Assembly (NCBI RefSeq): GCF_900110025.1
Contig: NZ_FOCE01000001.1
Coordinates: forward strand, 186,001 to 250,000
Origin: Gemmobacter aquatilis
Lineage (GTDB): Bacteria; Pseudomonadota; Alphaproteobacteria; Rhodobacterales; Rhodobacteraceae
Length of the DNA stretch: 64,000 nt
Direction of reading: 5' to 3'
Shown: piece after piece, positions 1 to 64,000 of the stretch
How the letters are laid out: each line of letters begins with the position of its first letter
How positions within the stretch are numbered: position 1 is the stretch's first letter
The notes under the pieces: model-generated
Seen by the model: only the letters and a program-made list of their open reading frames with translations
Database searches by the model: none
Told to the model about the DNA's origin: nothing
Translations under genes and position numbers: made by a program

Positions 1-543
1 TGCCAGACACAGCTTATCATTCAGGGCTATGCGGCGCTTGTCGTGGCGGTGCTGCGCAACCTGTTCCTGATCGGGTCGGGGGCCTGGGCTGTGCTGGCGC
101 TTGCGAACATTGGCACCGAGATCCACATCCGGTCCAAAACGGGCCCGGATCGGGGCATGGATACGCATCTGGCGCGGCTCATCGGCCAGACATTCGGGGT
201 GGTCGGGGTGATCGCGGTCGTTGCCTATGGGCTGGGCACACTTGGTATTCCGACCGCCGGGATTATCACCAGCCTTGGCGTTGGCGGGGTCGGGATTGCC
301 TTTGCAACCCGGGTGACGATGGAAAACCTGTTCGGCGGCTTCGTTCTGCTGATTGACCGGCCGTTCCGGATTGGCGATCGCATCAAGATCACCGCAGGCG
401 AAGGTGTGGTCACCGATATCGGGGCGCGGTCCTGCCGCATCAAGACGCTGGATGGCCATACGCTGACCATCCCGAATGGCGCCCTGTCGGCATCCGCCAT
501 CACCAATATCCGAACCCCGCCATCCGGCCAGCCGGATCAATGA
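1..543 (+). CDS. MscS-family mechanosensitive channel, 3' part only
   Basis: The reading frame is open at the left edge, so the N-terminus lies outside the window. The visible 180 residues contain a pore-lining helix rich in Gly and Ala (ITSLGVGGVGIAFA), then the beta-domain of the MscS fold with the motif LFGGFVLLIDRPFRIGDRI and the conserved turn IPNGAL. These are hallmarks of MscS-type channels of the inner membrane, which open under membrane tension and release solutes on osmotic downshock. The protein stops soon after the beta-domain, so the usual C-terminal alpha/beta cage is missing or very short. Which short-type subfamily it belongs to cannot be told without the N-terminal part. Family assignment is firm; gating role is inferred. 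Confidence 0.85.
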   Translation, partial: CQTQLIIQGYAALVVAVLRNLFLIGSGAWAVLALANIGTEIHIRSKTGPDRGMDTHLARLIGQTFGVVGVIAVVAYGLGTLGIPTAGIITSLGVGGVGIAFATRVTMENLFGGFVLLIDRPFRIGDRIKITAGEGVVTDIGARSCRIKTLDGHTLTIPNGALSASAITNIRTPPSGQPDQ

Positions 544-560
544 TCCGGCGCCCTGACAAG

Positions 561-599
561 GGTGAAACACGGCGGTGAAACACGGCGGTGAAACACGGC
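561..599. repeat. Three perfect tandem copies of a 13-bp unit
   Basis: The unit GGTGAAACACGGC occurs three times without interruption just after the stop codon of the MscS gene. It is too short to code for anything independent and lies in the 161-bp gap between convergent genes. It is probably a replication-slippage product. Confidence 0.9.
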
Positions 600-654
600 G
601 CCCGCAAGCTGACCGTGGGCAGACATATTGTGCGATGCAGGGCCAGAACGACAT

Positions 655-680
655 CGGCCCCGGGCAAGCGCCCGGGGCCG
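655..680. terminator. GC-rich hairpin between convergent genes
   Basis: Ten-base arms CGGCCCCGGG and CCCGGGGCCG enclose a six-base loop. The hairpin lies between the converging MscS and beta-barrel genes. It has no clear T-run on either side, so it is a probable terminator of the GC-rich type rather than a canonical one. Confidence 0.55.
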
Positions 681-704
681 ATCATCCGCAAGATCCGGTT
701 CAGA

Positions 705-1439
705 TCAGAAGTTGTAAGTCGCCCCGACCAGCAGGCCGGACTGGTCCATGGAGAAATCGCGTCCGTCGATTTCACGATTGAACTCCATGTAGCGATAGCC
801 GCCGCGCAGCGTCCAGCGATCGTTCAGGGCATAGCCCACGGTGACGACCCCTTGCCAGGTGGAGTTGCCGCCATCGAAGCCGCCGTAATCGGCAAAGAAG
901 CTTGCGGAAACCTTGTCGGACAGTTTCCCGCTCAGACGGAGGCCGATGACCGGATCGACCCAGCTGTCGCCGTTGCTGAACGCCGTGCCATCCAGCGACC
1001 CACCGATGATGGTGACATCGGAAGTCAGGTCCGCCCAGCGCAGACCGCCCGCAACATCAACGGCAAAGTTGGATTCCTCATATACCCGGTAGGCCGCATA
1101 GGCGCTGATCACCGTCATCTGCGATTCCATCCGGATCTTGTCGGACAGGGGGCCGGGGGTATCGTTGGTCGGGGACAGCTTGAAATACATCGCGTCGGTG
1201 AACAGGCTCAGCTTGTCCTTGCGCGCCTCGAACGTCCCCATCAAGGCAAAATCAAGCTCTTTCAGCGCATCGCTGAAGCTCAGTTCAGCCTCGACCGTTT
1301 CGCCTGACGGCGTTTCGGCGGAAATGCCCGTGTCGGTTGCCCAGATATAGGTAGTAAGGCTGTATTGCCATTCACTGCTTTGCGCGACGGCGGGCGACGC
1401 CAGAGCGGCACATGCAATAGCTGCGAGAATGGTTTTCAT
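705..1439 (-). CDS. Outer-membrane beta-barrel protein
   Basis: The 244-residue protein begins with a clear Sec signal peptide (hydrophobic Ala-rich stretch ending in AVAQ, cleavage near residue 20). It continues with alternating polar/aromatic strands typical of small beta-barrels and ends in an aromatic C-terminal residue (YNF), the usual Bam recognition feature of outer-membrane proteins. Repeated patterns such as GLRLSGKLSDKVSASFFADYGGF and WTLRGGYRYMEF look like adjacent barrel strands. It is transcribed away from the sulfatase gene across a 419-bp gap. A second barrel protein closes the same region at 8560-9480. The solute or function is not visible. Outer-membrane location is well supported; a link with sulfatase function is only positional. 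Confidence 0.75.
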   Translation of the reverse strand: MKTILAAIACAALASPAVAQSSEWQYSLTTYIWATDTGISAETPSGETVEAELSFSDALKELDFALMGTFEARKDKLSLFTDAMYFKLSPTNDTPGPLSDKIRMESQMTVISAYAAYRVYEESNFAVDVAGGLRWADLTSDVTIIGGSLDGTAFSNGDSWVDPVIGLRLSGKLSDKVSASFFADYGGFDGGNSTWQGVVTVGYALNDRWTLRGGYRYMEFNREIDGRDFSMDQSGLLVGATYNF

Positions 1440-1858
1440 TTCTTACCCCATGAGGTGATATTTAAAGTGTTAATCAAGTTTGCGCCACCCGACTGGCGCA
1501 TGCAAGCGGCGATCCTGCCCTGCAATCAAAATGGCAGGGGGTGAGGTCTTCCGACAACATGGACGCCACCGGAATTCGGGGCTTCAAACACAGCGGCAAG
1601 CGACGTTATCGCTGCGCCTGTCAGGGAAACAAAGGAAAACGGCCTGAAAAGCCCCCGTCCAGAATATGTGTATTTCAAATATGTAATTAAGCCAAGCACA
1701 GCATCGCGGCGAATCTGGCACTATGTTACAAAGCCGGGCTGGACATGAGTCTGGCGCCACAGATAAAGTAGAAATAAAGATTTGGTGGCATATGCTTGCC
1801 GGGCGACGGCCTCCCTTCGCGTCGAGGCCGCCGGGTGACGACACAGGGGAGAGACAAG
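1440..1858. other. Divergent intergenic region with no gene
   Basis: This stretch separates the minus-strand barrel gene from the plus-strand sulfatase gene and should hold both promoters. It has a perfect 7-bp inverted repeat, TGCGCCA-N6-TGGCGCA, at 1481-1500, and an AT-rich patch around 1660-1695 that stands out from the GC-rich surroundings. No convincing coding sequence or -35/-10 pair was recognised. Confidence 0.5.
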
Positions 1859-1861
1859 TTG
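1847..1861 (+). promoter_or_regulatory. Ribosome binding site that sets a TTG start
   Basis: GGGGAGAG at 1847-1853 lies five bases before a TTG codon at 1859, ideal spacing. The alternative in-frame ATG at 1796 has no such site and would add 21 residues of low family likeness. The TTG is therefore taken as the start of the sulfatase. Confidence 0.75.
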
Positions 1862-4228
1862 GACAATCGGGACGGAAAGCCGCGTTCTCATCTGCCGATG
1901 CGCAACACGCAGCGGAGCGGGTTGATCACATATGATGCAAAAGACCCCGACAGCAAGTTCCCCCCGATCGAACAGCTGCGCCCGCCAGCGGGGGCGCCCA
2001 ATGTTCTGCTCATCCTTCTGGACGATGCAGGCTTTGGTGCCGCCAGCCCGTTCGGTGGCCCGTGCCAGACGCCCGTTGCCGAGAAGCTTGCCGCCAAGGG
2101 GTTGAAGTTCAACCGCTTTCACACGACGGCGCTTTGCGCGCCGACACGGCAGGCGCTGTTGACCGGGCGCAACCACCATTCTGCCGGCATGGGCTCGATC
2201 ACCGAGCTTGCCACCGGCGCGCCCGGCTATTGCTCGGTGCTGCCGAATTCGATGGCGCCGCTGGCGATGACGCTCAAGCTCAATGGCTATTGCACGGCGC
2301 AGTTCGGCAAATGCCATGAAGTGCCGGTCTGGCAGTCAAGCTCCATCGGGCCGTTCGACGCCTGGCCGACCGGCGGCGGCGGATTTGAGTATTTCTACGG
2401 GTTCATCGGCGGCGAGGCCAACCAGTGGTATCCTTCGATCTATGAGGGCACCCGGCCGGTCGAGATCGACCGGACCCCGGAAGAGGGCTATCACCTGATC
2501 GAGGATATGGCCGACAAGGCCATCCAGTGGATCGGGCAGCAGAAATCCCTGGCATCCGACCGGCCTTTCTTCGTCTATTTCGCCCCCGGTGCGACCCATG
2601 CCCCCCATCATGTGCCGAAAGACTGGGCCGACAAATACAAGGGCAAGTTCGACGGCGGCTGGGACAAGCTGCGCGAAGAAATCTTTGCGCGGCAGAAGAA
2701 ACTGGGCGTGATTCCCGCAGATGCAGAACTGACCGCCCGCCCGGCCGAAATCCCCGCCTTCGACGACATGCCCGAAGCGTTCAAGCCGGTGCTGCGCCGC
2801 CAGATGGAAGTCTATGCGGGCTTCATGGAATATACCGACCATCAGATCGGCCGCATCATTGAGGCCGTTGAAAAACTGGGTCTGATGGAAGACACGCTGA
2901 TCTATTATATCATCGGCGACAACGGGGCCTCGGGCGAAGGGTCGATCAACGGCTGCTTCAACGAGACCAGTTTCTTCAACGGCATCCTGCAGTTCGAGAC
3001 GCCGGAATATCTGATGGAGCGGCTGGACCAGTTCGGCGGGCCGGATTCCTACAACCACTATTCGGTGGGCTGGGCCCATGCGCTGAACACCCCTTACCAG
3101 TGGACGAAGGTCATTGCCTCGCATTTTGGCGGCGTCCGGAACGGAACGATCGTTCACTGGCCGAAAGGGATCGCGGCGCAGGGCGAGATCCGCACGCAAT
3201 TCTCGCATGTGATCGACGTGGCCCCCACGATCCTCGAAGCGGCGGGTCTGCCCCAGCCGGTGTCGGTGAACGGCATCCAGCAAGACCCGATCGAAGGCGT
3301 CTCGATGATCTATGCCTTCAACGAGGCCGCTGCGCCCGAACGTCACGAAACCCAGTATTTCGAGATCATGGGGAATCGCGGCATCTATCACAAGGGCTGG
3401 ACCGCGGTGACGAAACATTCGACGCCCTGGGTCAAGGCCCCCACGCCCGCGCTGGATGATGACGTCTGGGAGCTTTACGATACGAACACGGACTGGAGCC
3501 AGGCCCGCAACCTTGCCAAGGAAATGCCGGAAAAGCTGCACGAGCTGCAACGGCTCTGGCTGATCGAGGCCGCGCGCTACAAGGTGTTGCCGATCGACGA
3601 CCGCACGGTCGAAAAATTCGACCCGGCAATTGCTGGCCGGCCCGTGCTGATCCGCGGCAATACCCAGCTTCTGTTCCCCGGAATGGGGCGACTGTCCGAA
3701 AACACCGCGCTGAACCTGAAGAACAAGTCCCATTCGGTCACGGCAGAGATCGTGGTCCCGGAAGGGGGGGCAGAGGGTGTCATCATTTCGCAGGGGGCCA
3801 ATATCGGCGGCTGGAGCCTGTACTGCAAAGACGGCAAGCTGAAGTATTGCTACAATTTCGGCGGGTTCGAGCGGTTCTATGTCGAGTCGGCAGCGGCGCT
3901 TCCGTCGGGTGAGCATCAGGTCCGCATGGAGTTTGCCTATGATGGCGGCGGGCTTGGCAAGGGCGGCAATGTCATGCTTTTCGTCGATGGCGCGCCGGTT
4001 GGCGAAGGCCGCGTGAATGCAACGCTCGCGATGGTCTTCTCCGCCGATGACGGGCTGGACGTGGGCGAGGACAGCGGGGCGCCGGTCTCCGAGGAGTACG
4101 GCTCCAGGGGGAACCGCTTCACCGGGCGGATCAAGGGCGTGCAACTGGCAATCGCGGAAGGGGCCGTTGCCGAGGACCATCTGGTTTCCCCGGAAGAAGC
4201 GATCCGGGTGGCCATGGCACGCCAGTAA
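1859..4228 (+). CDS. Arylsulfatase, cysteine type
   Basis: The 789-residue sulfatase hydrolyses sulfate esters with a formylglycine made from Cys93. Visible signs are the metal-binding pair Asp55-Asp56 in the VLLILLDDAGFG motif, and Cys93-Ala-Pro-Thr-Arg97 followed by LLTGRN, the CxPxR maturation signature. Further conserved blocks are FGKCHE, APHHVPKDW and GDNGASGEG. From about residue 600 there is a jelly-roll-like C-terminal region (GGWSLYCKDGKLKYCYNFGGFERF, split here only by description) common in large alphaproteobacterial arylsulfatases. No signal peptide or Tat motif is seen at the N-terminus, so it may act in the cytoplasm, as AtsA-type enzymes can. The matching radical SAM maturase lies at 7212. 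The natural sulfate ester is unknown. Confidence 0.93.
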   Translation: MDNRDGKPRSHLPMRNTQRSGLITYDAKDPDSKFPPIEQLRPPAGAPNVLLILLDDAGFGAASPFGGPCQTPVAEKLAAKGLKFNRFHTTALCAPTRQALLTGRNHHSAGMGSITELATGAPGYCSVLPNSMAPLAMTLKLNGYCTAQFGKCHEVPVWQSSSIGPFDAWPTGGGGFEYFYGFIGGEANQWYPSIYEGTRPVEIDRTPEEGYHLIEDMADKAIQWIGQQKSLASDRPFFVYFAPGATHAPHHVPKDWADKYKGKFDGGWDKLREEIFARQKKLGVIPADAELTARPAEIPAFDDMPEAFKPVLRRQMEVYAGFMEYTDHQIGRIIEAVEKLGLMEDTLIYYIIGDNGASGEGSINGCFNETSFFNGILQFETPEYLMERLDQFGGPDSYNHYSVGWAHALNTPYQWTKVIASHFGGVRNGTIVHWPKGIAAQGEIRTQFSHVIDVAPTILEAAGLPQPVSVNGIQQDPIEGVSMIYAFNEAAAPERHETQYFEIMGNRGIYHKGWTAVTKHSTPWVKAPTPALDDDVWELYDTNTDWSQARNLAKEMPEKLHELQRLWLIEAARYKVLPIDDRTVEKFDPAIAGRPVLIRGNTQLLFPGMGRLSENTALNLKNKSHSVTAEIVVPEGGAEGVIISQGANIGGWSLYCKDGKLKYCYNFGGFERFYVESAAALPSGEHQVRMEFAYDGGGLGKGGNVMLFVDGAPVGEGRVNATLAMVFSADDGLDVGEDSGAPVSEEYGSRGNRFTGRIKGVQLAIAEGAVAEDHLVSPEEAIRVAMARQ

Positions 4229-4319
4229 TGCGTGAAGCCTTGAGATGGGGCCCAGGCGCCTCGCTGCATTGGTGACGGGAAGCCATGGCCGGGGCGCGGG
4301 CGTGCTGGGGGAAACTTCG

Positions 4320-5504
4320 ATGACGGCAAATCCTTCGGGTCGGCCACAGGCCGACAAGGACAGCCCCTTTGCGCAGTTCTCGCTTCTGGGCGGGCCGTTT
4401 CATGATTTCGCCACCAAGGCCGCCACCCGCGTCACGGGTGGCGACAGCCTTGTTTTCTTCACCGGGCTGAGCGTTTTTGTGTGGCTGGTCCTCGCCTTGC
4501 TGGCGACGGTTGAAGGCCATGCGGACAAATTCTTCTCTCTGGGAACAACCGCCGTCCACGGGCGGTTCCTTGTGGCCATTCCGTTGATCTTCTGGTGCGA
4601 GAAGCTTCTGGCTCAGGCGACCCGCGACGCCTGCGCGGGGCTGGTGAGCACAGGCGTTGTGACTGGCGAGGCAAAGGCGGCGCTGGACAGCGACGCCACG
4701 AGGCTTGAGCGGATCAGCGACTCGTGGTGGTTGCAATTCGGACTGCTGTTCGCGGTTGTGATCTTCAGCTTTTCCGCCGCGAGCGAGTATTTGCCCGGAG
4801 AATCCGCCGCGAAGTCCAATATGACATCGGTGTCACTTGCCGGGAAATGGTACTGGCTTGTCTGCCTGCCACTGTTCCGCTTTGTCATGGCCCGTATGTT
4901 TTGGCTTCTGGGCATTTGGGTCTATCTGATTTGGCGGCTGTCACGCCAGCCCCTGGCGCTGACCGCCTCTCATCCCGACCGCGCAGGGGGGCTGGGCCTG
5001 CTGGAGGTCGCGCAGGCCCAGCTTGTGGTCTTCGTTCTGGGGATTGCCGCGCTCGACGCCGCCGCCTTGGCAGAAACCTTCCAGCATGTCGCGCCGAACG
5101 AGGCGCAGATCTATGTGCATGTCTTTCTTGTTGCCTTGGTGGGCGTGCTGGTTGTGTGCGGCCCGCTTCTGCTGCTGGTTTCGCCGTTATTTCGCTGCCG
5201 TCGCAGGGGCATGATCGACTTCAGCGCGCTTGCAAACGCGTATTCCGTAAAATTCCAGCAACGATGGATCGGGCCCGCCAAGCCGGATCTCAGCGAATTG
5301 CTCGGCACGGGCGACATCCAGTCGCTCGCCGATCTTGCGACGGGCTATGAGAATGTCAGGACCATGCGGGTTTTGCCGGTGACCAACACCCTGCTGTTTC
5401 TGATCCTATGCGCCGCAGCGGTGCCGCATGCCCCGCTGCTGCTGATGAAATACCCGATGACGGACCTGATTTCAGGCCTGGTCCAGAACATCATCGGGAT
5501 CTGA
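4320..5504 (+). CDS. Multi-pass membrane protein of unknown function
   Basis: The start is the ATG at 4320, preceded by GGGGGAAA at good spacing; the open frame further upstream has no comparable site. The 394-residue product has about six or seven hydrophobic segments: near residues 45-65, 80-97, 145-165, 180-205, 235-255, 265-290 and 360-385. A long middle stretch between the last two is polar. I do not recognise a catalytic or transporter signature. It follows the sulfatase by 91 bp in the same direction and is the first of four membrane proteins between the sulfatase and its maturase. A part in substrate import or sulfate export is possible but is pure inference from position. Confidence 0.7.
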   Translation: MTANPSGRPQADKDSPFAQFSLLGGPFHDFATKAATRVTGGDSLVFFTGLSVFVWLVLALLATVEGHADKFFSLGTTAVHGRFLVAIPLIFWCEKLLAQATRDACAGLVSTGVVTGEAKAALDSDATRLERISDSWWLQFGLLFAVVIFSFSAASEYLPGESAAKSNMTSVSLAGKWYWLVCLPLFRFVMARMFWLLGIWVYLIWRLSRQPLALTASHPDRAGGLGLLEVAQAQLVVFVLGIAALDAAALAETFQHVAPNEAQIYVHVFLVALVGVLVVCGPLLLLVSPLFRCRRRGMIDFSALANAYSVKFQQRWIGPAKPDLSELLGTGDIQSLADLATGYENVRTMRVLPVTNTLLFLILCAAAVPHAPLLLMKYPMTDLISGLVQNIIGI

Positions 5505-5587
5505 CCCCCGGGTGCGCGCGCCCGGGTGATGCAATTGATTTCCAGTCGGGCCTGCGCCAAGGCGGCACGGCACATGAGGACTGTAGG

Positions 5588-5962
5588 ATGGCTGAAATAG
5601 GTACGACAACCCGACTTGCCGTTGGTCGGACCACCATGGCCGCAACCCGCACGCTGATGGCTTGGATCAGGACCGCAATGGCCATGATCAGCTTTGGGTT
5701 CACGATATACAAGGTCATTCAGGGGCTGCAGGACGGCGCCACGCAACTGCCCATTGATCTTCATGCCGCGCGCGCGGGGATGGTGCTGACGGGGCTAGGT
5801 ATCCTGTGCCTCATCGTCGGCAGCCTTGAGTATTACATGGTGCTTCGTCAGGTCAGGGTCATCATGCCGATTCCGTACTGGCGCCACCCGCTGCTGATCG
5901 CAATGCTGCTGATGATGGTCGCCCTGACCATATTCTTCAGCATCATGGCCGGTGTCCTTTGA
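5588..5962 (+). CDS. DUF202/YidH-family small membrane protein
   Basis: The 124-residue protein starts at an ATG preceded by the purine-rich sequence AGGACTGTAGG. It has the DUF202 pattern: a short N-terminal segment with AATRTLMAWIRTAMAMISFGF, the characteristic (L/M)AWxRT motif at the start of the first helix, and two more helices near residues 65-83 and 100-122. The family comprises three-helix inner-membrane proteins of unknown activity. Its stop codon overlaps the start of the next gene, so the two are probably translated together. Confidence 0.8.
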   Translation: MAEIGTTTRLAVGRTTMAATRTLMAWIRTAMAMISFGFTIYKVIQGLQDGATQLPIDLHAARAGMVLTGLGILCLIVGSLEYYMVLRQVRVIMPIPYWRHPLLIAMLLMMVALTIFFSIMAGVL

Positions 5963-6696
5963 CCGGACTTCCGGACGGTCTGGTGACGTGGCTGGCGGTC
6001 AGCCTGATGGCGATGACCTTTGTGCTGGGCCGCAGTATCCATCCGCTGAAGTCGATCCTGCGTGACCGGCGCACATTGGTTTCGTTCGGGTCCGGCATTG
6101 CAGCGGCCTATCTGTTCGTCGGCATGATGCCCGAGCTTGCCGAGGCCATGGTCAAGCTTGACAGCATGGAGGGGGCGGGCGGGCCGTCCGGCCTTGTGGT
6201 CTATGTCGTTGCCCTGCTCGGTTTCGTGGTCTTCTATGGGCTTGACCATTTCACCCGCGCCACCATCGGAGGCCAGGAAGCGAACGGGGAGTCGGAAGCG
6301 CGGGTCTACGGCTATGTGCCCTATATCTGGCTGATGACCTATGTGATGGTTGTCGAGGCCGGAGAGTCGGCCCGGGCGACACTCTGGTACGCCATCGCGA
6401 TGTGCTGCCACTTCCTGACGATCGACCATTCGCTGAGCGAGAAACGGGGCGCGCGCTATGACCGGCGCGGCCGCTACCTGCTGGGCTTGTGCGTCGTTCT
6501 GGGATGGGGCACCGCCCAGATCGTCGAGCTTTCCGCCACGATGACGGCCCTTGCGCTTGGCTTCGTCTCTGGTGCACTGACCGTGAACAGTGTTTTCACC
6601 GAATTGTCGGAAGGGGCGGGCGGGCGGTTCCTTCCCTTCGTGTTGGGCAGCGTGCTGTATGCGGCCCTGTTGTTGGGGGCCGGCCTGATCTCCTGA
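5959..6696 (+). CDS. Polytopic membrane protein of unknown function
   Basis: The 245-residue product starts at a TTG at 5959 that overlaps the stop codon of the DUF202 gene by two bases (TTGA), so translational coupling is likely. About seven hydrophobic helices can be seen. The motif YLFVGMMPELAEAM and a His in GLDHFTRATIGG recall metal-transporter-like (ZIP-fold) membrane proteins, but the match is too weak to call. A His-rich loop after helix 5 (CCHFLTIDHSLSEKRG) might bind metal. It belongs to the putative operon that links the sulfatase with its maturase. Confidence 0.7.
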   Translation: MTGLPDGLVTWLAVSLMAMTFVLGRSIHPLKSILRDRRTLVSFGSGIAAAYLFVGMMPELAEAMVKLDSMEGAGGPSGLVVYVVALLGFVVFYGLDHFTRATIGGQEANGESEARVYGYVPYIWLMTYVMVVEAGESARATLWYAIAMCCHFLTIDHSLSEKRGARYDRRGRYLLGLCVVLGWGTAQIVELSATMTALALGFVSGALTVNSVFTELSEGAGGRFLPFVLGSVLYAALLLGAGLIS

Positions 6697-6755
6697 AAAC
6701 AGGGGGCGGGCGGGAGTGTTATCCTTGTTTTCAATATCCACCAGAGAGGTTGGAC

Positions 6756-7145
6756 ATGCTGGAATTCCTGAGCTTGGTCGGTGACGCGATGGCCGAACGT
6801 GTGAGCGGCCCGATGAGCGTGCGGCTTTATGTTCAACCGCTGATGGCGGCATTTTTTGCCACGCGATCGGGGCTGAAGGACGCGCGGGAAGGCAATCCCC
6901 CCTATTTCTGGAGCCTGTTCTCGGGCAAGGAACATCGCCGCGCGCAACTGCGCGACGGGTGGAAGAATGTCGGCACGGTCTTCATTCTTGCGATGGTTCT
7001 GGATGTCGTTTACCAGATCATCGTGCAGAAAGCCGTCTTCCCGATCGAGGTTGTTGTTGTGGCCTTCATCCTCGCGATTTTGCCTTATCTGTTCCTGCGC
7101 GGCATCGTTACGCGGATCGTCAACCTGTTCACCGGCGCGGCCTGA
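6756..7145 (+). CDS. Small membrane protein of unknown function
   Basis: The ATG at 6756 follows the site AGAGAGG at 6743-6749. The 129-residue product has an amphipathic N-terminal region (residues 15-35) and two strong C-terminal helices, roughly residues 68-88 (FILAMVLDVVYQIIV) and 93-115 (EVVVVAFILAILPYLFLRG). This arrangement is common among conserved alphaproteobacterial hypothetical proteins. It ends 66 bp before the maturase gene and is the fourth membrane protein of this run. Confidence 0.7.
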   Translation: MLEFLSLVGDAMAERVSGPMSVRLYVQPLMAAFFATRSGLKDAREGNPPYFWSLFSGKEHRRAQLRDGWKNVGTVFILAMVLDVVYQIIVQKAVFPIEVVVVAFILAILPYLFLRGIVTRIVNLFTGAA

Positions 7146-7211
7146 ACGCCCGGCAGGAAAATCATGTGCGGCTGATCGAAGCCATGGCGCATCTCGCCCC
7201 GAATTACAGGA

Positions 7212-8489
7212 ATGACCGGAATGTCGATCCCGCAGCTTGACTATCACCTGCTGGCCAAACCCGCCGGCGCGGCCTGCAATCTGGGCTGTCAGTATTGCTT
7301 CTTCCTGTCAAAGGAACAGCTTTATCCTGACGAAAGCTATCTGATGACCGAAGAGATGCAGGAACGGTATATCCGGCAGCTACTCGACTCTTCTGCGGGC
7401 GAAGAGGTGCAGATCACCTGGCAGGGCGGGGAGCCCACCCTGCGCGGGATAGATTTCTTCCGCCGCTCTGTCGAACTGGCCAATCGGTACCGCAAGCCCC
7501 ATCAGCGGATTCTGCACACGATCCAGACCAATGGCACCCTGATCGACGACACCTGGGCCGCCTTCTTCAAGGAAAACGGCTATCTCGTGGGGATCAGCAT
7601 TGATGGCCCGCGCGCGATGCACGATGCCTTCAGGGTTACCAAACGCGGTCAGGGCAGCTTTGACGACGTGATCCGCGGCTGGAACATTCTGCGGCGGCAT
7701 GGCGTGGATGTGAACGTGCTGTGCACCGTACATTCCATGAATGCGGCCTACCCGCAGGAGGTTTACCGCTTCTTCCGCGACGACCTCGGGGCGGAATATA
7801 TCCAGCTTATCCCGATCGTCGAACGCGCGACCCCCGAAACCCTCGACGCCGCGAACAGCGGCTGGGGTGGGTTGCGCGGCAAGGACCGGCCCCTGTACCG
7901 GCAGGAAGGGCAGCTGGTGACGCACCGGACGGTCAGCGGCGATGCCTTTGGCCAGTTTCTGATCGGCATTTTTGACGAATGGATCCGGCAAGATATCGGC
8001 CGGGTTTTCGTCACGACCTTCGATGTTGCGCTGGGAAGCTGGTTTGGCCAGCACAATGCCTGTGTCATCTCGCCGACCTGCGGGCGAGCGCTGGCGCTGG
8101 AACATAATGGCGATGTCTATTCCTGCGATCACTTCGTGGAACCGGACTATCTGCTCGGCAATATTGCCGACACGCCACTGGCGGCTTTGGTCGCCTCCGA
8201 AAAGCAGCGCCGTTTTGGCGATGCCAAGTTCGAGACCTTGCCGAAATACTGCAAGGAATGTCCGGTTCTTTTTGCCTGCTATGGGGAATGTCCGCGCAAC
8301 CGCTTTCTGAAAACGCCGGATGGGGAGGAGAACCTGAACTGGCTGTGTTCAGGCTACAAGGCCTTCTTCACCCATATCTCGCCCTATATGCGCCGGATGG
8401 TGGAGCTGATCCAGAACGGCCAGTTTGCCGATGAAATCATGCCGGAGGTGGACCGCATCCGCCAACAGGTCAGCGAGAACCGCACATAG
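7212..8489 (+). CDS. Anaerobic-type sulfatase-maturating enzyme (radical SAM/SPASM)
   Basis: The 425-residue enzyme oxidises the active-site Cys (or Ser) of a sulfatase to formylglycine without using O2. It has the radical SAM cluster motif Cys22-x3-Cys26-x2-Cys29 (CNLGCQYC), the GGEPT SAM-binding block (WQGGEPTL), and a C-terminal SPASM domain. The SPASM cysteines occur in CVISPTCG, YSCDHF, CKECPVLFACYGECPRNRF and WLCSGY, as expected for two auxiliary Fe4S4 clusters. The nearby sulfatase has a CxPxR site that fits this enzyme. The start is uncertain between the ATGs at 7212 and 7221; neither has a strong ribosome binding site. Function is well supported by domain content and neighbourhood. 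Confidence 0.92.
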   Translation: MTGMSIPQLDYHLLAKPAGAACNLGCQYCFFLSKEQLYPDESYLMTEEMQERYIRQLLDSSAGEEVQITWQGGEPTLRGIDFFRRSVELANRYRKPHQRILHTIQTNGTLIDDTWAAFFKENGYLVGISIDGPRAMHDAFRVTKRGQGSFDDVIRGWNILRRHGVDVNVLCTVHSMNAAYPQEVYRFFRDDLGAEYIQLIPIVERATPETLDAANSGWGGLRGKDRPLYRQEGQLVTHRTVSGDAFGQFLIGIFDEWIRQDIGRVFVTTFDVALGSWFGQHNACVISPTCGRALALEHNGDVYSCDHFVEPDYLLGNIADTPLAALVASEKQRRFGDAKFETLPKYCKECPVLFACYGECPRNRFLKTPDGEENLNWLCSGYKAFFTHISPYMRRMVELIQNGQFADEIMPEVDRIRQQVSENRT

Positions 8490-8492
8490 CCC

Positions 8493-8519
8493 GGCACCGC
8501 CGACCGGGCCGGTGGTGCC
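8493..8519. terminator. Hairpin between convergent maturase and barrel genes
   Basis: GGCACC and GGTGCC form the base of an extended, slightly imperfect GC-rich stem four bases after the maturase stop codon. It could end transcription from both sides. No T-run follows. Confidence 0.45.
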
Positions 8520-8559
8520 ATGTGGGTGTCGTGACCAGCTGGTTTGCGGACCTTCGGCC

Positions 8560-9480
8560 TTATGGGAACAGCAGGGTCAGTGTGGTGCGCAGCCCCCAGT
8601 CGGGGATGCCGGAGGGGCCGTCGGCGTAGTATTTTGCGCCGACCTGAAAGCTCATGAGCTGGTCACCCGCCTTGAACACCTTGGAATAGCCGACGTTGAT
8701 CGGAACCACCCACTGCTCGGTTTCCCAGTTATAGCTCGACTCGGCGTTGAGTGAGAGGGTTTGACCTTTCCCAAGGGCGTAGGACAGGAAAGGCTGGATA
8801 TAGGTTGCGTTTACATCGGGCCGGTCATCCTCGCCCGCAACGGACCAGATGTGGTTTGCCAGCGCCCCCACTGTCCACGGCCCCGTCTGTTTGAGAACCA
8901 CGCCGGTCAGGCCGACGCCGAACTTGCCAGAACCCAGACTGTCGTCGGTCGCCGTCGGCAACAGGAACACCGGGCCGACCCCCCATGTCACGCCGTTGAC
9001 GCTGTTCGTGGGGGAGAAAAAGAAGCTTTGCGTGATGTCGCCGACACCCGAGACGTCATGATCCGGGACCGAGGTGTAATCGCGATAGGATAGCGGGATG
9101 ATCGTGCGCGAGATCACGGTCCAATCGGCATTGAGCGGGATCGGCACCACAGGCTGGACGTTCAGTGTGAAACCAAAGCCGTCACCATCAGGCCCTCCGC
9201 CAAAATCGAAGTTGCCCTGAAAGGGCACGCTGGTCAGCGAGGCGATGGGGTTGGAAAGCTGCTTGGCAACCTCGTCGGCGGTTTGCGCCCGGGCCATGCC
9301 GACCAGCGCGCAGCTTGCCAGCAGGCCGGTCACGCAGCGCTTCCACAGGTTGGGGCCGTGCGTCACATGCGCATCGTGCAGGCGTGGCAAGATTGCGGTG
9401 TTCCCGGTCTTGCGGCCGCGCACAAGGGACGTGCCTTCCGCCTTGCCAAGCCGCAGATCGTCACCATCCGTCGGATTCAT
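8560..9480 (-). CDS. Outer-membrane beta-barrel 'transporter' family protein
   Basis: The 306-residue protein resembles the barrel family loosely annotated as transporter or phenol-degradation MetA-pathway protein. It shows repeated strand patterns (WTVISRTIIPLSYRDY, GVGPVFLLPTATDD, QFQVG-like C-terminal strands) and a terminal LTLLFP. AAAGGA upstream of the ATG at 9480 supports this start, although a 43-residue polar extension then precedes the hydrophobic signal segment (VTGLLASCALVGMARAQ). An internal GTG at about residue 39 is an alternative start that would give a normal signal peptide. It faces the maturase gene. The transported solute is unknown. Confidence 0.72.
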   Translation of the reverse strand: MNPTDGDDLRLGKAEGTSLVRGRKTGNTAILPRLHDAHVTHGPNLWKRCVTGLLASCALVGMARAQTADEVAKQLSNPIASLTSVPFQGNFDFGGGPDGDGFGFTLNVQPVVPIPLNADWTVISRTIIPLSYRDYTSVPDHDVSGVGDITQSFFFSPTNSVNGVTWGVGPVFLLPTATDDSLGSGKFGVGLTGVVLKQTGPWTVGALANHIWSVAGEDDRPDVNATYIQPFLSYALGKGQTLSLNAESSYNWETEQWVVPINVGYSKVFKAGDQLMSFQVGAKYYADGPSGIPDWGLRTTLTLLFP

Positions 9481-9676
9481 GATACAATTCCTTTCTGCGG
9501 TGCCTGTTCAACAGTTCCACGCAGCGGCGGGCCAAATGCAAGATTGAAAATCCAGTGGAAGGTGGAAAATCAAGAGGTGTTCGGCGCCGCCACACTTCAC
9601 CCGCCGATTGTCGCACGATGCGCGGCTGATACCGTGGGCGCGTCACCCTTGACCTGAGGCAAGTGTCTGCCTCTCA

Positions 9677-9712
9677 GGGGGCCGCGCCTGACCGGGATCT
9701 GGCGCGGCCCCC
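9677..9712 (-). terminator. Hairpin downstream of the RND operon
   Basis: Perfect 12-bp arms GGGGGCCGCGCC and GGCGCGGCCCCC around a 12-base loop lie seven bases beyond the stop codon of the RND pump gene, which is read on the minus strand. It is the probable end of that operon. No T-tract is present. Confidence 0.65.
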
Positions 9713-9718
9713 TTGCTC

Positions 9719-12700
9719 TCAGCCGCGCACCACAGGTTTGCGGCCGGTCATCGCCACCAGTTTCATCACCGCCACATAGAAGGCGGGCACGAAGAAGATG
9801 CCGATGACGGCAGAGGCGGTCATGCCGCCCAGCACGCCGGTGCCGATGGCACGCTGCGCCCCGGCGCCCGCGCCGGTGGCGATGGCCAAGGGCAGCACGC
9901 CCAGCATGAAGGCCAGCGTCGTCATCAGGATCGGGCGCAGGCGCTGGCGGGCGGCCAGGGTGGCGGCTTCGACCAGCGGGGTGCCTTTTTCATACAGGCT
10001 ATGCGCGAATTCCACGATCAGGATGGCGTTGCGCGCGGCAAGGCCGATGGTGGTGAGCAGGCCGACCTTGAAGTAAACGTCGTTCTGCTGATCGAACATC
10101 AGCGCAGCGGCCAGCGCCCCGGCGACGCCGATCGGCACGGTCATCATCACCGCCAGCGGCACCGACCAGCTTTCATACAGCGCGGCGAGGCAGAGGAACA
10201 CCACCACCACCGACAGCGCATAAAGCAAGGGTGCCTGATTGCCCGACAGCCGTTCCTGATAGGACAGGCCGGTCCAGGCCACGGCATAGCCGCCGGGCAT
10301 TTCGGCCACCAGCTCTTCCATCCGGGTCATCGCATCGCCGGAGGAGACGCCCTTGACGGCAGAGCCGCTGATCTCTGTCGCGCGGGTGCCGCCATAGCGG
10401 GCGAGGCTTTTCGACTGCTGTTCCCAGACCTGCGTGGTGATGGCCGAGAAGGGCACCATTTCCCCGGCAGAGTTGCGGGCGTGCCATTGTTCGATGTCTT
10501 CCGGCTGCATCCGCGCCTCGGCGGCGCCTTGCACGATCACCGGGCGCAATTCGCCGCCAAAGACGAAATCATTGACGCTGCGACCCGTGAAGATGACGGA
10601 CAGCATGGCGTTCACCTCGGACACCGACAGGCCGAAGGCGGTGGCCTTCTGCTGATCAAGGTCAAGGCGCAGGGTGGTTTCGGTGGGCGAAGACTCGCCG
10701 CGCAGCCCTTCCACCTTGCCATCAGCCTGTGCGGTGGCAATCAGATCGGTCGCGGCCTGTGACAGCGCGGCGCTGCCTGCGCCGGACTGGTCGATCAACT
10801 GCATGGTGAAGCCGGAGGAGGAGCCGAGGCCCTGAATCGCGGGCGGTTGCAGAAAGATCACCCGGCCGAGACGCGAGCCGAAATAGCGGCCATTGGCGCG
10901 TTGCACCAAGGAGGCCACGTCATTGGCGCCGCGTTCGTCATAGTCGCGCAGGCTGACGAACATCATGGCGCGGTTCGATCCGGTGCCGCTGAAGCCGAAG
11001 CCCAGCGCGGCGAAGACGGATTTCACCGTCTCTTTTTCTTCCGTCAGCAGATAGGTTTCCAGCTTTTCCACGACAGCCAGCGTGCGGTCGGCGGTGGCGC
11101 CTTCGGGCAGTTCGATGATGACCATCATCACGCCCTGATCCTCTTGCGGCAGGAAGGAACTGGGCAGGGTATCATAAAGCGCCACCACGCCGCCGCCGAT
11201 GGCGACCAGCACGATCAGCGCGCGCAAAGCCCGGCGCGAGATCCAGCCGACGCTGCTGCCATAACCGCGGGTCAGCCGGTCAAGCTGGCGGTTGAACCAG
11301 CGGGCGGGGGCGATGCCGTCGCCATGCTTGCGCGGGCGCAAGAGGCTGGCGCACATCGCCGGTGTCAGGATCAGTGCCACGCCCAGCGACAGCACCATGG
11401 CCGAAATGATGGTGACCGAAAACTGCCGGTAGATCACCCCGGTTGACCCCGACATGAAGGCCATGGGCAGGAACACCGCCGACAGCACCAGCACGATGCC
11501 GATCAGCGCGCCCGAGATTTCGGTCATGCTTTTCTCGGTCGCCTCCACCGGGCCGAGGCCTTCTTCCTCCATCACCCGTTCGACGTTTTCGACCACCACG
11601 ATGGCGTCATCGACCAGAAGGCCGATGGCCAGAACCATGGCGAACATGGTCAGCGTGTTGATCGACATGCCGAAGGCCGACAGCACCCCGAAGGTGCCCA
11701 GCAGCACGACGGGCACGGCGATGGTGGGGATCAGCGTCGCGCGCCAGCTTTGCAGGAAGACGAGGATGACGAGGAAGACCAGCACCACCGCCTCGATCAG
11801 CGTGTGATAGACCTTGGTGATGGATTCCTTGACGAAGGGCGAGGTGTCATAGGGCACGGTGACGGTGACGCCCGCCGGCAGGGTGGTGGCGATCTGATCC
11901 AGTTGGGCGCGCACCGCCTCGGCCGTGCTGACGGCATTGGCGCCGGTGGCGAGGTTGACGGCGAAGCCCGCCGCCGTCTTGCCATCGAACCGCGCGGCGG
12001 AGCCGTAGCTTTCCTGCCCGATTTCCACCTTGGCCACATCGCCGAGGAACACGGTCGAGCCGTCTTCGCGCACGCGCAGCAGGATGCGTTCAAATTCGTC
12101 CACGCTGCGCAATTGCGACTGGGCCGAAACGGCGACGGTGAATTGCTGGCCCTGCACGGTGGGTTGCGCGCCAAGGTTGCCCACGGTGACATTGGTGTTC
12201 TGGTTGGCAACGGCGCTGGTCACATCGGCGGTGGTGACCTGATATTGCACCATTTTCAGCGGGTCGAGCCAGATGCGCATGGCATAGCCCGAGCCGAAGA
12301 TATCGACAGAGCCGACGCCTTCCAGCCGCTTCACCGGGTCGATGATGAACTGATCCACCATGTCGCCCAGCTCGATCGTGTCGCGGGCGCCGTCTTCGGA
12401 CACCAGCGCGCCGACCAGCAGGATGGAGGAGGAAGAGCGCGACACGTCCACGCCGTTTTCCTGCACCACATCGGGCAGTTGCGAATTGACCAGTTGCAGC
12501 TTGTTCTGCACCTGCACCTGCGCCACATCCGGGTCCACATCATCGCCGAACACCAGCGAGACCGAGGCCCGGCCCTGCCGCGAGGTCGAGGTCATGTACA
12601 GCAGGCCGTCCAGCCCGGTCAGCCCGTCTTCGATGGTGGTGGTGACCGAGTTTTCGACGGTTTCCGCCGAGGCGCCGCTATAGCTGGCCGAGATGCGCAC

Positions 12701-12826
12701 GGTGGTTGGCGCGATATCGGGATATTTGGAGATCGGCAGGCTCCAGACCGCGAAACCGCCAACCAGCATGGTGACGATGGCCAGAACCCAGGCGAAGACC
12801 GGGCGGTGGATGAAGAATTTTGCCAT
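9719..12826 (-). CDS. RND efflux pump, inner-membrane subunit (AcrB/MexB type)
   Basis: The 1035-residue protein has the standard length and two-repeat architecture of hydrophobe/amphiphile efflux (HAE1) pumps: an N-terminal helix after MAKFFIHRP, two large periplasmic loops, and twelve membrane helices. The proton-relay Asp-Asp pair is visible in AIGLLVDDAIVVVENV (helix 4), and the second-half signature GLAARNAILIVEFA is present. It exports drugs, detergents or other amphiphiles with proton import, working with the adaptor encoded just upstream. The genes are separated by five bases and form an operon on the minus strand. No TolC-like channel and no TetR-type regulator is adjacent, so the outer-membrane partner must be encoded elsewhere. 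Substrates cannot be predicted. Confidence 0.95.
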   Translation of the reverse strand: MAKFFIHRPVFAWVLAIVTMLVGGFAVWSLPISKYPDIAPTTVRISASYSGASAETVENSVTTTIEDGLTGLDGLLYMTSTSRQGRASVSLVFGDDVDPDVAQVQVQNKLQLVNSQLPDVVQENGVDVSRSSSSILLVGALVSEDGARDTIELGDMVDQFIIDPVKRLEGVGSVDIFGSGYAMRIWLDPLKMVQYQVTTADVTSAVANQNTNVTVGNLGAQPTVQGQQFTVAVSAQSQLRSVDEFERILLRVREDGSTVFLGDVAKVEIGQESYGSAARFDGKTAAGFAVNLATGANAVSTAEAVRAQLDQIATTLPAGVTVTVPYDTSPFVKESITKVYHTLIEAVVLVFLVILVFLQSWRATLIPTIAVPVVLLGTFGVLSAFGMSINTLTMFAMVLAIGLLVDDAIVVVENVERVMEEEGLGPVEATEKSMTEISGALIGIVLVLSAVFLPMAFMSGSTGVIYRQFSVTIISAMVLSLGVALILTPAMCASLLRPRKHGDGIAPARWFNRQLDRLTRGYGSSVGWISRRALRALIVLVAIGGGVVALYDTLPSSFLPQEDQGVMMVIIELPEGATADRTLAVVEKLETYLLTEEKETVKSVFAALGFGFSGTGSNRAMMFVSLRDYDERGANDVASLVQRANGRYFGSRLGRVIFLQPPAIQGLGSSSGFTMQLIDQSGAGSAALSQAATDLIATAQADGKVEGLRGESSPTETTLRLDLDQQKATAFGLSVSEVNAMLSVIFTGRSVNDFVFGGELRPVIVQGAAEARMQPEDIEQWHARNSAGEMVPFSAITTQVWEQQSKSLARYGGTRATEISGSAVKGVSSGDAMTRMEELVAEMPGGYAVAWTGLSYQERLSGNQAPLLYALSVVVVFLCLAALYESWSVPLAVMMTVPIGVAGALAAALMFDQQNDVYFKVGLLTTIGLAARNAILIVEFAHSLYEKGTPLVEAATLAARQRLRPILMTTLAFMLGVLPLAIATGAGAGAQRAIGTGVLGGMTASAVIGIFFVPAFYVAVMKLVAMTGRKPVVRG

Positions 12827-12831
12827 ACCGC

Positions 12832-14034
12832 TTACTCCGACGCGGCGGGGGCTTGGGTGGGTTGGTCGATCACCACGCCGCTGTCGGAAATGGTGACAGG
12901 CACGGGGCTGACGGCATCGCCGGGTTTGAGGTTGGACATGCCGTCCACCACCAGCGTTTCGCCATCGGTCAGCCCCTGCATCACCACCCAGGCGGCGCCA
13001 TAGCTGCCGGTCGAGGTGATGGGTTTCTGCGTGGCCTTGCCATCCTGCACCACCCAGACGGTCAGCGCGCCCTGCCGGTCGCGGATCGCGGCCATTTGCG
13101 GCACGAGGATCGCCGGGGCGGTGCCCACCTCCAGCTCGCCGCGCAGGAACATGCCGGGCAGGATGCGGTTGTCGGGGTTCGAGACGCGGAAGCGGTAATC
13201 GACGGTGCCGGTGGAGGTGGACACCTCGGAGCCCGAGGCGACGAGGGTGCCGCGCGAGGCATAGGTCTGGCCGTTTTCCAGCGTGACGGTCAGGTTCATC
13301 TGATCGGCGGCGCGCAGGGTGCCCAGCGCAATCTCGTCGCGCAGTTGCAGCATCCGGGCGGCAGGGGCGAAGACATCCACGTCGATCGGATCCAGCCGGG
13401 TGACGGTGGCCAGCGCCTCGGTCTGGTTGGCGGTGACCAGATCGCCGACCGACAGGTTGGCCAGCCCGGCCACCCCGGCAATCGGGCTGCTGATCCGGGT
13501 CCAGGACAGTTGCGTCTGCGCCACTTCCAGCGCGGCCTCGGCGCTTTGCAGATCGGCCAGCGCCTTTTCGTGATCGGCGCGGGCGGCATCGAGATCGGCC
13601 TGCGTGACGCCGGAATTGACCAGCCGTTCCGCCCGGTCCAGCGCGGATTTGCTGACATTGACCTGCGCGCGGGCCGAGCCCACGGTGGCCTCGGCTGACC
13701 GCAGATCGGCGCGGGCGGTCACGTCATCCAGCTGGAACATCGGCGCCCCGGCGCTGATCGGCTGGCCGGGGGCGTAAAGGACTTCGGTGATCACGCCGCT
13801 GATGCGCGGGCGGATGTCGGCCTGTTCATAGGCGATGGCCCGGCCCGGCAGGGTATAGCTGCGCGGCACGTCCTGCGTGGCGACGGTGATCACGCCGACC
13901 TGCGCGGGCGGACGCTCCGCCCCGGCGGTCTGCGCCTGCGCCCCGGCGGGCAGCAGCGCGGCCAGAAACAGCAGGGCCACGCCAAGGCGCACCTTCATCC
14001 GCGCCGCAGCGCCGCCCAAGCCGAGGTCTGTCAT
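12832..14034 (-). CDS. RND efflux periplasmic adaptor subunit (AcrA type)
   Basis: The 400-residue membrane-fusion protein starts at the ATG at 14034, which follows GGAGAGACAGG. An N-terminal export signal follows (hydrophobic LGVALLFLAALLPAGAQAQ, cleavage around residue 35). The order is then barrel-sandwich hybrid (YTLPGRAIAYEQADIRPRISG), an alpha-helical hairpin with coiled-coil character (residues about 115-165), a second lipoyl half (LSWTRISSPIAGVAG) and beta-barrel/membrane-proximal domains. No lipobox Cys is seen, so it is probably soluble or held by an uncleaved helix. It is the first gene of the pump operon and would link the inner-membrane pump to an outer-membrane channel. Confidence 0.93.
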   Translation of the reverse strand: MTDLGLGGAAARMKVRLGVALLFLAALLPAGAQAQTAGAERPPAQVGVITVATQDVPRSYTLPGRAIAYEQADIRPRISGVITEVLYAPGQPISAGAPMFQLDDVTARADLRSAEATVGSARAQVNVSKSALDRAERLVNSGVTQADLDAARADHEKALADLQSAEAALEVAQTQLSWTRISSPIAGVAGLANLSVGDLVTANQTEALATVTRLDPIDVDVFAPAARMLQLRDEIALGTLRAADQMNLTVTLENGQTYASRGTLVASGSEVSTSTGTVDYRFRVSNPDNRILPGMFLRGELEVGTAPAILVPQMAAIRDRQGALTVWVVQDGKATQKPITSTGSYGAAWVVMQGLTDGETLVVDGMSNLKPGDAVSPVPVTISDSGVVIDQPTQAPAASE

Positions 14035-14243
14035 CCTGTCTCTCCGTCCAGTTCTTGTCGTGGCACCGCTTGGGTGCCTTCTTGCACAGACGGTGACGTG
14101 ATTCTTACGACAGACAAGCCCTGTTCCGTCGGAAGATGGGGGAGGGGAGGGGAAATTTTCTGTGAGGAGAGAGGGGCATTGAGTGCGGCGGCAGGCCCGA
14201 ACCGGCCATTCGTGCTTGCCAACGCGAACTCCTTCTATCCGCC

Positions 14244-15269
14244 CTACTGAAGTGGCGCTGCCGTCGGTAGCGTCCAGGAGCCGTCAAGTACATTGGCCCG
14301 AGGCTGATACAGTCGGACGATATAGTTCCAACCCTCGGTGATCGGAATGCAGTTCGCCTGATCGTCGGATGAACAGCCACCGAATTGAACCGTGATTGAT
14401 CCATCAGCATCCTTGGTTCCTGTAACGCCGTTCACCGAGTTACGGTTCAAGGCGTTCGGTTCGAAGAATCCTGCTTTGTTGTAAACGCTGATCGACCAGA
14501 ACGCATCGACCGGGATGTCCTTCATGGTCAGGCGATGCACTGTTGTGGCGTCGTTGGTCGTGAGTGCTGGATTCAGATAGATCGCTTCGGACGGGGGGTT
14601 AAGCCCCCATCCAACGGCTGTTGCCACGAGGTGGGCGATTGGATCGACCTCACCCATCTTCCCCATCTGCACGCCGAACCCTTCTGACCCAAGCGCACCG
14701 AGATCAAGCAGCGCCTTTCGTGCCGCGTCGAGCGATGTCTTGTCCCATTCAGGCATCTCAAGCGAACCAGGCGAAGTCTGTTCCAGCTTAATGGCGTCCT
14801 GCACTGCATGAGCCTTGGTGATGTCCTCTGGGCTGGACGGATTTACGAACACGCGCACGAGCAGTGCGGCATATCGCGTGCCCACGCTTTCTTGCGTCAG
14901 CACGGCGGAGCCATCATGCAGTACCATGGGTGTCAGATGGTCCTGGTTGACAACCTGAAGTGCAACATAGCGGCCCTCATCTACCTCTGGCATGGTCACA
15001 GTGACCGGTCCAGCGGCCAAGTCGACCACCGCCGAGGAATACAACGTATCCCGGTTCATACGAATGATTGTCTGCTTGTCGAGCGGCACGACTTCGCGCT
15101 GGTGTACCAGAACGCCAAGCCCGCCATTCTGAGCGACGATGTTGCGCATGTAGTTGTCGCTCTCCGCGCGGATGAAAGTAACCGCGTTGACAGGTTTGGT
15201 TTCAGCGGCAGCAAACCCAAATGGAGAAGCCGTAAGAAACGCAAAAGCAAGAATAAAGGTCGCACGCAT
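14244..15269 (-). CDS. DUF1254/DUF1214 domain secreted protein
   Basis: The 341-residue protein has a Sec signal peptide (ATFILAFAFLTASPFGFAAAE) and a strong site, AGGAGAAACAT, before the ATG at 15269. DUF1254 occupies roughly residues 25-150, including INRDTLYS-like MNRDTLYSSAVVDL and a VVNQDH block. DUF1214 follows near the end, with FWSISVYNKAGFFEPNALNR and the terminal NYIVRLYQPRANVLDGSW block. The biochemical role of this periplasmic family is unknown. Base composition departs from its neighbours: in 14461-14580, 63 of 120 bases are G or C, against 43 of 60 in 13441-13500 in the adaptor gene, which suggests recent transfer. Two neighbouring imperfect repeats lie directly upstream. Confidence 0.85.
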   Translation of the reverse strand: MRATFILAFAFLTASPFGFAAAETKPVNAVTFIRAESDNYMRNIVAQNGGLGVLVHQREVVPLDKQTIIRMNRDTLYSSAVVDLAAGPVTVTMPEVDEGRYVALQVVNQDHLTPMVLHDGSAVLTQESVGTRYAALLVRVFVNPSSPEDITKAHAVQDAIKLEQTSPGSLEMPEWDKTSLDAARKALLDLGALGSEGFGVQMGKMGEVDPIAHLVATAVGWGLNPPSEAIYLNPALTTNDATTVHRLTMKDIPVDAFWSISVYNKAGFFEPNALNRNSVNGVTGTKDADGSITVQFGGCSSDDQANCIPITEGWNYIVRLYQPRANVLDGSWTLPTAAPLQ

Positions 15270-15279
15270 ATGTTTCTCC

Positions 15280-15317
15280 TAATGTAGTTTGGCGCTTAAT
15301 GTAGCTTGCTTGGCGCT
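15280..15317. repeat. Two imperfect tandem repeats upstream of the DUF1254 gene
   Basis: TAATGTAGTTTGGCGCT (15280-15296) is followed at once by a second copy with a four-base insertion, TAATGTAGCTTGCTTGGCGCT (15297-15317). They overlap the region just before the start of the minus-strand DUF1254 gene and could be operator half-sites or a duplication scar. Confidence 0.7.
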
Positions 15318-15589
15318 GTCATCGCGCAGGCATTATTTGAGCGGCGCATGGGTGCGGCTGCTTCGCGGACCATGCCATGAACCTTTGGGCCCGCAAAGAA
15401 AAATGTCACCGGCATGGAGTTGAAGTCGAAGTAGCGGGCCCATGCCACCAAGACCTGCGACCGGGAGGCAGAATTGAAAATCCTGATGGCGTCGATGCGT
15501 CGCCATGGCCGCCCCGGAATGATCCTGACTTTCCGTTTGCGGACCCAAGCCTGTCACTCGTTGATCGCGCAACGAACGACCGCCCCCCC
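15318..15589. other. Region without a recognisable gene
   Basis: Together with the repeats at 15280-15317, about 320 bases lie between the DUF1254 gene and the LysR gene. Short open frames exist on both strands but none has a start codon with a ribosome binding site or a recognisable product. A minus-strand frame reading AWARYFDFNSMPVTFFFAGP looks protein-like but has no start; it may be a gene remnant. Confidence 0.4.
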
Positions 15590-16495
15590 TCACTCCGGGA
15601 ACCTGCTGTCCAGGTCGCGTTCGATCTGGGCGGCGAATTTGGCGGCGGCGACGGGGAGGGTGCGGCCGCGCAACTGGCAGAGGTAGAGGCGGCCTTCGGG
15701 GATGTCGCGCGGGTCCACCGGGCGCGAGACGATGCCTTCGGGTTGCGGGGTGGCGGCAAGGCCGATGGGGATCTGGAAGCTGATCAGGTGCTCCTGCGCC
15801 GGGTAGTGGCGCAGAAACTCGAAATTGTCGGAATCGACGACGACGCGCAGCCGGACGGAGGAGCGCAGCAGCGCGTGGTCGATCAGGTGGCGCACGCCAT
15901 ATTGCACGGTGGGCAAGGCGATGGGGTATTGCTGACACTCGCGCAGGCGGATGACGCTTTGCGCCGCCAGCGGGTGATCGGCGGCCATGACGGCGTGGAT
16001 CGGCTGGCGCACGGCGGCGAGGATCTGCACCTCTGACATGCGCACGGGTTCGAAGATCAGCGCGATGTCGGCATCATGTTCCACCAGCGCGGCCTCGGCG
16101 GCGGCGCGGTCGCGCACGCGGACGGAAAAGGTGACGCCGGGGTGATCGCGGCGGTAACGGCCAATGTGATCGGGCAGGAAATAGGGCAGCAAGGCCTGCG
16201 AACAGGCGATGGTGACATTGCCGCGCCGTTCGCCCGCCAGATCGGCGATCTGGCTTTTCAGCTTTTCAAAATCGGCGGCCTGCGCGCGCAGATGCGAGAT
16301 CAGCAATTCGCCCGCCGTGGACAGCCGCACCCCGCGCGGCAGGCGTTCGAAGATCGGCACGCCCAGTTCATCCTCCAGCGCCAGCACGCGGCGGTTGAGC
16401 GCGGTGGAGGTGATGGCCAGCGATTCCGCGGCTTTGCGGATGGAACCCGCCCGGGCGATGGCGTCGATGAACAAGTGGGGGGTGAGCTGGTGCAT
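15590..16495 (-). CDS. LysR-family transcriptional regulator
   Basis: The 301-residue protein has the LysR winged helix-turn-helix at residues 1-60 (FIDAIARAGSIRKAAESLAITSTALNRRVLALEDELG) and a type 2 periplasmic-binding-like effector domain from about residue 90. It is transcribed away from the BMP transporter/biuret operon across a 167-bp gap. Divergent placement is the classic sign that a LysR protein controls the facing operon and itself. Two LysR-box-like inverted repeats lie in that gap. The effector may be biuret, triuret, allophanate or a related ureide; that is inference. The end of the protein (AAKFAAQIERDLDSRF) is typical of the family. Confidence 0.9.
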   Translation of the reverse strand: MHQLTPHLFIDAIARAGSIRKAAESLAITSTALNRRVLALEDELGVPIFERLPRGVRLSTAGELLISHLRAQAADFEKLKSQIADLAGERRGNVTIACSQALLPYFLPDHIGRYRRDHPGVTFSVRVRDRAAAEAALVEHDADIALIFEPVRMSEVQILAAVRQPIHAVMAADHPLAAQSVIRLRECQQYPIALPTVQYGVRHLIDHALLRSSVRLRVVVDSDNFEFLRHYPAQEHLISFQIPIGLAATPQPEGIVSRPVDPRDIPEGRLYLCQLRGRTLPVAAAKFAAQIERDLDSRFPE

Positions 16496-16511
16496 GGCGT
16501 TCCGGATGTGG

Positions 16512-16546
16512 TGCAGAATTTGCAGCGGTTCGGTGCAAACTTAGCA
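16512..16546. promoter_or_regulatory. Pair of LysR-box-like inverted repeats
   Basis: TGCAGAATTTGCA (16512-16524) and TGCAAACTTAGCA (16534-16546) are similar 13-bp dyads. Their starts are 22 bp apart, close to two helical turns, so both face the same side of the DNA. They lie between the divergent lysR and transporter genes, as expected for tetramer binding. Confidence 0.55.
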
Positions 16547-16662
16547 CGAGACAGCAGCAGTGCAACGGGTCATGCTGCGATGCAGAAGTTCCCCTCGGCG
16601 CGGGCTGTCCGTCCCCTCGGCGGTCCGCGCCTCCTGACCCCCATCCCCCGGAGACGTGCACC

Positions 16663-17796
16663 ATGACGACTTTCCGTTCGCCTTTCTCGCGCCGTGGTTT
16701 CCTGCAAGGGGCGGCGGCGCTGACCGGCGCCACCGCGCTTGGCGGCCTGCCCTTCGGCGCCCGCGCGCAGGCGCTGACCGAGTTGACCGTGGGTTTCATC
16801 TATGTCGGCCCGCGTGACGATTTCGGCTATAATCAGGCCCATGCCGAAGGCGCCGCCGCCGTGAAGGCGATGGCGGGCGTGACGGTGGTGGAAGAAGAAA
16901 ATGTACCGGAAACCATGGATGTGCAGAAATCCATGGAATCGATGATCAATCTGGATGGGGCGGCGCTGATCTTCCCGACCTCGTTCGGCTATTTCGACCC
17001 CCATATCCTTGAACTGGCCGGGAAATACCCGGAGGTGCGGTTTGAACACTGCGGCGGGATGTGGACGAAGGACAAGCATCCGATGAATGTCGGCAGCTAT
17101 TTCGGCTATATCGGCATGGGGCAGTATCTGAACGGTGTGGCGGCGGGCCATGCCAGCAAGACCAAGAAGATCGGTTTCGTCGCCGCCAAGCCGATTCCGC
17201 AGGTGTTGCTGAACATCAACTCGTTCCTGCTGGGCGCGCGGTCGGTGGACCCGACGATCACCTGTCAGGTGATCTTCACCGGCGAATGGTCGCTGGCGGT
17301 GAAAGAGGCGGAAGCCACCAATGCGCTGTGCGATGCGGGTTGCGATGTGATCACCTGCCATGTGGACGGGCCGAAAGTGGTGATCGAAACCGCCGCCGGG
17401 CGCGGGTCTTTCGTGTGCGGCTATCACGCCAACCAGTCGGCGCTGGCGCCGGAGTTGTATCTGACCGGGGCCGAATGGAACTGGGCCGCCGTCTATACCA
17501 AGATGGTGGAAACCACGATGGCGGGCGGGGTGATCGACAATTTCGTGCGCGGCGGTCTGGCGGACGGGTTCATCAAGATGTCGCCGCTGGGGCCCGCCGT
17601 GCCCGAAGCCGGGCGCAAGCAATTCGAGGCGGTGCAGGCCGAGATCCTGAAAGGCGGCTTTGCCGCGATCAAGGGCCCGCTGAAGGACAATACCGGGGCC
17701 GAGATCGCCGCCGCCGGCCAGTCTTTCCTGGAAACCGACCCCGCGCTGGAGAGCATGAGCTATCTGGTTGAGGGTGTCATCGGCTCCACCTCGTAA
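16663..17796 (+). CDS. BMP/PnrA-type ABC transporter substrate-binding protein
   Basis: The 377-residue protein carries a twin-arginine signal (SRRGFLQGAAALTGATAL) and is therefore exported folded by Tat. The mature part matches the basic membrane protein/PnrA fold, with VGFIYVGPRDDFGYNQAHAEGA near the N-terminus and the family blocks VRFEHCGG, GSYFGYIGMGQYLNGVAAGHAS and KIGFVAAKPIPQVLLNIN. Family members bind nucleosides or other small nitrogen-rich ligands. It opens an operon with two BPD_transp_2 permeases, an ATPase, two isochorismatase-like hydrolases, a cupin and allophanate hydrolase. The likely cargo is therefore biuret, triuret or a related ureide (inference). GGAG lies 8-11 bases before the ATG. 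Confidence 0.88.
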   Translation: MTTFRSPFSRRGFLQGAAALTGATALGGLPFGARAQALTELTVGFIYVGPRDDFGYNQAHAEGAAAVKAMAGVTVVEEENVPETMDVQKSMESMINLDGAALIFPTSFGYFDPHILELAGKYPEVRFEHCGGMWTKDKHPMNVGSYFGYIGMGQYLNGVAAGHASKTKKIGFVAAKPIPQVLLNINSFLLGARSVDPTITCQVIFTGEWSLAVKEAEATNALCDAGCDVITCHVDGPKVVIETAAGRGSFVCGYHANQSALAPELYLTGAEWNWAAVYTKMVETTMAGGVIDNFVRGGLADGFIKMSPLGPAVPEAGRKQFEAVQAEILKGGFAAIKGPLKDNTGAEIAAAGQSFLETDPALESMSYLVEGVIGSTS

Positions 17797-17808
17797 GGGG
17801 TTGGGCGG

Positions 17809-18912
17809 ATGGCGGTGGCAGAGAGCCTGATGCAGGGGAGCGCGCGCAGCGAAGGGCTGCGCGACACCCTCGCCCGCCGCGCCGAGGCGGTGGTGATTCC
17901 GGCGCTGGCCCTGCTTGCGGGGCTGGTGGTGTTTGGACTGTTTCTGCTGACGCAGGGCAAATCGCCCTTCTCGTTCCTTTATTACGTCTGGCAGGGCGCC
18001 TATGGATCGGCGTTTTCGTGGCAGAATACGCTGTCGCGGGCGGCGCCCTTGCTGATGGCCGCCTTGTGCGTGGCGCTGCCGGCCCGGCTGGGGCTGGTGG
18101 TGATCGGCGGCGAAGGCGCGATCGTGCTGGGCGGCGTGGCGGCGGGGGCGCTGGCCGGGCCGCTGGCCGGGGTGACCCCGGTGATCGCGCTGCCGCTGCT
18201 GGCACTGGCCGCGATGATCGTGGGCGGGGCGTGGATCGGCGCCTCGGGCGCGCTGCGGTTCTATCGCGGGGTGAACGAGACGATTGCCAGCCTGCTGCTG
18301 TCTTACATCGCGATTGCGCTGATGAACCATCTGGTCGAAGGGCCGCTGCGCGACCCGGCCAGCCTGAACAAGCCGTCCACCGCGCCGCTGGTCGAGGGGC
18401 TGCGCGTCGGCAATCTGCCGGGGATGGAGGTGCATTGGGGGCTGCTGTTCGGGATCATCGGCTGCGTGGTGAGCTGGGTGCTGATCGAGCGGACGAGCTG
18501 GGGCTTTGGCGCCCGCATCGCCGGGGCCAATGTGAAGGCGGCGCAGGTGCAGGGGTTGCCGGTCGGGCGGCTGGTGATCGGCTTCACCGCGCTGGGCGGG
18601 GCGTTTGCCGGGCTGGCGGGGTTCTTCGAGGTGACGGCGATTCATGGCACGGCCAATGCCTCGCTGGCGGCGGGCTATGGTTATACCGGCATCCTGATCG
18701 CCTTTCTGGCGCGGCATAACCCGCTGGCGATTCTGCCGGTGGCGCTGTTGCTGGCGGGGTTCGATGCCTCGTCGGGGCTGGTGCAGCGGCGGATGGACCT
18801 GCCGGATGCGGCGGTGGTGGTGCTGCAGGGCTTTGTGTTCATGGCGATCCTGATTTCGGAAACGCTGTATGGCCGGTTCGACATCTTTCACCCGGAACGG
18901 AGGGCGCGCTGA
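17809..18912 (+). CDS. ABC transporter permease (BPD_transp_2 type)
   Basis: The 367-residue integral membrane protein has eight to ten hydrophobic segments and the branched-chain amino acid/ribose-type permease fold. Features include RLGLVVIGGEGAIVLGGVAAGALAG, then NETIASLLLSYIAIALMNHLVEGPL and the coupling region GANVKAAQVQGLPVGRLVIGF, which would contact the ATPase. It begins 12 bp after the binding-protein gene and its stop overlaps the next start by one base. It pairs with the following permease as the heterodimeric channel of the importer. Confidence 0.9.
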   Translation: MAVAESLMQGSARSEGLRDTLARRAEAVVIPALALLAGLVVFGLFLLTQGKSPFSFLYYVWQGAYGSAFSWQNTLSRAAPLLMAALCVALPARLGLVVIGGEGAIVLGGVAAGALAGPLAGVTPVIALPLLALAAMIVGGAWIGASGALRFYRGVNETIASLLLSYIAIALMNHLVEGPLRDPASLNKPSTAPLVEGLRVGNLPGMEVHWGLLFGIIGCVVSWVLIERTSWGFGARIAGANVKAAQVQGLPVGRLVIGFTALGGAFAGLAGFFEVTAIHGTANASLAAGYGYTGILIAFLARHNPLAILPVALLLAGFDASSGLVQRRMDLPDAAVVVLQGFVFMAILISETLYGRFDIFHPERRAR

Positions 18913-19835
18913 TGGCGGGCGATTTGGGTCTTTGGGGCATTCCGGTCGCCATTGTCGGCGGCGCGATCCGGGTTTCGACGCCGTTCCTGTTCGTCTCGCT
19001 GGGCGAGGTGCTGACGGAACGGTCTGGCCGGATCAATCTGGGGCTGGAAGGCACCTTGGTGTTTGGCGCCATGGCGGGCTATGGCACGGCGGTGTTGACG
19101 GGATCGGCCTGGGCCGGGGTGCTGGTGGCGGCGCTGGCGGGGGTGGTGTTCGGGCTGGTGCATGGCATCATCTGTTCGCTGCCCAAGGTGAATGACATCG
19201 CGGTGGGCATTGCGATGATGTTGCTGGGCTCTGGCCTCGCCTTCTATTTCGGCAAGCCGTTCATCCAGCCCACGGCGCCCGATCTGCCCGCGATTGCGCT
19301 GGGGGGGTGGTCTGACCTGCCGCAGGTGCAGGCGGCGTTGAATGTGAATGTGCTGTTCCTGATCGGGCTGGCGCTGGCGCTGGTGATGGCGTGGATGTTC
19401 CGCTCGACCAAGGTCGGGCTGACGCTGCGGGTGGTGGGCGACAGCACCGATGCCGCCCGCGCCATGGGCCTGCGCCCGGCAGTGATCCGCACGCTGGCCA
19501 CGGCGGCGGGCGGGGCGTTTGCCGGGGTCGGCGGGGCCTATCTGTCCCTGTATTACCCCGGAAGCTGGAATGAGGCGATTTCATCGGGGCAGGGCCTGAT
19601 GGCGGTGGCGCTGGTGATCTTTGCCCGCTGGAACCCGGTGGCCTGTTTCTGGGCGGCGCTGCTGTTCGGCGGTGCGGGCGCCCTGGGCCCGGCGTTGCAA
19701 TCGGTGGGCGTGACCAAGGGATATTACCTGTTCTATGCCGCGCCTTATGTGCTGACGCTGGGCGTTCTGATCGCCACCTCCTCGACCACCCGCGCGCTGA
19801 GCGGGGCGCCGGGCGAGCTTTCCATCACGAAATGA
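18912..19835 (+). CDS. ABC transporter permease (BPD_transp_2 type), second subunit
   Basis: The 307-residue membrane protein carries the paired-permease signature [28 protein letters not shown] near the N-terminus. It has further helices and the coupling loop [32 protein letters not shown]-like region around residues 175-205. Such permeases are the usual partner of the preceding type in BMP/PnrA-family importers. Start and stop overlap the upstream permease by one base (TGATG) and lie seven bases before the biuret hydrolase gene, so all are read as one transcript. Confidence 0.9.
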
Positions 19836-19842
19836 GGGCAAG

Positions 19843-20520
19843 ATGACCACGGTTTCCTCCACCCCCTATGCCTGGCCCTGGAATGGCGATCTGCGGCCCG
19901 AGAATACCGCGCTGATCATCATCGACATGCAGACCGATTTCTGCGGCACGGGCGGCTATGTGGACATGATGGGCTATGACCTGAGCATGACGCAGGCGCC
20001 GATCGAGCCGATCAAGGCGGTCTTGGCGGCGATGCGGGCGAAGGGATATACCATCATCCACACCCGCGAAGGGCACCGCCCGGACCTGAGCGACCTGCCG
20101 CCCAACAAGCGCTGGCGCAGCCGGCAGATCGGCGCGGGGATCGGCGATGCCGGGCCGTGCGGCAAGATCCTGATCCGGGGCGAGCCGGGTTGGGACATCA
20201 TCCCCGAGCTTTACCCGCTGCCGGGCGAGGCGATCATCGACAAGCCGGGCAAAGGCAGTTTCTGCGCCACCGATCTGGAGCTGATGCTGCGGGTGCAGGG
20301 GATCGAGAACATCATCCTGACCGGGATCACCACGGATGTCTGCGTCTCCACCACCATGCGCGAGGCAAATGACCGGGGCTTTGAATGCCTGATCCTGTCG
20401 GATTGCTGCGGTGCCACCGATCCGGGCAACCATGAGGCCGCGCTGAAGATGGTGACGATGCAGGGCGGCGTGTTCGGCGCGGTGTCGGACAGTGCCAGCC
20501 TGATCGCGGTGCTGCCATGA
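19843..20520 (+). CDS. biuH: Biuret hydrolase (isochorismatase-like cysteine hydrolase)
   Basis: The 225-residue enzyme fits biuret amidohydrolase, which converts biuret to allophanate and ammonia. The catalytic triad of the fold is visible as Asp28 ([12 protein letters not shown]), Lys134 ([16 protein letters not shown]) and Cys167 ([17 protein letters not shown]). All three keep the relative spacing I recall for the characterised Rhizobium enzyme (Asp36/Lys142/Cys175, a uniform offset of eight). Other family-specific blocks are [13 protein letters not shown] and [25 protein letters not shown]. The gene lies inside the ABC transporter operon, between permease and ATPase genes, and upstream of an allophanate hydrolase that would use its product. 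Assignment is strong but rests on recalled similarity. Confidence 0.87.
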
Positions 20521-22052
20521 GCATCATCGGGGAAGAGCCGCTGCCCCCCGGCGCGCTGGAGGTGGAGACGCTGGGCATGACCATGCGGTTCGGCGCCTTT
20601 ACCGCGCTGGACGATGTGTCGATCCGCGTGGCGCCGGGCAGTTTTCATGCGCTGCTGGGCGAGAATGGCGCGGGCAAATCGACGCTGGTGAAGTGCATCA
20701 TGGGCTTTTACCACGCCACCAGTGGCGAGTTGCTGGTGGGCGGGCGCGAGGCGAGGATCGCCGATCCGCGCCATGCCCATGCGATGGGGCTGGGCATGGT
20801 GTATCAGCATTTCACGCTGGTGCCCTCGCTGACCGTGGCCGAGAATCTGGTGATCTCGCGCAAGGATGCGCCGGCGGTGATCGACTGGGGGAAAGAGCGC
20901 GCGGGGCTGGATGCCTTCATGCAATCCATGCCGTTCCGGGTGCCGCTGGATCAGACGGTGGCGCGGCTGGCGGCGGGGGAAAAGCAGAAGCTGGAGATTT
21001 TGAAGCAGCTTTACCTGGGCCGCAGGTTTCTGATTCTGGATGAACCGACAAGCGTGCTGACGCCGGACGAGGCCGACGAGGTGCTGGGCCATGTGCGGGC
21101 GCTATGCGAGGCGGGCGAGATTTCGGTGCTGATGATCACCCACAAGTTCCGCGAGGTGACGGCCTTTGCCGACGAAGTTTCGGTGCTGCGCCGGGGCAAG
21201 CTGGTCGGGCAGGGCAAGGTGGCCGATCTGACCCATGCGCAGATGGCGGCGATGATGATCGGCGCCGAAAAGGACACGACGCCCGCGCCCCGCAGCGGCA
21301 CGACCGGGGCGCCGGTGCTGGAGATTGACGGCATCCGCGCGCTGGACCGTTCGGGGTTGAAGGAAATCGACATCCGCAGCCTGACCGTGCGCGCGGGCGA
21401 GATCGTCGGCATCGCCGGGATTTCCGGCAATGGCCAGATGGAGCTGATGGAGGTGCTGACCGGCCAGCGCCCGCTGATGGCGGGGGCGATCAAGGTGGAG
21501 GGCGCGCCCTACAGCGCGACGCGGGCCGAAGCGCAGAGGTTGGCGGTGCGCTATCTGCCGGAGGAGCCGTTGCGCAATGCCTGTGCCGGGCGGATGAGCG
21601 TGATCGAGAACATCGCTTTCCGCAGCTTTGACCGCAAGGGCGACAGCCCGCGCTTCTGGACCTCGGGCAAGGAGATGAGGGCACGGGGGACGGAGCTGAT
21701 TGCCGCCTTCAAGGTGAAGGTGGCGGCGCCGGACGGGCCGATTGCGGCGCTGTCGGGTGGCAATGTGCAGCGCGCGGTGCTGGCGCGGGAACTGACGGGG
21801 GCGGTGCGGTTGCTGGTGATTTCAAACCCCTGTTTCGGGCTGGATTTCTCGGCTGTGGCGGAGATTCGGGCGCGGATCATGGCGGCGCGCAATGCGGGCA
21901 CGGCGGTGTTGTTGATGAGCGAGGATCTGGACGAGGTGATGGAACTTTCAGACCGCATCGTCGTGATGTCGGAGGGCCGGATCAGTTACGAGGTGACGGC
22001 GGCACAGGCCTCTCTGGCCGAGATCGGGCATCATATGGGAGGGCACGCGTGA
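20517..22052 (+). CDS. ABC transporter ATP-binding protein with two nucleotide-binding domains
   Basis: The 511-residue protein holds two tandem ABC domains, as is usual for sugar/nucleoside-type importers. Domain 1 has Walker [10 protein letters not shown] (about residues 45-53), a Q-loop [15 protein letters not shown], signature [11 protein letters not shown] and Walker [12 protein letters not shown]. Domain 2 (from about 265) has a degenerate Walker [10 protein letters not shown], without the Lys, a signature [15 protein letters not shown] and a Walker B reading [12 protein letters not shown]. That asymmetry is normal for the second domain of this group. It overlaps biuH by four bases and the second hydrolase by one. 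The hydrolase genes flanking it suggest that the importer and hydrolases share a substrate. Confidence 0.92.
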
Positions 22053-22720
22053 TGGCAGAGCTTGCGGGCGCCCTGCCCTTTCCGTTGCGGTTCGACCCCG
22101 CCAGCACGGCGCTGATCGTGATCGACATGCAGCGCGATTTCGTCGAGCCGGGCGGGTTTGGCGCGGCGCTGGGCAATGATGTGACGCTGTTGCAGGCGAT
22201 CATTCCCACGGTGGCGGCGCTGATTGCCGGGGCGCGGGCGGCAGGGGTTCCGGTGATCCATACCCGCGAATGCCACCTGCCCGACCTGAGCGACTGCCCC
22301 CCCGCCAAGCGGCTGCGCGGGGCACCTGCGCTGCGGATCGGCGATCCGGGGCCGATGGGGCGGATTCTGATTGCGGGCGAACCGGGGGCCGAGATCGTGC
22401 CGGAACTGGCGGCGCTGCCGGGCGAGGTGGTGATCGACAAGCCGGGCAAGGGCGCGTTCTACGCCACGCCGCTGAGCGAGATTCTGGCGGGGCTGGGGAC
22501 GAAGACCCTGATCTTCGCCGGGGTGACGACCGAGGTTTGCGTGCAGACCACGATGCGCGAAGCGAATGACCGGGGCTTTGACTGCCTGTTGGCCGAAGAT
22601 GCCACCGAAAGCTATTTCCCCGCCTTCAAGGCCGCCGCGCTGGAGATGATCCGCGCGCAGGGCGCGATTGTCGGATGGACAGCCCGCACCGCCGAGATCG
22701 TGGAGGCGCTGCATGGCTGA
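22052..22720 (+). CDS. trtA: Isochorismatase-like hydrolase, candidate triuret hydrolase
   Basis: This 222-residue paralogue of BiuH keeps the triad as Asp25 (VIDMQRDF), Lys130 ([12 protein letters not shown]) and Cys163 ([17 protein letters not shown]). It differs in the regions around them: [14 protein letters not shown] replaces [14 protein letters not shown], and Tyr replaces Cys after GKGAF. Triuret hydrolase (TrtA) is known to be a close BiuH relative encoded beside biuH, which makes TrtA the best guess; it would yield 1-carboxybiuret, which loses CO2 to give biuret. The alternative is a hydrolase for another ureide or carbamate. The ATG overlaps the upstream stop by one base, after GGGAGGG. 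The family is certain; the substrate is an inference. Confidence 0.62.
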
Positions 22721-23060
22721 CCCTTTCCACCTGCCGGGCCTGCTGCAAGGTTGGTGGCGGACTGCCAATTACCAACCCTTCCGCGAGGGGGTCGATATTT
22801 GCCCGCTCAACGAAGGGAACCCCGGCGTGGCGCTTCTGCGCTATGCCCCCCAAGCAGGGGTGCCACGCCATCTTCACACCGGGCTTGAGATGATCCTTGT
22901 GCTGGAAGGCACGCAAAGCGACGAACGGGGCGATTACCCGGCAGGATCCCTGGTGCTGAACCCGGAAGGCACCGCCCATTCCGTTTGGTCGGACGAGGGC
23001 TGTGTCGTATTGATTCAGTGGGAACGCCCGGTGGCGTTTCTGCCGGACGCGCAAGACTGA
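22713..23060 (+). CDS. Small cupin-domain protein
   Basis: The 115-residue single-cupin protein overlaps the end of the upstream hydrolase gene by eight bases and ends 12 bp before atzF, so it belongs to the catabolic operon. Metal-binding cupin motif 1 is visible as [15 protein letters not shown] (two His and a Glu, residues about 51-64). Motif 2 is degenerate: [22 protein letters not shown] keeps one His. This pattern resembles ChrR-type cupins. Its job in ureide metabolism is unknown; a metal-dependent decarboxylase or hydrolase for a labile intermediate such as carboxybiuret, or a regulatory sensor, are possibilities only. Confidence 0.8.
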
Positions 23061-23072
23061 GAAAGTAACAAG

Positions 23073-24878
23073 ATGACCCTGCCTGCTGCTGCCGATCTTT
23101 CCTTCGACATTGCTTCGCTTCATGCGGCCTATGCGGCGGGGCTTTCGCCCGCCGCCGTGCTGGCCGAAAGTTTTGCCCGCCACAAAGCGGCGGATGATCC
23201 GGCGATGTTCCTGTATCTGCGCGATCTGGACGAGGCGCAGGTCGAGGCGGCGGCGCTGCCCGCGTTTGACGCGGCGGCCTATCCGCTGTGGGGGGTCCCC
23301 TTCGCGGTGAAGGACAATATCGACGTGGCCGGGGCGCCGACCACCGCCGCCTGTCCGGCCTTTGCCTATCTGGCGGACGAGGATGCCTTTGTGGTGGCGA
23401 TGCTGCGCAAGGCCGGGGCGATCTGGATCGGCAAGACCAATCTGGATCAGTTCGCCACCGGCCTGGTGGGCGTGCGGTCGCCCTATGGCGTGCCGCGCAA
23501 TGCGATTGATCCGCTGATCGTGCCGGGCGGATCGTCCAGTGGATCGGGCGTTGCGGTGGCGCGCGGGATCGTCAGCTTTTCGCTGGGCACCGATACCGCC
23601 GGGTCTGGCCGGGTGCCGGCGGCGCTGAACAATATCGTCGGGCTGAAGCCGACGCTGGGCGCGCTGTCGGCCAGCGGCATGGTGCCGGCCTGCCGGACGC
23701 TGGACACGATTTCAATCTTCGCGCTGACGGTGGCGGATGCGCATCGCGCCTTCCGCGTGGCCTGCGCCTATGACGCGGCAGATGCCTATGCCCGCCCGAT
23801 TGCGGCCCCGCCGCTGGCCCCGGTGCCGCCCACCTTGCGGATCGGCGTGCCGGATGCCGCGACGCGCGAGTTTTTCGGCGATGCCGCGCAGGCCGAGGCT
23901 TTTGCGGCGGCGCTGGACCAACTGCGCGGGTTTGGCTGCGAGATCCGCGAGATCGACTTTACGCCGCTCTATCAGGTGGCGCAGATGCTGTATGAGGGCG
24001 CCTGGGTGGCCGAACGCATGGCGGCGATTGAACCGCTGTTCCGGTCCAACCCCGAGGCGATCCATCCGACCACGGCGAAGATCATCGGCGGGGCCGACAA
24101 GCTTTCGGCGGCGGATGCGTTTCGCGGCTTCTACCGGCTGGCCGATCTGAAACGCGCGGCAGAACCGATGCTGGCGGGGCTGGACCTGCTGTGCGTGCCG
24201 ACGATCCCGACCTTCTACAGTCTGGCCGATCTGGAGGCTGACCCGATCGGGCCGAACAGCCGCTTTGGCACCTATACGAATTTCGTGAACCTGATGGATA
24301 TGTGCGGGATTGCGGTGCCGACCGGGCCGCGGTCTGACGGGCGGCCGGGCAGCGTGACGCTGCTGGCACGCGCCGGGCAGGATGGGCTGGCCGCGGCGCT
24401 GGCACAGCAGATTCAGCAGGCCGCACATCCGGTGTTGGGGGCGACGGGCAAGCCGCTGCCTGTGGCAGCGGCACCTGTGGGCGCTTTGGCGCCGGGCGAA
24501 GCGGCGCTGGTGCTGGTGGGCGCGCATATGTCGGGGCTGCCGCTGAACGGCGATGTCACGTCACGCGGCGGGCGGTTTCTGGCGGCGACCACGACAGCGC
24601 CGGACTATCGGCTGTTTGCGCTGGCGGGCGGGCCGCCGTTCCGGCCCGGATTGCTGCGGGTCAGCACCGGTGGCGCGGCACTGGCGGTGGAGGTCTGGGC
24701 GATGCCCATCGCGCGGCTGGGAGAGTTTTTGCTGACAATCCCGGCGCCCTTGGGGCTGGGCACGGTGCGGCTGGCCGATGGCAGCACGGCAACCGGGTTT
24801 CTGGTGGAAAGCGCAGGCGTTGACGGCGCCGAAGACATCACTGCCCTGGGAGGCTGGCGCGCCTATCTGGCGCGCTGA
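23073..24878 (+). CDS. atzF: Allophanate hydrolase, amidase plus C-terminal domain
   Basis: The 601-residue enzyme matches AtzF in length and layout. The N-terminal amidase-signature domain has Lys80 (GVPFAVKDNIDVAG), Ser154 (PGGSSSGSGVAVA) and Ser178 (GTDTAGSGRVPAA). Their spacing of 74 and 24 residues equals that recalled for Pseudomonas AtzF (Lys91/Ser165/Ser189). From about residue 465 a separate C-terminal domain follows (GEAALVLVGAHMSGLPLN, FRPGLLRV, MPIARLGEFLLTIPAPLGLGTV), characteristic of allophanate hydrolases. AtzF-type amidase domains deaminate allophanate to N-carboxycarbamate, which decays to ammonia and CO2; the C-terminal domain may finish the reaction in some homologues. It is the last gene of the operon and completes the biuret route. 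Confidence 0.93.
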   Translation: MTLPAAADLSFDIASLHAAYAAGLSPAAVLAESFARHKAADDPAMFLYLRDLDEAQVEAAALPAFDAAAYPLWGVPFAVKDNIDVAGAPTTAACPAFAYLADEDAFVVAMLRKAGAIWIGKTNLDQFATGLVGVRSPYGVPRNAIDPLIVPGGSSSGSGVAVARGIVSFSLGTDTAGSGRVPAALNNIVGLKPTLGALSASGMVPACRTLDTISIFALTVADAHRAFRVACAYDAADAYARPIAAPPLAPVPPTLRIGVPDAATREFFGDAAQAEAFAAALDQLRGFGCEIREIDFTPLYQVAQMLYEGAWVAERMAAIEPLFRSNPEAIHPTTAKIIGGADKLSAADAFRGFYRLADLKRAAEPMLAGLDLLCVPTIPTFYSLADLEADPIGPNSRFGTYTNFVNLMDMCGIAVPTGPRSDGRPGSVTLLARAGQDGLAAALAQQIQQAAHPVLGATGKPLPVAAAPVGALAPGEAALVLVGAHMSGLPLNGDVTSRGGRFLAATTTAPDYRLFALAGGPPFRPGLLRVSTGGAALAVEVWAMPIARLGEFLLTIPAPLGLGTVRLADGSTATGFLVESAGVDGAEDITALGGWRAYLAR

Positions 24879-24889
24879 GGCAGGGCGGG

Positions 24890-24918
24890 CCGGGAGCGAC
24901 CTTGGCTGTCGCTCCCGG
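24890..24918 (+). terminator. Strong hairpin after atzF
   Basis: Perfect 11-bp arms CCGGGAGCGAC and GTCGCTCCCGG enclose a seven-base loop twelve bases after the atzF stop. It probably ends the operon. AT-rich sequence (TGCATAATATGATC) follows, which may itself be part of the promoter of the next gene. Confidence 0.65.
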
Positions 24919-24923
24919 TGCAT

Positions 24924-24938
24924 AATATGATCAAAAGT
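24924..24938 (+). promoter_or_regulatory. Copy 1 of a shared 15-bp motif, AATATGATCAAAAGT
   Basis: The same 15 bases recur at 26469-26483. This copy lies 38 bases before the start of the amidase gene and includes a TATGAT that could be a -10 element, with TTGGCT 18 bp upstream as a weak -35. The central TGATCA is a palindrome, so a regulator site is equally possible. Confidence 0.6.
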
Positions 24939-24976
24939 GTGGCTAGGCTTCGCAGGAAACCGATGAGGGGTCTGCG

Positions 24977-26431
24977 ATGCTGGCGCAATTTGATGCCAAA
25001 GATGCCACCGATCTTGCGGCGCTGGTGGCGCGGGGCGCTGTCAGCGCCGGGGAATTGCTGGACGCCAGCCTTGCGGCGGTGGCGCGCTGGAACCCCAAGC
25101 TGAACGCGGTGGTTCTGGTGCAGGACGCGGTGGCGCGGGCGGCGATTGCGGCGGGGCTGCCGCGCGGGCCGTTTCGCGGCGTGCCGTTCCTGTTGAAGGA
25201 TCTGGGCTGCGAGGCGGTGGCGTTTCCGTCGCATAACGGCTCTCGCCTGCTGGCGAACACGCGTTACGGCAAGGATTCAGCGATTTATCAGCGGATCCGG
25301 GCAACCGGCGTGGTGACCTATGGGCGCACCACCAGCCCCGAAGGCGGGATTGGCGCCGCGACCGAGGCCGCGGTCTATGGCGGGCCGACGCGCAACCCGT
25401 GGCACCTGGACCATACCTCGGGCGGGTCATCTGGCGGTGCGGGGGCCGCGGTGGCGGCGGGGATCGTGCCCTTTGCGCATGGATCGGATGGCGGCGGGTC
25501 GGTGCGGATTCCGGCCTCAAGCTGCGGGTTGTTCGGGTTCAAGCCGACGCGGGCGCGGCTGCCGGATGGGCCTTATGCCGGCGAAGGCTGGGCCGGGATG
25601 GCGATTGACGGGTTTCTGACGCGCAGCGTGCGGGATACGGCGGCGATGCTGGATGCCTGCGAAGGGGCCGACCTCGGGGCGCCCTACTGGGCACCACCTT
25701 TGGCGCGCGGCCATATGCAGGCGATCAGCCGCCCGCCGCGCCGCTTGCGGGTGATGGTCTGCGAGACCAGTTTTACCGGCGATCCGATCCACCCCGATTG
25801 CCGCAAGGCCGTGCTGGATACCGCGCGGCTGCTGGAATCGCTGGGGCATCAGGTGGTGCCCGGCCTGCCCCGCGCCGATGTGAAGGCGATGATGCGCGCC
25901 TGGACTGATGTGGTGGCCTGCGGCACGGCTTTGGGGGTGCGCAAGGCGCTGGCCGCCAAGGGGCGCGGGCTGGAACCGGGCGATGTGGAGGGCGTGACGC
26001 GCGGCGCGATGGCCCATGCCGCCACGATTTCCGGCGCGGATTATCTGGCGGCGGTGGGGGCGATCCATGCCTTTGGCCGCGAGATGGCGGCGGTGTTCGA
26101 CCCCGAAAAGGGCGCGGGCTGCGACATCATCCTGTCGGCCACGCTGGCCGAGCCCCCGGCGGAGGTGGGCCGGTTTTCCCATGATACCGAAGATTATGTG
26201 GCCTATCGCACCGGGCCGGGCGGGATTTTCGACTATTCGCCCTTCTGCGCGGTGTTCAACGCCTCGGGCCAACCGGCGGCTTCGGTGCCGCTCGGCTGGT
26301 CGGCCAGCGGGTTGCCGATCGGCGTGCATCTGGCGGCGCGCTTTGGCAGCGATGAAGAATTAATCGCTTTGTGCGCGGAACTTGAGCAATCGCAACCCTG
26401 GATTGCGTATTTCGGAAAAATTGCGCTGTGA
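24977..26431 (+). CDS. Amidase-signature hydrolase, similar to 6-aminohexanoate cyclic dimer hydrolase
   Basis: The 484-residue amidase has Lys74 ([10 protein letters not shown]), Ser151 ([12 protein letters not shown]) and Ser175 ([13 protein letters not shown]), the Ser-cisSer-Lys triad. Blocks such as [16 protein letters not shown] and the early Asn-Gly-Ser-Arg region resemble NylA-type cyclic amide hydrolases more than AtzE or GatA. AGGGG lies before the ATG at 24977. It is set apart from atzF by a terminator and has its own upstream motif. The substrate is an amide or ureide of unknown identity. A role as 1-carboxybiuret hydrolase is less likely, because the small AtzG subunit is absent. 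Confidence 0.85.
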
Positions 26432-26439
26432 CGCAGGTT

Positions 26440-26462
26440 TTGATTGCACGCATATGAATCAA
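26440..26462. promoter_or_regulatory. Inverted repeat TTGATT-N11-AATCAA
   Basis: A perfect 6-bp dyad with an 11-bp spacer lies in the 69-bp gap before the second ABC operon, just upstream of the shared 15-bp motif. Dyads of this type often bind dimeric regulators. No direct evidence of function. Confidence 0.4.
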
Positions 26463-26468
26463 CCGCAG

Positions 26469-26483
26469 AATATGATCAAAAGT
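26469..26483 (+). promoter_or_regulatory. Copy 2 of the shared 15-bp motif, AATATGATCAAAAGT
   Basis: It is identical to 24924-24938 and lies 17 bases before the TTG start of the ABC ATPase gene, overlapping the region just ahead of the ribosome binding site. Confidence 0.6.
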
Positions 26484-26486
26484 ATT

Positions 26487-26503
26487 GGAGGCGAGTCACC
26501 TTG
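26487..26503 (+). promoter_or_regulatory. Ribosome binding site that sets a TTG start
   Basis: GGAGGCG at 26487-26493 is seven bases before the TTG at 26501. The in-frame ATG at 26444 lies inside the upstream dyad and lacks a ribosome binding site, so the TTG is preferred. Confidence 0.7.
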
Positions 26504-27556
26504 AGCCAGACCAACGCAATCGAAGCCCGCCACACGATCAAGGCCTTCGGCCAGGGAGACAGCGCGCATCGTGCGTTGGATGACGTGTCGATCACCATCC
26601 GCAAGGGCGAGTTCTTCACGCTGCTGGGCCCCTCGGGCTGTGGCAAGACCACGCTGTTGCGGCTGATCGCCGGGTTCGAGATGCCAACGGCGGGCGATAT
26701 TCTGATCGACGGGGCCGAGGTGACGGACCTGCCGCCGAACAAGCGCCCGGTAAACACGGTGTTCCAAAGCTATGCGCTGTTCCCGCATCTGACCGTGGCC
26801 GAGAATGTGGGGTTCGCGCTGAAAATGCTGGGGCGGCCCAAGGCGGAAGTGGCCGAGGTGACGGCGCGGATGCTGGCGCTGGTGAAGCTGGAACATCTGG
26901 CGGGGCGCAAGACGGCGCAGCTTTCGGGCGGGCAGCAACAGCGGGTGGCGCTGGCCCGCGCGCTGGCGCCGCATCCGAAGGTGCTGCTGCTGGACGAACC
27001 GCTGAGCGCGCTGGACCTGAAGCTGCGCAAGGAAATGCAGGTGGAGCTGAAGCGGTTGCAGATGGAAACCGGCATCACCTTCGTCTTCGTGACCCATGAT
27101 CAGGAGGAGGCGCTGACGATGAGCGACCGGATCGGGGTGATGAGCGCGGGCAAGCTGCAACAGGTGGGCAGCCCGCGCGAGATCTATACCCGCCCGGTGA
27201 ACCGCTTTGTCGCCAGCTTCATCGGCGAGACGAATTTCCTGCCCGCCAAACCGGTTGCAGGCGGGGTGAAGCTGGGCTGTGGCGCGGTGGTGGAGGCCGA
27301 GGGCGAGGGCCATACGCTGACCGTGCGGCCCGAACAGTTGCGGCTGGTGGCGGCGAACGAGCCGGGGGCGATTGCGGCGACGGTGGAAAACCTCGTCTAT
27401 TTCGGCACCGATACCCATCTGAACCTGCGGCTGAGCGATGGCGAGGCGCTGGTGGCGCGGGTGCAAAGCCCGCCGACCGGCGATGCCGGTTTTGCCATGG
27501 GGCAGGCCGTGGGCGTGACCTTCCTGCCCGGCGCCGCGCGCCTGATCCGGGATTGA
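26501..27556 (+). CDS. Spermidine/putrescine-type ABC transporter ATP-binding protein
   Basis: The 351-residue ATPase has Walker [10 protein letters not shown] (residues 43-51), a Q-loop [17 protein letters not shown], signature [15 protein letters not shown] and Walker [15 protein letters not shown]-terminal TOBE domain from about residue 270 includes [11 protein letters not shown] and is typical of PotA/FbpC-type importers. It starts the operon for a complete importer (ATPase, two permeases, binding protein). Ligands of this family include polyamines, but the neighbouring amidase suggests an amine or amide compound instead (inference). Confidence 0.93.
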
Positions 27557-27561
27557 GCGCC

Positions 27562-28473
27562 ATGAGCCGTGCTGAAGACCGGCAGGCCCGCGCCTCCACC
27601 CGCAACGGCTGGCTTCTGTCAGTTCCGGCGCTGCTGTTGCTGCTGTTTGCGGCCAGCGGGCCGCTGGTGATCGTGATCGTCTATTCCTTCCTGACGCCGG
27701 GCCAGTATGGCAATGTCGTCTGGGGGTTCAGCCCCGATGGCTGGATCGGCGTGCTGTTCACCCGCGATATTTTCGACGACACGCTGGGGCTGGCGGATGC
27801 ACATCTGACGATCTTCTGGCGGTCGGTGAAACTGTCGCTGGAAACCACCGTGCTGACCTTTCTGGCGGGCTTTCCCACGGCCTGGTTCATCGCCACCCGC
27901 CCGCCGAAAGCGCGGGCGCTGTGGCTGTTTCTGATCACCATTCCGTTCTGGACCAACCTGCTGATCCGCACCTTCGCCATCAACGAGGTGCTGCGCAGCG
28001 AAGGGTTGATGAACACGGTGCTGATGAAGCTTGGGCTGATCAGCGCGCCGATTCAGGTGATGTATACCGATACGGCGGTGCTGATCGGCATGGCCTATGT
28101 CTATCTGCCGCTGATGGTGCTGCCGCTGTTCGCCGCGATTGACCGGTTCGACATGAAGCTGCTGGAGGCGGGGTATGATCTGTATGCCAGCCGCTGGCAG
28201 GTGCTGCGCCATGTGATCCTGCCCATCGTGAAGCCGGGGATCGTGGCGGGGTCGATCCTCGTCTTCGTGCCCTCGCTGGGCGCCTATGTCACGCCGCGCG
28301 TGCTGGGCGGGGGCAAGAACATGATGATCGGCAATTTCATCGAATTGCAGTTCACCCAGGGGCGCAACTGGCCACTGGGGGCGGCGCTGTCGCTGCTGCT
28401 GCTGATCGTGGTGATGGTGGCGCTGCTGGTCTATGTGCGCGCCGCCAACAAGGGGAGCAACCCGCATGGCTAA
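27562..28473 (+). CDS. ABC transporter permease (PotB type)
   Basis: The permease of 303 residues begins at the ATG at 27562; a TTG nine bases upstream overlapping the ATPase stop is possible. It has six hydrophobic helices and the EAA loop that docks on the ATPase, AGYDLYASRWQVLRHVILPIVKPGIVAGSIL, at about residues 205-235. The first helix (ALLLLLFAASGPLVIVIVYSFL) and the long periplasmic loop after it match PotB-like subunits. It overlaps the next gene by eight bases. Confidence 0.92.
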   Translation: MSRAEDRQARASTRNGWLLSVPALLLLLFAASGPLVIVIVYSFLTPGQYGNVVWGFSPDGWIGVLFTRDIFDDTLGLADAHLTIFWRSVKLSLETTVLTFLAGFPTAWFIATRPPKARALWLFLITIPFWTNLLIRTFAINEVLRSEGLMNTVLMKLGLISAPIQVMYTDTAVLIGMAYVYLPLMVLPLFAAIDRFDMKLLEAGYDLYASRWQVLRHVILPIVKPGIVAGSILVFVPSLGAYVTPRVLGGGKNMMIGNFIELQFTQGRNWPLGAALSLLLLIVVMVALLVYVRAANKGSNPHG

Positions 28474-29266
28474 GCGTTTTGACATCGCCCGCCTGCCGGG
28501 CTTTGCCCCCATCGCGCTGCTGTCCTTCGTGGCGCTGTATCTGCCGATCTTCACGCTGGTCGGCTATTCGTTCAACGCGGGCAATTCCGTCGCGGTATGG
28601 AGCGGGTTTTCGCTGCACTGGTATTCGGCGGCCTGGGCCAACGAGACGGTGAAGGCGGCGACGCTGCGGTCGCTGAGCATTGCCACGCTGGCCTCGGCCA
28701 TTGCCACGGTGATTGCCACCATGGCGGCCATCGGCACCACGCGCCGGCGGGCCTTCAAGGGGCAGACGCTGATCTATGTGGCGATCAACCAGCCGCTGAT
28801 GGTGCCGGAAATCGTGACCGCCGTGGCGCTGATGATCTTTTTCGGGATGCTGAAACAGGTGACCGGCTATCAGGGGCTGGGCTATCTGATTCTGGCGCAC
28901 GCGGCCTTCTGCATCCCCTTCGCCTATCTGCCGATCCGCGCCCGGCTGGAGGGGATGGACCTGAGCCTTGAGACCGCCGCCGCGGATCTTTACGCCTCGC
29001 CCTGGCAGACCTTTCGCCATGTCACGCTGCCCTTGCTGGGGCCGGGGATCGCAGCAGGGGCGATGCTGGCCTTCGTCATCAGTCTGGATGACGTGGTGAT
29101 CACCGAATTCGTGAAATCCGGCGGGCAGGACACCCTGCCCACCTACATGCTTGGCCAGATGCGCCGGGCGATCACGCCCGAGGTCAATGCGATTTCGACC
29201 CTGCTGCTGGGCCTGACCGTGGCCCTGCTGACCGCCTTCTTCCTGCTGACCAGAAAACGGGGCTGA
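28466..29266 (+). CDS. ABC transporter permease (PotC type)
   Basis: The 266-residue permease has six helices and the PotC-type pattern YSFNAGNSVAVWSGFSLHWY after helix 1. Its EAA loop is AAADLYASPWQTFRHVTLPLLGPGIAAG near residues 175-200, and SLDDVVITEF, a well-conserved PotC block, follows. Start is the ATG at 28466, eight bases inside the end of the upstream permease gene, so the two are probably translated together. It pairs with the PotB-like subunit. Confidence 0.93.
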   Translation: MAKRFDIARLPGFAPIALLSFVALYLPIFTLVGYSFNAGNSVAVWSGFSLHWYSAAWANETVKAATLRSLSIATLASAIATVIATMAAIGTTRRRAFKGQTLIYVAINQPLMVPEIVTAVALMIFFGMLKQVTGYQGLGYLILAHAAFCIPFAYLPIRARLEGMDLSLETAAADLYASPWQTFRHVTLPLLGPGIAAGAMLAFVISLDDVVITEFVKSGGQDTLPTYMLGQMRRAITPEVNAISTLLLGLTVALLTAFFLLTRKRG

Positions 29267-29305
29267 CCAACAGCCCGACGCCACATCCACCAACAGAGGA
29301 CTACA

Positions 29306-30334
29306 ATGAAAAAGTTGTTTACTGCCACGGCCCTTTTGCTTGCCTCCACCGGCCTTGCCAGCGCCGAGGGCGTTCTGAACCTGTATAACTGGGGCAATTA
29401 CACCAGCCCCGAGTTGCTGGCGAAGTTCGAGAAAGAAACCGGGATCAAGGTCACCGTCACCGATTACGACAGCAACGATGTGGCGCTGGCCAAGGTTGAG
29501 GCGGGCGGGCATGGGTTCGATCTGGTGGTGCCTTCGGCCAATTATGTGCCGATCTGGATCGAGAAGGGCCTGATTACCGAGCTGGATCTGGCGAAACTGC
29601 CGAACCACGGCAATATCGCGCCGGAATGGCAGGATGTTGCGTGGGATGCGGGCCGCAAGTTCACCATTCCGTGGCAGTGGGGGTCGACCGGGGTTGCGGT
29701 GAACACCAAGGTTTATGGCGGCGACATCAACACCGCCGAAATCTTCCTGAACGTGCCCGCCGAATTGAAGGGCAAGATCAACGTCGTGCCGGAGATGAAC
29801 GACATCGTTTCGATGGCGACAATGTGGGCGGGTGGCGAGCCGTGCAGCGAAGATACCGCTGTGCTGAAGAAGGCCCGCGATGCGCTGCTGGCCGCCAAGC
29901 CGGACTGGGTTGCGATGGATTACGGCGCCACCGAGAAACTGTCGAACGGTGATTGGGCGGCCTCGGTCAACTGGAACGGCTCGACCATGCGGGCGCGCGT
30001 CGCCACCAATGGGGATGTGCAGTATGGCTATCCGAAGGAAGGCTATCCGCTGTTCATGGATTCGGTCGCGCTGCTGAAGGATGCGCAGAATGTCGAAGAG
30101 GCCTACAAGTTCCTCGACTTCGTGATGCTGCCGGAAAATGCCGCGATGATTTCGGCCTTTGCGCGCTATGCCAATGGTATCGCCGGGTCTGAGGCGTTCA
30201 TGCCCGAAGACATGAAGACCGCGCCTGAAGTGGTGATCCCGGAACAGTTCAAGGCGGCGGGCGTGTTCCTGCCGACCTGCACCGGCAAATCGCTGGAATA
30301 TATCACCGCGATCTGGACTGAACTGCAGAAATGA
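29306..30334 (+). CDS. Spermidine/putrescine-type ABC transporter substrate-binding protein
   Basis: The 342-residue protein has a cleaved signal peptide (KLFTATALLLASTGLASAE) and the PotD/PotF opening VLNLYNWGNYTSPELLAKFEKETGIKV, followed by TDYDSNDVALAKVEAGGHGFDLVVPSANYV. Further blocks include IPWQWGSTGVAVNT and NGDWAASVNWNGSTMRAR. It contains two widely spaced Cys (CSED and PTCTGKS) that might form a disulfide in the periplasm. AGAGGA precedes the ATG. The ligand pocket should favour a cationic amine, but exact specificity cannot be read from the sequence. Confidence 0.93.
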   Translation: MKKLFTATALLLASTGLASAEGVLNLYNWGNYTSPELLAKFEKETGIKVTVTDYDSNDVALAKVEAGGHGFDLVVPSANYVPIWIEKGLITELDLAKLPNHGNIAPEWQDVAWDAGRKFTIPWQWGSTGVAVNTKVYGGDINTAEIFLNVPAELKGKINVVPEMNDIVSMATMWAGGEPCSEDTAVLKKARDALLAAKPDWVAMDYGATEKLSNGDWAASVNWNGSTMRARVATNGDVQYGYPKEGYPLFMDSVALLKDAQNVEEAYKFLDFVMLPENAAMISAFARYANGIAGSEAFMPEDMKTAPEVVIPEQFKAAGVFLPTCTGKSLEYITAIWTELQK

Positions 30335-30342
30335 TCTGACAC

Positions 30343-30367
30343 GGGCGGGCCTGTGACGGGCCCGCCC
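30343..30367 (+). terminator. Hairpin after the ABC binding-protein gene
   Basis: GGGCGGGCC and GGCCCGCCC form a 9-bp stem around a seven-base loop, followed by the pyrimidine-rich stretch CCTTCCCTT. It lies nine bases after the stop codon and separates the importer operon from the amidohydrolase gene. Confidence 0.6.
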
Positions 30368-30386
30368 CCTTCCCTTCGGAATTCCC

Positions 30387-32041
30387 ATGACCGCCGACAT
30401 GATCCTGACCAATGCCCGCGTCCTGACGATGGACCGGGCAAACCCCCGTGCTGAGGCTGTGGCCTTGGCAGGCGGGCAAATTCTTGCCGTGGGCAGCGGG
30501 GCCGAGATTGCCGCGTTGGCCGGGCCTGCCACGCAGGTCATTGACGCGGGTGGGCGCACGCTGTTGCCCGGCTTCGTGGAAAGCCACCTGCATCTGGTGC
30601 TGGGCGGGGCCGAGCTGGCACATCTGCACATCGCCGGGCTGCACGGGTTCGACGCGGTGCGCGACGCCTTCCTGGCCTTTGCCACCAAGCACCCCGACCG
30701 GGCGCTGCTGATGGCGCAGGGGGCGGATTACGGCATTCTGGGCCGGCCGATGACGCGGCATGATCTGGATGCGATGATTGCCGACCGGCCGATTGCCGTC
30801 ACCTCGCATGACCATCACACCGTCTGGGCCAATACGGCGGCGCTGACGGCGGCGAGGTTGCTGCAGGGGCGTGAAACCCCGCATGGGCATGAGGTGGTGA
30901 TGGGGGCCGATGGCCTTGCCACCGGCGAATTGCGCGAGTTCGAGGCGTTCGGCCCGGTCATCGCGCTGGGTGGCGAGGCGCGGCTGAACCTTGGCATCGC
31001 CACCGGCGCCGAGCCGGACCCCTGGCCCACCGCCGAAGAACGCGCGGTGGACAAGGACAAGGTGGAACTGGGCCTGCGCCATTGCGCGGCGCATGGCATC
31101 ACCTCCATGGTGAACATGGATGGCAACCGCTTCACGCTGGAACTGCTGCGCGAGATGCAGGCGGAGGGCCGGCTGACCGCGCGGGTCAAGGTGCCCTTCC
31201 ATTTCAAGCCGCATATGGATCTGGCGGAACTGGACCGCGCCGATGCGATGACCCGCGATTTTGCCGATGACTGGCTGCGCTGCGGCTTTGTGAAGATGTT
31301 CATGGATGGCGTGGTGGATAGCGGCACGGCGTTCATGCTGAACGACTATCCGGGGATGCCGGGGCATACCTCTGACCCGCTGTTCGCGCCGGAGCGGTTC
31401 AAGGAGATCGCGACCGAGATCGACAAGCGCGGCTTGCAGATCGCGGTTCATGCGATCGGCGATGGCGCAGTGCGCACCACGATCGACGGATACGAGGCGG
31501 CACAGCAGGCCAATGGCACGCGCGACAGCCGCCACCGGATCGAACATATCGAGTTGATCGACCGGGCCGACATTACCCGCCTTGGCACGCTGGGCATCAC
31601 CGCCAGCCTGCAACCGCCGCACCCGCCGGGCGCGATGGACTTTCCGCTGCAACCGACGCTGGACAAGATCGGCAAGGACCGCTGGGCCGATGCCTATCTG
31701 TGGCGCACGCTGGTCGAGGCGGGGGCGCCTGTCGCCTTCGCCTCTGACTGGCCGGTGACGGATGTTTCGGTGCTGCGCGGCCTGCAGGCGGCGCTGACGC
31801 GGCAGCCTTACGCGGGCGCCACCGACGAGCGCCTGTCGCTGATGGACTCGCTGTATGCCTATACGGCGGGCGGGGCCTGGGCGGCGCAGTTGGACGATAT
31901 CACCGGGCGGCTGGTGCCGGGGCTGGCGGCGGATCTGGTGCTGATCGACGGCGATCTGGAGGCGGTGGCCGCGGAGGAGATCGGCGCGATGTCGGTCGCG
32001 CTGACAATCTGCGGCGGGCGCATCACCCATCGCGCGGGGAT

Positions 32042-32045
<4 letters not shown>
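30387..32045 (+). CDS. Amidohydrolase, YtcJ/NfdA-like (Amidohydro_3)
   Basis: The 552-residue metal-dependent hydrolase has the beta-sandwich start of the amidohydrolase fold (LTNARVLTMDRANPRAEAVALAGGQILAVG) and the metal ligands His67-x-His69 in LPGFVESHLHL. Later ligand regions are visible as SHDHHTVWAN, AVHAIGDGAV, RHRIEHIELI and ASDWPVTDVS, the last with the catalytic Asp. The usual family consensus D-x-H-x-H is E-S-H-L-H here. Characterised relatives hydrolyse N-substituted formamides. It follows the importer operon after a hairpin and may act on an imported amide, but no substrate can be named. Confidence 0.88.
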
Positions 32046-34559
<2,514 letters not shown>

Positions 34560-34609
34560 TTATAGCGGGCGGGGGGGGGAATGTCACGCCTTGGGCAGAA
34601 GAAATGCCG

Positions 34610-35230
34610 TCACCCCAGCGCGATGAACAAGCCAACCCCCACCAGCAGGATGCCGGAACCAAGGTTGAGCCGGTGAATCGCCTGCGGGCTGGCCAGCACT
34701 TGCCGTGCGCGATCAAGAAACAGGGCGAGGCAGAGGTTGCCCAGCATCGGCACCGTGGCCGAAATCAGCAGGATCGCCGCGATGTCCAGCGCGGTGACGC
34801 GGCTGAGGTCGAAGAAGCCGGGCAGCACCCCCATATAGAACAGGATCGCCTTGGGGTTGCCGATCACCGCCGCCACCCCCACCGCGAAGCCCGCCCACAT
34901 GCCGGGCCGGGTGAGCCGACTATCGGCCTGCAGCGTGGCGGCGGGTTTGCGGATGAGCAGCACCCCCATGATGATGAAGGTCGCCGCCGCCACCCAGCGC
35001 AGCGCATCCAGAAACCCGCCATAGACCGACAGCACCCAACTGAGCCCGAACACGGCACAAAGTGGCCAGATCAGATCCCCCAGCGCCACACCGACCGCCA
35101 GCGGCCAGGCGGCGGCAAAGCCACCCGACAACGCGCGCGCCACCAGCGCCACCCAGACCGGACCGGGGATGACCCAGAGCAACAACATCCCCCCTGCGTA
35201 AAGCAGAAGATCGAACGGGGCGATGGTCAT
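34610..35230 (-). CDS. LysE-family amino acid exporter
   Basis: The 206-residue membrane protein shows the LysE/RhtB translocator layout: an opening helix (DLLLYAGGMLLLWVIPGPVWVALVARAL) whose Pro-Gly-Pro sits where the family has its conserved PGP motif, then GVALGDLIWPLCAVFGLSWVL, a middle loop and three further helices. Members export amino acids or related metabolites. GGAG lies before the ATG. It is inserted with the VOC gene between recF and gyrB; its substrate is unknown. Confidence 0.88.
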   Translation of the reverse strand: MTIAPFDLLLYAGGMLLLWVIPGPVWVALVARALSGGFAAAWPLAVGVALGDLIWPLCAVFGLSWVLSVYGGFLDALRWVAAATFIIMGVLLIRKPAATLQADSRLTRPGMWAGFAVGVAAVIGNPKAILFYMGVLPGFFDLSRVTALDIAAILLISATVPMLGNLCLALFLDRARQVLASPQAIHRLNLGSGILLVGVGLFIALG

Positions 35231-35234
35231 AAGC

Positions 35235-35663
35235 TCACTCCGGCAAGGTCAGGCTGCCATCGGCGGCAAGCGGCCAGAACGGGTTCATCGCCAGTTCCCA
35301 CACATGGCCATCCGGGTCGGCCCAATAGCCGGAATAGCCGCCCCAGAACACCTTTTCGGGCGCCTTGAGCGCGGTGCCCCCGGCGGCCAATGCAGCGGCG
35401 AAGGCGGCATCAACCTCGGCCTCGGTGGTAAAATTCTGCGCCAACGTCACGGCGCCGGTGCCTAGTGTGGCACCCGGCCTGCCCTGATCGGCGGCCAGAT
35501 CCGCGCGCCCGAACAGGCCCAACACCGCGCCATGCATCTGGAAGAAGGCCACGCCGGGCTGGCTGTCCTTGTGTTCCTGCCAACCCAAGCGCGCATAGAA
35601 GGCGCGGGCGGCGGCAAGATCCGCCACGCCTAGGGTGATGAGCGTTACGCGCTGCGGGGTCAT
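35235..35663 (-). CDS. VOC (glyoxalase/bleomycin-resistance fold) protein
   Basis: The 142-residue protein consists of a single vicinal-oxygen-chelate unit: TLGVADLAAARAFYARLGWQE at the start and FWGGYSGYWADPDGHVWELAMNP near the end, which carries the metal-site Glu typical of the fold. The start overlaps the recF stop by four bases (ATGA), so translation is coupled to RecF. Metal dependence and substrate cannot be told. Confidence 0.9.
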   Translation of the reverse strand: MTPQRVTLITLGVADLAAARAFYARLGWQEHKDSQPGVAFFQMHGAVLGLFGRADLAADQGRPGATLGTGAVTLAQNFTTEAEVDAAFAAALAAGGTALKAPEKVFWGGYSGYWADPDGHVWELAMNPFWPLAADGSLTLPE

Positions 35664-36757
35664 GGCTGCACCTCGGTAATCATGGACTGGCCGCCCTCAT
35701 CGGCGACAAGGACGTTTTGCGCCCGCGCGCCCAGACTGTCAAACAGACCCGGCTCGGTACCGGTCATCAGCGCCTGCGCCCCAAGGGCGCACAGCTCGTC
35801 ATACAGCGCGGCGCGGCGTCCGGCATCCAGATGGGCGGCAACTTCGTCCAGCAGCAGGATCGGCGGGCTGCCCAGATCGGCAGACAGCGCGCGGGCATTG
35901 GCCAGGATCAGGCTGATCAGCAGCGCCTTCTGCTCGCCGGTGGAACATTGATCGGCAGCCACCCCCTTGGTGCTGAACACCGCCGCCAGATCGGCGCGAT
36001 GGGGGCCTGCCAAGGTGCGCCCGGCGGCCATGTCGCGCCGCCGCCCCTCGGCCAGCGCCTGCGCCAGATCCGCCGCCGCGCCCTCGGGATGGGTGATCGC
36101 CAGATCGGCGCGGGGAAAGGCGGTTTCCGCCCCGTCCTGCGCCTGCATCAGCCGTGCCACGGCCTCTGCCCGGTTGGCGGCGATCTGCGCGCCTGCGGCA
36201 GCCATCTGCGCCTCCAGCGCGCGATACCAATGCGGGTCGGCGACCTGATCCTTCAGCAGGCGGTTGCGGTCGCGCATCGCCTTTTCATAGGTCAGCACCG
36301 CCTCAGCATGATCGGGGGCAAAGCTCAGCGTCATGCGGTCCAGAAAGCGCCGCCGCCCCTCGGCGGCCTCGATCCACAGCCGGTCCATGCTGGGCACCAG
36401 CCAGACCATGCGGGTGATCCGCGCCAGCGCGGCCTGCGGCGCGGACTTGCCGTCAATGCGCACAAGGCGCGAGGCGCCCGGCTCGGCCCAGGTTTCCACA
36501 TCATGCGCGGCACTCAGCCCGGCCACACGGGCCGCCACCTTCCAGCCGATTGCCTCAGGCCGGCGCGCCAGATCTTCGGCGCCCGCCCGCCGCAAGCCCC
36601 GCCCCGGTGACAGCAGCGACACCGCCTCAAGGATATTCGTCTTGCCCGCCCCGTTCGCCCCGAACAGCGCCACGGGCCGCCCGTCAAACACCAGCCGCGC
36701 CGCGCGATGGCTGCGGAAATGCGACAGCGCAAGCGAGAGGATCGCCAGACCGCTCAC
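35660..36757 (-). CDS. recF: DNA replication and repair protein RecF
   Basis: The 365-residue SMC-like ATPase loads RecA at gaps with RecO and RecR. Walker A is GANGAGKTNILEAVSLL near residue 35, followed by the RecF block RGLRRAGAEDLA. The signature TGEQKALLISLILANA and Walker B ILLLDEVAAHLD come near the end. The start is a GTG at 36757. It follows dnaN after a 67-bp gap that holds a palindromic element. Clustering with dnaA/dnaN is the common bacterial arrangement. Confidence 0.96.
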   Translation of the reverse strand: MSGLAILSLALSHFRSHRAARLVFDGRPVALFGANGAGKTNILEAVSLLSPGRGLRRAGAEDLARRPEAIGWKVAARVAGLSAAHDVETWAEPGASRLVRIDGKSAPQAALARITRMVWLVPSMDRLWIEAAEGRRRFLDRMTLSFAPDHAEAVLTYEKAMRDRNRLLKDQVADPHWYRALEAQMAAAGAQIAANRAEAVARLMQAQDGAETAFPRADLAITHPEGAAADLAQALAEGRRRDMAAGRTLAGPHRADLAAVFSTKGVAADQCSTGEQKALLISLILANARALSADLGSPPILLLDEVAAHLDAGRRAALYDELCALGAQALMTGTEPGLFDSLGARAQNVLVADEGGQSMITEVQP

Positions 36758-36824
36758 ATGTTACACTTTCATCTTGGCAAAAATATCCCACGGGGGTCCG
36801 GGGGTGTGAAACCCCCGGGGCCGG
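36758..36824. repeat. REP-like palindromic element between dnaN and recF
   Basis: A hairpin (CCGGGGGT and ACCCCCGG, 36798-36818) is followed on the minus strand by CCCCCGTGGGATATTTTTGCC. I recall closely similar hairpin-plus-GGATATTTTTG strings as dispersed repeats downstream of many genes in Rhodobacterales. Only one copy is present in this window. It may also act as a terminator or attenuator for dnaN. Confidence 0.5.
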
Positions 36825-37943
36825 TCACACGCGCATCGGCATGACGACATAGACCGCCGACATGTCATTGCCTTCGCGCATCAGCGTCGGATCACCGGAC
36901 GAGTTGAACAGGAACACCGCATTTTCCCGATCCACCTGCGAAGCGATTTCCAGCAGATATTTGGCGTTGAAGCCGATCTCCAGCCGCTCATCCGCATAGG
37001 CCACGGCCAGTTCTTCTTCGGCAGCGCCGCTGTCGGGGGCGTTGACCGACAGGATCAGCCGATCCTCGTCCAGGCTCAGCTTCACCGCGCGCGAGCGTTC
37101 GGAGGAGACGGTTGCCACACGGTCCACCGCCTTGGCGAAATCGGAGGCGTCCACCTCCAGCCGGCGGGTGTTGTTCATCGGGATGACGCGGGTGTAATCG
37201 GGGAAGGTGCCGTCGATGACCTTGGAGGTCATGGTGATCGCCGGGGTGGCGAAGCGGACCTTGGTTTCCGACACGGACACCGCGATCTGCATCTCGTCAT
37301 CGTCCAGCAGCTTGCGCAGTTCGTTCACCGTCTTGCGCGGCACGATGACGCCGGGCATCCCCTGCGCGCCTTCGGGCAGCGGCGCGTCGATTCGGGCCAG
37401 ACGATGGCCATCGGTCGCCACGCAGCGCAGCACCGGGCCGGTTTCGCCGGTCGCGACATGCATATAGACGCCGTTCAGGTAATAGCGGGTCTCTTCGGTG
37501 GAAATGGCGAATTTCGCCTTGTCGAACAGGCGGCGCAACACCGGCGCGGGGGCCGAGAAATTGGTGGCATATTCGCTGCTGGCCATCACCGGAAAATCTT
37601 CCTTGGGCAGCGTGGCGAGGTTGAAGGTCGATTTGCCCGCCGTCACGGTCAACCGTCCCGCCGCGCCATCCTCGGCCAGCGTGACCAGCGCGCCATCGGG
37701 CAGCTTGCGCACGATTTCATGCAGCATCACTGCGGATACGGTGGTGGCTCCGGGGCGTTCGACCATGGCGGGCGCACGGTCCACCACCTCGATGTCCAGA
37801 TCAGTGGCGCGGAAGCTGACCTGCGCGCCCTCCGCCTCGATCAGCACATTGGCAAGGATCGGGATCGTGTTGCGACGCTCCACCACCGACTGCGCCTGTC
37901 CCACGGCCTTGAGCAGCGTGCCGCGTTCGATGCTGATCTTCAT
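36825..37943 (-). CDS. dnaN: DNA polymerase III beta sliding clamp
   Basis: The 372-residue clamp encircles DNA and tethers polymerase III. The start is taken at the ATG at 37943 (MKISIERGTLLKAVG), the usual DnaN N-terminus; an ATG 18 bases upstream is in frame but gives a non-family extension. The three clamp domains are evident from repeated motifs, including VERRNTIPILANVLIEA (domain 1), FAISTEETRYYLNGVYMH and ATDGHRLA (domain 2) and the C-terminal AVYVVMPMRV, which forms the partner-binding pocket. Confidence 0.98.
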   Translation of the reverse strand: MKISIERGTLLKAVGQAQSVVERRNTIPILANVLIEAEGAQVSFRATDLDIEVVDRAPAMVERPGATTVSAVMLHEIVRKLPDGALVTLAEDGAAGRLTVTAGKSTFNLATLPKEDFPVMASSEYATNFSAPAPVLRRLFDKAKFAISTEETRYYLNGVYMHVATGETGPVLRCVATDGHRLARIDAPLPEGAQGMPGVIVPRKTVNELRKLLDDDEMQIAVSVSETKVRFATPAITMTSKVIDGTFPDYTRVIPMNNTRRLEVDASDFAKAVDRVATVSSERSRAVKLSLDEDRLILSVNAPDSGAAEEELAVAYADERLEIGFNAKYLLEIASQVDRENAVFLFNSSGDPTLMREGNDMSAVYVVMPMRV

Positions 37944-37986
37944 CCCTGTCATCCCTTGCATTCTGCGGCCCGAAAGGGGCCAATCG

Positions 37987-38015
37987 GCGGGAAACCGAAA
38001 CTATCCGGTTCCCGC
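37987..38015 (-). terminator. Imperfect hairpin after dnaA
   Basis: GCGGGAAACCG and CGGTTCCCGC can pair with a one-base bulge around AAACTAT-like loop sequence, 70 bp after the dnaA stop on the minus strand and 44 bp before dnaN. It may act as an attenuator between the two genes. Weak evidence. Confidence 0.3.
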
Positions 38016-38085
38016 TGATCATCAAGCCTTTTCGCGGACTTTCAATTGCTTTGCACGGGCCGTCAAGCCCGCGCGCGCCAGCGGC

Positions 38086-39450
38086 TCAGGCCTGAAGCAG
38101 GCGTTTGAGAAGCTGAAGGTCATCGGCCAACTGGCTGTCGGTCGCCATCAGCTCTTCGATCCTGCGCACACCATGCATGATGGTGGTGTGATCGCGCCCG
38201 CCGAAGCGGCGCCCGATTTCCGGCAGGCTGCGCGGGGTCAGCTGTTTCGACAGATACATCGCCACCTGACGCGGCCGCGCGATGGTGCGCAGGCGCTTGG
38301 GGCCAATCATGTCGGACAGGCGGATATTGTAGTGTTCCGCCACCTTGCGCTGGATTTCCTCGATCGTGACCTTGCGGTCCGAGGCGCGCAGGATATCGGC
38401 CAGACAGTCCTGCGCCAGATCCAGCGTGATTTCGCGCCCGACCAGCGAGGCGAAGGCAAACAGACGGGTCAGCGCGCCTTCCAGCACGCGCACGTTGGTG
38501 GTGATGCGATGGGCGAGGAATTCCAGAACGCCGTCGGCGATCTTCAGGCCCTTGTATTGTTCGCGGTAGAATTCGGCCTTCTGCTGCAGGATGCCAAGGC
38601 GCAATTCGTAATCGGTGGGGTGCAGATCGACCACAAGGCCGCATTGCAACCGGCTTTTGATGCGCTCCTCAAGATCCTTGATCTCGCCCGGGGCGCGGTC
38701 GGCGGAAATGACGATCTGTTTGTTCTGATCGACCAACGCGTTGAAGGTGTGGAAGAATTCTTCCTGCGTGCTGTCCTTGCCGGCGATGAACTGCACATCA
38801 TCGACCATCAGCACATCGACCGAGCGGAACAGTTCCTTGAAATCCATGATCTGACGTTCGCGCAGGGCCTGCACGAAACGATACATGAACTGTTCGGCGG
38901 ACAGATACAGCACGCGCAGATGCGGCTGGCGGGTCTGCAATTCATGCGCAATGGCGTGCATCAGGTGGGTCTTGCCCAGCCCGACGCCACCATAGAGGAA
39001 CAGCGGGTTGAAGCTGACCGGGCCACCTTCGGACACGCGGCGGGCGGCGGCATGGGCCAGCTCGTTCGGCTTGCCGACCACGAAACTGTCAAAGGTGAAC
39101 CGCGAATCCAGCGGCGCACCCGGAAGCTCTTCATCCGGCAGACGCGACTTCGGCGCGGCTTTGGCGCGGGCCACGGGTTTTGCAGCGGCCACAGGGGCGA
39201 CCGTCCCGCCGGTGGTCACCGCGAATTCCAGCCGATCCACGGTTTGGCCCGCTGCGTTGAGGTGATTGCGGATGTGATCGCCATAGTTGCGCAACACCCA
39301 GTCCCCGAAGAACGAGGTGGGCACTTCGAATCGTGCGACACCGTTCTTGAGCTGCGACAGCTTCAGCGGCTCGATCCAGGTGGTGTAGTTGTTCTTTCCA
39401 ACACGTTTTTGCAGTTGCTCACGAATCTCGCCCCAAGTTTCGTTTGTCAT
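38086..39450 (-). CDS. dnaA: Chromosomal replication initiator protein DnaA
   Basis: The 454-residue AAA+ initiator has domain I at the N-terminus (WGEIREQLQKRVGKNNYTTWIEPLKL), a linker rich in Ala and Pro, the AAA+ core with Walker A YGGVGLGKTHLMHAI and Walker B VLMVDDVQFIAG, and the C-terminal DNA-binding domain with the DnaA signature GGRDHTTIMHGVRRIEEL. Order on the minus strand is rpsT, dnaA, dnaN, recF. A 512-bp region without genes precedes it. Confidence 0.98.
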   Translation of the reverse strand: MTNETWGEIREQLQKRVGKNNYTTWIEPLKLSQLKNGVARFEVPTSFFGDWVLRNYGDHIRNHLNAAGQTVDRLEFAVTTGGTVAPVAAAKPVARAKAAPKSRLPDEELPGAPLDSRFTFDSFVVGKPNELAHAAARRVSEGGPVSFNPLFLYGGVGLGKTHLMHAIAHELQTRQPHLRVLYLSAEQFMYRFVQALRERQIMDFKELFRSVDVLMVDDVQFIAGKDSTQEEFFHTFNALVDQNKQIVISADRAPGEIKDLEERIKSRLQCGLVVDLHPTDYELRLGILQQKAEFYREQYKGLKIADGVLEFLAHRITTNVRVLEGALTRLFAFASLVGREITLDLAQDCLADILRASDRKVTIEEIQRKVAEHYNIRLSDMIGPKRLRTIARPRQVAMYLSKQLTPRSLPEIGRRFGGRDHTTIMHGVRRIEELMATDSQLADDLQLLKRLLQA

Positions 39451-39962
39451 TCCCAGTCAACCCGTCCCGCGCCATTCTTGGCCTGATTGGGGCGCATACA
39501 CCGCCCATTTCGCTAAACATGCACAGCGCCCGGCCCCGCTTTGGCGGGATCGGACACGCGGTTCCGCATGTCTGGGAACGGGCACGCAACAACCAGCACG
39601 CCCGGGAAAACCCGGTCATGCCGTTCGATGCAAAACCCTTGCAGCGCCAAGCGGCGCCAATAATAACCCGTTGATTACGAACCCGTTTCGGAACCTTCAG
39701 CGGCAGCACGAAGGGTGGCAGCCCGGTACGCGGATCGCAATCACGGTGAGTCCCCCAGGACAATGTGAATCGCAGGGCCAAGCTACCAAGCTGGGTCAGG
39801 CGCCTGCAACCGATCTTCACTGTTGACACATGTTTGTCGCAGCGAATCCCGAAGCCTGTGCAAAAGCGCCACGGCGCGCCATTTCAGCGGGCGAAACTGC
39901 CCTTGCGGAACGCAAAAAGCGCGCCCGAAGACGCGCTTTTCAAACGGGTTTGAGACCGAATC
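39451..39962. other. Gene-free region between rpsT and dnaA
   Basis: Apart from the rpsT terminator, these 512 bases hold the dnaA promoter region and nothing that codes. AACCCGTT occurs twice, at 39665 and 39680, flanking the less GC-rich stretch that reads GTTATTATTGGC on the minus strand, a possible dnaA promoter. GACACATGTTTGTC near 39834 is a weak dyad. No 9-bp DnaA box (TTATCCACA or close variant) was found, so an origin here is not supported. Confidence 0.5.
39915..39940 (-). terminator. Rho-independent terminator of rpsT
   Basis: Arms AAAAGCGCG and CGCGCTTTT with an eight-base loop lie 23 bases after the rpsT stop. On the minus strand the stem is followed by a run of five T, the canonical form. 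Confidence 0.85.
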
Positions 39963-40232
39963 TCAGGCGGTGGCCAGAGCCTTCACGCGCGACGACAGGC
40001 GCGACATCTTGCGGGCCACGGTGTTCTTGTGCAGCACACCCTTGGTGACGCCACGGGCCATTTCCGGCTGGGCAGCGGCCAGCGCGGTGGCTGCGGCAGC
40101 CTGATCGCCCGAGGCCAGCGCCTCTTCAACCTTGCGCAGGTAGGTGCGGATGCGCGAACGGCGGGCCTTGTTCACGGCATAGCGGGCTTCCGACTGACGG
40201 GCGCGCTTTTTGGACTGGGGCGAATTTGCCAT
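39963..40232 (-). CDS. rpsT: 30S ribosomal protein S20
   Basis: The 89-residue basic protein starts [17 protein letters not shown] and is rich in Lys, Arg and Ala, as expected for S20, which binds 16S rRNA early in assembly. The C-terminal half ([22 protein letters not shown]) contains the conserved HKNxxARxxSRL block. AGGA precedes the ATG. Its location upstream of dnaA is the usual alphaproteobacterial order. Confidence 0.97.
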
Positions 40233-40384
40233 TGGTCTGGTTCCTATCGGATCGTTTGCGTTTCATTTGCACAAAAGACCCAAGACCCCCGCCCATAATA
40301 GCGGAACTGATTCTTGCCTATAGCGGGCCCACGCGCATGTGGATTGGGCCTATAGGGCAAGAACCAGCCGAAGGGAAGCGGAAA

Positions 40385-41161
40385 TCAGCGGTCGCGGAAC
40401 TGCGGCTGACGCTTTTCAAGGAAGGCGGCCATGCCTTCTTTCTGATCCTCGGTTGCGAACAGGGCGTGGAACACCCGACGCTCGAACAGGATGCCCTCGC
40501 GCAGCGTCGTCTCGTAGCTGCGGTTCACGCATTCCTTGACGACCATGGTGGTCAGCATGGATTTCTCGGCGATCTTGGCGGCGACCTTCTTCACCTCGGT
40601 CAGCAGATCCTTGGCGGGCACGACGCGCGACACCAGCCCGCAACGCTCTGCCTCGGCGGCATCCATGAAGCGGCCGGTCAGGTGCATGTCCATCGACTTG
40701 GACTTGCCGACAAAGCGGGTCAGCCGCTGCGTGCCGCCGATGCCTGCCACCACACCGAGATTGATTTCGGGCTGGCCGAATTTCGCGGTGTCGGAGCAGA
40801 TGATGAAATCGCAAGCCATGGCGAGTTCGCAGCCGCCGCCCAGCGCATAGCCGGACACGGCAGCGATGATCGGTTTGCGGGTGCGCAGGATGGCGTCGGA
40901 ATCGCCCGCAAAGAAATCGGACGAGAACATGTCGACGAAGCTTTTCTGCGACATTTCCTTGATGTCGGCCCCGGCGGCAAAGGCCTTTTCCGAGCCGGTG
41001 ATGATGATGCAGCGCACGGCGTCATCGGCATCGGCCGCGTGCAACGCGGTGGCCAGTTCGGACAGAAGCTTGCTGTTGAGGGCATTGAGCGCATCGGGCC
41101 GGTTCAACCGGATCAGCGCGACATAATCCTCGATCTCGACGATCAGTGTTTCATAGGCCAT
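40385..41161 (-). CDS. Enoyl-CoA hydratase
   Basis: The 258-residue crotonase-fold enzyme hydrates trans-2-enoyl-CoA in beta-oxidation. The start is the ATG at 41161 after AAAGGGGAGCC; upstream in-frame sequence is not family-like. Visible motifs are the oxyanion-hole region [11 protein letters not shown], the CoA-site block [19 protein letters not shown] and the second catalytic Glu in [19 protein letters not shown]. The C-terminus ends in [13 protein letters not shown], as in short-chain (FadB1-type) hydratases. It sits between mutM and rpsT, a conserved order in this bacterial group. Confidence 0.93.
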
Positions 41162-41232
41162 GCGGAGGCTCCCCTTTGGTCTGGCCAGACTCCTAGCAGT
41201 CTCGTCGCGCGGCGCAAGCCACCTTGCCGCCG

Positions 41233-42084
41233 TTACCGCTGACAGTGCGGGCAGAAGAAACTGGAGCGACCTGACTGCACCAGACGATGCACAAGTGCCG
41301 CGCAACCGGGCGTCGCGCAGGGCTGCCCCTCGCGGCCATAAACACGGAAGCTGTGCTGGAAATAGCCCAGTTCGCCATCGGCCTGCCGGTAATCGCGCAG
41401 GCTGGAGCCGCCGGCCTCGATCGCTTCGGCCAGAACATCGCGGATCAGCGGTACGAGGCGGGCGGTTTCGTCGGCAGAAAGGCTGAGCGCGCGGCGTTCG
41501 GGGTGGATACCGGCACGATACAACACCTCGCAGACATAGATATTACCAAGCCCTGCCACGAGATGCTGATCCAGCAGCGCCGTCTTGATCGGGGTGTTGC
41601 GCCCTGCCAGACGGGCCGCCAGATAGGGCGCGTCGAAGGCATTGCCCAGCGGTTCGGGGCCGAGCACCGCCAACAGCGGGTGCGCCTCGGCCCCGGCGGT
41701 GGGCAGCAGATCCATCGCGCCAAAGCGGCGGGCATCATTGAAGGTGACGCGGGCGCCGCCCTCCATATCCAGCACCACATGGTCATGTTTGGCCGGGGCG
41801 GGATGGTCGTGGTGAAAATCGCCCAGTTGCGCACCGGAAATCAGCATCCGCCCCGACATGCCCAGATGGATCAGCAGGCTTTCGCCCGAAGACAGATCGG
41901 CAAGGATGTATTTCGACCGGCGCCGCAGCGCCAGGACCTGCACGCCGGTCAGCCGTTCCGCCATCTGTGGCGGAAAGGGCCAGCGCAGCCCCGCGCGGTT
42001 CACCTGCGCATGGGCGATCACGCGGCCCGCCATCACCGGCTCCAGCCCGCGGCGGACGGTTTCGACCTCTGGCAGTTCAGGCAT
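41233..42084 (-). CDS. mutM: Formamidopyrimidine-DNA glycosylase
   Basis: The 283-residue glycosylase/AP lyase removes 8-oxoguanine and formamidopyrimidines. It starts with the exact PELPEVE N-terminus whose Pro acts as nucleophile after Met removal. Lys58 in LRRRSKYIL, the block IHLGMSGRM, and [18 protein letters not shown] with the DNA-binding Asn are present. The C-terminal zinc finger reads C-x4-C (CATPGC) and C-x2-C (CPHC). It is divergent from ubiE, with about 96 bp between the starts. Confidence 0.97.
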
Positions 42085-42180
42085 TCGGCACCTTTGGACA
42101 GTTCGGCGCATTGCAGCGCCCGCGTTGCGGCCTATAAGGAGTCCCAAAGCCGCGCGGCGGCAAGAGCGGAAGAGCCCGGC

Positions 42181-42930
42181 ATGAGCGACGAACAGCAAAA
42201 GACCCATTTCGGCTTCCAGACGGTGAACGAGGCCGAAAAGGCCGGAATGGTGCATGGCGTCTTCACCCGCGTGGCCAGCAAATACGACATCATGAACGAT
42301 GTGATGAGCATGGGGATTCACCGTGTCTGGAAAGATGCGATGATGGACTGGCTGGCGCCACGACCGGGGGCGAAACTGCTGGATGTGGCGGGGGGCACCG
42401 GCGATGTGTCGTTCCGCTTTCTGAAACGGGCGCCGGGCGCCCATGCCACCGTGCTGGACATGACGGAATCCATGCTGGTCGAAGGCCGCCAGCGCGCCGA
42501 GGCCGACCATATGGCCGACCGGCTGAACTGGGTGGTGGGCGATGCGATGGCCCTGCCCTTCCCGGCCAATACCTTCGACGTTTACACGATCAGCTTCGGC
42601 ATCCGCAACGTGACGCGGGTGCAAGACGCCCTGAACGAGGCCTACCGCGTGCTGCGCCCCGGTGGGCGGCTGATGGTGCTGGAATTCAGCCAGTTGCCCA
42701 ACGCGGCGATGCAGAAGGCCTATGACCTGTACAGCTTCAACGTGATCCCGGTGATGGGCAAGATTATCGCAGGTGACCGCGACAGCTATCAGTATCTGGT
42801 CGAAAGCATTCGAAAATTCCCGGATCAGGAGACATTTGCCGCGATGATCCGAAAGGCGGGGTTCGGGCAGGTCAGCTATCGCAACCTTTCGATGGGGATC
42901 GCGGCGTTGCATTCCGGGTGGAAGATCTAA
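42181..42930 (+). CDS. ubiE: Demethylmenaquinone/ubiquinone C-methyltransferase
   Basis: The 249-residue SAM-dependent methyltransferase acts in ubiquinone synthesis. It has the family start [35 protein letters not shown], the SAM motif [16 protein letters not shown], the UbiE signature [15 protein letters not shown], and the late motif [20 protein letters not shown]. It is followed at once by ubiB, so both steps of quinone synthesis are co-transcribed. It lies divergent from mutM. Confidence 0.97.
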
Positions 42931-44454
42931 GTGCGCGGCCCCCACAACATCATCCGCCTGATCCGCACCCTGGCCACGCTGGAACGCACCGGCGCCATCG
43001 GTGTGGTGCTGGAGGCGATGGATGCCCCGCCCCGGCTGCGGGCCGTGGCCCGGGTGCTGGGCTGGCCGTTCAAATGGCTGGGGCTGAAGGGTGACCCGGC
43101 ACTACCCCCCGCCACGCGGGCGCTGACCGCGCTGGGGCCGGCCTATATCAAATTCGGCCAGATCCTTTCGACGCGCCCCGACATCGTGGGTGACGAACTG
43201 GCGCTGCAGTTGAAATACCTGCAGGACAAGCTGCCGCCCTTCCCCGTGGAAGTGGCAAAACGGATGATCGAGGAGGAGCTGTCGCTTCCGGTCGATCAGA
43301 TGTTCAGCAGCTTTTCCGAACCCGTCGCCGCCGCCTCCATCGCGCAGGTGCATCGGGCGCGGCTGGCCGAGACGGGCGAGGATGTGGCGGTGAAGGTGCT
43401 GCGGCCCGGCATCGAAAAGGCCTTCCGCAAGGATATCGACGCTTTCTATTTCGCGGCGCGCGCGATTGAAACGCTGTCGCCCGCCTCGCGCCGGTTGCGG
43501 CCGATGGATGTGATCCGGCATTTCGAGGGTGTGGTGCTGGGCGAGCTGGATCTGCGGCTGGAATCGGCGGCGGCCGCAGAGTTTGCAGCGAATACGGCCA
43601 AGGACGAAGGGTTCCGCGTGCCGCAGCCGGTCTGGCATCTGTCGGCGCGGCAGGTGATGACTCTGGGCTGGGCCGAGGGCGTCTCGATGTCCGATAACGC
43701 GGCGATCGACGCGGCGGGGCATGACCGGACGGTGCTGGGCGCGCGGGTGTTGCAACTGTTCCTGAACCACGCTTTGCGCGATGGCTATTTTCACGCCGAC
43801 ATGCATCAGGGCAACCTGAAGGTCGGGGCAGACGGGGCGATCATCGCCTATGATTTCGGCATCATGGGGCGGCTGGATGAATATACCCGCCGCGTTTACG
43901 CCGAGATCCTGTTCGGCTTCATCCGCAAGGATTACCGCCGCGTCGCCGAGGTGCATTTCGAGGCGGGCTATGTGCCAGCCGACCGCGAAATCGACGAATT
44001 TGCCCGCGCCTTGCGGGTGGTGGGCGAGCCGATCTTCGGCATGGATGCCAGCCGAATCTCGATGGCACGACTTTTGTCCTATCTCTTTGAAGTCACAGAG
44101 AGATTCGGGATGGAAACACGGACGGAGCTGATCCTTCTGCAACGCACCATGGTGGTGGTGGAGGGCGTGGCGCGCTCGCTTGATCCGCATATCAACATCT
44201 GGCAGGTCGCCCATCCGGTGGTCGAGGCTTACATCGCGCAGAATGTCGGGCCGCGCGCGCTGCTGCGCGATCTGGGCAAGACGCTGCAGGTGGTCGCGCG
44301 GTTCGGGCCGAAACTGCCGGGCATGGTGGAGGCGCGGCTGGTGCAGCAGAACGCGGGGCCAAAGCCCGCGCCACATGCGGTGCATCCGGTGATCTGGATG
44401 ACCGCCGGGGGCGCGCTGGTCGCGGTGGGCGTGGCACTCGGCGCGCTGCTTTAG
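42931..44454 (+). CDS. ubiB: Ubiquinone biosynthesis kinase-like protein UbiB
   Basis: The 507-residue atypical kinase of the ABC1/ADCK family starts at GTG 42931, immediately after the ubiE stop. Visible blocks are [14 protein letters not shown] (KxGQ motif), the Ala-rich loop [13 protein letters not shown], the nucleotide-binding Lys in [23 protein letters not shown] with the catalytic Asp, and YDFGIMGRL with the metal-binding Asp. Two C-terminal hydrophobic segments ([16 protein letters not shown]) anchor it in the membrane. It supports ubiquinone synthesis by an ATPase activity on lipid-like intermediates. Confidence 0.96.
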
Positions 44455-44455
44455 G

Positions 44456-45298
44456 TTACAGCGCGGCACATTCCAGTTTCAGGGCGGTGGCGTAATCGGC
44501 GTCACCCTCTGCCGCACGCAGGGCGCAATGCGCGGCGATGCGCCAGTGCAGCAGCGGGCGCAGGGCGTGGTAGCGGGCGATAACGACCGGATCGGGATAG
44601 GCGGCGAGGAAGGCCGCAGTTTCTTCAGCTGTCAGCGGGTCGCCGCGATACAGCTGCTGCATGGCGGGCGACAGGAACAGCGCAAGGTCATCAACCGGAT
44701 CGCCCGCGCCGGGGCATTGCCAGTCGATCAGGGTCAGCGTGGCAAGGGTGGCGATCATGTTGCCGGGCACCGCGTCGCCATGCACAAGCCGAGGTCGTGC
44801 GGGCGCCACATCTGCCAGCGGGGGCAATGGCGGCAGGCCCGGCGGCGCAAAGCTTTGCGCATGGGCGGCAATGGCGGTGGCCCCCATCGGCAGTACGCGC
44901 AGGCCGGGCGGTGCGCTGCGGCTGTGCAGCCTGGCCAGCGCCCGCGCCACAGGGCGCGGATCGCGTTGCCAGATCGCACCGGGGCAAAAGCGATAGGCGA
45001 TCCACCCATCGCCCCGATACAGCAGATCGGGCGCAAGGCCGCTGCCCGCCAGCGCCCGCAGCGCCGTCACCTCGGCCTGTGGATCGTTGGGGAACAAGGG
45101 GCGCGCCGCAGCGGGATCATACAGCTTCACCACTGTTTCGGCCAACCGCCACAGGCGGTTGCTGCGCCCGCCGGTCAGCGGCTGCGCCACCAGCCCGGCC
45201 AGATGCGGCAGCGCTGCCCGCGCCGGGGCAAGCGGGTCTGGCAGATCGGATCGGGGCGTGGCAACAAGGGTCATGGCAGCGCGCGACGCTATGCGCAT
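44456..45298 (-). CDS. APH-family phosphotransferase
   Basis: The protein of up to 280 residues has the aminoglycoside phosphotransferase/choline kinase fold. The Brenner motif is LVHGDAVPGNMI (His-Gly-Asp...Asn) around residues 180-190, followed by TLIDWQCPGAGDPVDDLALFL with the metal-binding Asp. Upstream is the ATP-site region GGRSNRLWRLAETVVKLY, with a Lys for phosphate contact. Substrate could be choline, thiamine, a sugar or an antibiotic; nothing in the neighbourhood decides. A second possible start is the ATG at 45274, and neither has a clear ribosome binding site. It converges on ubiB with only a one-base gap. Confidence 0.8.
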   Translation of the reverse strand: MRIASRAAMTLVATPRSDLPDPLAPARAALPHLAGLVAQPLTGGRSNRLWRLAETVVKLYDPAAARPLFPNDPQAEVTALRALAGSGLAPDLLYRGDGWIAYRFCPGAIWQRDPRPVARALARLHSRSAPPGLRVLPMGATAIAAHAQSFAPPGLPPLPPLADVAPARPRLVHGDAVPGNMIATLATLTLIDWQCPGAGDPVDDLALFLSPAMQQLYRGDPLTAEETAAFLAAYPDPVVIARYHALRPLLHWRIAAHCALRAAEGDADYATALKLECAAL

Positions 45299-45315
45299 GG
45301 CGCGGATCTGGCAAG

Positions 45316-45963
45316 TCAGCCCCGCACCGCCGTCACCTCGCCGATGCCGATTTCCACCCCCCCTTCCAACAGCAGCGACAGCCCGGTCGGACCGCTGCGC
45401 AGTTCTGTCACCCGCTGGTAAGAGGCCATTTCAGCGGCGCCGAGTTGCGTCTCGTCCCGATAGCTTTCGAGAGTGAAGACATAGCGCCCGTCCACCAGCG
45501 GCTGATCGGCCAGATCGACCGGCTCCCAGATAAATTCCGTGGTATCGGCAGGCAGATCGACGCGGTTGACCACGGTGCCATCGGCATCTTCGACCACCAT
45601 CACCAGCCGGTCGGCGCCGCTGGGCGGGGTGGCCAGAAGCGTTACCGGCCGGGCATCGGTGATCTGCACTGGCGCAAGCGACCGCGCCTCGCGCCCCACC
45701 CAGCCCGCCATCTGACCCATGCCCAACAGGCCAAAACCCGATTGCATCGCCGTCAGCAGATCATTGGTCTTGGTCTGCTGTTCAACCCCCGAAAAGGTGG
45801 CGAGTTGCACCGCATAATCAGAACTGTCGATGGGGTTCAGCGGATCCTGATTCTGCATCTGGGTAGTGAGCAGTTTCAGGAATGTCGTGTAATCCGACAC
45901 GATGGCCGAACCGCCAGAGCCGGCGGCAGTCGTCCTGCCCGCGGTGGCACCGGAAACTTGCAT
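45316..45963 (-). CDS. flgD: Flagellar hook assembly protein FlgD
   Basis: The 215-residue hook-capping scaffold has the FlgD N-terminal region DYTTFLKLLTTQMQNQDPLNPIDSSDYAVQLATFSGVEQQTKTN, one of the most conserved flagellar motifs. A C-terminal region follows from about residue 85 and includes VVNRVDLPADTTEFIWEPVDLADQPLVDGRYVFTLE, the Ig-like/tudor part. AAAGGA precedes the ATG. It is read with the FliK-like gene on the minus strand and acts at the tip of the growing hook. Confidence 0.95.
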   Translation of the reverse strand: MQVSGATAGRTTAAGSGGSAIVSDYTTFLKLLTTQMQNQDPLNPIDSSDYAVQLATFSGVEQQTKTNDLLTAMQSGFGLLGMGQMAGWVGREARSLAPVQITDARPVTLLATPPSGADRLVMVVEDADGTVVNRVDLPADTTEFIWEPVDLADQPLVDGRYVFTLESYRDETQLGAAEMASYQRVTELRSGPTGLSLLLEGGVEIGIGEVTAVRG

Positions 45964-45974
45964 GGGCTATCCTT

Positions 45975-46973
45975 TCAGAACTTGATGTCGAGCCCGCGGC
46001 GCCCTGCGCGGCGGGTCGGTTGCGGCGGCGAGTCTGCCGGTTCGGGCAAGGGCGGGGTGGCCACGATCCGGGGCGGGGCGCGAGTGTCCGATGCACGGGC
46101 CTGCTGCCAATGCCCGAAGGACATCCGGGCCTCACGGTAGCCGGCATCATGCAGGTTCTGCACCAGCTCTGCCGCATGGCGCCGCAACAACTCCAGCGAT
46201 ACCGGCTGTTCTGCCGACAGAAGCACGCGGATCACATCACCCTGCGTTTCCATCGAAAAATGCAGCGGCCCAAGGTCTTCGGGCGCCAGTGTCAGCTCCA
46301 TCCGGCTGTCGGTCTGGCCACATTCCGCTGCGCTATCCGGGGGCGAAGCGGCAGTTTCAGGGGTCATGGCCTCAGGCTCCGGGGGGGGAGGGGGTTCATG
46401 GTCCGCCACCGGAGCCGCAGGTTGAGGCGGCCCTGCCATCTGCGCGACGAACCCGGGAAGAGCGGTTGGGGGCAGGGCTTCCTCTGCAGCCTGAAACACC
46501 ACCAGCCGCGCGACCAGGCCAGACCCTCCGGGCGCCTGTTCCGGTATTTGCCGGGTATTGCGCAGCGGCAGATCGGTGAAATCACCCTCCGGAGGAGCGG
46601 GGGGCGCGGCATCGGCAGAGGGGCTTGCCTCCTCTGGCTCCGGCATGATCCGGGTTTCGGTCAGCGTGGCTTCGGCAGGACCGGAGTCGGGCAGCGGGGC
46701 GGGGTCACCTCGGGCCACGGAAATCTCGTAAACCGTCCCGCCCAGCCGCAGGGTAAAGGCCACCAGCGGCGCAGCCGGGGGGCGCAGCATCGCAGCGGCC
46801 AGCGCAGGGTCGGGTTCCGGCGCCTCTTTCTCCTTCAGACAGGCCGCGAAACCCTCTGTCGCGCTGTCGCAGCCCGCTGGGGCAAAGGCTGCGGTCGGCA
46901 TGAGGGGCGCAACCGGCGCCGGAAGGGTTTGGGGAATCACTGCACACCTCGATTTCAACCGCAACTGCCCCAT
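45975..46973 (-). CDS. fliK: Flagellar hook-length control protein FliK
   Basis: The 332-residue protein has a long Pro/Ala-rich N-terminal part (about 230 residues) and a C-terminal domain with the FliK core ELTLAPEDLGPLHFSMETQGDVIRVLLSAEQPVSLELLRRHAAELVQNLHDAGY. It serves as a molecular ruler and switch for hook length. Sequence outside the C-terminal domain is poorly conserved in the family, so the call rests on that domain and on flgD, 11 bp downstream. The start is uncertain: ATG 46973 or a GTG at 46940 that follows GAGG. Confidence 0.8.
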   Translation of the reverse strand: MGQLRLKSRCAVIPQTLPAPVAPLMPTAAFAPAGCDSATEGFAACLKEKEAPEPDPALAAAMLRPPAAPLVAFTLRLGGTVYEISVARGDPAPLPDSGPAEATLTETRIMPEPEEASPSADAAPPAPPEGDFTDLPLRNTRQIPEQAPGGSGLVARLVVFQAAEEALPPTALPGFVAQMAGPPQPAAPVADHEPPPPPEPEAMTPETAASPPDSAAECGQTDSRMELTLAPEDLGPLHFSMETQGDVIRVLLSAEQPVSLELLRRHAAELVQNLHDAGYREARMSFGHWQQARASDTRAPPRIVATPPLPEPADSPPQPTRRAGRRGLDIKF

Positions 46974-46988
46974 TATCGCTGCAACTGG

Positions 46989-47003
46989 TTACCGGGTGTT
47001 TAC
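46989..47003 (+). promoter_or_regulatory. CtrA-like direct repeat TTAC-N7-TTAC
   Basis: Two TTAC elements with a seven-base spacer lie in the gap between divergent fliK and the rod-binding gene. The spacing equals the known alphaproteobacterial CtrA site TTAA-N7-TTAA, but the fourth base differs. Confidence 0.35.
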
Positions 47004-47049
47004 CGCCTGCCCGCATCATGGCCTCATCGAAACCGAAAGGAGAGTTCGG

Positions 47050-47337
47050 ATGACGGATGGTGTGACGGCCCCACCCCCCCTGCAGCGGGAGAGTGGACGG
47101 CTGGCCGTTTTGCGGCAAAAGGCGACGGAGCTGGAAAGCGTTTTTCTGGCCGAAATGCTGGGGGAAGCCGGACTCGGCGAGGTCAGCACCGGGTTTGGTG
47201 GCGGAATCGGGGAAGAGCAGTTTGCCTCGTTCCTGCGGCAGGAACAGGCCCGCGCCATCGTGGCCCATGGCGGGATCGGGCTCAGCGAATCGCTGTTTCG
47301 TGCCCTTGTGAAGGAGGAGGCACGGAATGACAGCTGA
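47050..47337 (+). CDS. Rod-binding protein (FlgJ N-domain type)
   Basis: The 95-residue protein is a single rod-binding domain without a muramidase half: LRQKATELESVFLAEMLGEAGL, then GGIGEEQFASFLRQEQARAIVAHGGIGLSESLFRALV. AAAGGAGAG precedes the ATG at 47050. In alphaproteobacteria the peptidoglycan-cutting function is carried by a separate lytic transglycosylase, here the gene at 60885-61565. Its stop overlaps the next start by eleven bases. Confidence 0.88.
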   Translation: MTDGVTAPPPLQRESGRLAVLRQKATELESVFLAEMLGEAGLGEVSTGFGGGIGEEQFASFLRQEQARAIVAHGGIGLSESLFRALVKEEARNDS

Positions 47338-47662
47338 CCCCCTCGCGCTGGAGGCGCTGCTTGACCGAATGCACGAGGCACTGCAGGGCGGTGACCTTGC
47401 GGCGCTGGAATCCCTAGCCGGGCCGCTGGCCGATGCAGGCGCCACGCTGGCGCCGCCACAAAGCCGGGCAACCTTGGAACGGTTGCGCCGCAAGGCTGCG
47501 CGCAATGATACGCTGCTGGCAGCCAGCCTGTGCGGCCTGCGTGCAGCGCAACGGCGCATCGCCGAACTGCGCAGCCTTGAGCAAGGATTTTCAACCTATG
47601 ACGGCGCCGGGCTGAAACACCGCCACCCGCAGGATCGGGGCGCACTGAGCAAAAGATTCTGA
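47327..47662 (+). CDS. Small helical protein, possible FlgN-type export chaperone
   Basis: The 111-residue protein is Ala/Leu/Arg rich and mainly helical. It shows heptad-like patterns in LDRMHEALQGGDLAALESL and TLLAASLCGLRAAQRRIAELR, and a C-terminal tail reading GFSTYDGAGLKHRH. The tail resembles the region of FlgN-like chaperones after the helices. The gene overlaps the rod-binding gene by eleven bases, so it is a flagellar gene by context. FlgN is the most likely role because that chaperone is otherwise unaccounted for, but the match is weak. Confidence 0.6.
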   Translation: MTADPLALEALLDRMHEALQGGDLAALESLAGPLADAGATLAPPQSRATLERLRRKAARNDTLLAASLCGLRAAQRRIAELRSLEQGFSTYDGAGLKHRHPQDRGALSKRF

Positions 47663-47707
47663 AGCGATTCAAATGCCATGCAGTTGGCGCAAGCACGGCA
47701 GGCGATC

Positions 47708-47722
47708 TTAGCACTCTGTTAG
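47708..47722 (+). promoter_or_regulatory. CtrA-like direct repeat TTAG-N7-TTAG upstream of flagellin
   Basis: TTAGCACTCTGTTAG contains two identical tetramers with a seven-base spacer, 149 bases upstream of the flagellin start. Spacing matches CtrA sites. It lies in a 208-bp gap that must hold the flagellin promoter. Confidence 0.38.
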
Positions 47723-47870
47723 AGAATGACCGGCAGAAATCAGAGGGCATCCCATGGTGGGGTGGCGCGGCAGCCGGAGCGGCTTCCGCAGGGATAAAAC
47801 GCCCGGAACCGTCGCCTCGTGCGGCTCTCTTGCCTGGCCAAAGTGCGGGCATTTCGAAAGGTATCAGGAC

Positions 47871-49088
47871 ATGTCGTCCATTCTGACCAACACCAGCGCC
47901 ATGATCGCCCTGCAGACCATGAAGGGCATCAACTCGAATCTGGAAAAGGTCCAGTCGGAGATCTCGACCGGCAAGTCGGTGGCCAATGCCCGGGACAACT
48001 CGGCCGTCTGGGCCATTTCCAAGGTGATGGAATCGGATGTTGAGGGGTTCGAAGGGATTTCGGACAGCCTTTCGCTCGGGTCTTCCACCGTGGGTGTGGC
48101 GCGTCAGGCGGCTGAAACCGTGACCGATCTGCTGACCGAGATGAAAGGCAAGATCGTCGCCTCGCAGGAAGGCAATGTCGATCGCACCAAGATTCAGGCT
48201 GATATCGTGGCGCTGCGCGACCAGATCTCTTCGGTTGTGGGGGCCGCGCAGTTCAACGGGCTGAACCTCGTCGACGGCTCGCAAACCTCGGTCGATGTGC
48301 TGTCCTCGCTGGATCGCAGTGCCTCGGGGGTCGCCGCCTCCAAGATCACCGTGACCGCGCAGAACCTCGCCATTGGCGGCTATGTTGCCAATGACGTGTT
48401 CAGCGCTTCGACCGGCGGCACGATCTCCGGGGCGGGTGATACTTTCGTGCTGTCGCTTGATGCCGCTGGCGGTTCGGATGACATCACGATTGCCGACGGC
48501 ACCCAGGCCTGGGCGGCAGGGGACAAGGTCACCATGCGGATCGGCGAGAAGACCGCCTCCTATACGGTGACGGAATCCGATGTCGCCAGCGGCGCCAATA
48601 CCGTGCCGGACCTGATCGCCGTGGGCATGAAAAACTCGATCGACGCGCTGGGGATCGATGGGCTGACCGTGGATTTCGACAGCGCCAATGCGGGGCAACT
48701 GGTCTTCACAAATGACGGGACGAGCGATCTGTCGGTCAGCGGCCAGTATTCGAATGCGGGCTCCGGCGGTCTCGGCGCGTTGAGCACGATCGACGTGACC
48801 ACCGCTTCCGGAGCTTCCGACGCCCTGACAGCGATCGAAGGCATGATCCAGACGGCCGTGGATTCCGCCGCGTCCTTCGGTTCGGTCCAGAAGCGCATCG
48901 ACATTCAGGCTGATTTCGTCAGCAACCTGACGGATTCGCTGAAAACCGGGATCGGCAGCATGGTCGATGCCGATATGGAAGAGGCCTCGGCCCGGCTGCA
49001 AGCGCTGCAAACACAGCAGCAACTCGGCATCCAGGCACTGTCGATTGCCAATCAGGCGCCGCAGAGCATTCTGTCGCTGTTCCGCTAA
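47871..49088 (+). CDS. Flagellin
   Basis: The 405-residue filament protein has the conserved N-terminal D0/D1 helices (SSILTNTSAMIALQTMKGINSNLEKVQSEISTGKSVANARDNSAVWAISKVM) and the matching C-terminal coiled part ending SARLQALQTQQQLGIQALSIANQAPQSILSLFR. Between them is a Ser/Thr/Gly-rich variable domain (residues about 170-320) of moderate size. AAAGG and AGGA lie before the ATG at 47871. It is followed by flaF and flbT, which in Caulobacter control flagellin synthesis after transcription. No N-terminal signal is needed, because flagellin leaves by type III secretion. Confidence 0.97.
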   Translation: MSSILTNTSAMIALQTMKGINSNLEKVQSEISTGKSVANARDNSAVWAISKVMESDVEGFEGISDSLSLGSSTVGVARQAAETVTDLLTEMKGKIVASQEGNVDRTKIQADIVALRDQISSVVGAAQFNGLNLVDGSQTSVDVLSSLDRSASGVAASKITVTAQNLAIGGYVANDVFSASTGGTISGAGDTFVLSLDAAGGSDDITIADGTQAWAAGDKVTMRIGEKTASYTVTESDVASGANTVPDLIAVGMKNSIDALGIDGLTVDFDSANAGQLVFTNDGTSDLSVSGQYSNAGSGGLGALSTIDVTTASGASDALTAIEGMIQTAVDSAASFGSVQKRIDIQADFVSNLTDSLKTGIGSMVDADMEEASARLQALQTQQQLGIQALSIANQAPQSILSLFR

Positions 49089-49099
49089 GGAAGACCCTG

Positions 49100-49124
49100 G
49101 CGGCGCGCCCGAACAGCGCGCCGC
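49100..49124 (+). terminator. Hairpin between flagellin and flaF
   Basis: GCGGCGCGC and GCGCGCCGC form a 9-bp stem around CCGAACA, followed by GTTTCCCT, eleven bases after the flagellin stop. It would give a strong, stable flagellin transcript end with partial read-through into flaF. Confidence 0.7.
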
Positions 49125-49161
49125 GTTTCCCTAAAGCACCACAGCACCGGAAGGATACGCC

Positions 49162-49539
49162 GTGCATTCCATCCACCTTGCCAGAACGGCTTATGGCCGA
49201 CCTGAAACCCCTGTCCGCTCTAACCGCCAGATCGAATACGATCTTTTTGCCCGCATCACGCGGCAACTGACCGAAGCCAGCAAGCGACGGCGCAGCGATT
49301 TCCCCACGCTCGCCAAGGCGATCCATGACAATGCCAAGCTCTGGACCACACTGGCCGCCGATGTTGCAGGGCCCGGCAACGGCTTGCCCGAAAAGCTGCG
49401 CGCGCAGTTGTTCTACCTTTACGAGTTCACCGCCACCCACAGCCGCAAGGTGCTGAGCGAAGATGCCAGCGCCGAGGTGCTGATCGACATCAACACCGCG
49501 ATCATGCGCGGCCTGCGTGGCGAGGGGGACGCGAAATGA
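49162..49539 (+). CDS. flaF: Flagellar biosynthesis regulator FlaF
   Basis: The 125-residue protein matches FlaF: YGRPETPVRSNRQIEYDLFARITRQL near the start, then FPTLAKAIHDNAKLWTTLAADVAGPGNGLPEKLRAQLFYLYEFTATHSRKVL. The start is a GTG at 49162 preceded by GGAAGGA. In alphaproteobacteria FlaF supports flagellin synthesis and secretion and counteracts FlbT. The stop overlaps flbT by four bases. Confidence 0.93.
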   Translation: MHSIHLARTAYGRPETPVRSNRQIEYDLFARITRQLTEASKRRRSDFPTLAKAIHDNAKLWTTLAADVAGPGNGLPEKLRAQLFYLYEFTATHSRKVLSEDASAEVLIDINTAIMRGLRGEGDAK

Positions 49540-49940
49540 CCGGCCTCGTGCTCAAGCTTGGCCCGTTTGAACGGGTGCTGATCAACGGCGCCGTGGTGGA
49601 AAATGGCGACCGCCGCTCGCGGCTGGCGATCATGACGCCCAATGCCAATATCCTGCGCCTGCGCGACGCCATCCACCCGGAAGAGGTGAACACCCCGGTG
49701 CGGCGCGTGTGCTACATTGCGCAACTCATCCTGTCGGGAGATGCGGATGCGGCGGATGCAAGGATGCAGCTTCTGCGCGGCATCGAACAATTGAGCCAGG
49801 TGCTGACCGATGCCGATAGCCGGAGCCAACTGGCGCTCGCCACCAGTGCCGTGATGGAAGATCAGCATTATCAGGCGCTCAAGGCGCTTCGGTCCTTGCT
49901 GCCACGCGAGGAACGGCTGTTCGCCGCGCGACCGGCATGA
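49536..49940 (+). CDS. flbT: Flagellar repressor protein FlbT
   Basis: The 134-residue protein begins LVLKLGPFERVLINGAVVENGDRRSRLAIMTPNANILRLRDAIHPEE, the typical FlbT N-terminus, and has a helical C-terminal half. In Caulobacter FlbT binds flagellin mRNA and checks its translation until hook assembly is done. The overlapping genes flaF-flbT-DUF1217 keep the conserved alphaproteobacterial order. Confidence 0.93.
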   Translation: MTGLVLKLGPFERVLINGAVVENGDRRSRLAIMTPNANILRLRDAIHPEEVNTPVRRVCYIAQLILSGDADAADARMQLLRGIEQLSQVLTDADSRSQLALATSAVMEDQHYQALKALRSLLPREERLFAARPA

Positions 49941-50773
49941 CCTATTCCGTGATCCTTCCGACCACCGGCTATGCGGGTTGGACCTTTCTCAAACGCACCG
50001 AAGACAGCCAAAAGCAGCGGCTTGCCACCGATGCCGCGCTAAAACGCGACGAAGATTATTTTCGGGCCAAGATCGGCGGCATCAAGACTGCCGAAGAGCT
50101 GGTCTCGGACAAGCGATTGCTGCGGGTGGCTTTGGGAGCGTTCGGTCTGTCGGATGATCTGAACAGCACCTACTTCATCCGCAAGGTGCTGGAGGATGGC
50201 ACGCTGGACACTGCCGCGCTGGCGAACAAGCTGTCCAACAAGCAATATGCCGCGCTGTCTTCGGCCTTCGGCTTTGGCGACTACACGACGCCCAGCACCC
50301 AATTGTCGGATTTTGCCGACAAGATACTTGCGAAATACGAGCAGCAACAGTTCGAGGTGGCCGTTGGCGCGGCCGACTCGAGCCTGCGCATCACGCTTTA
50401 TGCGGAACATGAATTGCCCGATCTCGCCGCAAAAAGCCTGAGCGAGGATGGAAAATGGTACACCGTTCTGGGGTCTGAACCCCTGCGGGCACTGTTCGAA
50501 ACAGCTTTCGGCCTGCCCGCAAGCTTCGGCACGCTCGACATTGATCAGCAGCTTTCGGTGATGAAGCAAAAGGCCGATGCCCGGTTTGGCGATACCAGCC
50601 TGTCCCAATTCGCCGCACCCGAGGCCCAGCAAAAGCTGATCCGGGATTTTCTGCTGCGCGCCGAACTGACCTCAGGGCTGGGGTCGACCGGCACGAAAGC
50701 TGCGGCGGCGTTGCAGATCCTGCAGGCCGGACAAAGCAGCAGCGCATCGATTCTGGGCATTCTCGCGGGCTGA
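49937..50773 (+). CDS. DUF1217-family flagellar protein
   Basis: The 278-residue protein has the DUF1217 features: GYAGWTFLKRTEDSQKQRL near the start, a block with EDYFRAKIGGIKTAEELVSDKRLLRVALGAFGLSDDLNSTYFIRKVLEDG, and a second copy-like region LAAKSLSEDGKWYTVLGSEPLRALFETAFGLP. Such proteins occur beside flaF/flbT or in flagellar clusters, but their biochemical role is not established. It overlaps flbT by four bases and faces fliI with no gap. Confidence 0.85.
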   Translation: MTYSVILPTTGYAGWTFLKRTEDSQKQRLATDAALKRDEDYFRAKIGGIKTAEELVSDKRLLRVALGAFGLSDDLNSTYFIRKVLEDGTLDTAALANKLSNKQYAALSSAFGFGDYTTPSTQLSDFADKILAKYEQQQFEVAVGAADSSLRITLYAEHELPDLAAKSLSEDGKWYTVLGSEPLRALFETAFGLPASFGTLDIDQQLSVMKQKADARFGDTSLSQFAAPEAQQKLIRDFLLRAELTSGLGSTGTKAAAALQILQAGQSSSASILGILAG

Positions 50774-52084
50774 TCACCTTTGCAGGCAGGCCGCGAGACG
50801 GCGGAAGCTATCCGCCACCCCATCCGGCGCCGCCTCGGCCAGAAAACCGTCGAGCGCGGGCCAGACCCGTATCGCGGCATCAACCAAAGGGTCGGAGCCT
50901 TTGGCATAGAGCCCCGCCTGAATCATCATCTCCGCCCGATCATAGGCGCCCAGAAGGCGGCGCGCTTCGGAAATCAGGGCGTTTTCCTCTGGCGTGGCGG
51001 CCTCTGGCAAGCTGCGCGAAACCGAGCGCAACAGGTCGATCGCCGGAAAGCGCCCGCGCTCGGCAATACGCCGGTCCATCACCACATGGCCATCCAGCAC
51101 ACCGCGCAGGATGTCGGCAACAGGCTCTTCCATGTCAGACCCTGCGACCAGCACTGAAAAGACCGCCGTGATGTCGCCCGCCCCTTCCGGCCCAGGCCCT
51201 GCCCGCTCGGCCAAAGCCATGATGTTGTGCGCGGTAGAGGGCGGAAAGCCCCGCAGATTGCCCTCTTCGCCCGAGGCCAGCGCCACTTCACGATGCGCCT
51301 CGGCAAAGCGGGTGATCGAATCGGCCAGAAACAGCACATGCAGGCCTTGATCGCGAAAATATTCGGCAACCGCCATTGCCGTCCAGGCACAGCGGCGGCG
51401 AGTCAGCGGCGATTGATCCGAGGTTGCCGCCACCACAACGCTGCGCGCCATGCCTGCCGGCCCCAGCACGCGTTCGGTGAATTCACGCAGCTCCCGCCCG
51501 CGTTCCCCGATCAGCGCAATGACCACCACATCCGCCTCGACCCCGCGGGCAAAACCCGCCAGAAGCGAAGACTTGCCTACCCCCGAGCCGGCAAACAGCC
51601 CGATCCTCTGGCCGCGCACCAGCGGCAACAGCGTATCGAATACCGCCGTTCCGGTGGCCAGCCGCCCGCCAAGGCGGCGCCTCTTGGCCGCAGCGGGCGC
51701 CGGTGCACGCAATTCACGCGTTGCAGTACCACGGAAAATTGGCTTTCCATCAAGAGGTTGACCATAGGGATCGACGATGCGGCCGACCCAGCTGTCATCC
51801 GGGGCTATGGTGGCGCGCCCCACAAGTTCCACCGCGTCCCCCAGCAGGGCACCCTCTGGCGCGCTATCTGCCAGCACCGAGGCCCCTTCACGCGACAGGC
51901 GCACGATTTCCCCCCCCACATCGCCCTGCCGCGTACGGATCATCACCCGATCTCCCAGCCCTGCTCCCCCCTCCACCCCAGTGACACGCAGCGTACCGCG
52001 CCCCAACTCGATGATCCGCCCGACCTGCCGCGCCACGGTGACAGAGGCGATTTCGGCCCGCAGGGCGGCAAAAATCTCGCGCAT
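50774..52084 (-). CDS. fliI: Flagellum-specific ATP synthase FliI
   Basis: The 436-residue ATPase energises the flagellar type III export gate. Walker A is FAGSGVGKSSLL, with the usual RecA-like blocks ALIGERGRELREFTERVLG, VFLADSITRFAEAHRE-type text around residue 240 (HVLFLADSITRFAEAHREVAL) and a catalytic Glu in IGERGRE. The ATG at 52084 has AAGGGAG before it; a longer open frame upstream has no family likeness and overlaps flgB antisense. It is a single-gene unit on the minus strand. Confidence 0.96.
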   Translation of the reverse strand: MREIFAALRAEIASVTVARQVGRIIELGRGTLRVTGVEGGAGLGDRVMIRTRQGDVGGEIVRLSREGASVLADSAPEGALLGDAVELVGRATIAPDDSWVGRIVDPYGQPLDGKPIFRGTATRELRAPAPAAAKRRRLGGRLATGTAVFDTLLPLVRGQRIGLFAGSGVGKSSLLAGFARGVEADVVVIALIGERGRELREFTERVLGPAGMARSVVVAATSDQSPLTRRRCAWTAMAVAEYFRDQGLHVLFLADSITRFAEAHREVALASGEEGNLRGFPPSTAHNIMALAERAGPGPEGAGDITAVFSVLVAGSDMEEPVADILRGVLDGHVVMDRRIAERGRFPAIDLLRSVSRSLPEAATPEENALISEARRLLGAYDRAEMMIQAGLYAKGSDPLVDAAIRVWPALDGFLAEAAPDGVADSFRRLAACLQR

Positions 52085-52168
52085 CGCTTTCTCCCTTTGT
52101 TCGCTGCTTACCGTTTCTAAAGGAATCACCCTTAAGCCTTGGTGAAGGTGATCGAGGGAGAAGCCCCG

Positions 52169-52552
52169 ATGTTTGAAAAACTCGAAATCGTCAGAATGGC
52201 GCAGGCCATGGCGTCGCATGCGGCGGCCCGGCAGGCGGAAATCGCGCGCAATATCGCCCATGCCGATACGCCGGGATACAAGGCGCAGGATCTGGCGCCA
52301 TTCGCGGAAGCCTATGCCGCGGATGGCGGCACGCTGCGGGCGACACGCACAGGGCATCTTGGCGTGGACAGCACGCCAGGGACCGAGACGCAGACCCGCC
52401 GCCCCCGCGGCGCAGCCTCGCCCGATGGCAATACCGTGTCGCTGGAAGCCGAAATGATGCGCAGCGCCGAAGTGCGCCAGCAGCATGATCTGGCGCTGTC
52501 GATCTATCGCAGCTCTGCCCGCATCCTGCGCACCAGCCTGGGACGGGGGTAA
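52169..52552 (+). CDS. flgB: Flagellar basal-body rod protein FlgB
   Basis: The 127-residue proximal-rod protein starts at the ATG at 52169 after GAGGGAG. The FlgB motif RNIAHADTPGYKAQDLAPF is clear at residues 32-52, and the C-terminal helix (VRQQHDLALSIYRSSARILRTSLGRG) is the usual rod-protein end. The upstream in-frame ATG at 52139 has no good site. First gene of a nine-gene basal-body operon. Confidence 0.95.
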   Translation: MFEKLEIVRMAQAMASHAAARQAEIARNIAHADTPGYKAQDLAPFAEAYAADGGTLRATRTGHLGVDSTPGTETQTRRPRGAASPDGNTVSLEAEMMRSAEVRQQHDLALSIYRSSARILRTSLGRG

Positions 52553-52555
52553 GCC

Positions 52556-52936
52556 ATGGCCGATCTTCTGGGCGCCCTTTCGCTGTCTGCCTCGGGGATG
52601 GAGGCACAATCCGCGCGGCTGCGCCATGTGTCAGAGAATATCGCGAACGCCGACACCCCCGGCTACCACCGCAAGACGGTGAGCTTTCGCAGCGCGGTCG
52701 AGGGCGAAGGCGTGGAACCCGGCCCGGTGCGGCTGGATCGCACGCCGCTGACGCAGATCTACGATCCCGGCCACCCGCTGGCCGACGAGACTGGGCATTA
52801 CGACGGATCGAATGTCGATCTCGTCATCGAAATCGCTGACGCGCGCGAAGCGCAGCGCAGCTACGAGGCAAACCTCCGGATGTTCGATCAGGCGCGGCAG
52901 ATGTCGCAAAGCCTGCTGGAACTTCTGCGCAGATAA
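52556..52936 (+). CDS. flgC: Flagellar basal-body rod protein FlgC
   Basis: The 126-residue protein has the rod signature RHVSENIANADTPGYHRKTVSF and the C-terminal heptad region AQRSYEANLRMFDQARQMSQSLLELLRR. It begins three bases after flgB stops. FlgC is a proximal-rod subunit assembled with FlgB and FlgF. Confidence 0.96.
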   Translation: MADLLGALSLSASGMEAQSARLRHVSENIANADTPGYHRKTVSFRSAVEGEGVEPGPVRLDRTPLTQIYDPGHPLADETGHYDGSNVDLVIEIADAREAQRSYEANLRMFDQARQMSQSLLELLRR

Positions 52937-52947
52937 GGAGATCCAGA

Positions 52948-53238
52948 ATGGATATGCGTACGAATATCGCCGCCCAGACCTATGCCAATGCCAGAACGGC
53001 AGCGGCCGCCCAGCCCGGAAGCGGCACATTGGGCGCCGGGCTGACCGACGCGGCAGAGGCATTCTCTGACGTACTGGCCCAGACGGAACAGACGGCCCGC
53101 GCCACCATGCTGGGCGGCGCGGACCCCCATGCGCTGGTTCAGGCGCTGTCGGAAAGCGAACTGGCAGTCGAAACTGCCGTCACCCTGCGCGATAAGGTCG
53201 TGGAGGCCTATCAGGAAATCCTGAGGATGCCGGTATGA
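52948..53238 (+). CDS. fliE: Flagellar hook-basal body complex protein FliE
   Basis: The 96-residue protein matches FliE, which joins the MS ring to the rod. Typical blocks are the N-terminal Ala-rich region and ADPHALVQALSESELAVETAVTLRDKVVEAYQEILRMPV. AAGGAG precedes the ATG. Start and stop fit flgC (11-bp gap) and fliQ (4-bp overlap). Confidence 0.93.
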   Translation: MDMRTNIAAQTYANARTAAAAQPGSGTLGAGLTDAAEAFSDVLAQTEQTARATMLGGADPHALVQALSESELAVETAVTLRDKVVEAYQEILRMPV

Positions 53239-53501
53239 GCGAGGAGCTGATCTACGATGTCCTGCGCCACGCGCTATGGATCGCGGTGCAGATTTCGGCA
53301 CCGCTGCTGACCGTCGCGCTGGTCGCCGGGGTCGTCGTCGGCCTGTTTCAGGCCCTGACCTCCGTGCAGGAGATGACGCTGACCTTTGTGCCCAAGGTCG
53401 GTGCCATGCTGATCGTCTTCTGGGTGTCGATGAGCTTCATGACCGCAACGCTGGTCGGGTTCTTCACCGAACAGATCGTCCCGCAGATCGCAGGAGGCTG
53501 A
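53235..53501 (+). CDS. fliQ: Flagellar export gate protein FliQ
   Basis: The 88-residue protein has two helices: ALWIAVQISAPLLTVALVAGVVVGLFQALTSVQEMTLTFVPK and LIVFWVSMSFMTATLVGFF. This is the standard FliQ layout, with the conserved QALTSVQExTLTFVPK turn between them. It is a component of the type III export gate with FliP and FliR. FliR is encoded on the other strand at 58058; fliP is not in the window. Confidence 0.96.
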   Translation: MSEELIYDVLRHALWIAVQISAPLLTVALVAGVVVGLFQALTSVQEMTLTFVPKVGAMLIVFWVSMSFMTATLVGFFTEQIVPQIAGG

Positions 53502-53502
53502 G

Positions 53503-54216
53503 ATGGATGCCGCCGGTTATACCACCCTGACCCGACAATCCGGCCTGATGCGCGAGATTCAGGCGATTGCCAACAACATTGCAAACAGCTCCACCTCCGG
53601 CTTCCGGCGCGAGGGCGTGGTGTTTTCCGAATATGTGCAACGGCTGGACGATTCGCCTTCGCTGTCGATGGCCCGCGCCTCGGGGCGCAATATCGACCTG
53701 ACGCAAGGCGACCTGAACATCACCGGGGGCAGCTACGATTTTGCCATTCAGGGCGAGGGGTTTTTTCTGCTGGAAACACCGAATGGCAACCGGCTGAGCC
53801 GCGCGGGCAGCTTCATGCCCGCCGCCGATGGCAATCTGGTGAACCCCGACGGCTATCGCCTGCTGGACGCGGGCGGCGCACCGATCTTCGTGCCACCCGA
53901 CGCGGGGCCGGTGGCGCTGGCCACGGATGGCACGCTGTCGGCAGGCGGCACACCGATTGCCCGCATCGGCCTTTGGGCACCGCAAGATCCGACGGCGCTG
54001 CGCCACGAGGGCGGCACGCTGTTCGTGTCGGATGCCGGGGAAGTGCCGGTGGAGGGCAGCAGCATCTTTCAGGGCCAGATCGAAGACAGCAATGTGAACG
54101 CCTTTTCGGAAATCTCGCGGATGATCGAGGTGCAGCGCGCCTATCAGGCCGGGCAGAGCTTTCTCGACAAGGAAGATGAACGGGCCCGCAGTGTCATCCA
54201 GACACTCGGTCGATAG
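53503..54216 (+). CDS. flgF: Flagellar basal-body rod protein FlgF
   Basis: The 237-residue protein has the rod/hook N-terminal motif AIANNIANSSTSGFRREGVVFSEYVQRLDD and a C-terminal EISRMIEVQRAYQAGQSFLDKEDE helix. It is shorter than FlgG and lies just before it, which fits FlgF. It begins one base after fliQ ends, and would form the outer proximal rod. Confidence 0.94.
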   Translation: MDAAGYTTLTRQSGLMREIQAIANNIANSSTSGFRREGVVFSEYVQRLDDSPSLSMARASGRNIDLTQGDLNITGGSYDFAIQGEGFFLLETPNGNRLSRAGSFMPAADGNLVNPDGYRLLDAGGAPIFVPPDAGPVALATDGTLSAGGTPIARIGLWAPQDPTALRHEGGTLFVSDAGEVPVEGSSIFQGQIEDSNVNAFSEISRMIEVQRAYQAGQSFLDKEDERARSVIQTLGR

Positions 54217-54225
54217 GAGAGAGCC

Positions 54226-55011
54226 ATGAAAGCGCTTCAGATCGCGGCAAGCGGCATGGCGGCCCAGCAGATGCGGGTCGATGTCGTGTCGAACAACCTC
54301 GCCAACATGTCCACCACCGGCTACAACGCCCGCCGCGCCGAATTCGCCGACCTGCATTATCAGCAGGAGGCGCGGCCCGGCACGGTATCGGCCCAGGATG
54401 GCGCGATGCTGCCGACCGGGGTGCAGCTTGGGTTGGGCGTGCGGCCCGCTGCCGTATCGGTCGTGCTGGCGCAGGGGTCTTTGGCCGCAACCGGCGGCGA
54501 TCTCGACCTCGCGATTGAGGGGAAAGGGTATCTCGAGGTCACGCTGCCCTCAGGTGCCTCGGGATATACACGGGATGGCGCATTGAAACGCACGGGCGAC
54601 GGGCTGATCGTCACCTCGGCCGGGCACGAGGTCGCGCCGGGGCTGACCATTCCCGCCGACGCGCGCAGCATCTCGATCAACGCAAGTGGCGAGGTTTATG
54701 CCTATTTCATCGATCAGGTGCAGCCGCAGTTGCTGGGCCAGTTGAACCTCGTGGGCTTCACCAATGAAAAGGGGCTGGAGGCCGTGGGTGGCAACCTGTT
54801 TCTTGAAACGGCGGCTTCAGGCCCGGCGCTGGTCGGAACGCCGGGGCAAGAGGGGCTGGGCACGCTGCGGCAGGGCTATCTGGAGGAAAGCTCGGTCGAT
54901 GCCGTGCGCGAGGTGACGGAACTGATCAAGGCGCAGCGCGGATACGAGCTGAATGCCAAGGTGATCACCGCCGCCGACGAGATGCTGTCTGCAACCGCGC
55001 AGGTGCGGTGA
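54226..55011 (+). CDS. flgG: Flagellar distal rod protein FlgG
   Basis: The 261-residue protein has the FlgG N-terminus MKALQIAASGMAAQQMRVDVVSNNLANMSTTGYNARRAEF, including the SxxNLANxxTTGY rod motif. Its C-terminal coil is SVDAVREVTELIKAQRGYELNAKVITAADEMLS. GGAGAG precedes the ATG. It overlaps flgA by one base. FlgG builds the distal rod that carries the hook. Confidence 0.97.
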   Translation: MKALQIAASGMAAQQMRVDVVSNNLANMSTTGYNARRAEFADLHYQQEARPGTVSAQDGAMLPTGVQLGLGVRPAAVSVVLAQGSLAATGGDLDLAIEGKGYLEVTLPSGASGYTRDGALKRTGDGLIVTSAGHEVAPGLTIPADARSISINASGEVYAYFIDQVQPQLLGQLNLVGFTNEKGLEAVGGNLFLETAASGPALVGTPGQEGLGTLRQGYLEESSVDAVREVTELIKAQRGYELNAKVITAADEMLSATAQVR

Positions 55012-55433
55012 TGTGGCGAATGTTCTGTGCGATTTCCCTTCTGGGCGGGACGGCTGTGGCGGACACGGTGGTCCCCACCCGCACCATCCGCGCCCAGCAG
55101 ATCATCGCCCCCGAGGATCTGGCGCTGCGCTCTGGCGATCTGCCCGGCGCGCTACGGACCCCGGACGCGGCCGTGGGGATGGAGGCGCGCGTGACGCTTT
55201 ACCCCAACCGCCCGCTGCGCCCGGGCGATTTCGGCCCGCCTGCGCTGGTTGACCGCAACCAGATCGTGCCGCTGTTCTATGCCGCCGGCCCGCTGCAGAT
55301 CCAGACCGAAGGCCGCGCCCTGTCGCGCGGCGGCGCGGGCGATGTGATCCGCGTGATGAACCTGTCCTCCCGCACCACCGTGACCGGCCATGTGACACCG
55401 GACGGCACCGTGGTTGTCGGCCCTGCCCCATGA
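55011..55433 (+). CDS. flgA: Flagellar basal-body P-ring formation protein FlgA
   Basis: The 140-residue protein has a signal peptide (WRMFCAISLLGGTAVADT) and the SAF-domain features PTRTIRAQQIIAPEDLALRSG and YPNRPLRPGDF, ending in VKNLSSGRTVTGxV-like VMNLSSRTTVTGHVTPDGTVVVG. FlgA is the periplasmic chaperone for P-ring assembly. It is shorter than enterobacterial FlgA, keeping only the SAF-containing C-terminal part. P-ring gene flgI is not in the window. Confidence 0.92.
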   Translation: MWRMFCAISLLGGTAVADTVVPTRTIRAQQIIAPEDLALRSGDLPGALRTPDAAVGMEARVTLYPNRPLRPGDFGPPALVDRNQIVPLFYAAGPLQIQTEGRALSRGGAGDVIRVMNLSSRTTVTGHVTPDGTVVVGPAP

Positions 55434-55440
55434 GAGCCCG

Positions 55441-56160
55441 ATGCGCCGTTTGATCCTGATCGCCCTGAGCCTGTCTGCCTGCGGCCGCCTGAACGAGGTG
55501 GGCCGCGCCCCGGCCTTCTCGCCGCTGGAAGGCAGCTACCAACACCACGCGATGTATTCGACACCGCTGCCCCGCGACGTGCCGCCCGCCACGCCGACCG
55601 ACGCCTCCTCGCTCTGGTCCGCCAACCGCGATTCGCTGTTTGGCGAGCAGCGGGCGCAACGCAAGGGTGACATCCTGACCGTGGTGATCGAGATCGACGA
55701 CAAGGCCGAAATCTCCAATTCCAGCGGGCGGAACCGGGCGGGCAGCGATCAGATGGGCATCCCTTCGTTCTTCGGCATCCCGCAACGGCTCGACGCCGAG
55801 TTGCCCGAGGGGGCGAGCATGGCAGATGCTGTGAACACCGGATCCAGTTCAAGCTATACCGGCAGCGGTTCGGTGGCGCGAGAGGAAAAGCTGATGCTCC
55901 GGGTCGCTGCGACGGTGGTGGAAGAATTGCCGAACGGGGTGCTGCGCATCGAGGGCCAGCAAGAGGTCCGGGTGAACTATGAACTGCGCGAGCTGATCGT
56001 GAACGGCTATGTCCGCCCGGCCGACATTACCCGCCAGAACGAGATTACCTATGACAAGATCGCCGGCGCACGCATCTCTTATGGCGGGCGCGGTCAGATC
56101 AGCGACGTGCAGCAGCCGCGCTATGGCCAGCAGGTCGCCGACATCATCCTGCCCTTCTGA
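55441..56160 (+). CDS. flgH: Flagellar L-ring protein FlgH
   Basis: The 239-residue lipoprotein has a signal with lipobox Leu-Ser-Ala-Cys14 (RRLILIALSLSACG), so it is lipidated and sorted to the outer membrane. Typical FlgH blocks are SLWSANRDSLFGEQRAQRKGDILTVVIEIDD and the C-terminal ITRQNEITYDKIAGARISYGGRGQISDVQQPRYGQQVADIILPF. It forms the ring that guides the rod through the outer membrane. The start is taken at the ATG at 55441, seven bases after flgA. Confidence 0.96.
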   Translation: MRRLILIALSLSACGRLNEVGRAPAFSPLEGSYQHHAMYSTPLPRDVPPATPTDASSLWSANRDSLFGEQRAQRKGDILTVVIEIDDKAEISNSSGRNRAGSDQMGIPSFFGIPQRLDAELPEGASMADAVNTGSSSSYTGSGSVAREEKLMLRVAATVVEELPNGVLRIEGQQEVRVNYELRELIVNGYVRPADITRQNEITYDKIAGARISYGGRGQISDVQQPRYGQQVADIILPF

Positions 56161-56166
56161 GGTGCC

Positions 56167-56649
56167 ATGAAACGCCTGATCCTTCCGCTTCTTCTCGTCC
56201 TTCTCGGTATCGGCGGCGGCATCGGCGCCGGCCTGTTCCTGCGCCCGGCCCCCGATCCCGAAACCGCAGGTGCAGCCCATGACGCGGCGGCGCCTGCCGA
56301 AGACCCCCATGCCGACCTGGAACACGCGCCGGAATATGTGAAACTGAACAATCAGTTCATCATACCGCTGGTCGAGAATGGCCGGGTCAGCTCGATGGTG
56401 GTGCTGTCGTTGAGCCTTGAGGTGGCGCCTGGCACGACCGAGGCGGTCTTCGCCAAGGAGCCGAAGCTGCGGGACAGCTTTCTACAGATCCTGTTCGACC
56501 ACGCCAATACCGGCGGCTTCCGGGGCGCCTTTACCGATGGGGCGCAGCTATCATCCCTGCGCAAGGCCCTGCTGGAAACCGCGCAGAAGGCGATGCCGGA
56601 CACGATCACCGATGTGTTGATCACCGACATCGCGCGTCAGGATTCCTGA
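56167..56649 (+). CDS. fliL: Flagellar basal-body-associated protein FliL
   Basis: The 160-residue protein has one N-terminal membrane helix (LILPLLLVLLGIGGGIGAGLFL) and a periplasmic domain with VKLNNQFIIPLVENGRVSSMVVLSLSLEV and a C-terminal amphipathic part, as in FliL, which surrounds the stators. It is the last gene of the plus-strand basal-body operon and converges on the FliJ-like gene with a nine-base gap. Confidence 0.85.
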   Translation: MKRLILPLLLVLLGIGGGIGAGLFLRPAPDPETAGAAHDAAAPAEDPHADLEHAPEYVKLNNQFIIPLVENGRVSSMVVLSLSLEVAPGTTEAVFAKEPKLRDSFLQILFDHANTGGFRGAFTDGAQLSSLRKALLETAQKAMPDTITDVLITDIARQDS

Positions 56650-56658
56650 CCCCCGGCC

Positions 56659-56988
56659 CTATCGCCGCTTTTCCGCCAGTTGGCCCAGCGCATCCGCCTT
56701 GCCGAACGCAAGGCGGGCTTCGGCTTGCCGTTCCATCCAGTCTGCGGTCTGCCGCGCCAGCATCAGATTCAGTTCGGACCGGCGCAGATCGGCCCAGCGT
56801 TGATAGCCAAGCGTGACCTGCGCCGCGCTGACCAGCGGCAGATCGACCGCAGCAGGCACCGCAAGACCATCGAGCCGCGCCAGGGTTTTCGCCCGCGCTT
56901 CTGCCGCCTGGTGCAGTTGCGCCAGACGCTGATCCTTCATGAGCGCCGCAATCCCCTGCAAAGCCCGCAATTTCGCCCTGTCCTTCAT
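56659..56988 (-). CDS. Small coiled-coil protein, possible FliJ
   Basis: The 109-residue protein is almost entirely helical and charged, with AQLHQAAEARAKTLARLDGL and QRWADLRRSELNLMLARQTADWMERQAEARLAFGKADALGQLAEKR forming two long coiled-coil arms. It begins with an ATG that overlaps the flhB stop by one base (TGATG). FliJ, the coiled-coil stalk of the FliI export ATPase, is absent beside fliI and would have this shape, but no diagnostic residue confirms it. The alternative is an unnamed FlhB-linked flagellar protein. Confidence 0.6.
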   Translation of the reverse strand: MKDRAKLRALQGIAALMKDQRLAQLHQAAEARAKTLARLDGLAVPAAVDLPLVSAAQVTLGYQRWADLRRSELNLMLARQTADWMERQAEARLAFGKADALGQLAEKRR

Positions 56989-58061
56989 CACATCCCCTTG
57001 CGTTTGGCGCGTTTGCGCATGGATTCGGCAAAGCGGATCGCCGCCGCGACAGCCTTGTAATCCTCGCGCCGCACCTCGGCACCCAGATCCAGCGTCGCGT
57101 GCAGGGCGCGGGCGATTGGCGGGTCGCTGTGGATTGGCACCCCGGCAAGCTGCGCCCGCTCGCGGATCCGGGCGGCGATCTCGTCCATCCCCTTGGCCAC
57201 GCAGACCGGCGCGCGCTTGGCCGCCCGATCCCAGCGCAGCGCCACCGCGTAATGGGTGGGGTTGACGATGACGACATCAGCCTCACCAACATCACGCAGC
57301 ATCCGGTTCAGTGCAATCTCTTGCCCCTTCTGTCGCCGATGCGATTTCGCATGGGGATCGCCTTCCGACTCCTTGTGCTCGTCCATCATCTCTTGCCGGG
57401 ACATGCGGGCGTTGCGGGCATGTTCCAGGCGCTGCCACAGGTAATCCGCGCCGCCCAGAACCACCGACAGCAAGAGTACGATCGTCAGGAAATCCACCGC
57501 CAGATCCATCAGGATTTCCATCCCCACACCGGGGGCAAGGCCCAGCGTGCCCAGGATCGCATCCTGCCGTGCAAGCAGAAAATGCCCGAGGATCATGCCG
57601 ATCAGCAGCATCTTGACGGTGTTCTTGGCGAATTCGAACAGGCCCGCGCGCCCGAACTTCTGCCCCGCATTGTGCAACGGCGAGATGCGCGACAGTTTGG
57701 GCATCAGGTTGGTGGGCGTAAGGACGATGGCGCGCTGCACCACCAGCATCGCAATCACCGCCAGCGCCGGCAGCAGCACAAAGGGCGCAAGCCCACCCAG
57801 AACCCCGCCCATCACTCCCGCCAGGGGCGCAGCCCCCCCCGCACGAGCCAGCCGGTCCGGCTGATCCAGCAGCATGAGCAGCGCCGCCCCGATCCGCTGC
57901 ACTGCCCAGACGCCGGGGCCCAGTATGGCCAGCAGCAGCCCGGCATAGGCGGCAGCCGTCAGCAGATCGGGCGAACGCGGCACCCGCCCTTCCTTGCGCA
58001 GATCCTCCAGCCGCTTTGGCGTGGCGTCGAATTGCTTGTCGTCGCTGTCTTCCCCACTCAT
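56988..58061 (-). CDS. flhB: Flagellar export protein FlhB
   Basis: The 357-residue protein begins at the ATG at 58061 (SGEDSDDKQFDATPKRLEDLRKEGRVPRSPDL, the FlhB N-terminus). It has four membrane helices and a cytoplasmic C-domain with the autocleavage motif Asn-Pro-Thr-His in DVVIVNPTHYAVALRWD. Cleavage there switches export from hook to filament subunits. The start overlaps the fliR stop by four bases; a much longer upstream open frame is not part of the gene. Confidence 0.97.
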   Translation of the reverse strand: MSGEDSDDKQFDATPKRLEDLRKEGRVPRSPDLLTAAAYAGLLLAILGPGVWAVQRIGAALLMLLDQPDRLARAGGAAPLAGVMGGVLGGLAPFVLLPALAVIAMLVVQRAIVLTPTNLMPKLSRISPLHNAGQKFGRAGLFEFAKNTVKMLLIGMILGHFLLARQDAILGTLGLAPGVGMEILMDLAVDFLTIVLLLSVVLGGADYLWQRLEHARNARMSRQEMMDEHKESEGDPHAKSHRRQKGQEIALNRMLRDVGEADVVIVNPTHYAVALRWDRAAKRAPVCVAKGMDEIAARIRERAQLAGVPIHSDPPIARALHATLDLGAEVRREDYKAVAAAIRFAESMRKRAKRKGM

Positions 58062-58828
58062 GGCGCGAAGGGGTCCGCCAGAAAGCCAAGAAAGGCGCCG
58101 TGCCAATGGGCCAGCAACAGGGGCGCGGCCAGCGCGAACAGGATCAGCCCGCCCAGCGTCAGCGCTGGGGCGCCGATGAACGAAACAGCAAGGGCGGGCA
58201 TCGCCCGGTTCACGATCCCCAGCGCGAGATTGTAGAGCAACGCCGCGATGACGAAAGGCAGTGCCAGCGAGAAGGCCAGCGAGAAGGTGCGCCCCACCTG
58301 TAGCACCCCCCATTCCGCCAGATCCGGCGCCGCCAGCATCTTGCCGACCGGCAGCAATGCGTAGGAGTGGATAAGGAGTTCCGCCATGCGGACATGCAGG
58401 CCGCTCGTCACCGCCAGGGCAAGAGCAGCCACGGTCAGGAAATTCCCCATCACCGCCTGCGGCTCGCCCGCCGTGCCACCGAAAAGCTGCGAAAGCGAGG
58501 TGGATTGAGCGATCATCATCCCTGCGGTCTGCAGGGCAAAGATGAAGAACCGCAGGCCAAGGCCCAGCACCAGCCCGGTAGCGGGTTCGGTCAGCAGCGC
58601 AAGGGGCGGCAGGTGGCCCCCCGGCTCGGCTCCCATGACGGCGGGGGCCACGATCAGCGTGAAGGCCAGCGCAAGCGCCAGACGGATACGCGGCGGCAAG
58701 GACTGTTCGCCAAAGGCAGGCATCACGGAAATCGCGGCGCCGACCCGCAGGAACACCAGAAACCCGGCCAGAAGCAGCGGCTGGGTTAGCCCGAACAGCC
58801 CGGCCAGCGTGGCGATCAACCCACTCAC
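58058..58828 (-). CDS. fliR: Flagellar export gate protein FliR
   Basis: The 256-residue integral membrane protein has about six helices and FliR blocks: GAAISVMPAFGEQSLPPRIRLALALAFTLIVAP, FFIFALQTAGMMIAQSTSLSQLFGG and YALLPVGKM. It forms the export gate with FliP, FliQ and FlhAB. It overlaps flhA and flhB by four bases on either side, so translation is coupled. Confidence 0.95.
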   Translation of the reverse strand: MSGLIATLAGLFGLTQPLLLAGFLVFLRVGAAISVMPAFGEQSLPPRIRLALALAFTLIVAPAVMGAEPGGHLPPLALLTEPATGLVLGLGLRFFIFALQTAGMMIAQSTSLSQLFGGTAGEPQAVMGNFLTVAALALAVTSGLHVRMAELLIHSYALLPVGKMLAAPDLAEWGVLQVGRTFSLAFSLALPFVIAALLYNLALGIVNRAMPALAVSFIGAPALTLGGLILFALAAPLLLAHWHGAFLGFLADPFAP

Positions 58829-60888
58829 GCCGGAACCTGCCCGACCATCGCAGGCCGCGCCTCCATCCCGACCTCTTCATACGACAGCACCGGCGCAGGC
58901 AGGCCCTTGGCGGCCAGAACGGTGCGCAAAAACCGCCGTCGCAGGGTCGAGGTGATCAGTGCCGGATAGACTCCGCCCTCGGCCGCGCGCGCCAGCTTTT
59001 CGGCCACGGCATTGGCAAGGCGGCTGAACTGGTCGGGCGGCAAAGCCACGTCGCGCTGCCCGCGTTCGCCTTCGATCTGATAGGTGGCGAAGGTCTTTTC
59101 CCATTCCGGCGCAAGCTGGATCAAGGGGATCGTGCCATCCTCACGTTTCAGTTCGGCCACCAGTTGGAAGCCCAGACGCTGGCGCACATGATCGCAGATC
59201 GCCTCGGGCATATGCAGGCTGCGCGCCTCGGCGATGGATTCAAGGATCAGCGGCAGGTTGCGGATCGACACGCGCTCTTCCAGCAGCAGGCGCAGCACGG
59301 CCAGCAGCAGATCCACCGGCACCTTGTCGGGCACCAGCTCGTCCATCAACCGGCGGTTCGCCTCGGCGCGGGCGCTGTCGGAAACATTGGAGAATTCATC
59401 CATCAACCGGCGCAGGTTGCGCAGGGTCAGCAGCCGCGCGAGGTTGGATTTGAGCACTTCGAGCAGATGAGTCGCCAGAACCTCGGGCGGGGAAACAACG
59501 GTCAGGCCGGAAATCGCGGCCTCTTCCTGCGCATCGGGCAGAACCCAGCGGGCGGGCGCGCCATAGACCGGCTCGCGCACGTCGATGCCGTCAGGCGCGG
59601 GGGTGCCGTCGCTCAGCAGCACCAGAACCCGGTCGGGGATCAGCCGGTCGCGCACCCGCTCCACGCCCTGCAGGCGGATGCGATAGCTGCCGGGCAACAG
59701 CGCGGCGTCGTCGGTCAGCCGGATTTCGGGCAGGATCAGACCAAAACTGGTGGCAATATGGCTGCGCATGTTCTGGATGCGCGCATCCAGCCCGGTGGCC
59801 GGATCCAGCACCATGGTGATGAGGTTCGGGGCAAATTCGATGTGGATCTCGTCGAAATCCAGCACGTCCCCCATGGATTTGCGCTGCGGCGCGGTCGCTA
59901 CGGCCTCGGCCGCCGGGGCAGCCGCAGGTTTGCGCCCGCCCCGCCAGGCGGCATAACCCAATCCTGCGGCGCCCAGCATGAAGGGCAGGAAAGGCAGGCC
60001 CGGCACCAGCGCAAACAGCCCGAGCAGCACCGCCACCGTTGCCAGCGCGGCGGGATATTGGCCCAACTGGCGGAAGAACGACACATCCACCGCGCCTTTC
60101 GATCCACCCCGCGCCAGCAGCAGCGCCGCCGCAACAGAAATGATGACGGCGGGGATCTGGCTGACCAGACCATCGCCGACGGTCAGGATCGCATAGGTTT
60201 CAAAGGCTTCGCCAACGGGCATCCCGTGAATCAGAATGCCCATCACCAGCCCCATCACGATGTTCAGCCCGGTGATCATCAGCCCGGCCACCGCATCGCC
60301 CTTGACGAATTTCGATGCCCCGTCCAGCGAGCCGAAGAAGTTCGTCTCGGCCAATTCGCGTTCGCGCCGCGCCTTGGCTTCGGTGTGGTTGATCGCGCCC
60401 GCCGCCATGTCGGCGTCGATGGCAAGCTGGCGGCCCGGCATCCCGTCCAGCGCGAAACGGGCGCCGACCTCGGCCATGCGGCCCGCACCTTTGGTGATGA
60501 CCATGAAATTCACGATCAGCAGCACGCAGAACACCACGAGGCCCAAGAGCAGGTTGCCCCCCATGACGAAACTGGCAAACCCCTCGATCACATGGCCTGC
60601 GGCATCGGTGCCGGTATGGCCCTGCCCGATGATCAGCTTGGTGGAGGAAACGTTCAGCGCCAGCCTCAGCATCAGCGAGGCCAGAAGGATCGTCGGGAAG
60701 GCCGAGAAATCCAGCGGGCGCTCGACGAACAGCGTTACGGTGAACATCAGGATGGCCAGCGCGAACGACACGGCGAGGCCCAGATCGACGATCCATGTCG
60801 GCACCGGCAGAATCATCATCGCGATCACCGCCATGAGTGCCAGCGCCAGAAGGACGGTAGGCCGGAGCATCTGCGGCAAGCGGATCAT
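58825..60888 (-). CDS. flhA: Flagellar export protein FlhA
   Basis: The 687-residue protein has eight N-terminal membrane helices (to about residue 330) and a large cytoplasmic domain. The FHIPEP signature is the stretch VGARFALDGMPGRQLAIDADMAAG, followed by TEAKARRERELAETNFFGSLDGASKFVKGDAVAG. The C-domain binds chaperone-substrate complexes and shows the usual LAELPEVEILTHL-type text replaced here by ATHLLEVLKSNLARLLTL. It overlaps sltF by four bases. The start at 60888 gives the family N-terminus (LRPTVLLALALMAVIAMMILP). Confidence 0.97.
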   Translation of the reverse strand: MIRLPQMLRPTVLLALALMAVIAMMILPVPTWIVDLGLAVSFALAILMFTVTLFVERPLDFSAFPTILLASLMLRLALNVSSTKLIIGQGHTGTDAAGHVIEGFASFVMGGNLLLGLVVFCVLLIVNFMVITKGAGRMAEVGARFALDGMPGRQLAIDADMAAGAINHTEAKARRERELAETNFFGSLDGASKFVKGDAVAGLMITGLNIVMGLVMGILIHGMPVGEAFETYAILTVGDGLVSQIPAVIISVAAALLLARGGSKGAVDVSFFRQLGQYPAALATVAVLLGLFALVPGLPFLPFMLGAAGLGYAAWRGGRKPAAAPAAEAVATAPQRKSMGDVLDFDEIHIEFAPNLITMVLDPATGLDARIQNMRSHIATSFGLILPEIRLTDDAALLPGSYRIRLQGVERVRDRLIPDRVLVLLSDGTPAPDGIDVREPVYGAPARWVLPDAQEEAAISGLTVVSPPEVLATHLLEVLKSNLARLLTLRNLRRLMDEFSNVSDSARAEANRRLMDELVPDKVPVDLLLAVLRLLLEERVSIRNLPLILESIAEARSLHMPEAICDHVRQRLGFQLVAELKREDGTIPLIQLAPEWEKTFATYQIEGERGQRDVALPPDQFSRLANAVAEKLARAAEGGVYPALITSTLRRRFLRTVLAAKGLPAPVLSYEEVGMEARPAMVGQVPA

Positions 60889-61565
60889 GGCGCCCCCCTG
60901 AACAGCGCGGCGCGCGCCGCCAGTTGCGGCACGAGCGAGCCACGCGTGCCTGCCCCTTCGCCCGCTGTCAGCAGCGGAAACAGGTTTTCGCGTGGCACTT
61001 CGGCCTCTGGCGCGGGGCCAAGATCGGCGACGCGGTAGGGGGACAGGCCCTCCAGCACCTCGGCAAAGCGCGCTTCGTATCGGTCGGCATGTTCGGTGGT
61101 GGCCGAGTGATAGGCGCCCGCCGCCGTGACCCAATCGCCGGTTTCGCGGTATTTTTCGGCCAGAAACCCGGCCGCGTAATGGGCGTTGATTTCAGGGTCG
61201 AACATCGCGGTCAGCGAGGAAAACGCGGCGCCGTGCCAGCGGTAATTGAGCTGGAAGCACCCGATGTCGATATTGCCGATACCCGCCGCAACCTTCATGG
61301 CTACGAAGCTTTCAGCCTCTGCCGCAGTATCAAACCAATAGCCGCTGCCGCCCTGATTGACGGCCCAAGGCCAGGGTTCCAGCCCAATGGGCCCGGATCG
61401 CCCCGTTTCGGTGCGGGTGAGGGCGCGCAGCACCTCGACCGGAACACCTGTGGCGAAGGAGGCCCGTTCCGCCGCCTGATCGCACAGGGCTGAGGCGCGG
61501 GCGAACAGCGGTGCCGGCAACAGGGCCAGCAGCAGCGCCAGAAATCTGGTTGGGCCGGACAGCAT
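60885..61565 (-). CDS. Lytic transglycosylase, flagellar muramidase (SltF type)
   Basis: The 226-residue protein has a signal peptide (RFLALLLALLPAPLFARASA) and an SLT domain with the likely catalytic Glu53 in LRALTRTETGR. It keeps the SLT blocks GLEPWPWAVNQGGSGYWF and IGCFQLNYRWHG, then NAHYAAGFLAEKYRETGDWVTAAGAYHS. In Rhodobacter sphaeroides the separate SltF enzyme supplies the peptidoglycan cleavage that the short FlgJ-type rod-binding protein lacks. Here it heads an operon with flhA, fliR and flhB, which fits that role. Confidence 0.9.
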   Translation of the reverse strand: MLSGPTRFLALLLALLPAPLFARASALCDQAAERASFATGVPVEVLRALTRTETGRSGPIGLEPWPWAVNQGGSGYWFDTAAEAESFVAMKVAAGIGNIDIGCFQLNYRWHGAAFSSLTAMFDPEINAHYAAGFLAEKYRETGDWVTAAGAYHSATTEHADRYEARFAEVLEGLSPYRVADLGPAPEAEVPRENLFPLLTAGEGAGTRGSLVPQLAARAALFRGAP

Positions 61566-61651
61566 GGATTCGGATTCTCCGATGGCGCAGGTCTGCCTGC
61601 CACCTTAGGAGCCGAATCTTTCCAATCGGTAAGCGCGCGAAAATTCTTGCG

Positions 61652-62089
61652 TCAGACCTCGGTCGTCGCAGCAAGTTTGCCCAAGCGCCCGATGAAATCA
61701 CCGATCAGTTTCTTGGCGGTGTTCTTCAGCACAAATGCGCCAAGCCCGCTTTTGCCGATCCCGACTTCGGCGCTGACACCATAGGCAAGGCGCGTGCCCG
61801 CTCCCTCTGGCGTCAGGCTGACAGCGCATTTTCCGCTATGTTTGGCACCGATCTTGCCGTGGAAGGTCAGGCTCTTGGGCTTGTCCATATCCTTGCGCTG
61901 CAAATGGGCCACGACCTTTTTCTGAACGAAGCCCAGCTTCAGATCGAGCGCCACATTCAGCCCACCCTCTGGCTTGCGGGTAATGCTGCTGCAGCCGGGG
62001 ATGGCGCTTTGCAGGCTGTCATTGTCCATGAGGCATTTCCAGACAGCCGGAACCGGCGCTGCGATAAAAATCGAATCTTCAAACTGCAT
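61652..62089 (-). CDS. CoxG-like SRPBCC-domain protein
   Basis: The 145-residue protein matches CO dehydrogenase subunit G-type proteins: DSIFIAAPVPAVWKCLMDNDSLQSAIPGCSSI, then GKIGAKHSGKCAVSLTPEGAGTRLAYGVSAEVGIGKSGLGAFVLKNTAKKLIGDFI. The start at 62089 follows GGAAG; an upstream in-frame ATG adds nine non-family residues. CoxG links maturation of Mo-dependent CO dehydrogenase to the membrane, but no cox genes are nearby, so this may be a stand-alone SRPBCC lipid- or ligand-binding protein. Confidence 0.85.
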   Translation of the reverse strand: MQFEDSIFIAAPVPAVWKCLMDNDSLQSAIPGCSSITRKPEGGLNVALDLKLGFVQKKVVAHLQRKDMDKPKSLTFHGKIGAKHSGKCAVSLTPEGAGTRLAYGVSAEVGIGKSGLGAFVLKNTAKKLIGDFIGRLGKLAATTEV

Positions 62090-62165
62090 CGGTGCTTCCC
62101 GGTCTGGCATGGCCACGGGCGCCCTTTATGCCCGCGTCGGTCGGAACGCACAGTATGGCGGAAGC

Positions 62166-62193
62166 GGGGCCGCGTGCAAGGTCACGCGGCCCC
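62166..62193 (-). terminator. Hairpin after xylA
   Basis: Perfect 11-bp arms GGGGCCGCGTG and CACGCGGCCCC with loop CAAGGT lie eight bases beyond the xylA stop on the minus strand. No T-run is present. Confidence 0.6.
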
Positions 62194-62200
62194 GTCCGGT

Positions 62201-63502
62201 TCAGATGAACCTGTTCCAGAGGTTTTCCAGTCGCTCTTGCCGCCCGGATGTCGGCTGCGGCTCCAGCCCCTCGGCGGTCACGCGGGCGGCCGCCTGATCC
62301 AGTGACCCGGCCAGCATTGCCTGCGCCGACGGGGTTTGCCACCCGGCATAGCGGGCGCGGCGGTTGGCCTCCAGTTCATCGGAGTCGAGGCAGGCAGCGG
62401 CAGCTTTCAGCGCCCGGGCACAGGTATCCATCCCACCGACATGGGCGAGGATCAGGTCTTCCGGGTCAAGGCTCTGACGCCGCACCTTGGCGTCGAAATT
62501 GGTGCCGCCGGTGGTATAGCCACCCGCGCGCAGGATCTCATAGAAGGCCAGCGCCTTTTCCGCATGGTTGTTCGGGAACTGGTCGGTATCCCAGCCGGAT
62601 TGGTAATCGTTCCGGTTCATGTCGATGGACCCGAAGATACCCAGTGCCGCAGCCGTGGCAATTTCATGCTCGAAGCTGTGCCCGGCAAGGATGGCGTGGC
62701 CCTGTTCGATATTCACCTTCACTTCGCCTTCCAGACCGAAATCCTTCAGGAAGCCGTAAACCGTGGCTACATCATAGTCATACTGATGTTTGCTCGGTTC
62801 CTGCGGTTTCGGCTCGATCAGGATGGCGCCCTTGAAGCCGATCTTGTGCTTGTATTCCACCACCTGTTGCAGGAAACGCCCCGCATGGGCGCGTTCGGCC
62901 TTGAGGTCGGTGTTCAACAGCGTCTCATAGCCCTCGCGCCCACCCCAGAGCACATAGTTCTGCCCGCCGAGCTTCAGCGTGGCATCCATGTTCGCCTTCA
63001 CATTGGCGGCGGCATAGGCATAGACATCCGGGTCGGGGTTGGTGGCGGCGCCAGACATCCAGCGCTTGTGGCTGAACATATTGGCGGTGCCCCACAGAAG
63101 CTGCGTCTTGTGGCTGGCCTGTTTCTCGCCCAGGTAATCGACGATTTCCTGCAGATTGCGCAGCGTTTCGGCGAAGGTCGCGCCTTCGGGGCGGGCATCG
63201 GCATCGTGGAAGCAGTAGAAGGGCGCACCGAGGATGTCGAACATCTCGAAGGCCACATCGGCTTTCAGCTTGGCCAGTGCCATGCTGTCGCCGAACCAGG
63301 GGCGATCAAAGGTCTGCCCGCCGAACGGATCGCCGCCCGGCCAGGCAAAGCTGTGCCAATAGGCCACGGCGAAGCGCAGGTGATCTTCCATCCGCTTGCC
63401 CAACAGGATTTCATCCGGGTTGTAGTGGCGGAAGGCAAATTCGTTGGTGCTTTCAGGGCCCTCATAGCGGATGGCCGGGATACCCTTGAAGAAGTCGGTC
63501 AT
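62201..63502 (-). CDS. xylA: Xylose isomerase
   Basis: The 433-residue TIM-barrel enzyme converts D-xylose to D-xylulose. The catalytic His is in [18 protein letters not shown], and the metal and substrate sites include [50 protein letters not shown] and LKVNIE-type [49 protein letters not shown]. Length and motifs place it in the class II (longer) isomerases. GAGGA precedes the ATG. The xylB stop overlaps its start by two bases. Confidence 0.97.
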
Positions 63503-64000
63503 GTCAGTCCTCGGATTGCGGATTGGGCGGCACGAAAGCGGGCATGGCCCGCGTCGAATGCGTCAGAAAGGGCGGCAACGGGGTCGATCACCCGCGCGAT
63601 GGGGGGGAGTGTGGCGATCTCGGCCCCCGCCCCGGTGGCGGCCATGAGTGCGAGGCGTGCGGCGCCGAATGCTCCACCGAAATCGCCCGCTTTGGGCAGC
63701 AGCACCGGCACGTTCAGCGCGGTGGCGATGGCCTGCAGCCAGTAATCGGACCGCGTGCCGCCACCCACCGCGATCAGCCGTTCCAGTCGCGTGCCGGTGG
63801 CGGCCAGTGCATCGCGGCAATCACGGATGGCGAAGGTCACGCCTTCCAGCACCGCGCGGGTGCCGGCGGCGCGGTCGGTCGCGTGTTCCAGCCCGGTGAA
63901 GGCGCCACGCACGGCGGCATCGTTCAGCGGTGTGCGCTCGCCGCCCAGATAGGGCAGGAACAGGGTCTTGCCGGGGGCTTGCAGCGCGTTCAGTTCGCCG
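63499..64000 (-). CDS. xylB: Xylulokinase, 5' end outside the window
   Basis: The visible C-terminal 166 residues match FGGY-family xylulokinase: [47 protein letters not shown], and the ATP-site block [43 protein letters not shown]. It phosphorylates D-xylulose for the pentose phosphate pathway. The frame is open at the right edge. The stop overlaps the xylA start (ATGA), so the two enzymes are made together. Confidence 0.94.

What the first reader, a model, noticed from the sequence alone, without database searches (positions are those of the whole stretch)
16663..24878. Complete predicted triuret/biuret uptake and mineralisation operon
Eight genes with gaps of 12 bases or less, most overlapping, combine a BMP/PnrA-type ABC importer with BiuH-like and TrtA-like hydrolases, a cupin and an AtzF-like allophanate hydrolase. 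Seen directly: gene order, overlaps, catalytic residues Asp28/Lys134/Cys167 and Lys80/Ser154/Ser178. Known: BiuH makes allophanate, AtzF destroys it, and TrtA is encoded beside biuH in some genomes. Inferred: the importer carries triuret, biuret or a related ureide. The hydrolase genes sit between the transporter subunit genes, which suggests a shared substrate. Linking a dedicated PnrA-type importer to triuret has not, to my knowledge, been shown.
Basis: partly seen in the sequence, partly recalled or inferred. Interest (0 to 1): 0.78.

Follow-up and report, generated by a model that had tools for sequence, protein, structure and literature searches.

The report
Triuret and biuret scavenging operon
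A row of eight genes probably lets this bacterium pull in triuret and biuret, two small nitrogen-rich waste compounds, and turn them into ammonia; the layout is widespread and largely known, but one small gene in it may be an unrecognised enzyme for the middle step.

Summary
In detail: eight co-directional genes (16663-24878, junctions -8 to 12) encode a BMP/PnrA-type ABC importer, BiuH, TrtA, a cupin and AtzF. BiuH passes NCBIfam's BiuH cut-off and is 81% identical to crystallised Rhizobium BiuH. TrtA is 65% identical to crystallised Herbaspirillum TrtA and matches it at 13 of 13 compared residues, six of which separate it from BiuH; the tree agrees. The layout is not unusual: 69 of 80 fetched trtA loci have the BMP gene, including R. 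johnstonii 3841 pRL10. A 2025 paper already reports bmpA-nupABC beside trtA/biuH/atzF in nitrifiers, so the novelty claim falls; transport itself is unshown. New here: (1) this BMP type is tied to BiuH (21 of 23 sampled places; the other two lie at contig ends) and has its own conserved pocket; (2) the cupin follows trtA in 54 of 81 loci, never with an AtzH-like (probably TrtB) gene in the same locus, suggesting an alternative carboxybiuret decarboxylase; (3) two regulatory types, sigma-54-like or LysR. New member of a known kind, with one testable gap-filling hypothesis.

The parts
15590..16495 (-). divergent LysR-type regulator
   Evidence: PF03466/PF00126 over cut-off; a LysR of at least 50% identity lies within 2.5 kb of the BMP gene in 22 of 77 other loci with usable upstream sequence
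16512..16524 (+). TGCA-N5-TGCA box, candidate LysR site
   Evidence: present in 19 of 23 LysR-type upstream regions (window included) and 3 of 55 others; 0.34 expected in 78 shuffled regions
16663..17796 (+). BMP/PnrA-type solute-binding protein with probable Tat signal
   Evidence: PF02608 129.9 bits vs 24.1; TAT_signal 22.4 vs 22.7 (just under) and TIGR01409 19.9 vs 16.7; best single-sequence PDB hit AtzT 6pi5; one side of a 100/100 branch with the other BiuH-linked BMPs
17809..18912 (+). ABC permease 1
   Evidence: PF02653 86.9 bits vs 26.8
18912..19835 (+). ABC permease 2
   Evidence: PF02653 113.8 bits vs 26.8
19843..20520 (+). biuH, biuret hydrolase
   Evidence: NF050097 421.4 bits vs cut-off 370; 81.4% identical to 6azo over 221; 13 of 13 compared residues as in 6azo
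20517..22052 (+). double ABC ATPase
   Evidence: PF00005, two stretches
22049..22720 (+). trtA, triuret hydrolase
   Evidence: 65.4% identical to TrtA 6xix over 211; 13 of 13 compared residues as in 6xix; 29-row clade with 6xix, 100/100
22713..23060 (+). single-domain cupin (ChrR-type fold); candidate carboxybiuret decarboxylase
   Evidence: PF12973 67.5 bits vs 27; H53, H55, E59, H89 invariant in 57 of 57; never in one locus with an AtzH-like gene
23073..24878 (+). atzF, allophanate hydrolase
   Evidence: TIGR02713 773.2 bits vs 511 and AH_C domain 159.1 vs 27

Best explanation
A nitrogen-scavenging operon. The binding protein captures a planar ureide (biuret and/or triuret) in the periplasm and hands it to the two permeases and the ATPase. 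In the cytoplasm TrtA cuts triuret to carboxybiuret plus ammonia, carboxybiuret loses CO2 (spontaneously or, I propose, with help of the cupin), BiuH cuts biuret to allophanate plus ammonia, and AtzF breaks allophanate into two ammonia and CO2. The divergent LysR probably controls transcription. Shown elsewhere for homologues: TrtA, BiuH and AtzF chemistry. Inferred here: enzyme identities (near certain), importer substrate (likely), cupin role (open), regulation (likely).
For: Enzyme families, residues and tree. BMP linked to BiuH: of 106 BMP places listed in 289 class genomes, 21 of 23 with 55% identity or more lie within 4.2 kb (start to start) of a BiuH-like gene and the other two lie at contig ends; 0 of 83 more distant BMPs lie within 20 kb of a BiuH-like gene. 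Linked BMPs share one pocket, YSFQQNWHD at AtzT positions 45, 97, 98, 139, 165, 169, 194, 218, 220, in 70 of 77 rows; 18 of 24 other BMP rows have W/Y-SFREGWHD and AtzT has YSFTENWNN. The aromatic sandwich for a flat ligand is kept, and the purine-contacting Glu165 is Gln, which fits a neutral ureide. Loci without an adjacent LysR carry a sigma-54-type promoter match upstream of the BMP gene (46 of 55 at 10 or more of 12; 0 of 22 LysR loci), as expected of nitrogen-limitation genes.
Against: No ligand data. The nearest solved binding proteins bind purines (AtzT binds guanine at about 110 nM; PMC6834077, parts 1-3 of 5 read). In 3 of 21 linked places the operon has BiuH but no TrtA nearby, and the 12 TrtA-like places of 55-61% identity are never next to this BMP type (11 of the 12 were fetched, and one, G208, lacks the TrtA residues), so triuret may not be the main cargo. 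The link is tighter from BMP to BiuH than back: of 24 BiuH-like places of 47-53%, 21 have the BMP, one (G288) is at a contig end and two (G246, G057) do without it. Of 93 loci 11 hold an AtzD (in 8 of them between biuH and the ATPase gene) and 38 a formamidase-like gene, so the cargo may be broader, for example cyanurate.
Confidence: 0.8

Rival explanations
1. The importer is a purine or nucleobase transporter that merely travels with the hydrolases; biuret and triuret enter by other routes.
For: Nearest PDB relatives are purine binders (PMC6834077). The 2025 nitrifier paper names the homologous transporter a nucleoside transporter. Two pocket residues (His218, Asp220) are shared with most other BMPs.
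Against: Separate branch, 100/100, away from AtzT and the other BMPs (54 rows; long branches warned of); different, conserved residues at 139, 165 and 169; interleaved gene order and tight BiuH linkage. No purine-degrading domain in the operon.
Confidence: 0.15
2. The true cargo is cyanuric acid or another ring precursor, with TrtA and BiuH working downstream.
For: AtzD in 11 of 93 loci, in 8 between biuH and the ATPase gene, including R. johnstonii pRL10 (PF09663); the pocket keeps an aromatic sandwich.
Against: No AtzD found in this genome (but none of its control genomes rang, so absence is not firm); 82 of 93 loci show none, though some are cut short; the pocket reads the same in the 9 AtzD loci with a BMP row.
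Confidence: 0.15
3. For the cupin: it is a small-molecule sensor or an accessory protein, not an enzyme, and carboxybiuret decays on its own.
For: Its closest solved relatives are ChrR anti-sigma factors; carboxybiuret decarboxylates with a half-life of about 20 min in vitro (PMC7948467).
Against: It covers only the C-terminal part of the ChrR models and scores far below them (43.3 vs 124.5 and 33.7 vs 300). A full metal site is invariant. It never shares a locus with an AtzH-like gene.
Confidence: 0.5

Closest known systems
Triuret pathway of Herbaspirillum sp. BH-1 and R. leguminosarum 3841 (TrtA, BiuH, AtzF; PMC7948467, parts 1-4 of 6 read)
   Different: L158 has an AtzH-like gene where the window has the cupin; pRL10 has the cupin but also a formamidase-like gene and AtzD, and shows no AtzF match of 44% identity or more in its 20.7 kb locus
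trtA/biuH/atzF/bmpA-nupABC clusters of ammonia-oxidising bacteria and comammox, and biuH/bmpA-nupABC of archaea (PMC12625717, passages)
   Same: Same enzymes (atzF not collocated in the archaeal biuH loci) and same transporter family, co-located
   Different: 'Cupin' occurs nowhere in its main text; trtB reported in AOB, lacking in comammox; transporter called nucleoside transporter
pADP-1 atzDGEHF with the atzRSTUVW transporter (AtzT; PMC6834077 parts 1-3 of 5, PMC6219798 passages)
   Same: BMP-type importer plus a regulator, AtzR, serving a ureide/s-triazine nitrogen pathway ending in AtzF
   Different: AtzT lies outside the BiuH-linked BMP branch; AtzD, AtzEG and AtzH are used in place of TrtA and BiuH

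Membership tests
BiuH biuret hydrolase | NCBIfam equivalog NF050097 score over cut-off | tested here: met
   421.4 vs 370
BiuH biuret hydrolase | BiuH-type active-site and second-shell residues | tested here: met
   13 of 13 as in 6azo (residues from PMC7948467)
BiuH biuret hydrolase | hydrolyses biuret to allophanate | not testable with these tools
   needs enzyme assay
TrtA triuret hydrolase | TrtA-type residues | tested here: met
   13 of 13 as in 6xix, six of them (F35, N41, A134, E160, Y187, I205 in TrtA numbering) different in BiuH 6azo
TrtA triuret hydrolase | groups with the characterised enzyme, apart from BiuH | tested here: met
   29-row clade with 6xix 100/100; 39 TrtA rows against 33 BiuH rows one change, 100/97 (76 of 181 rows used, 4 of them in neither group)
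TrtA triuret hydrolase | strict triuret specificity | not testable with these tools
   needs enzyme assay
AtzF allophanate hydrolase | TIGR02713 over cut-off, AH_C domain, Lys-Ser-Ser triad | tested here: met
   773.2 vs 511; PF21986 159.1 vs 27; K80, S154, S178
BMP/PnrA-type ABC importer | Bmp binding protein, two BPD_transp_2 permeases, double ATPase | tested here: met
NCBIfam putative B6 ABC transporter | equivalog cut-offs | tested here: not met
   61.6 vs 400, 172 vs 400, 133 vs 465, 399.2 vs 670
AtzT purine/triazine-binding protein | purine-contact residues Glu165, Asn218, Asn220 and AtzT branch | tested here: not met
   Gln, His, Asp; separate branch
TrtB carboxybiuret decarboxylase (taken here as AtzH-like, an inference) | PF11533 domain | tested here: not met
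   the cupin hits PF12973 over and PF07883 just under cut-off, nothing else at E 0.001; no PF11533 match in the genome
ChrR anti-sigma factor | ChrR family model | tested here: not met
   TIGR02451 43.3 vs 124.5

The most novel reading that the evidence does not exclude
The cupin is an unrecognised, non-homologous carboxybiuret decarboxylase that does TrtB's job in alphaproteobacterial triuret operons, and the BiuH-linked BMP branch is a dedicated ureide (biuret/triuret) importer family with its own pocket code.
Probability: 0.35. Interest if true: 0.55.

Novelty: new member of a known kind. Interest (0 to 1): 0.4.

Why it matters
Triuret alone reaches fields with urea fertiliser at about 300 million pounds a year (PMC7948467 abstract). 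No experimental bacterial importer of biuret or triuret turned up in the listings (open-licence papers only). A pocket code tied to BiuH would let transporters now labelled sugar or nucleoside importers be renamed. A cupin that handles carboxybiuret would fill a step that the 2025 nitrifier paper leaves to 'an unidentified enzyme' or spontaneous decay in comammox, which lacks trtB; whether comammox has this cupin was not looked at.

Tried and rejected
Vitamin-B6-type transporter (NCBIfam names): all four subunits far below cut-off. AtzT orthologue: rejected by tree and pocket. Sigma-54 promoter in the window: the 9-of-12 match overlaps the TGCA-N5-TGCA box and no LysR-type locus scores 10 or more, so I read it as the LysR site (the upstream region of L020 falls inside its split BMP match, and L025's BMP match is split too). 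Downstream amidase (24977-26431) as a pathway member: 98-base gap, below the cut-offs of all models listed, 41% or less in other loci; left out. A cupin locus with NTF2-fold neighbours (Sulfitobacter, L167) looked like a counter-example; neither neighbour matches PF11533. Genome-level cupin/AtzH contrast: 1 of 14 genomes with the operon cupin has a PF11533 match against 17 of 18 without it (for L006 and L035 the cupin is taken; weak ChrR-like cupin hits elsewhere were not counted). This is weaker than it looks: most of those AtzH-like genes are not next to trtA, related genomes are not independent, and I chose the 32. The exception is G080; its cupin and that of G265 are listed with one stop inside the aligned stretch, not followed up. 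Locus-level contrast: 8 of the loci (L158-L165) were picked by me from trtA hits.

I infer that it is AtzH-like from L158, where such a gene follows a trtA 92% identical to the BH-1 enzyme, and from L069/L165, whose gene set with urease nearby matches the AOB contig described in PMC12625717. The paper that defined TrtB (AEM 2020) was not seen; recalled only.

Full report
What is there. Eight genes on the + strand, 16663-24878, with junctions of 12, -1, 7, -4, -4, -8 and 12 bases, encode a BMP-type binding protein, two BPD_transp_2 permeases, an isochorismatase-fold hydrolase, a double ATPase, a second isochorismatase-fold hydrolase, a small cupin and a two-domain amidase. A LysR gene is divergent at 15590-16495. 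A further amidase at 24977 follows after 98 bases and is followed by another ABC transporter set.

The enzymes. The first hydrolase scores 421.4 against the BiuH model (cut-off 370) and the second 251.1. Against crystallised enzymes the first is 81.4% identical to Rhizobium BiuH (6azo) and the second 65.4% identical to Herbaspirillum TrtA (6xix). At 13 positions taken from the TrtA paper (PMC7948467; parts 1-4 of 6 and passages read) the first reads exactly as 6azo and the second exactly as 6xix; six of the 13 differ between the two references. In a maximum-likelihood tree of 76 of 181 rows, TrtA and BiuH rows separate at 100/97; the window's BiuH is in the group of 6azo, and its TrtA in a 29-row clade (100/100) with 6xix. 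AtzF passes its equivalog model at 773 against 511 and keeps Lys80, Ser154, Ser178. This is as firm as sequence can make it; activities remain untested.

How common. Of the 11 without a BMP match, nine begin within or just before the operon at a contig end and two (L063, L079) have neither BMP nor ATPase gene although there is room. R. johnstonii 3841 pRL10 (L082), home of the characterised BiuH, has the same order with a carbon-nitrogen hydrolase and an AtzD added. A genome with TrtA 92% identical to the BH-1 enzyme also has it. The importer link is therefore a standing feature of the known triuret/biuret pathway. It is in print for nitrifiers (PMC12625717, passages). No paper on biuret or triuret import by bacteria was seen in the listings; that library holds open-licence papers only.

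What the importer follows. In 289 genomes drawn evenly from the class, the 106 listed BMP places split into 23 at 55% identity or more and 83 at 42% or less. Twenty-one of the 23 lie within 4.2 kb of a BiuH-like gene; the other two, in G288 and G078, lie on contigs that end about 3.4 kb and 0.14 kb downstream. None of the 83 lies within 20 kb of a BiuH-like gene of 42% or more; two, noticed by eye, lie beside an isochorismatase-fold gene of 34%, and one is 8.6 kb from a TrtA-like gene of 61%. In the other direction, 21 of 24 BiuH-like places of 47-53% have the BMP gene; G288 is cut, and G246 and G057 do without it. In three places (G169, G266, G124) the BMP gene is with biuH alone while a TrtA of 55-60% sits elsewhere. 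Twelve such TrtA-like places occur; 10 of the 11 fetched have TrtA-type residues (9 exactly, one with Ser for Ala134) and G208 does not. Five amidases were then scored, four beside unlinked trtA genes (L089, L091, L099, L102) and one from the BMP-linked locus L055; all five pass the AtzE models. AtzH-like genes were seen near the unlinked trtA of L089, L091, L099 and L107 (output partly cut). So the importer tracks BiuH more closely than TrtA, which favours biuret, or both, over triuret alone.

The pocket. Aligned to AtzT, whose guanine contacts are described in PMC6834077 (parts 1-3 of 5 read), 70 of 77 linked BMP rows read YSFQQNWHD at the nine positions; 4 of the other 7 are fragments and 3 are full-length variants (L055, L069, L083). 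Of 24 unlinked BMP rows 18 read W/Y-SFREGWHD and 6 differ. In a tree of 54 rows the linked proteins are one side of a branch at 100/100 and AtzT is among the others (the tool warned of long branches). Tyr and Trp that sandwich a flat ligand are kept; Glu165, which bonds guanine, is Gln. That fits a flat, neutral ureide, but this is inference.

The cupin. In 54 a cupin match begins -4 to 189 bases after the trtA match on the same strand, and none of these loci shows an AtzH-like gene or an amidase that scores best as AtzE. Of the 27 others, 18 hold an AtzH-like gene, 7 of them (L054, L058, L068, L069, L158, L159, L162) directly after trtA in the cupin's place; 9 hold neither, and L007, L021, L073 and L074 of these have 6 kb or less downstream. 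Fisher p is about 1e-11, inflated by kinship, since cupin loci are mostly alphaproteobacterial and AtzH loci mostly betaproteobacterial by record title. AtzH is an NTF2-fold protein proposed to decarboxylate dicarboxyurea (PMC6219798, passages). TrtB decarboxylates carboxybiuret (PMC7948467); I infer that it is AtzH-like. The cupin keeps His53, His55, Glu59 and His89 in 57 of 57 sequences. The simplest reading is that the cupin replaces TrtB. Cupins that act on ureides are known (ureidoglycolate and ureidoglycine enzymes; recalled). Against it: its closest solved relatives are regulators, and carboxybiuret decays by itself.

Regulation. Of 55 BMP upstream regions without an adjacent LysR, 46 hold a -24/-12 match of at least 10 of 12; of 22 with LysR none does. 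Over the 79 upstream regions (window and both L069 and L165 included) shuffles gave 0.9 at 10 or more, and the reverse strand gave 1. LysR-type loci instead share a TGCA-N5-TGCA box (19 of 23 including the window, against 3 of 55). The same pathway thus seems wired either to nitrogen limitation through sigma-54 or to a dedicated LysR.

Own genome. Four BMP proteins, one of them in this operon; no AtzH-like protein (one control genome rang); no AtzD (no control rang, so not firm). In the phylum sample, 2 of the 22 same-family genomes that the answer lists, the window's own and G583, had a TrtA-like match at E 1e-55 or better (340 genomes without a match are not listed), which suggests patchy distribution.

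Verdict. The importer reading is likely but untested. The system is a new member of a known kind; the fresh points are the pocket code, the cupin/AtzH exchange and the two modes of control.

Noticed in passing
L166 9901-10218 (R. etli CIAT 652 pC, ACE94166.1): The 105-aa cupin of this operon is annotated 'putative allophanate hydrolase'; it is a Cupin_7 protein. Such labels could lead readers to count an AtzF that is not there: no AtzF match of 44% or more lies in the 20.7 kb pRL10 locus L082, although PMC7948467 says the 3841 operon contains AtzF (its figure S1 was not seen).
   Followed up: partly
L100 7014-12863 and L101 3150-8981: A sister operon: a BMP protein of about 41% identity to the window's with pocket YSYMQSWQD, a distant isochorismatase-fold hydrolase, a YjgF-like protein (L101) and its own ABC subunits. 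Possibly another importer-hydrolase pair for a related compound.
   Followed up: partly
L098 9518-11125, L104 7917-9452: Proteins of 511-535 aa next to unlinked trtA copies, in one sequence cluster, with no Pfam match; membrane-like by eye, so a possible alternative carrier.
   Followed up: no
L104 7148-14347: A trtA copy followed, after that protein, by AllH, a CoA-ligase-like protein, AllG and an amino-acid-kinase-family gene, as in the oxalurate branch; this mirrors the allFGHK link reported for comammox in PMC12625717.
   Followed up: no
L005, L008, L009, L020, L082 and others, between permease 2 and biuH: A carbon-nitrogen hydrolase gene (338 aa in these five; annotated formamidase in Sulfitobacter) is present in 38 of 93 loci, in 37 of them between permease 2 and biuH, while L095 is cut; the window lacks it there.
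   Followed up: partly
window 24977-32045: The next group: an amidase, an ABC ATPase, two BPD_transp_1 permeases, a solute-binding protein and an Amidohydro_3 enzyme, so a second uptake-and-hydrolysis set right behind the operon (the ATPase was read by eye).
   Followed up: partly
window 14244-15269 (-): DUF1254/DUF1214 protein beyond the LysR gene.
   Followed up: no
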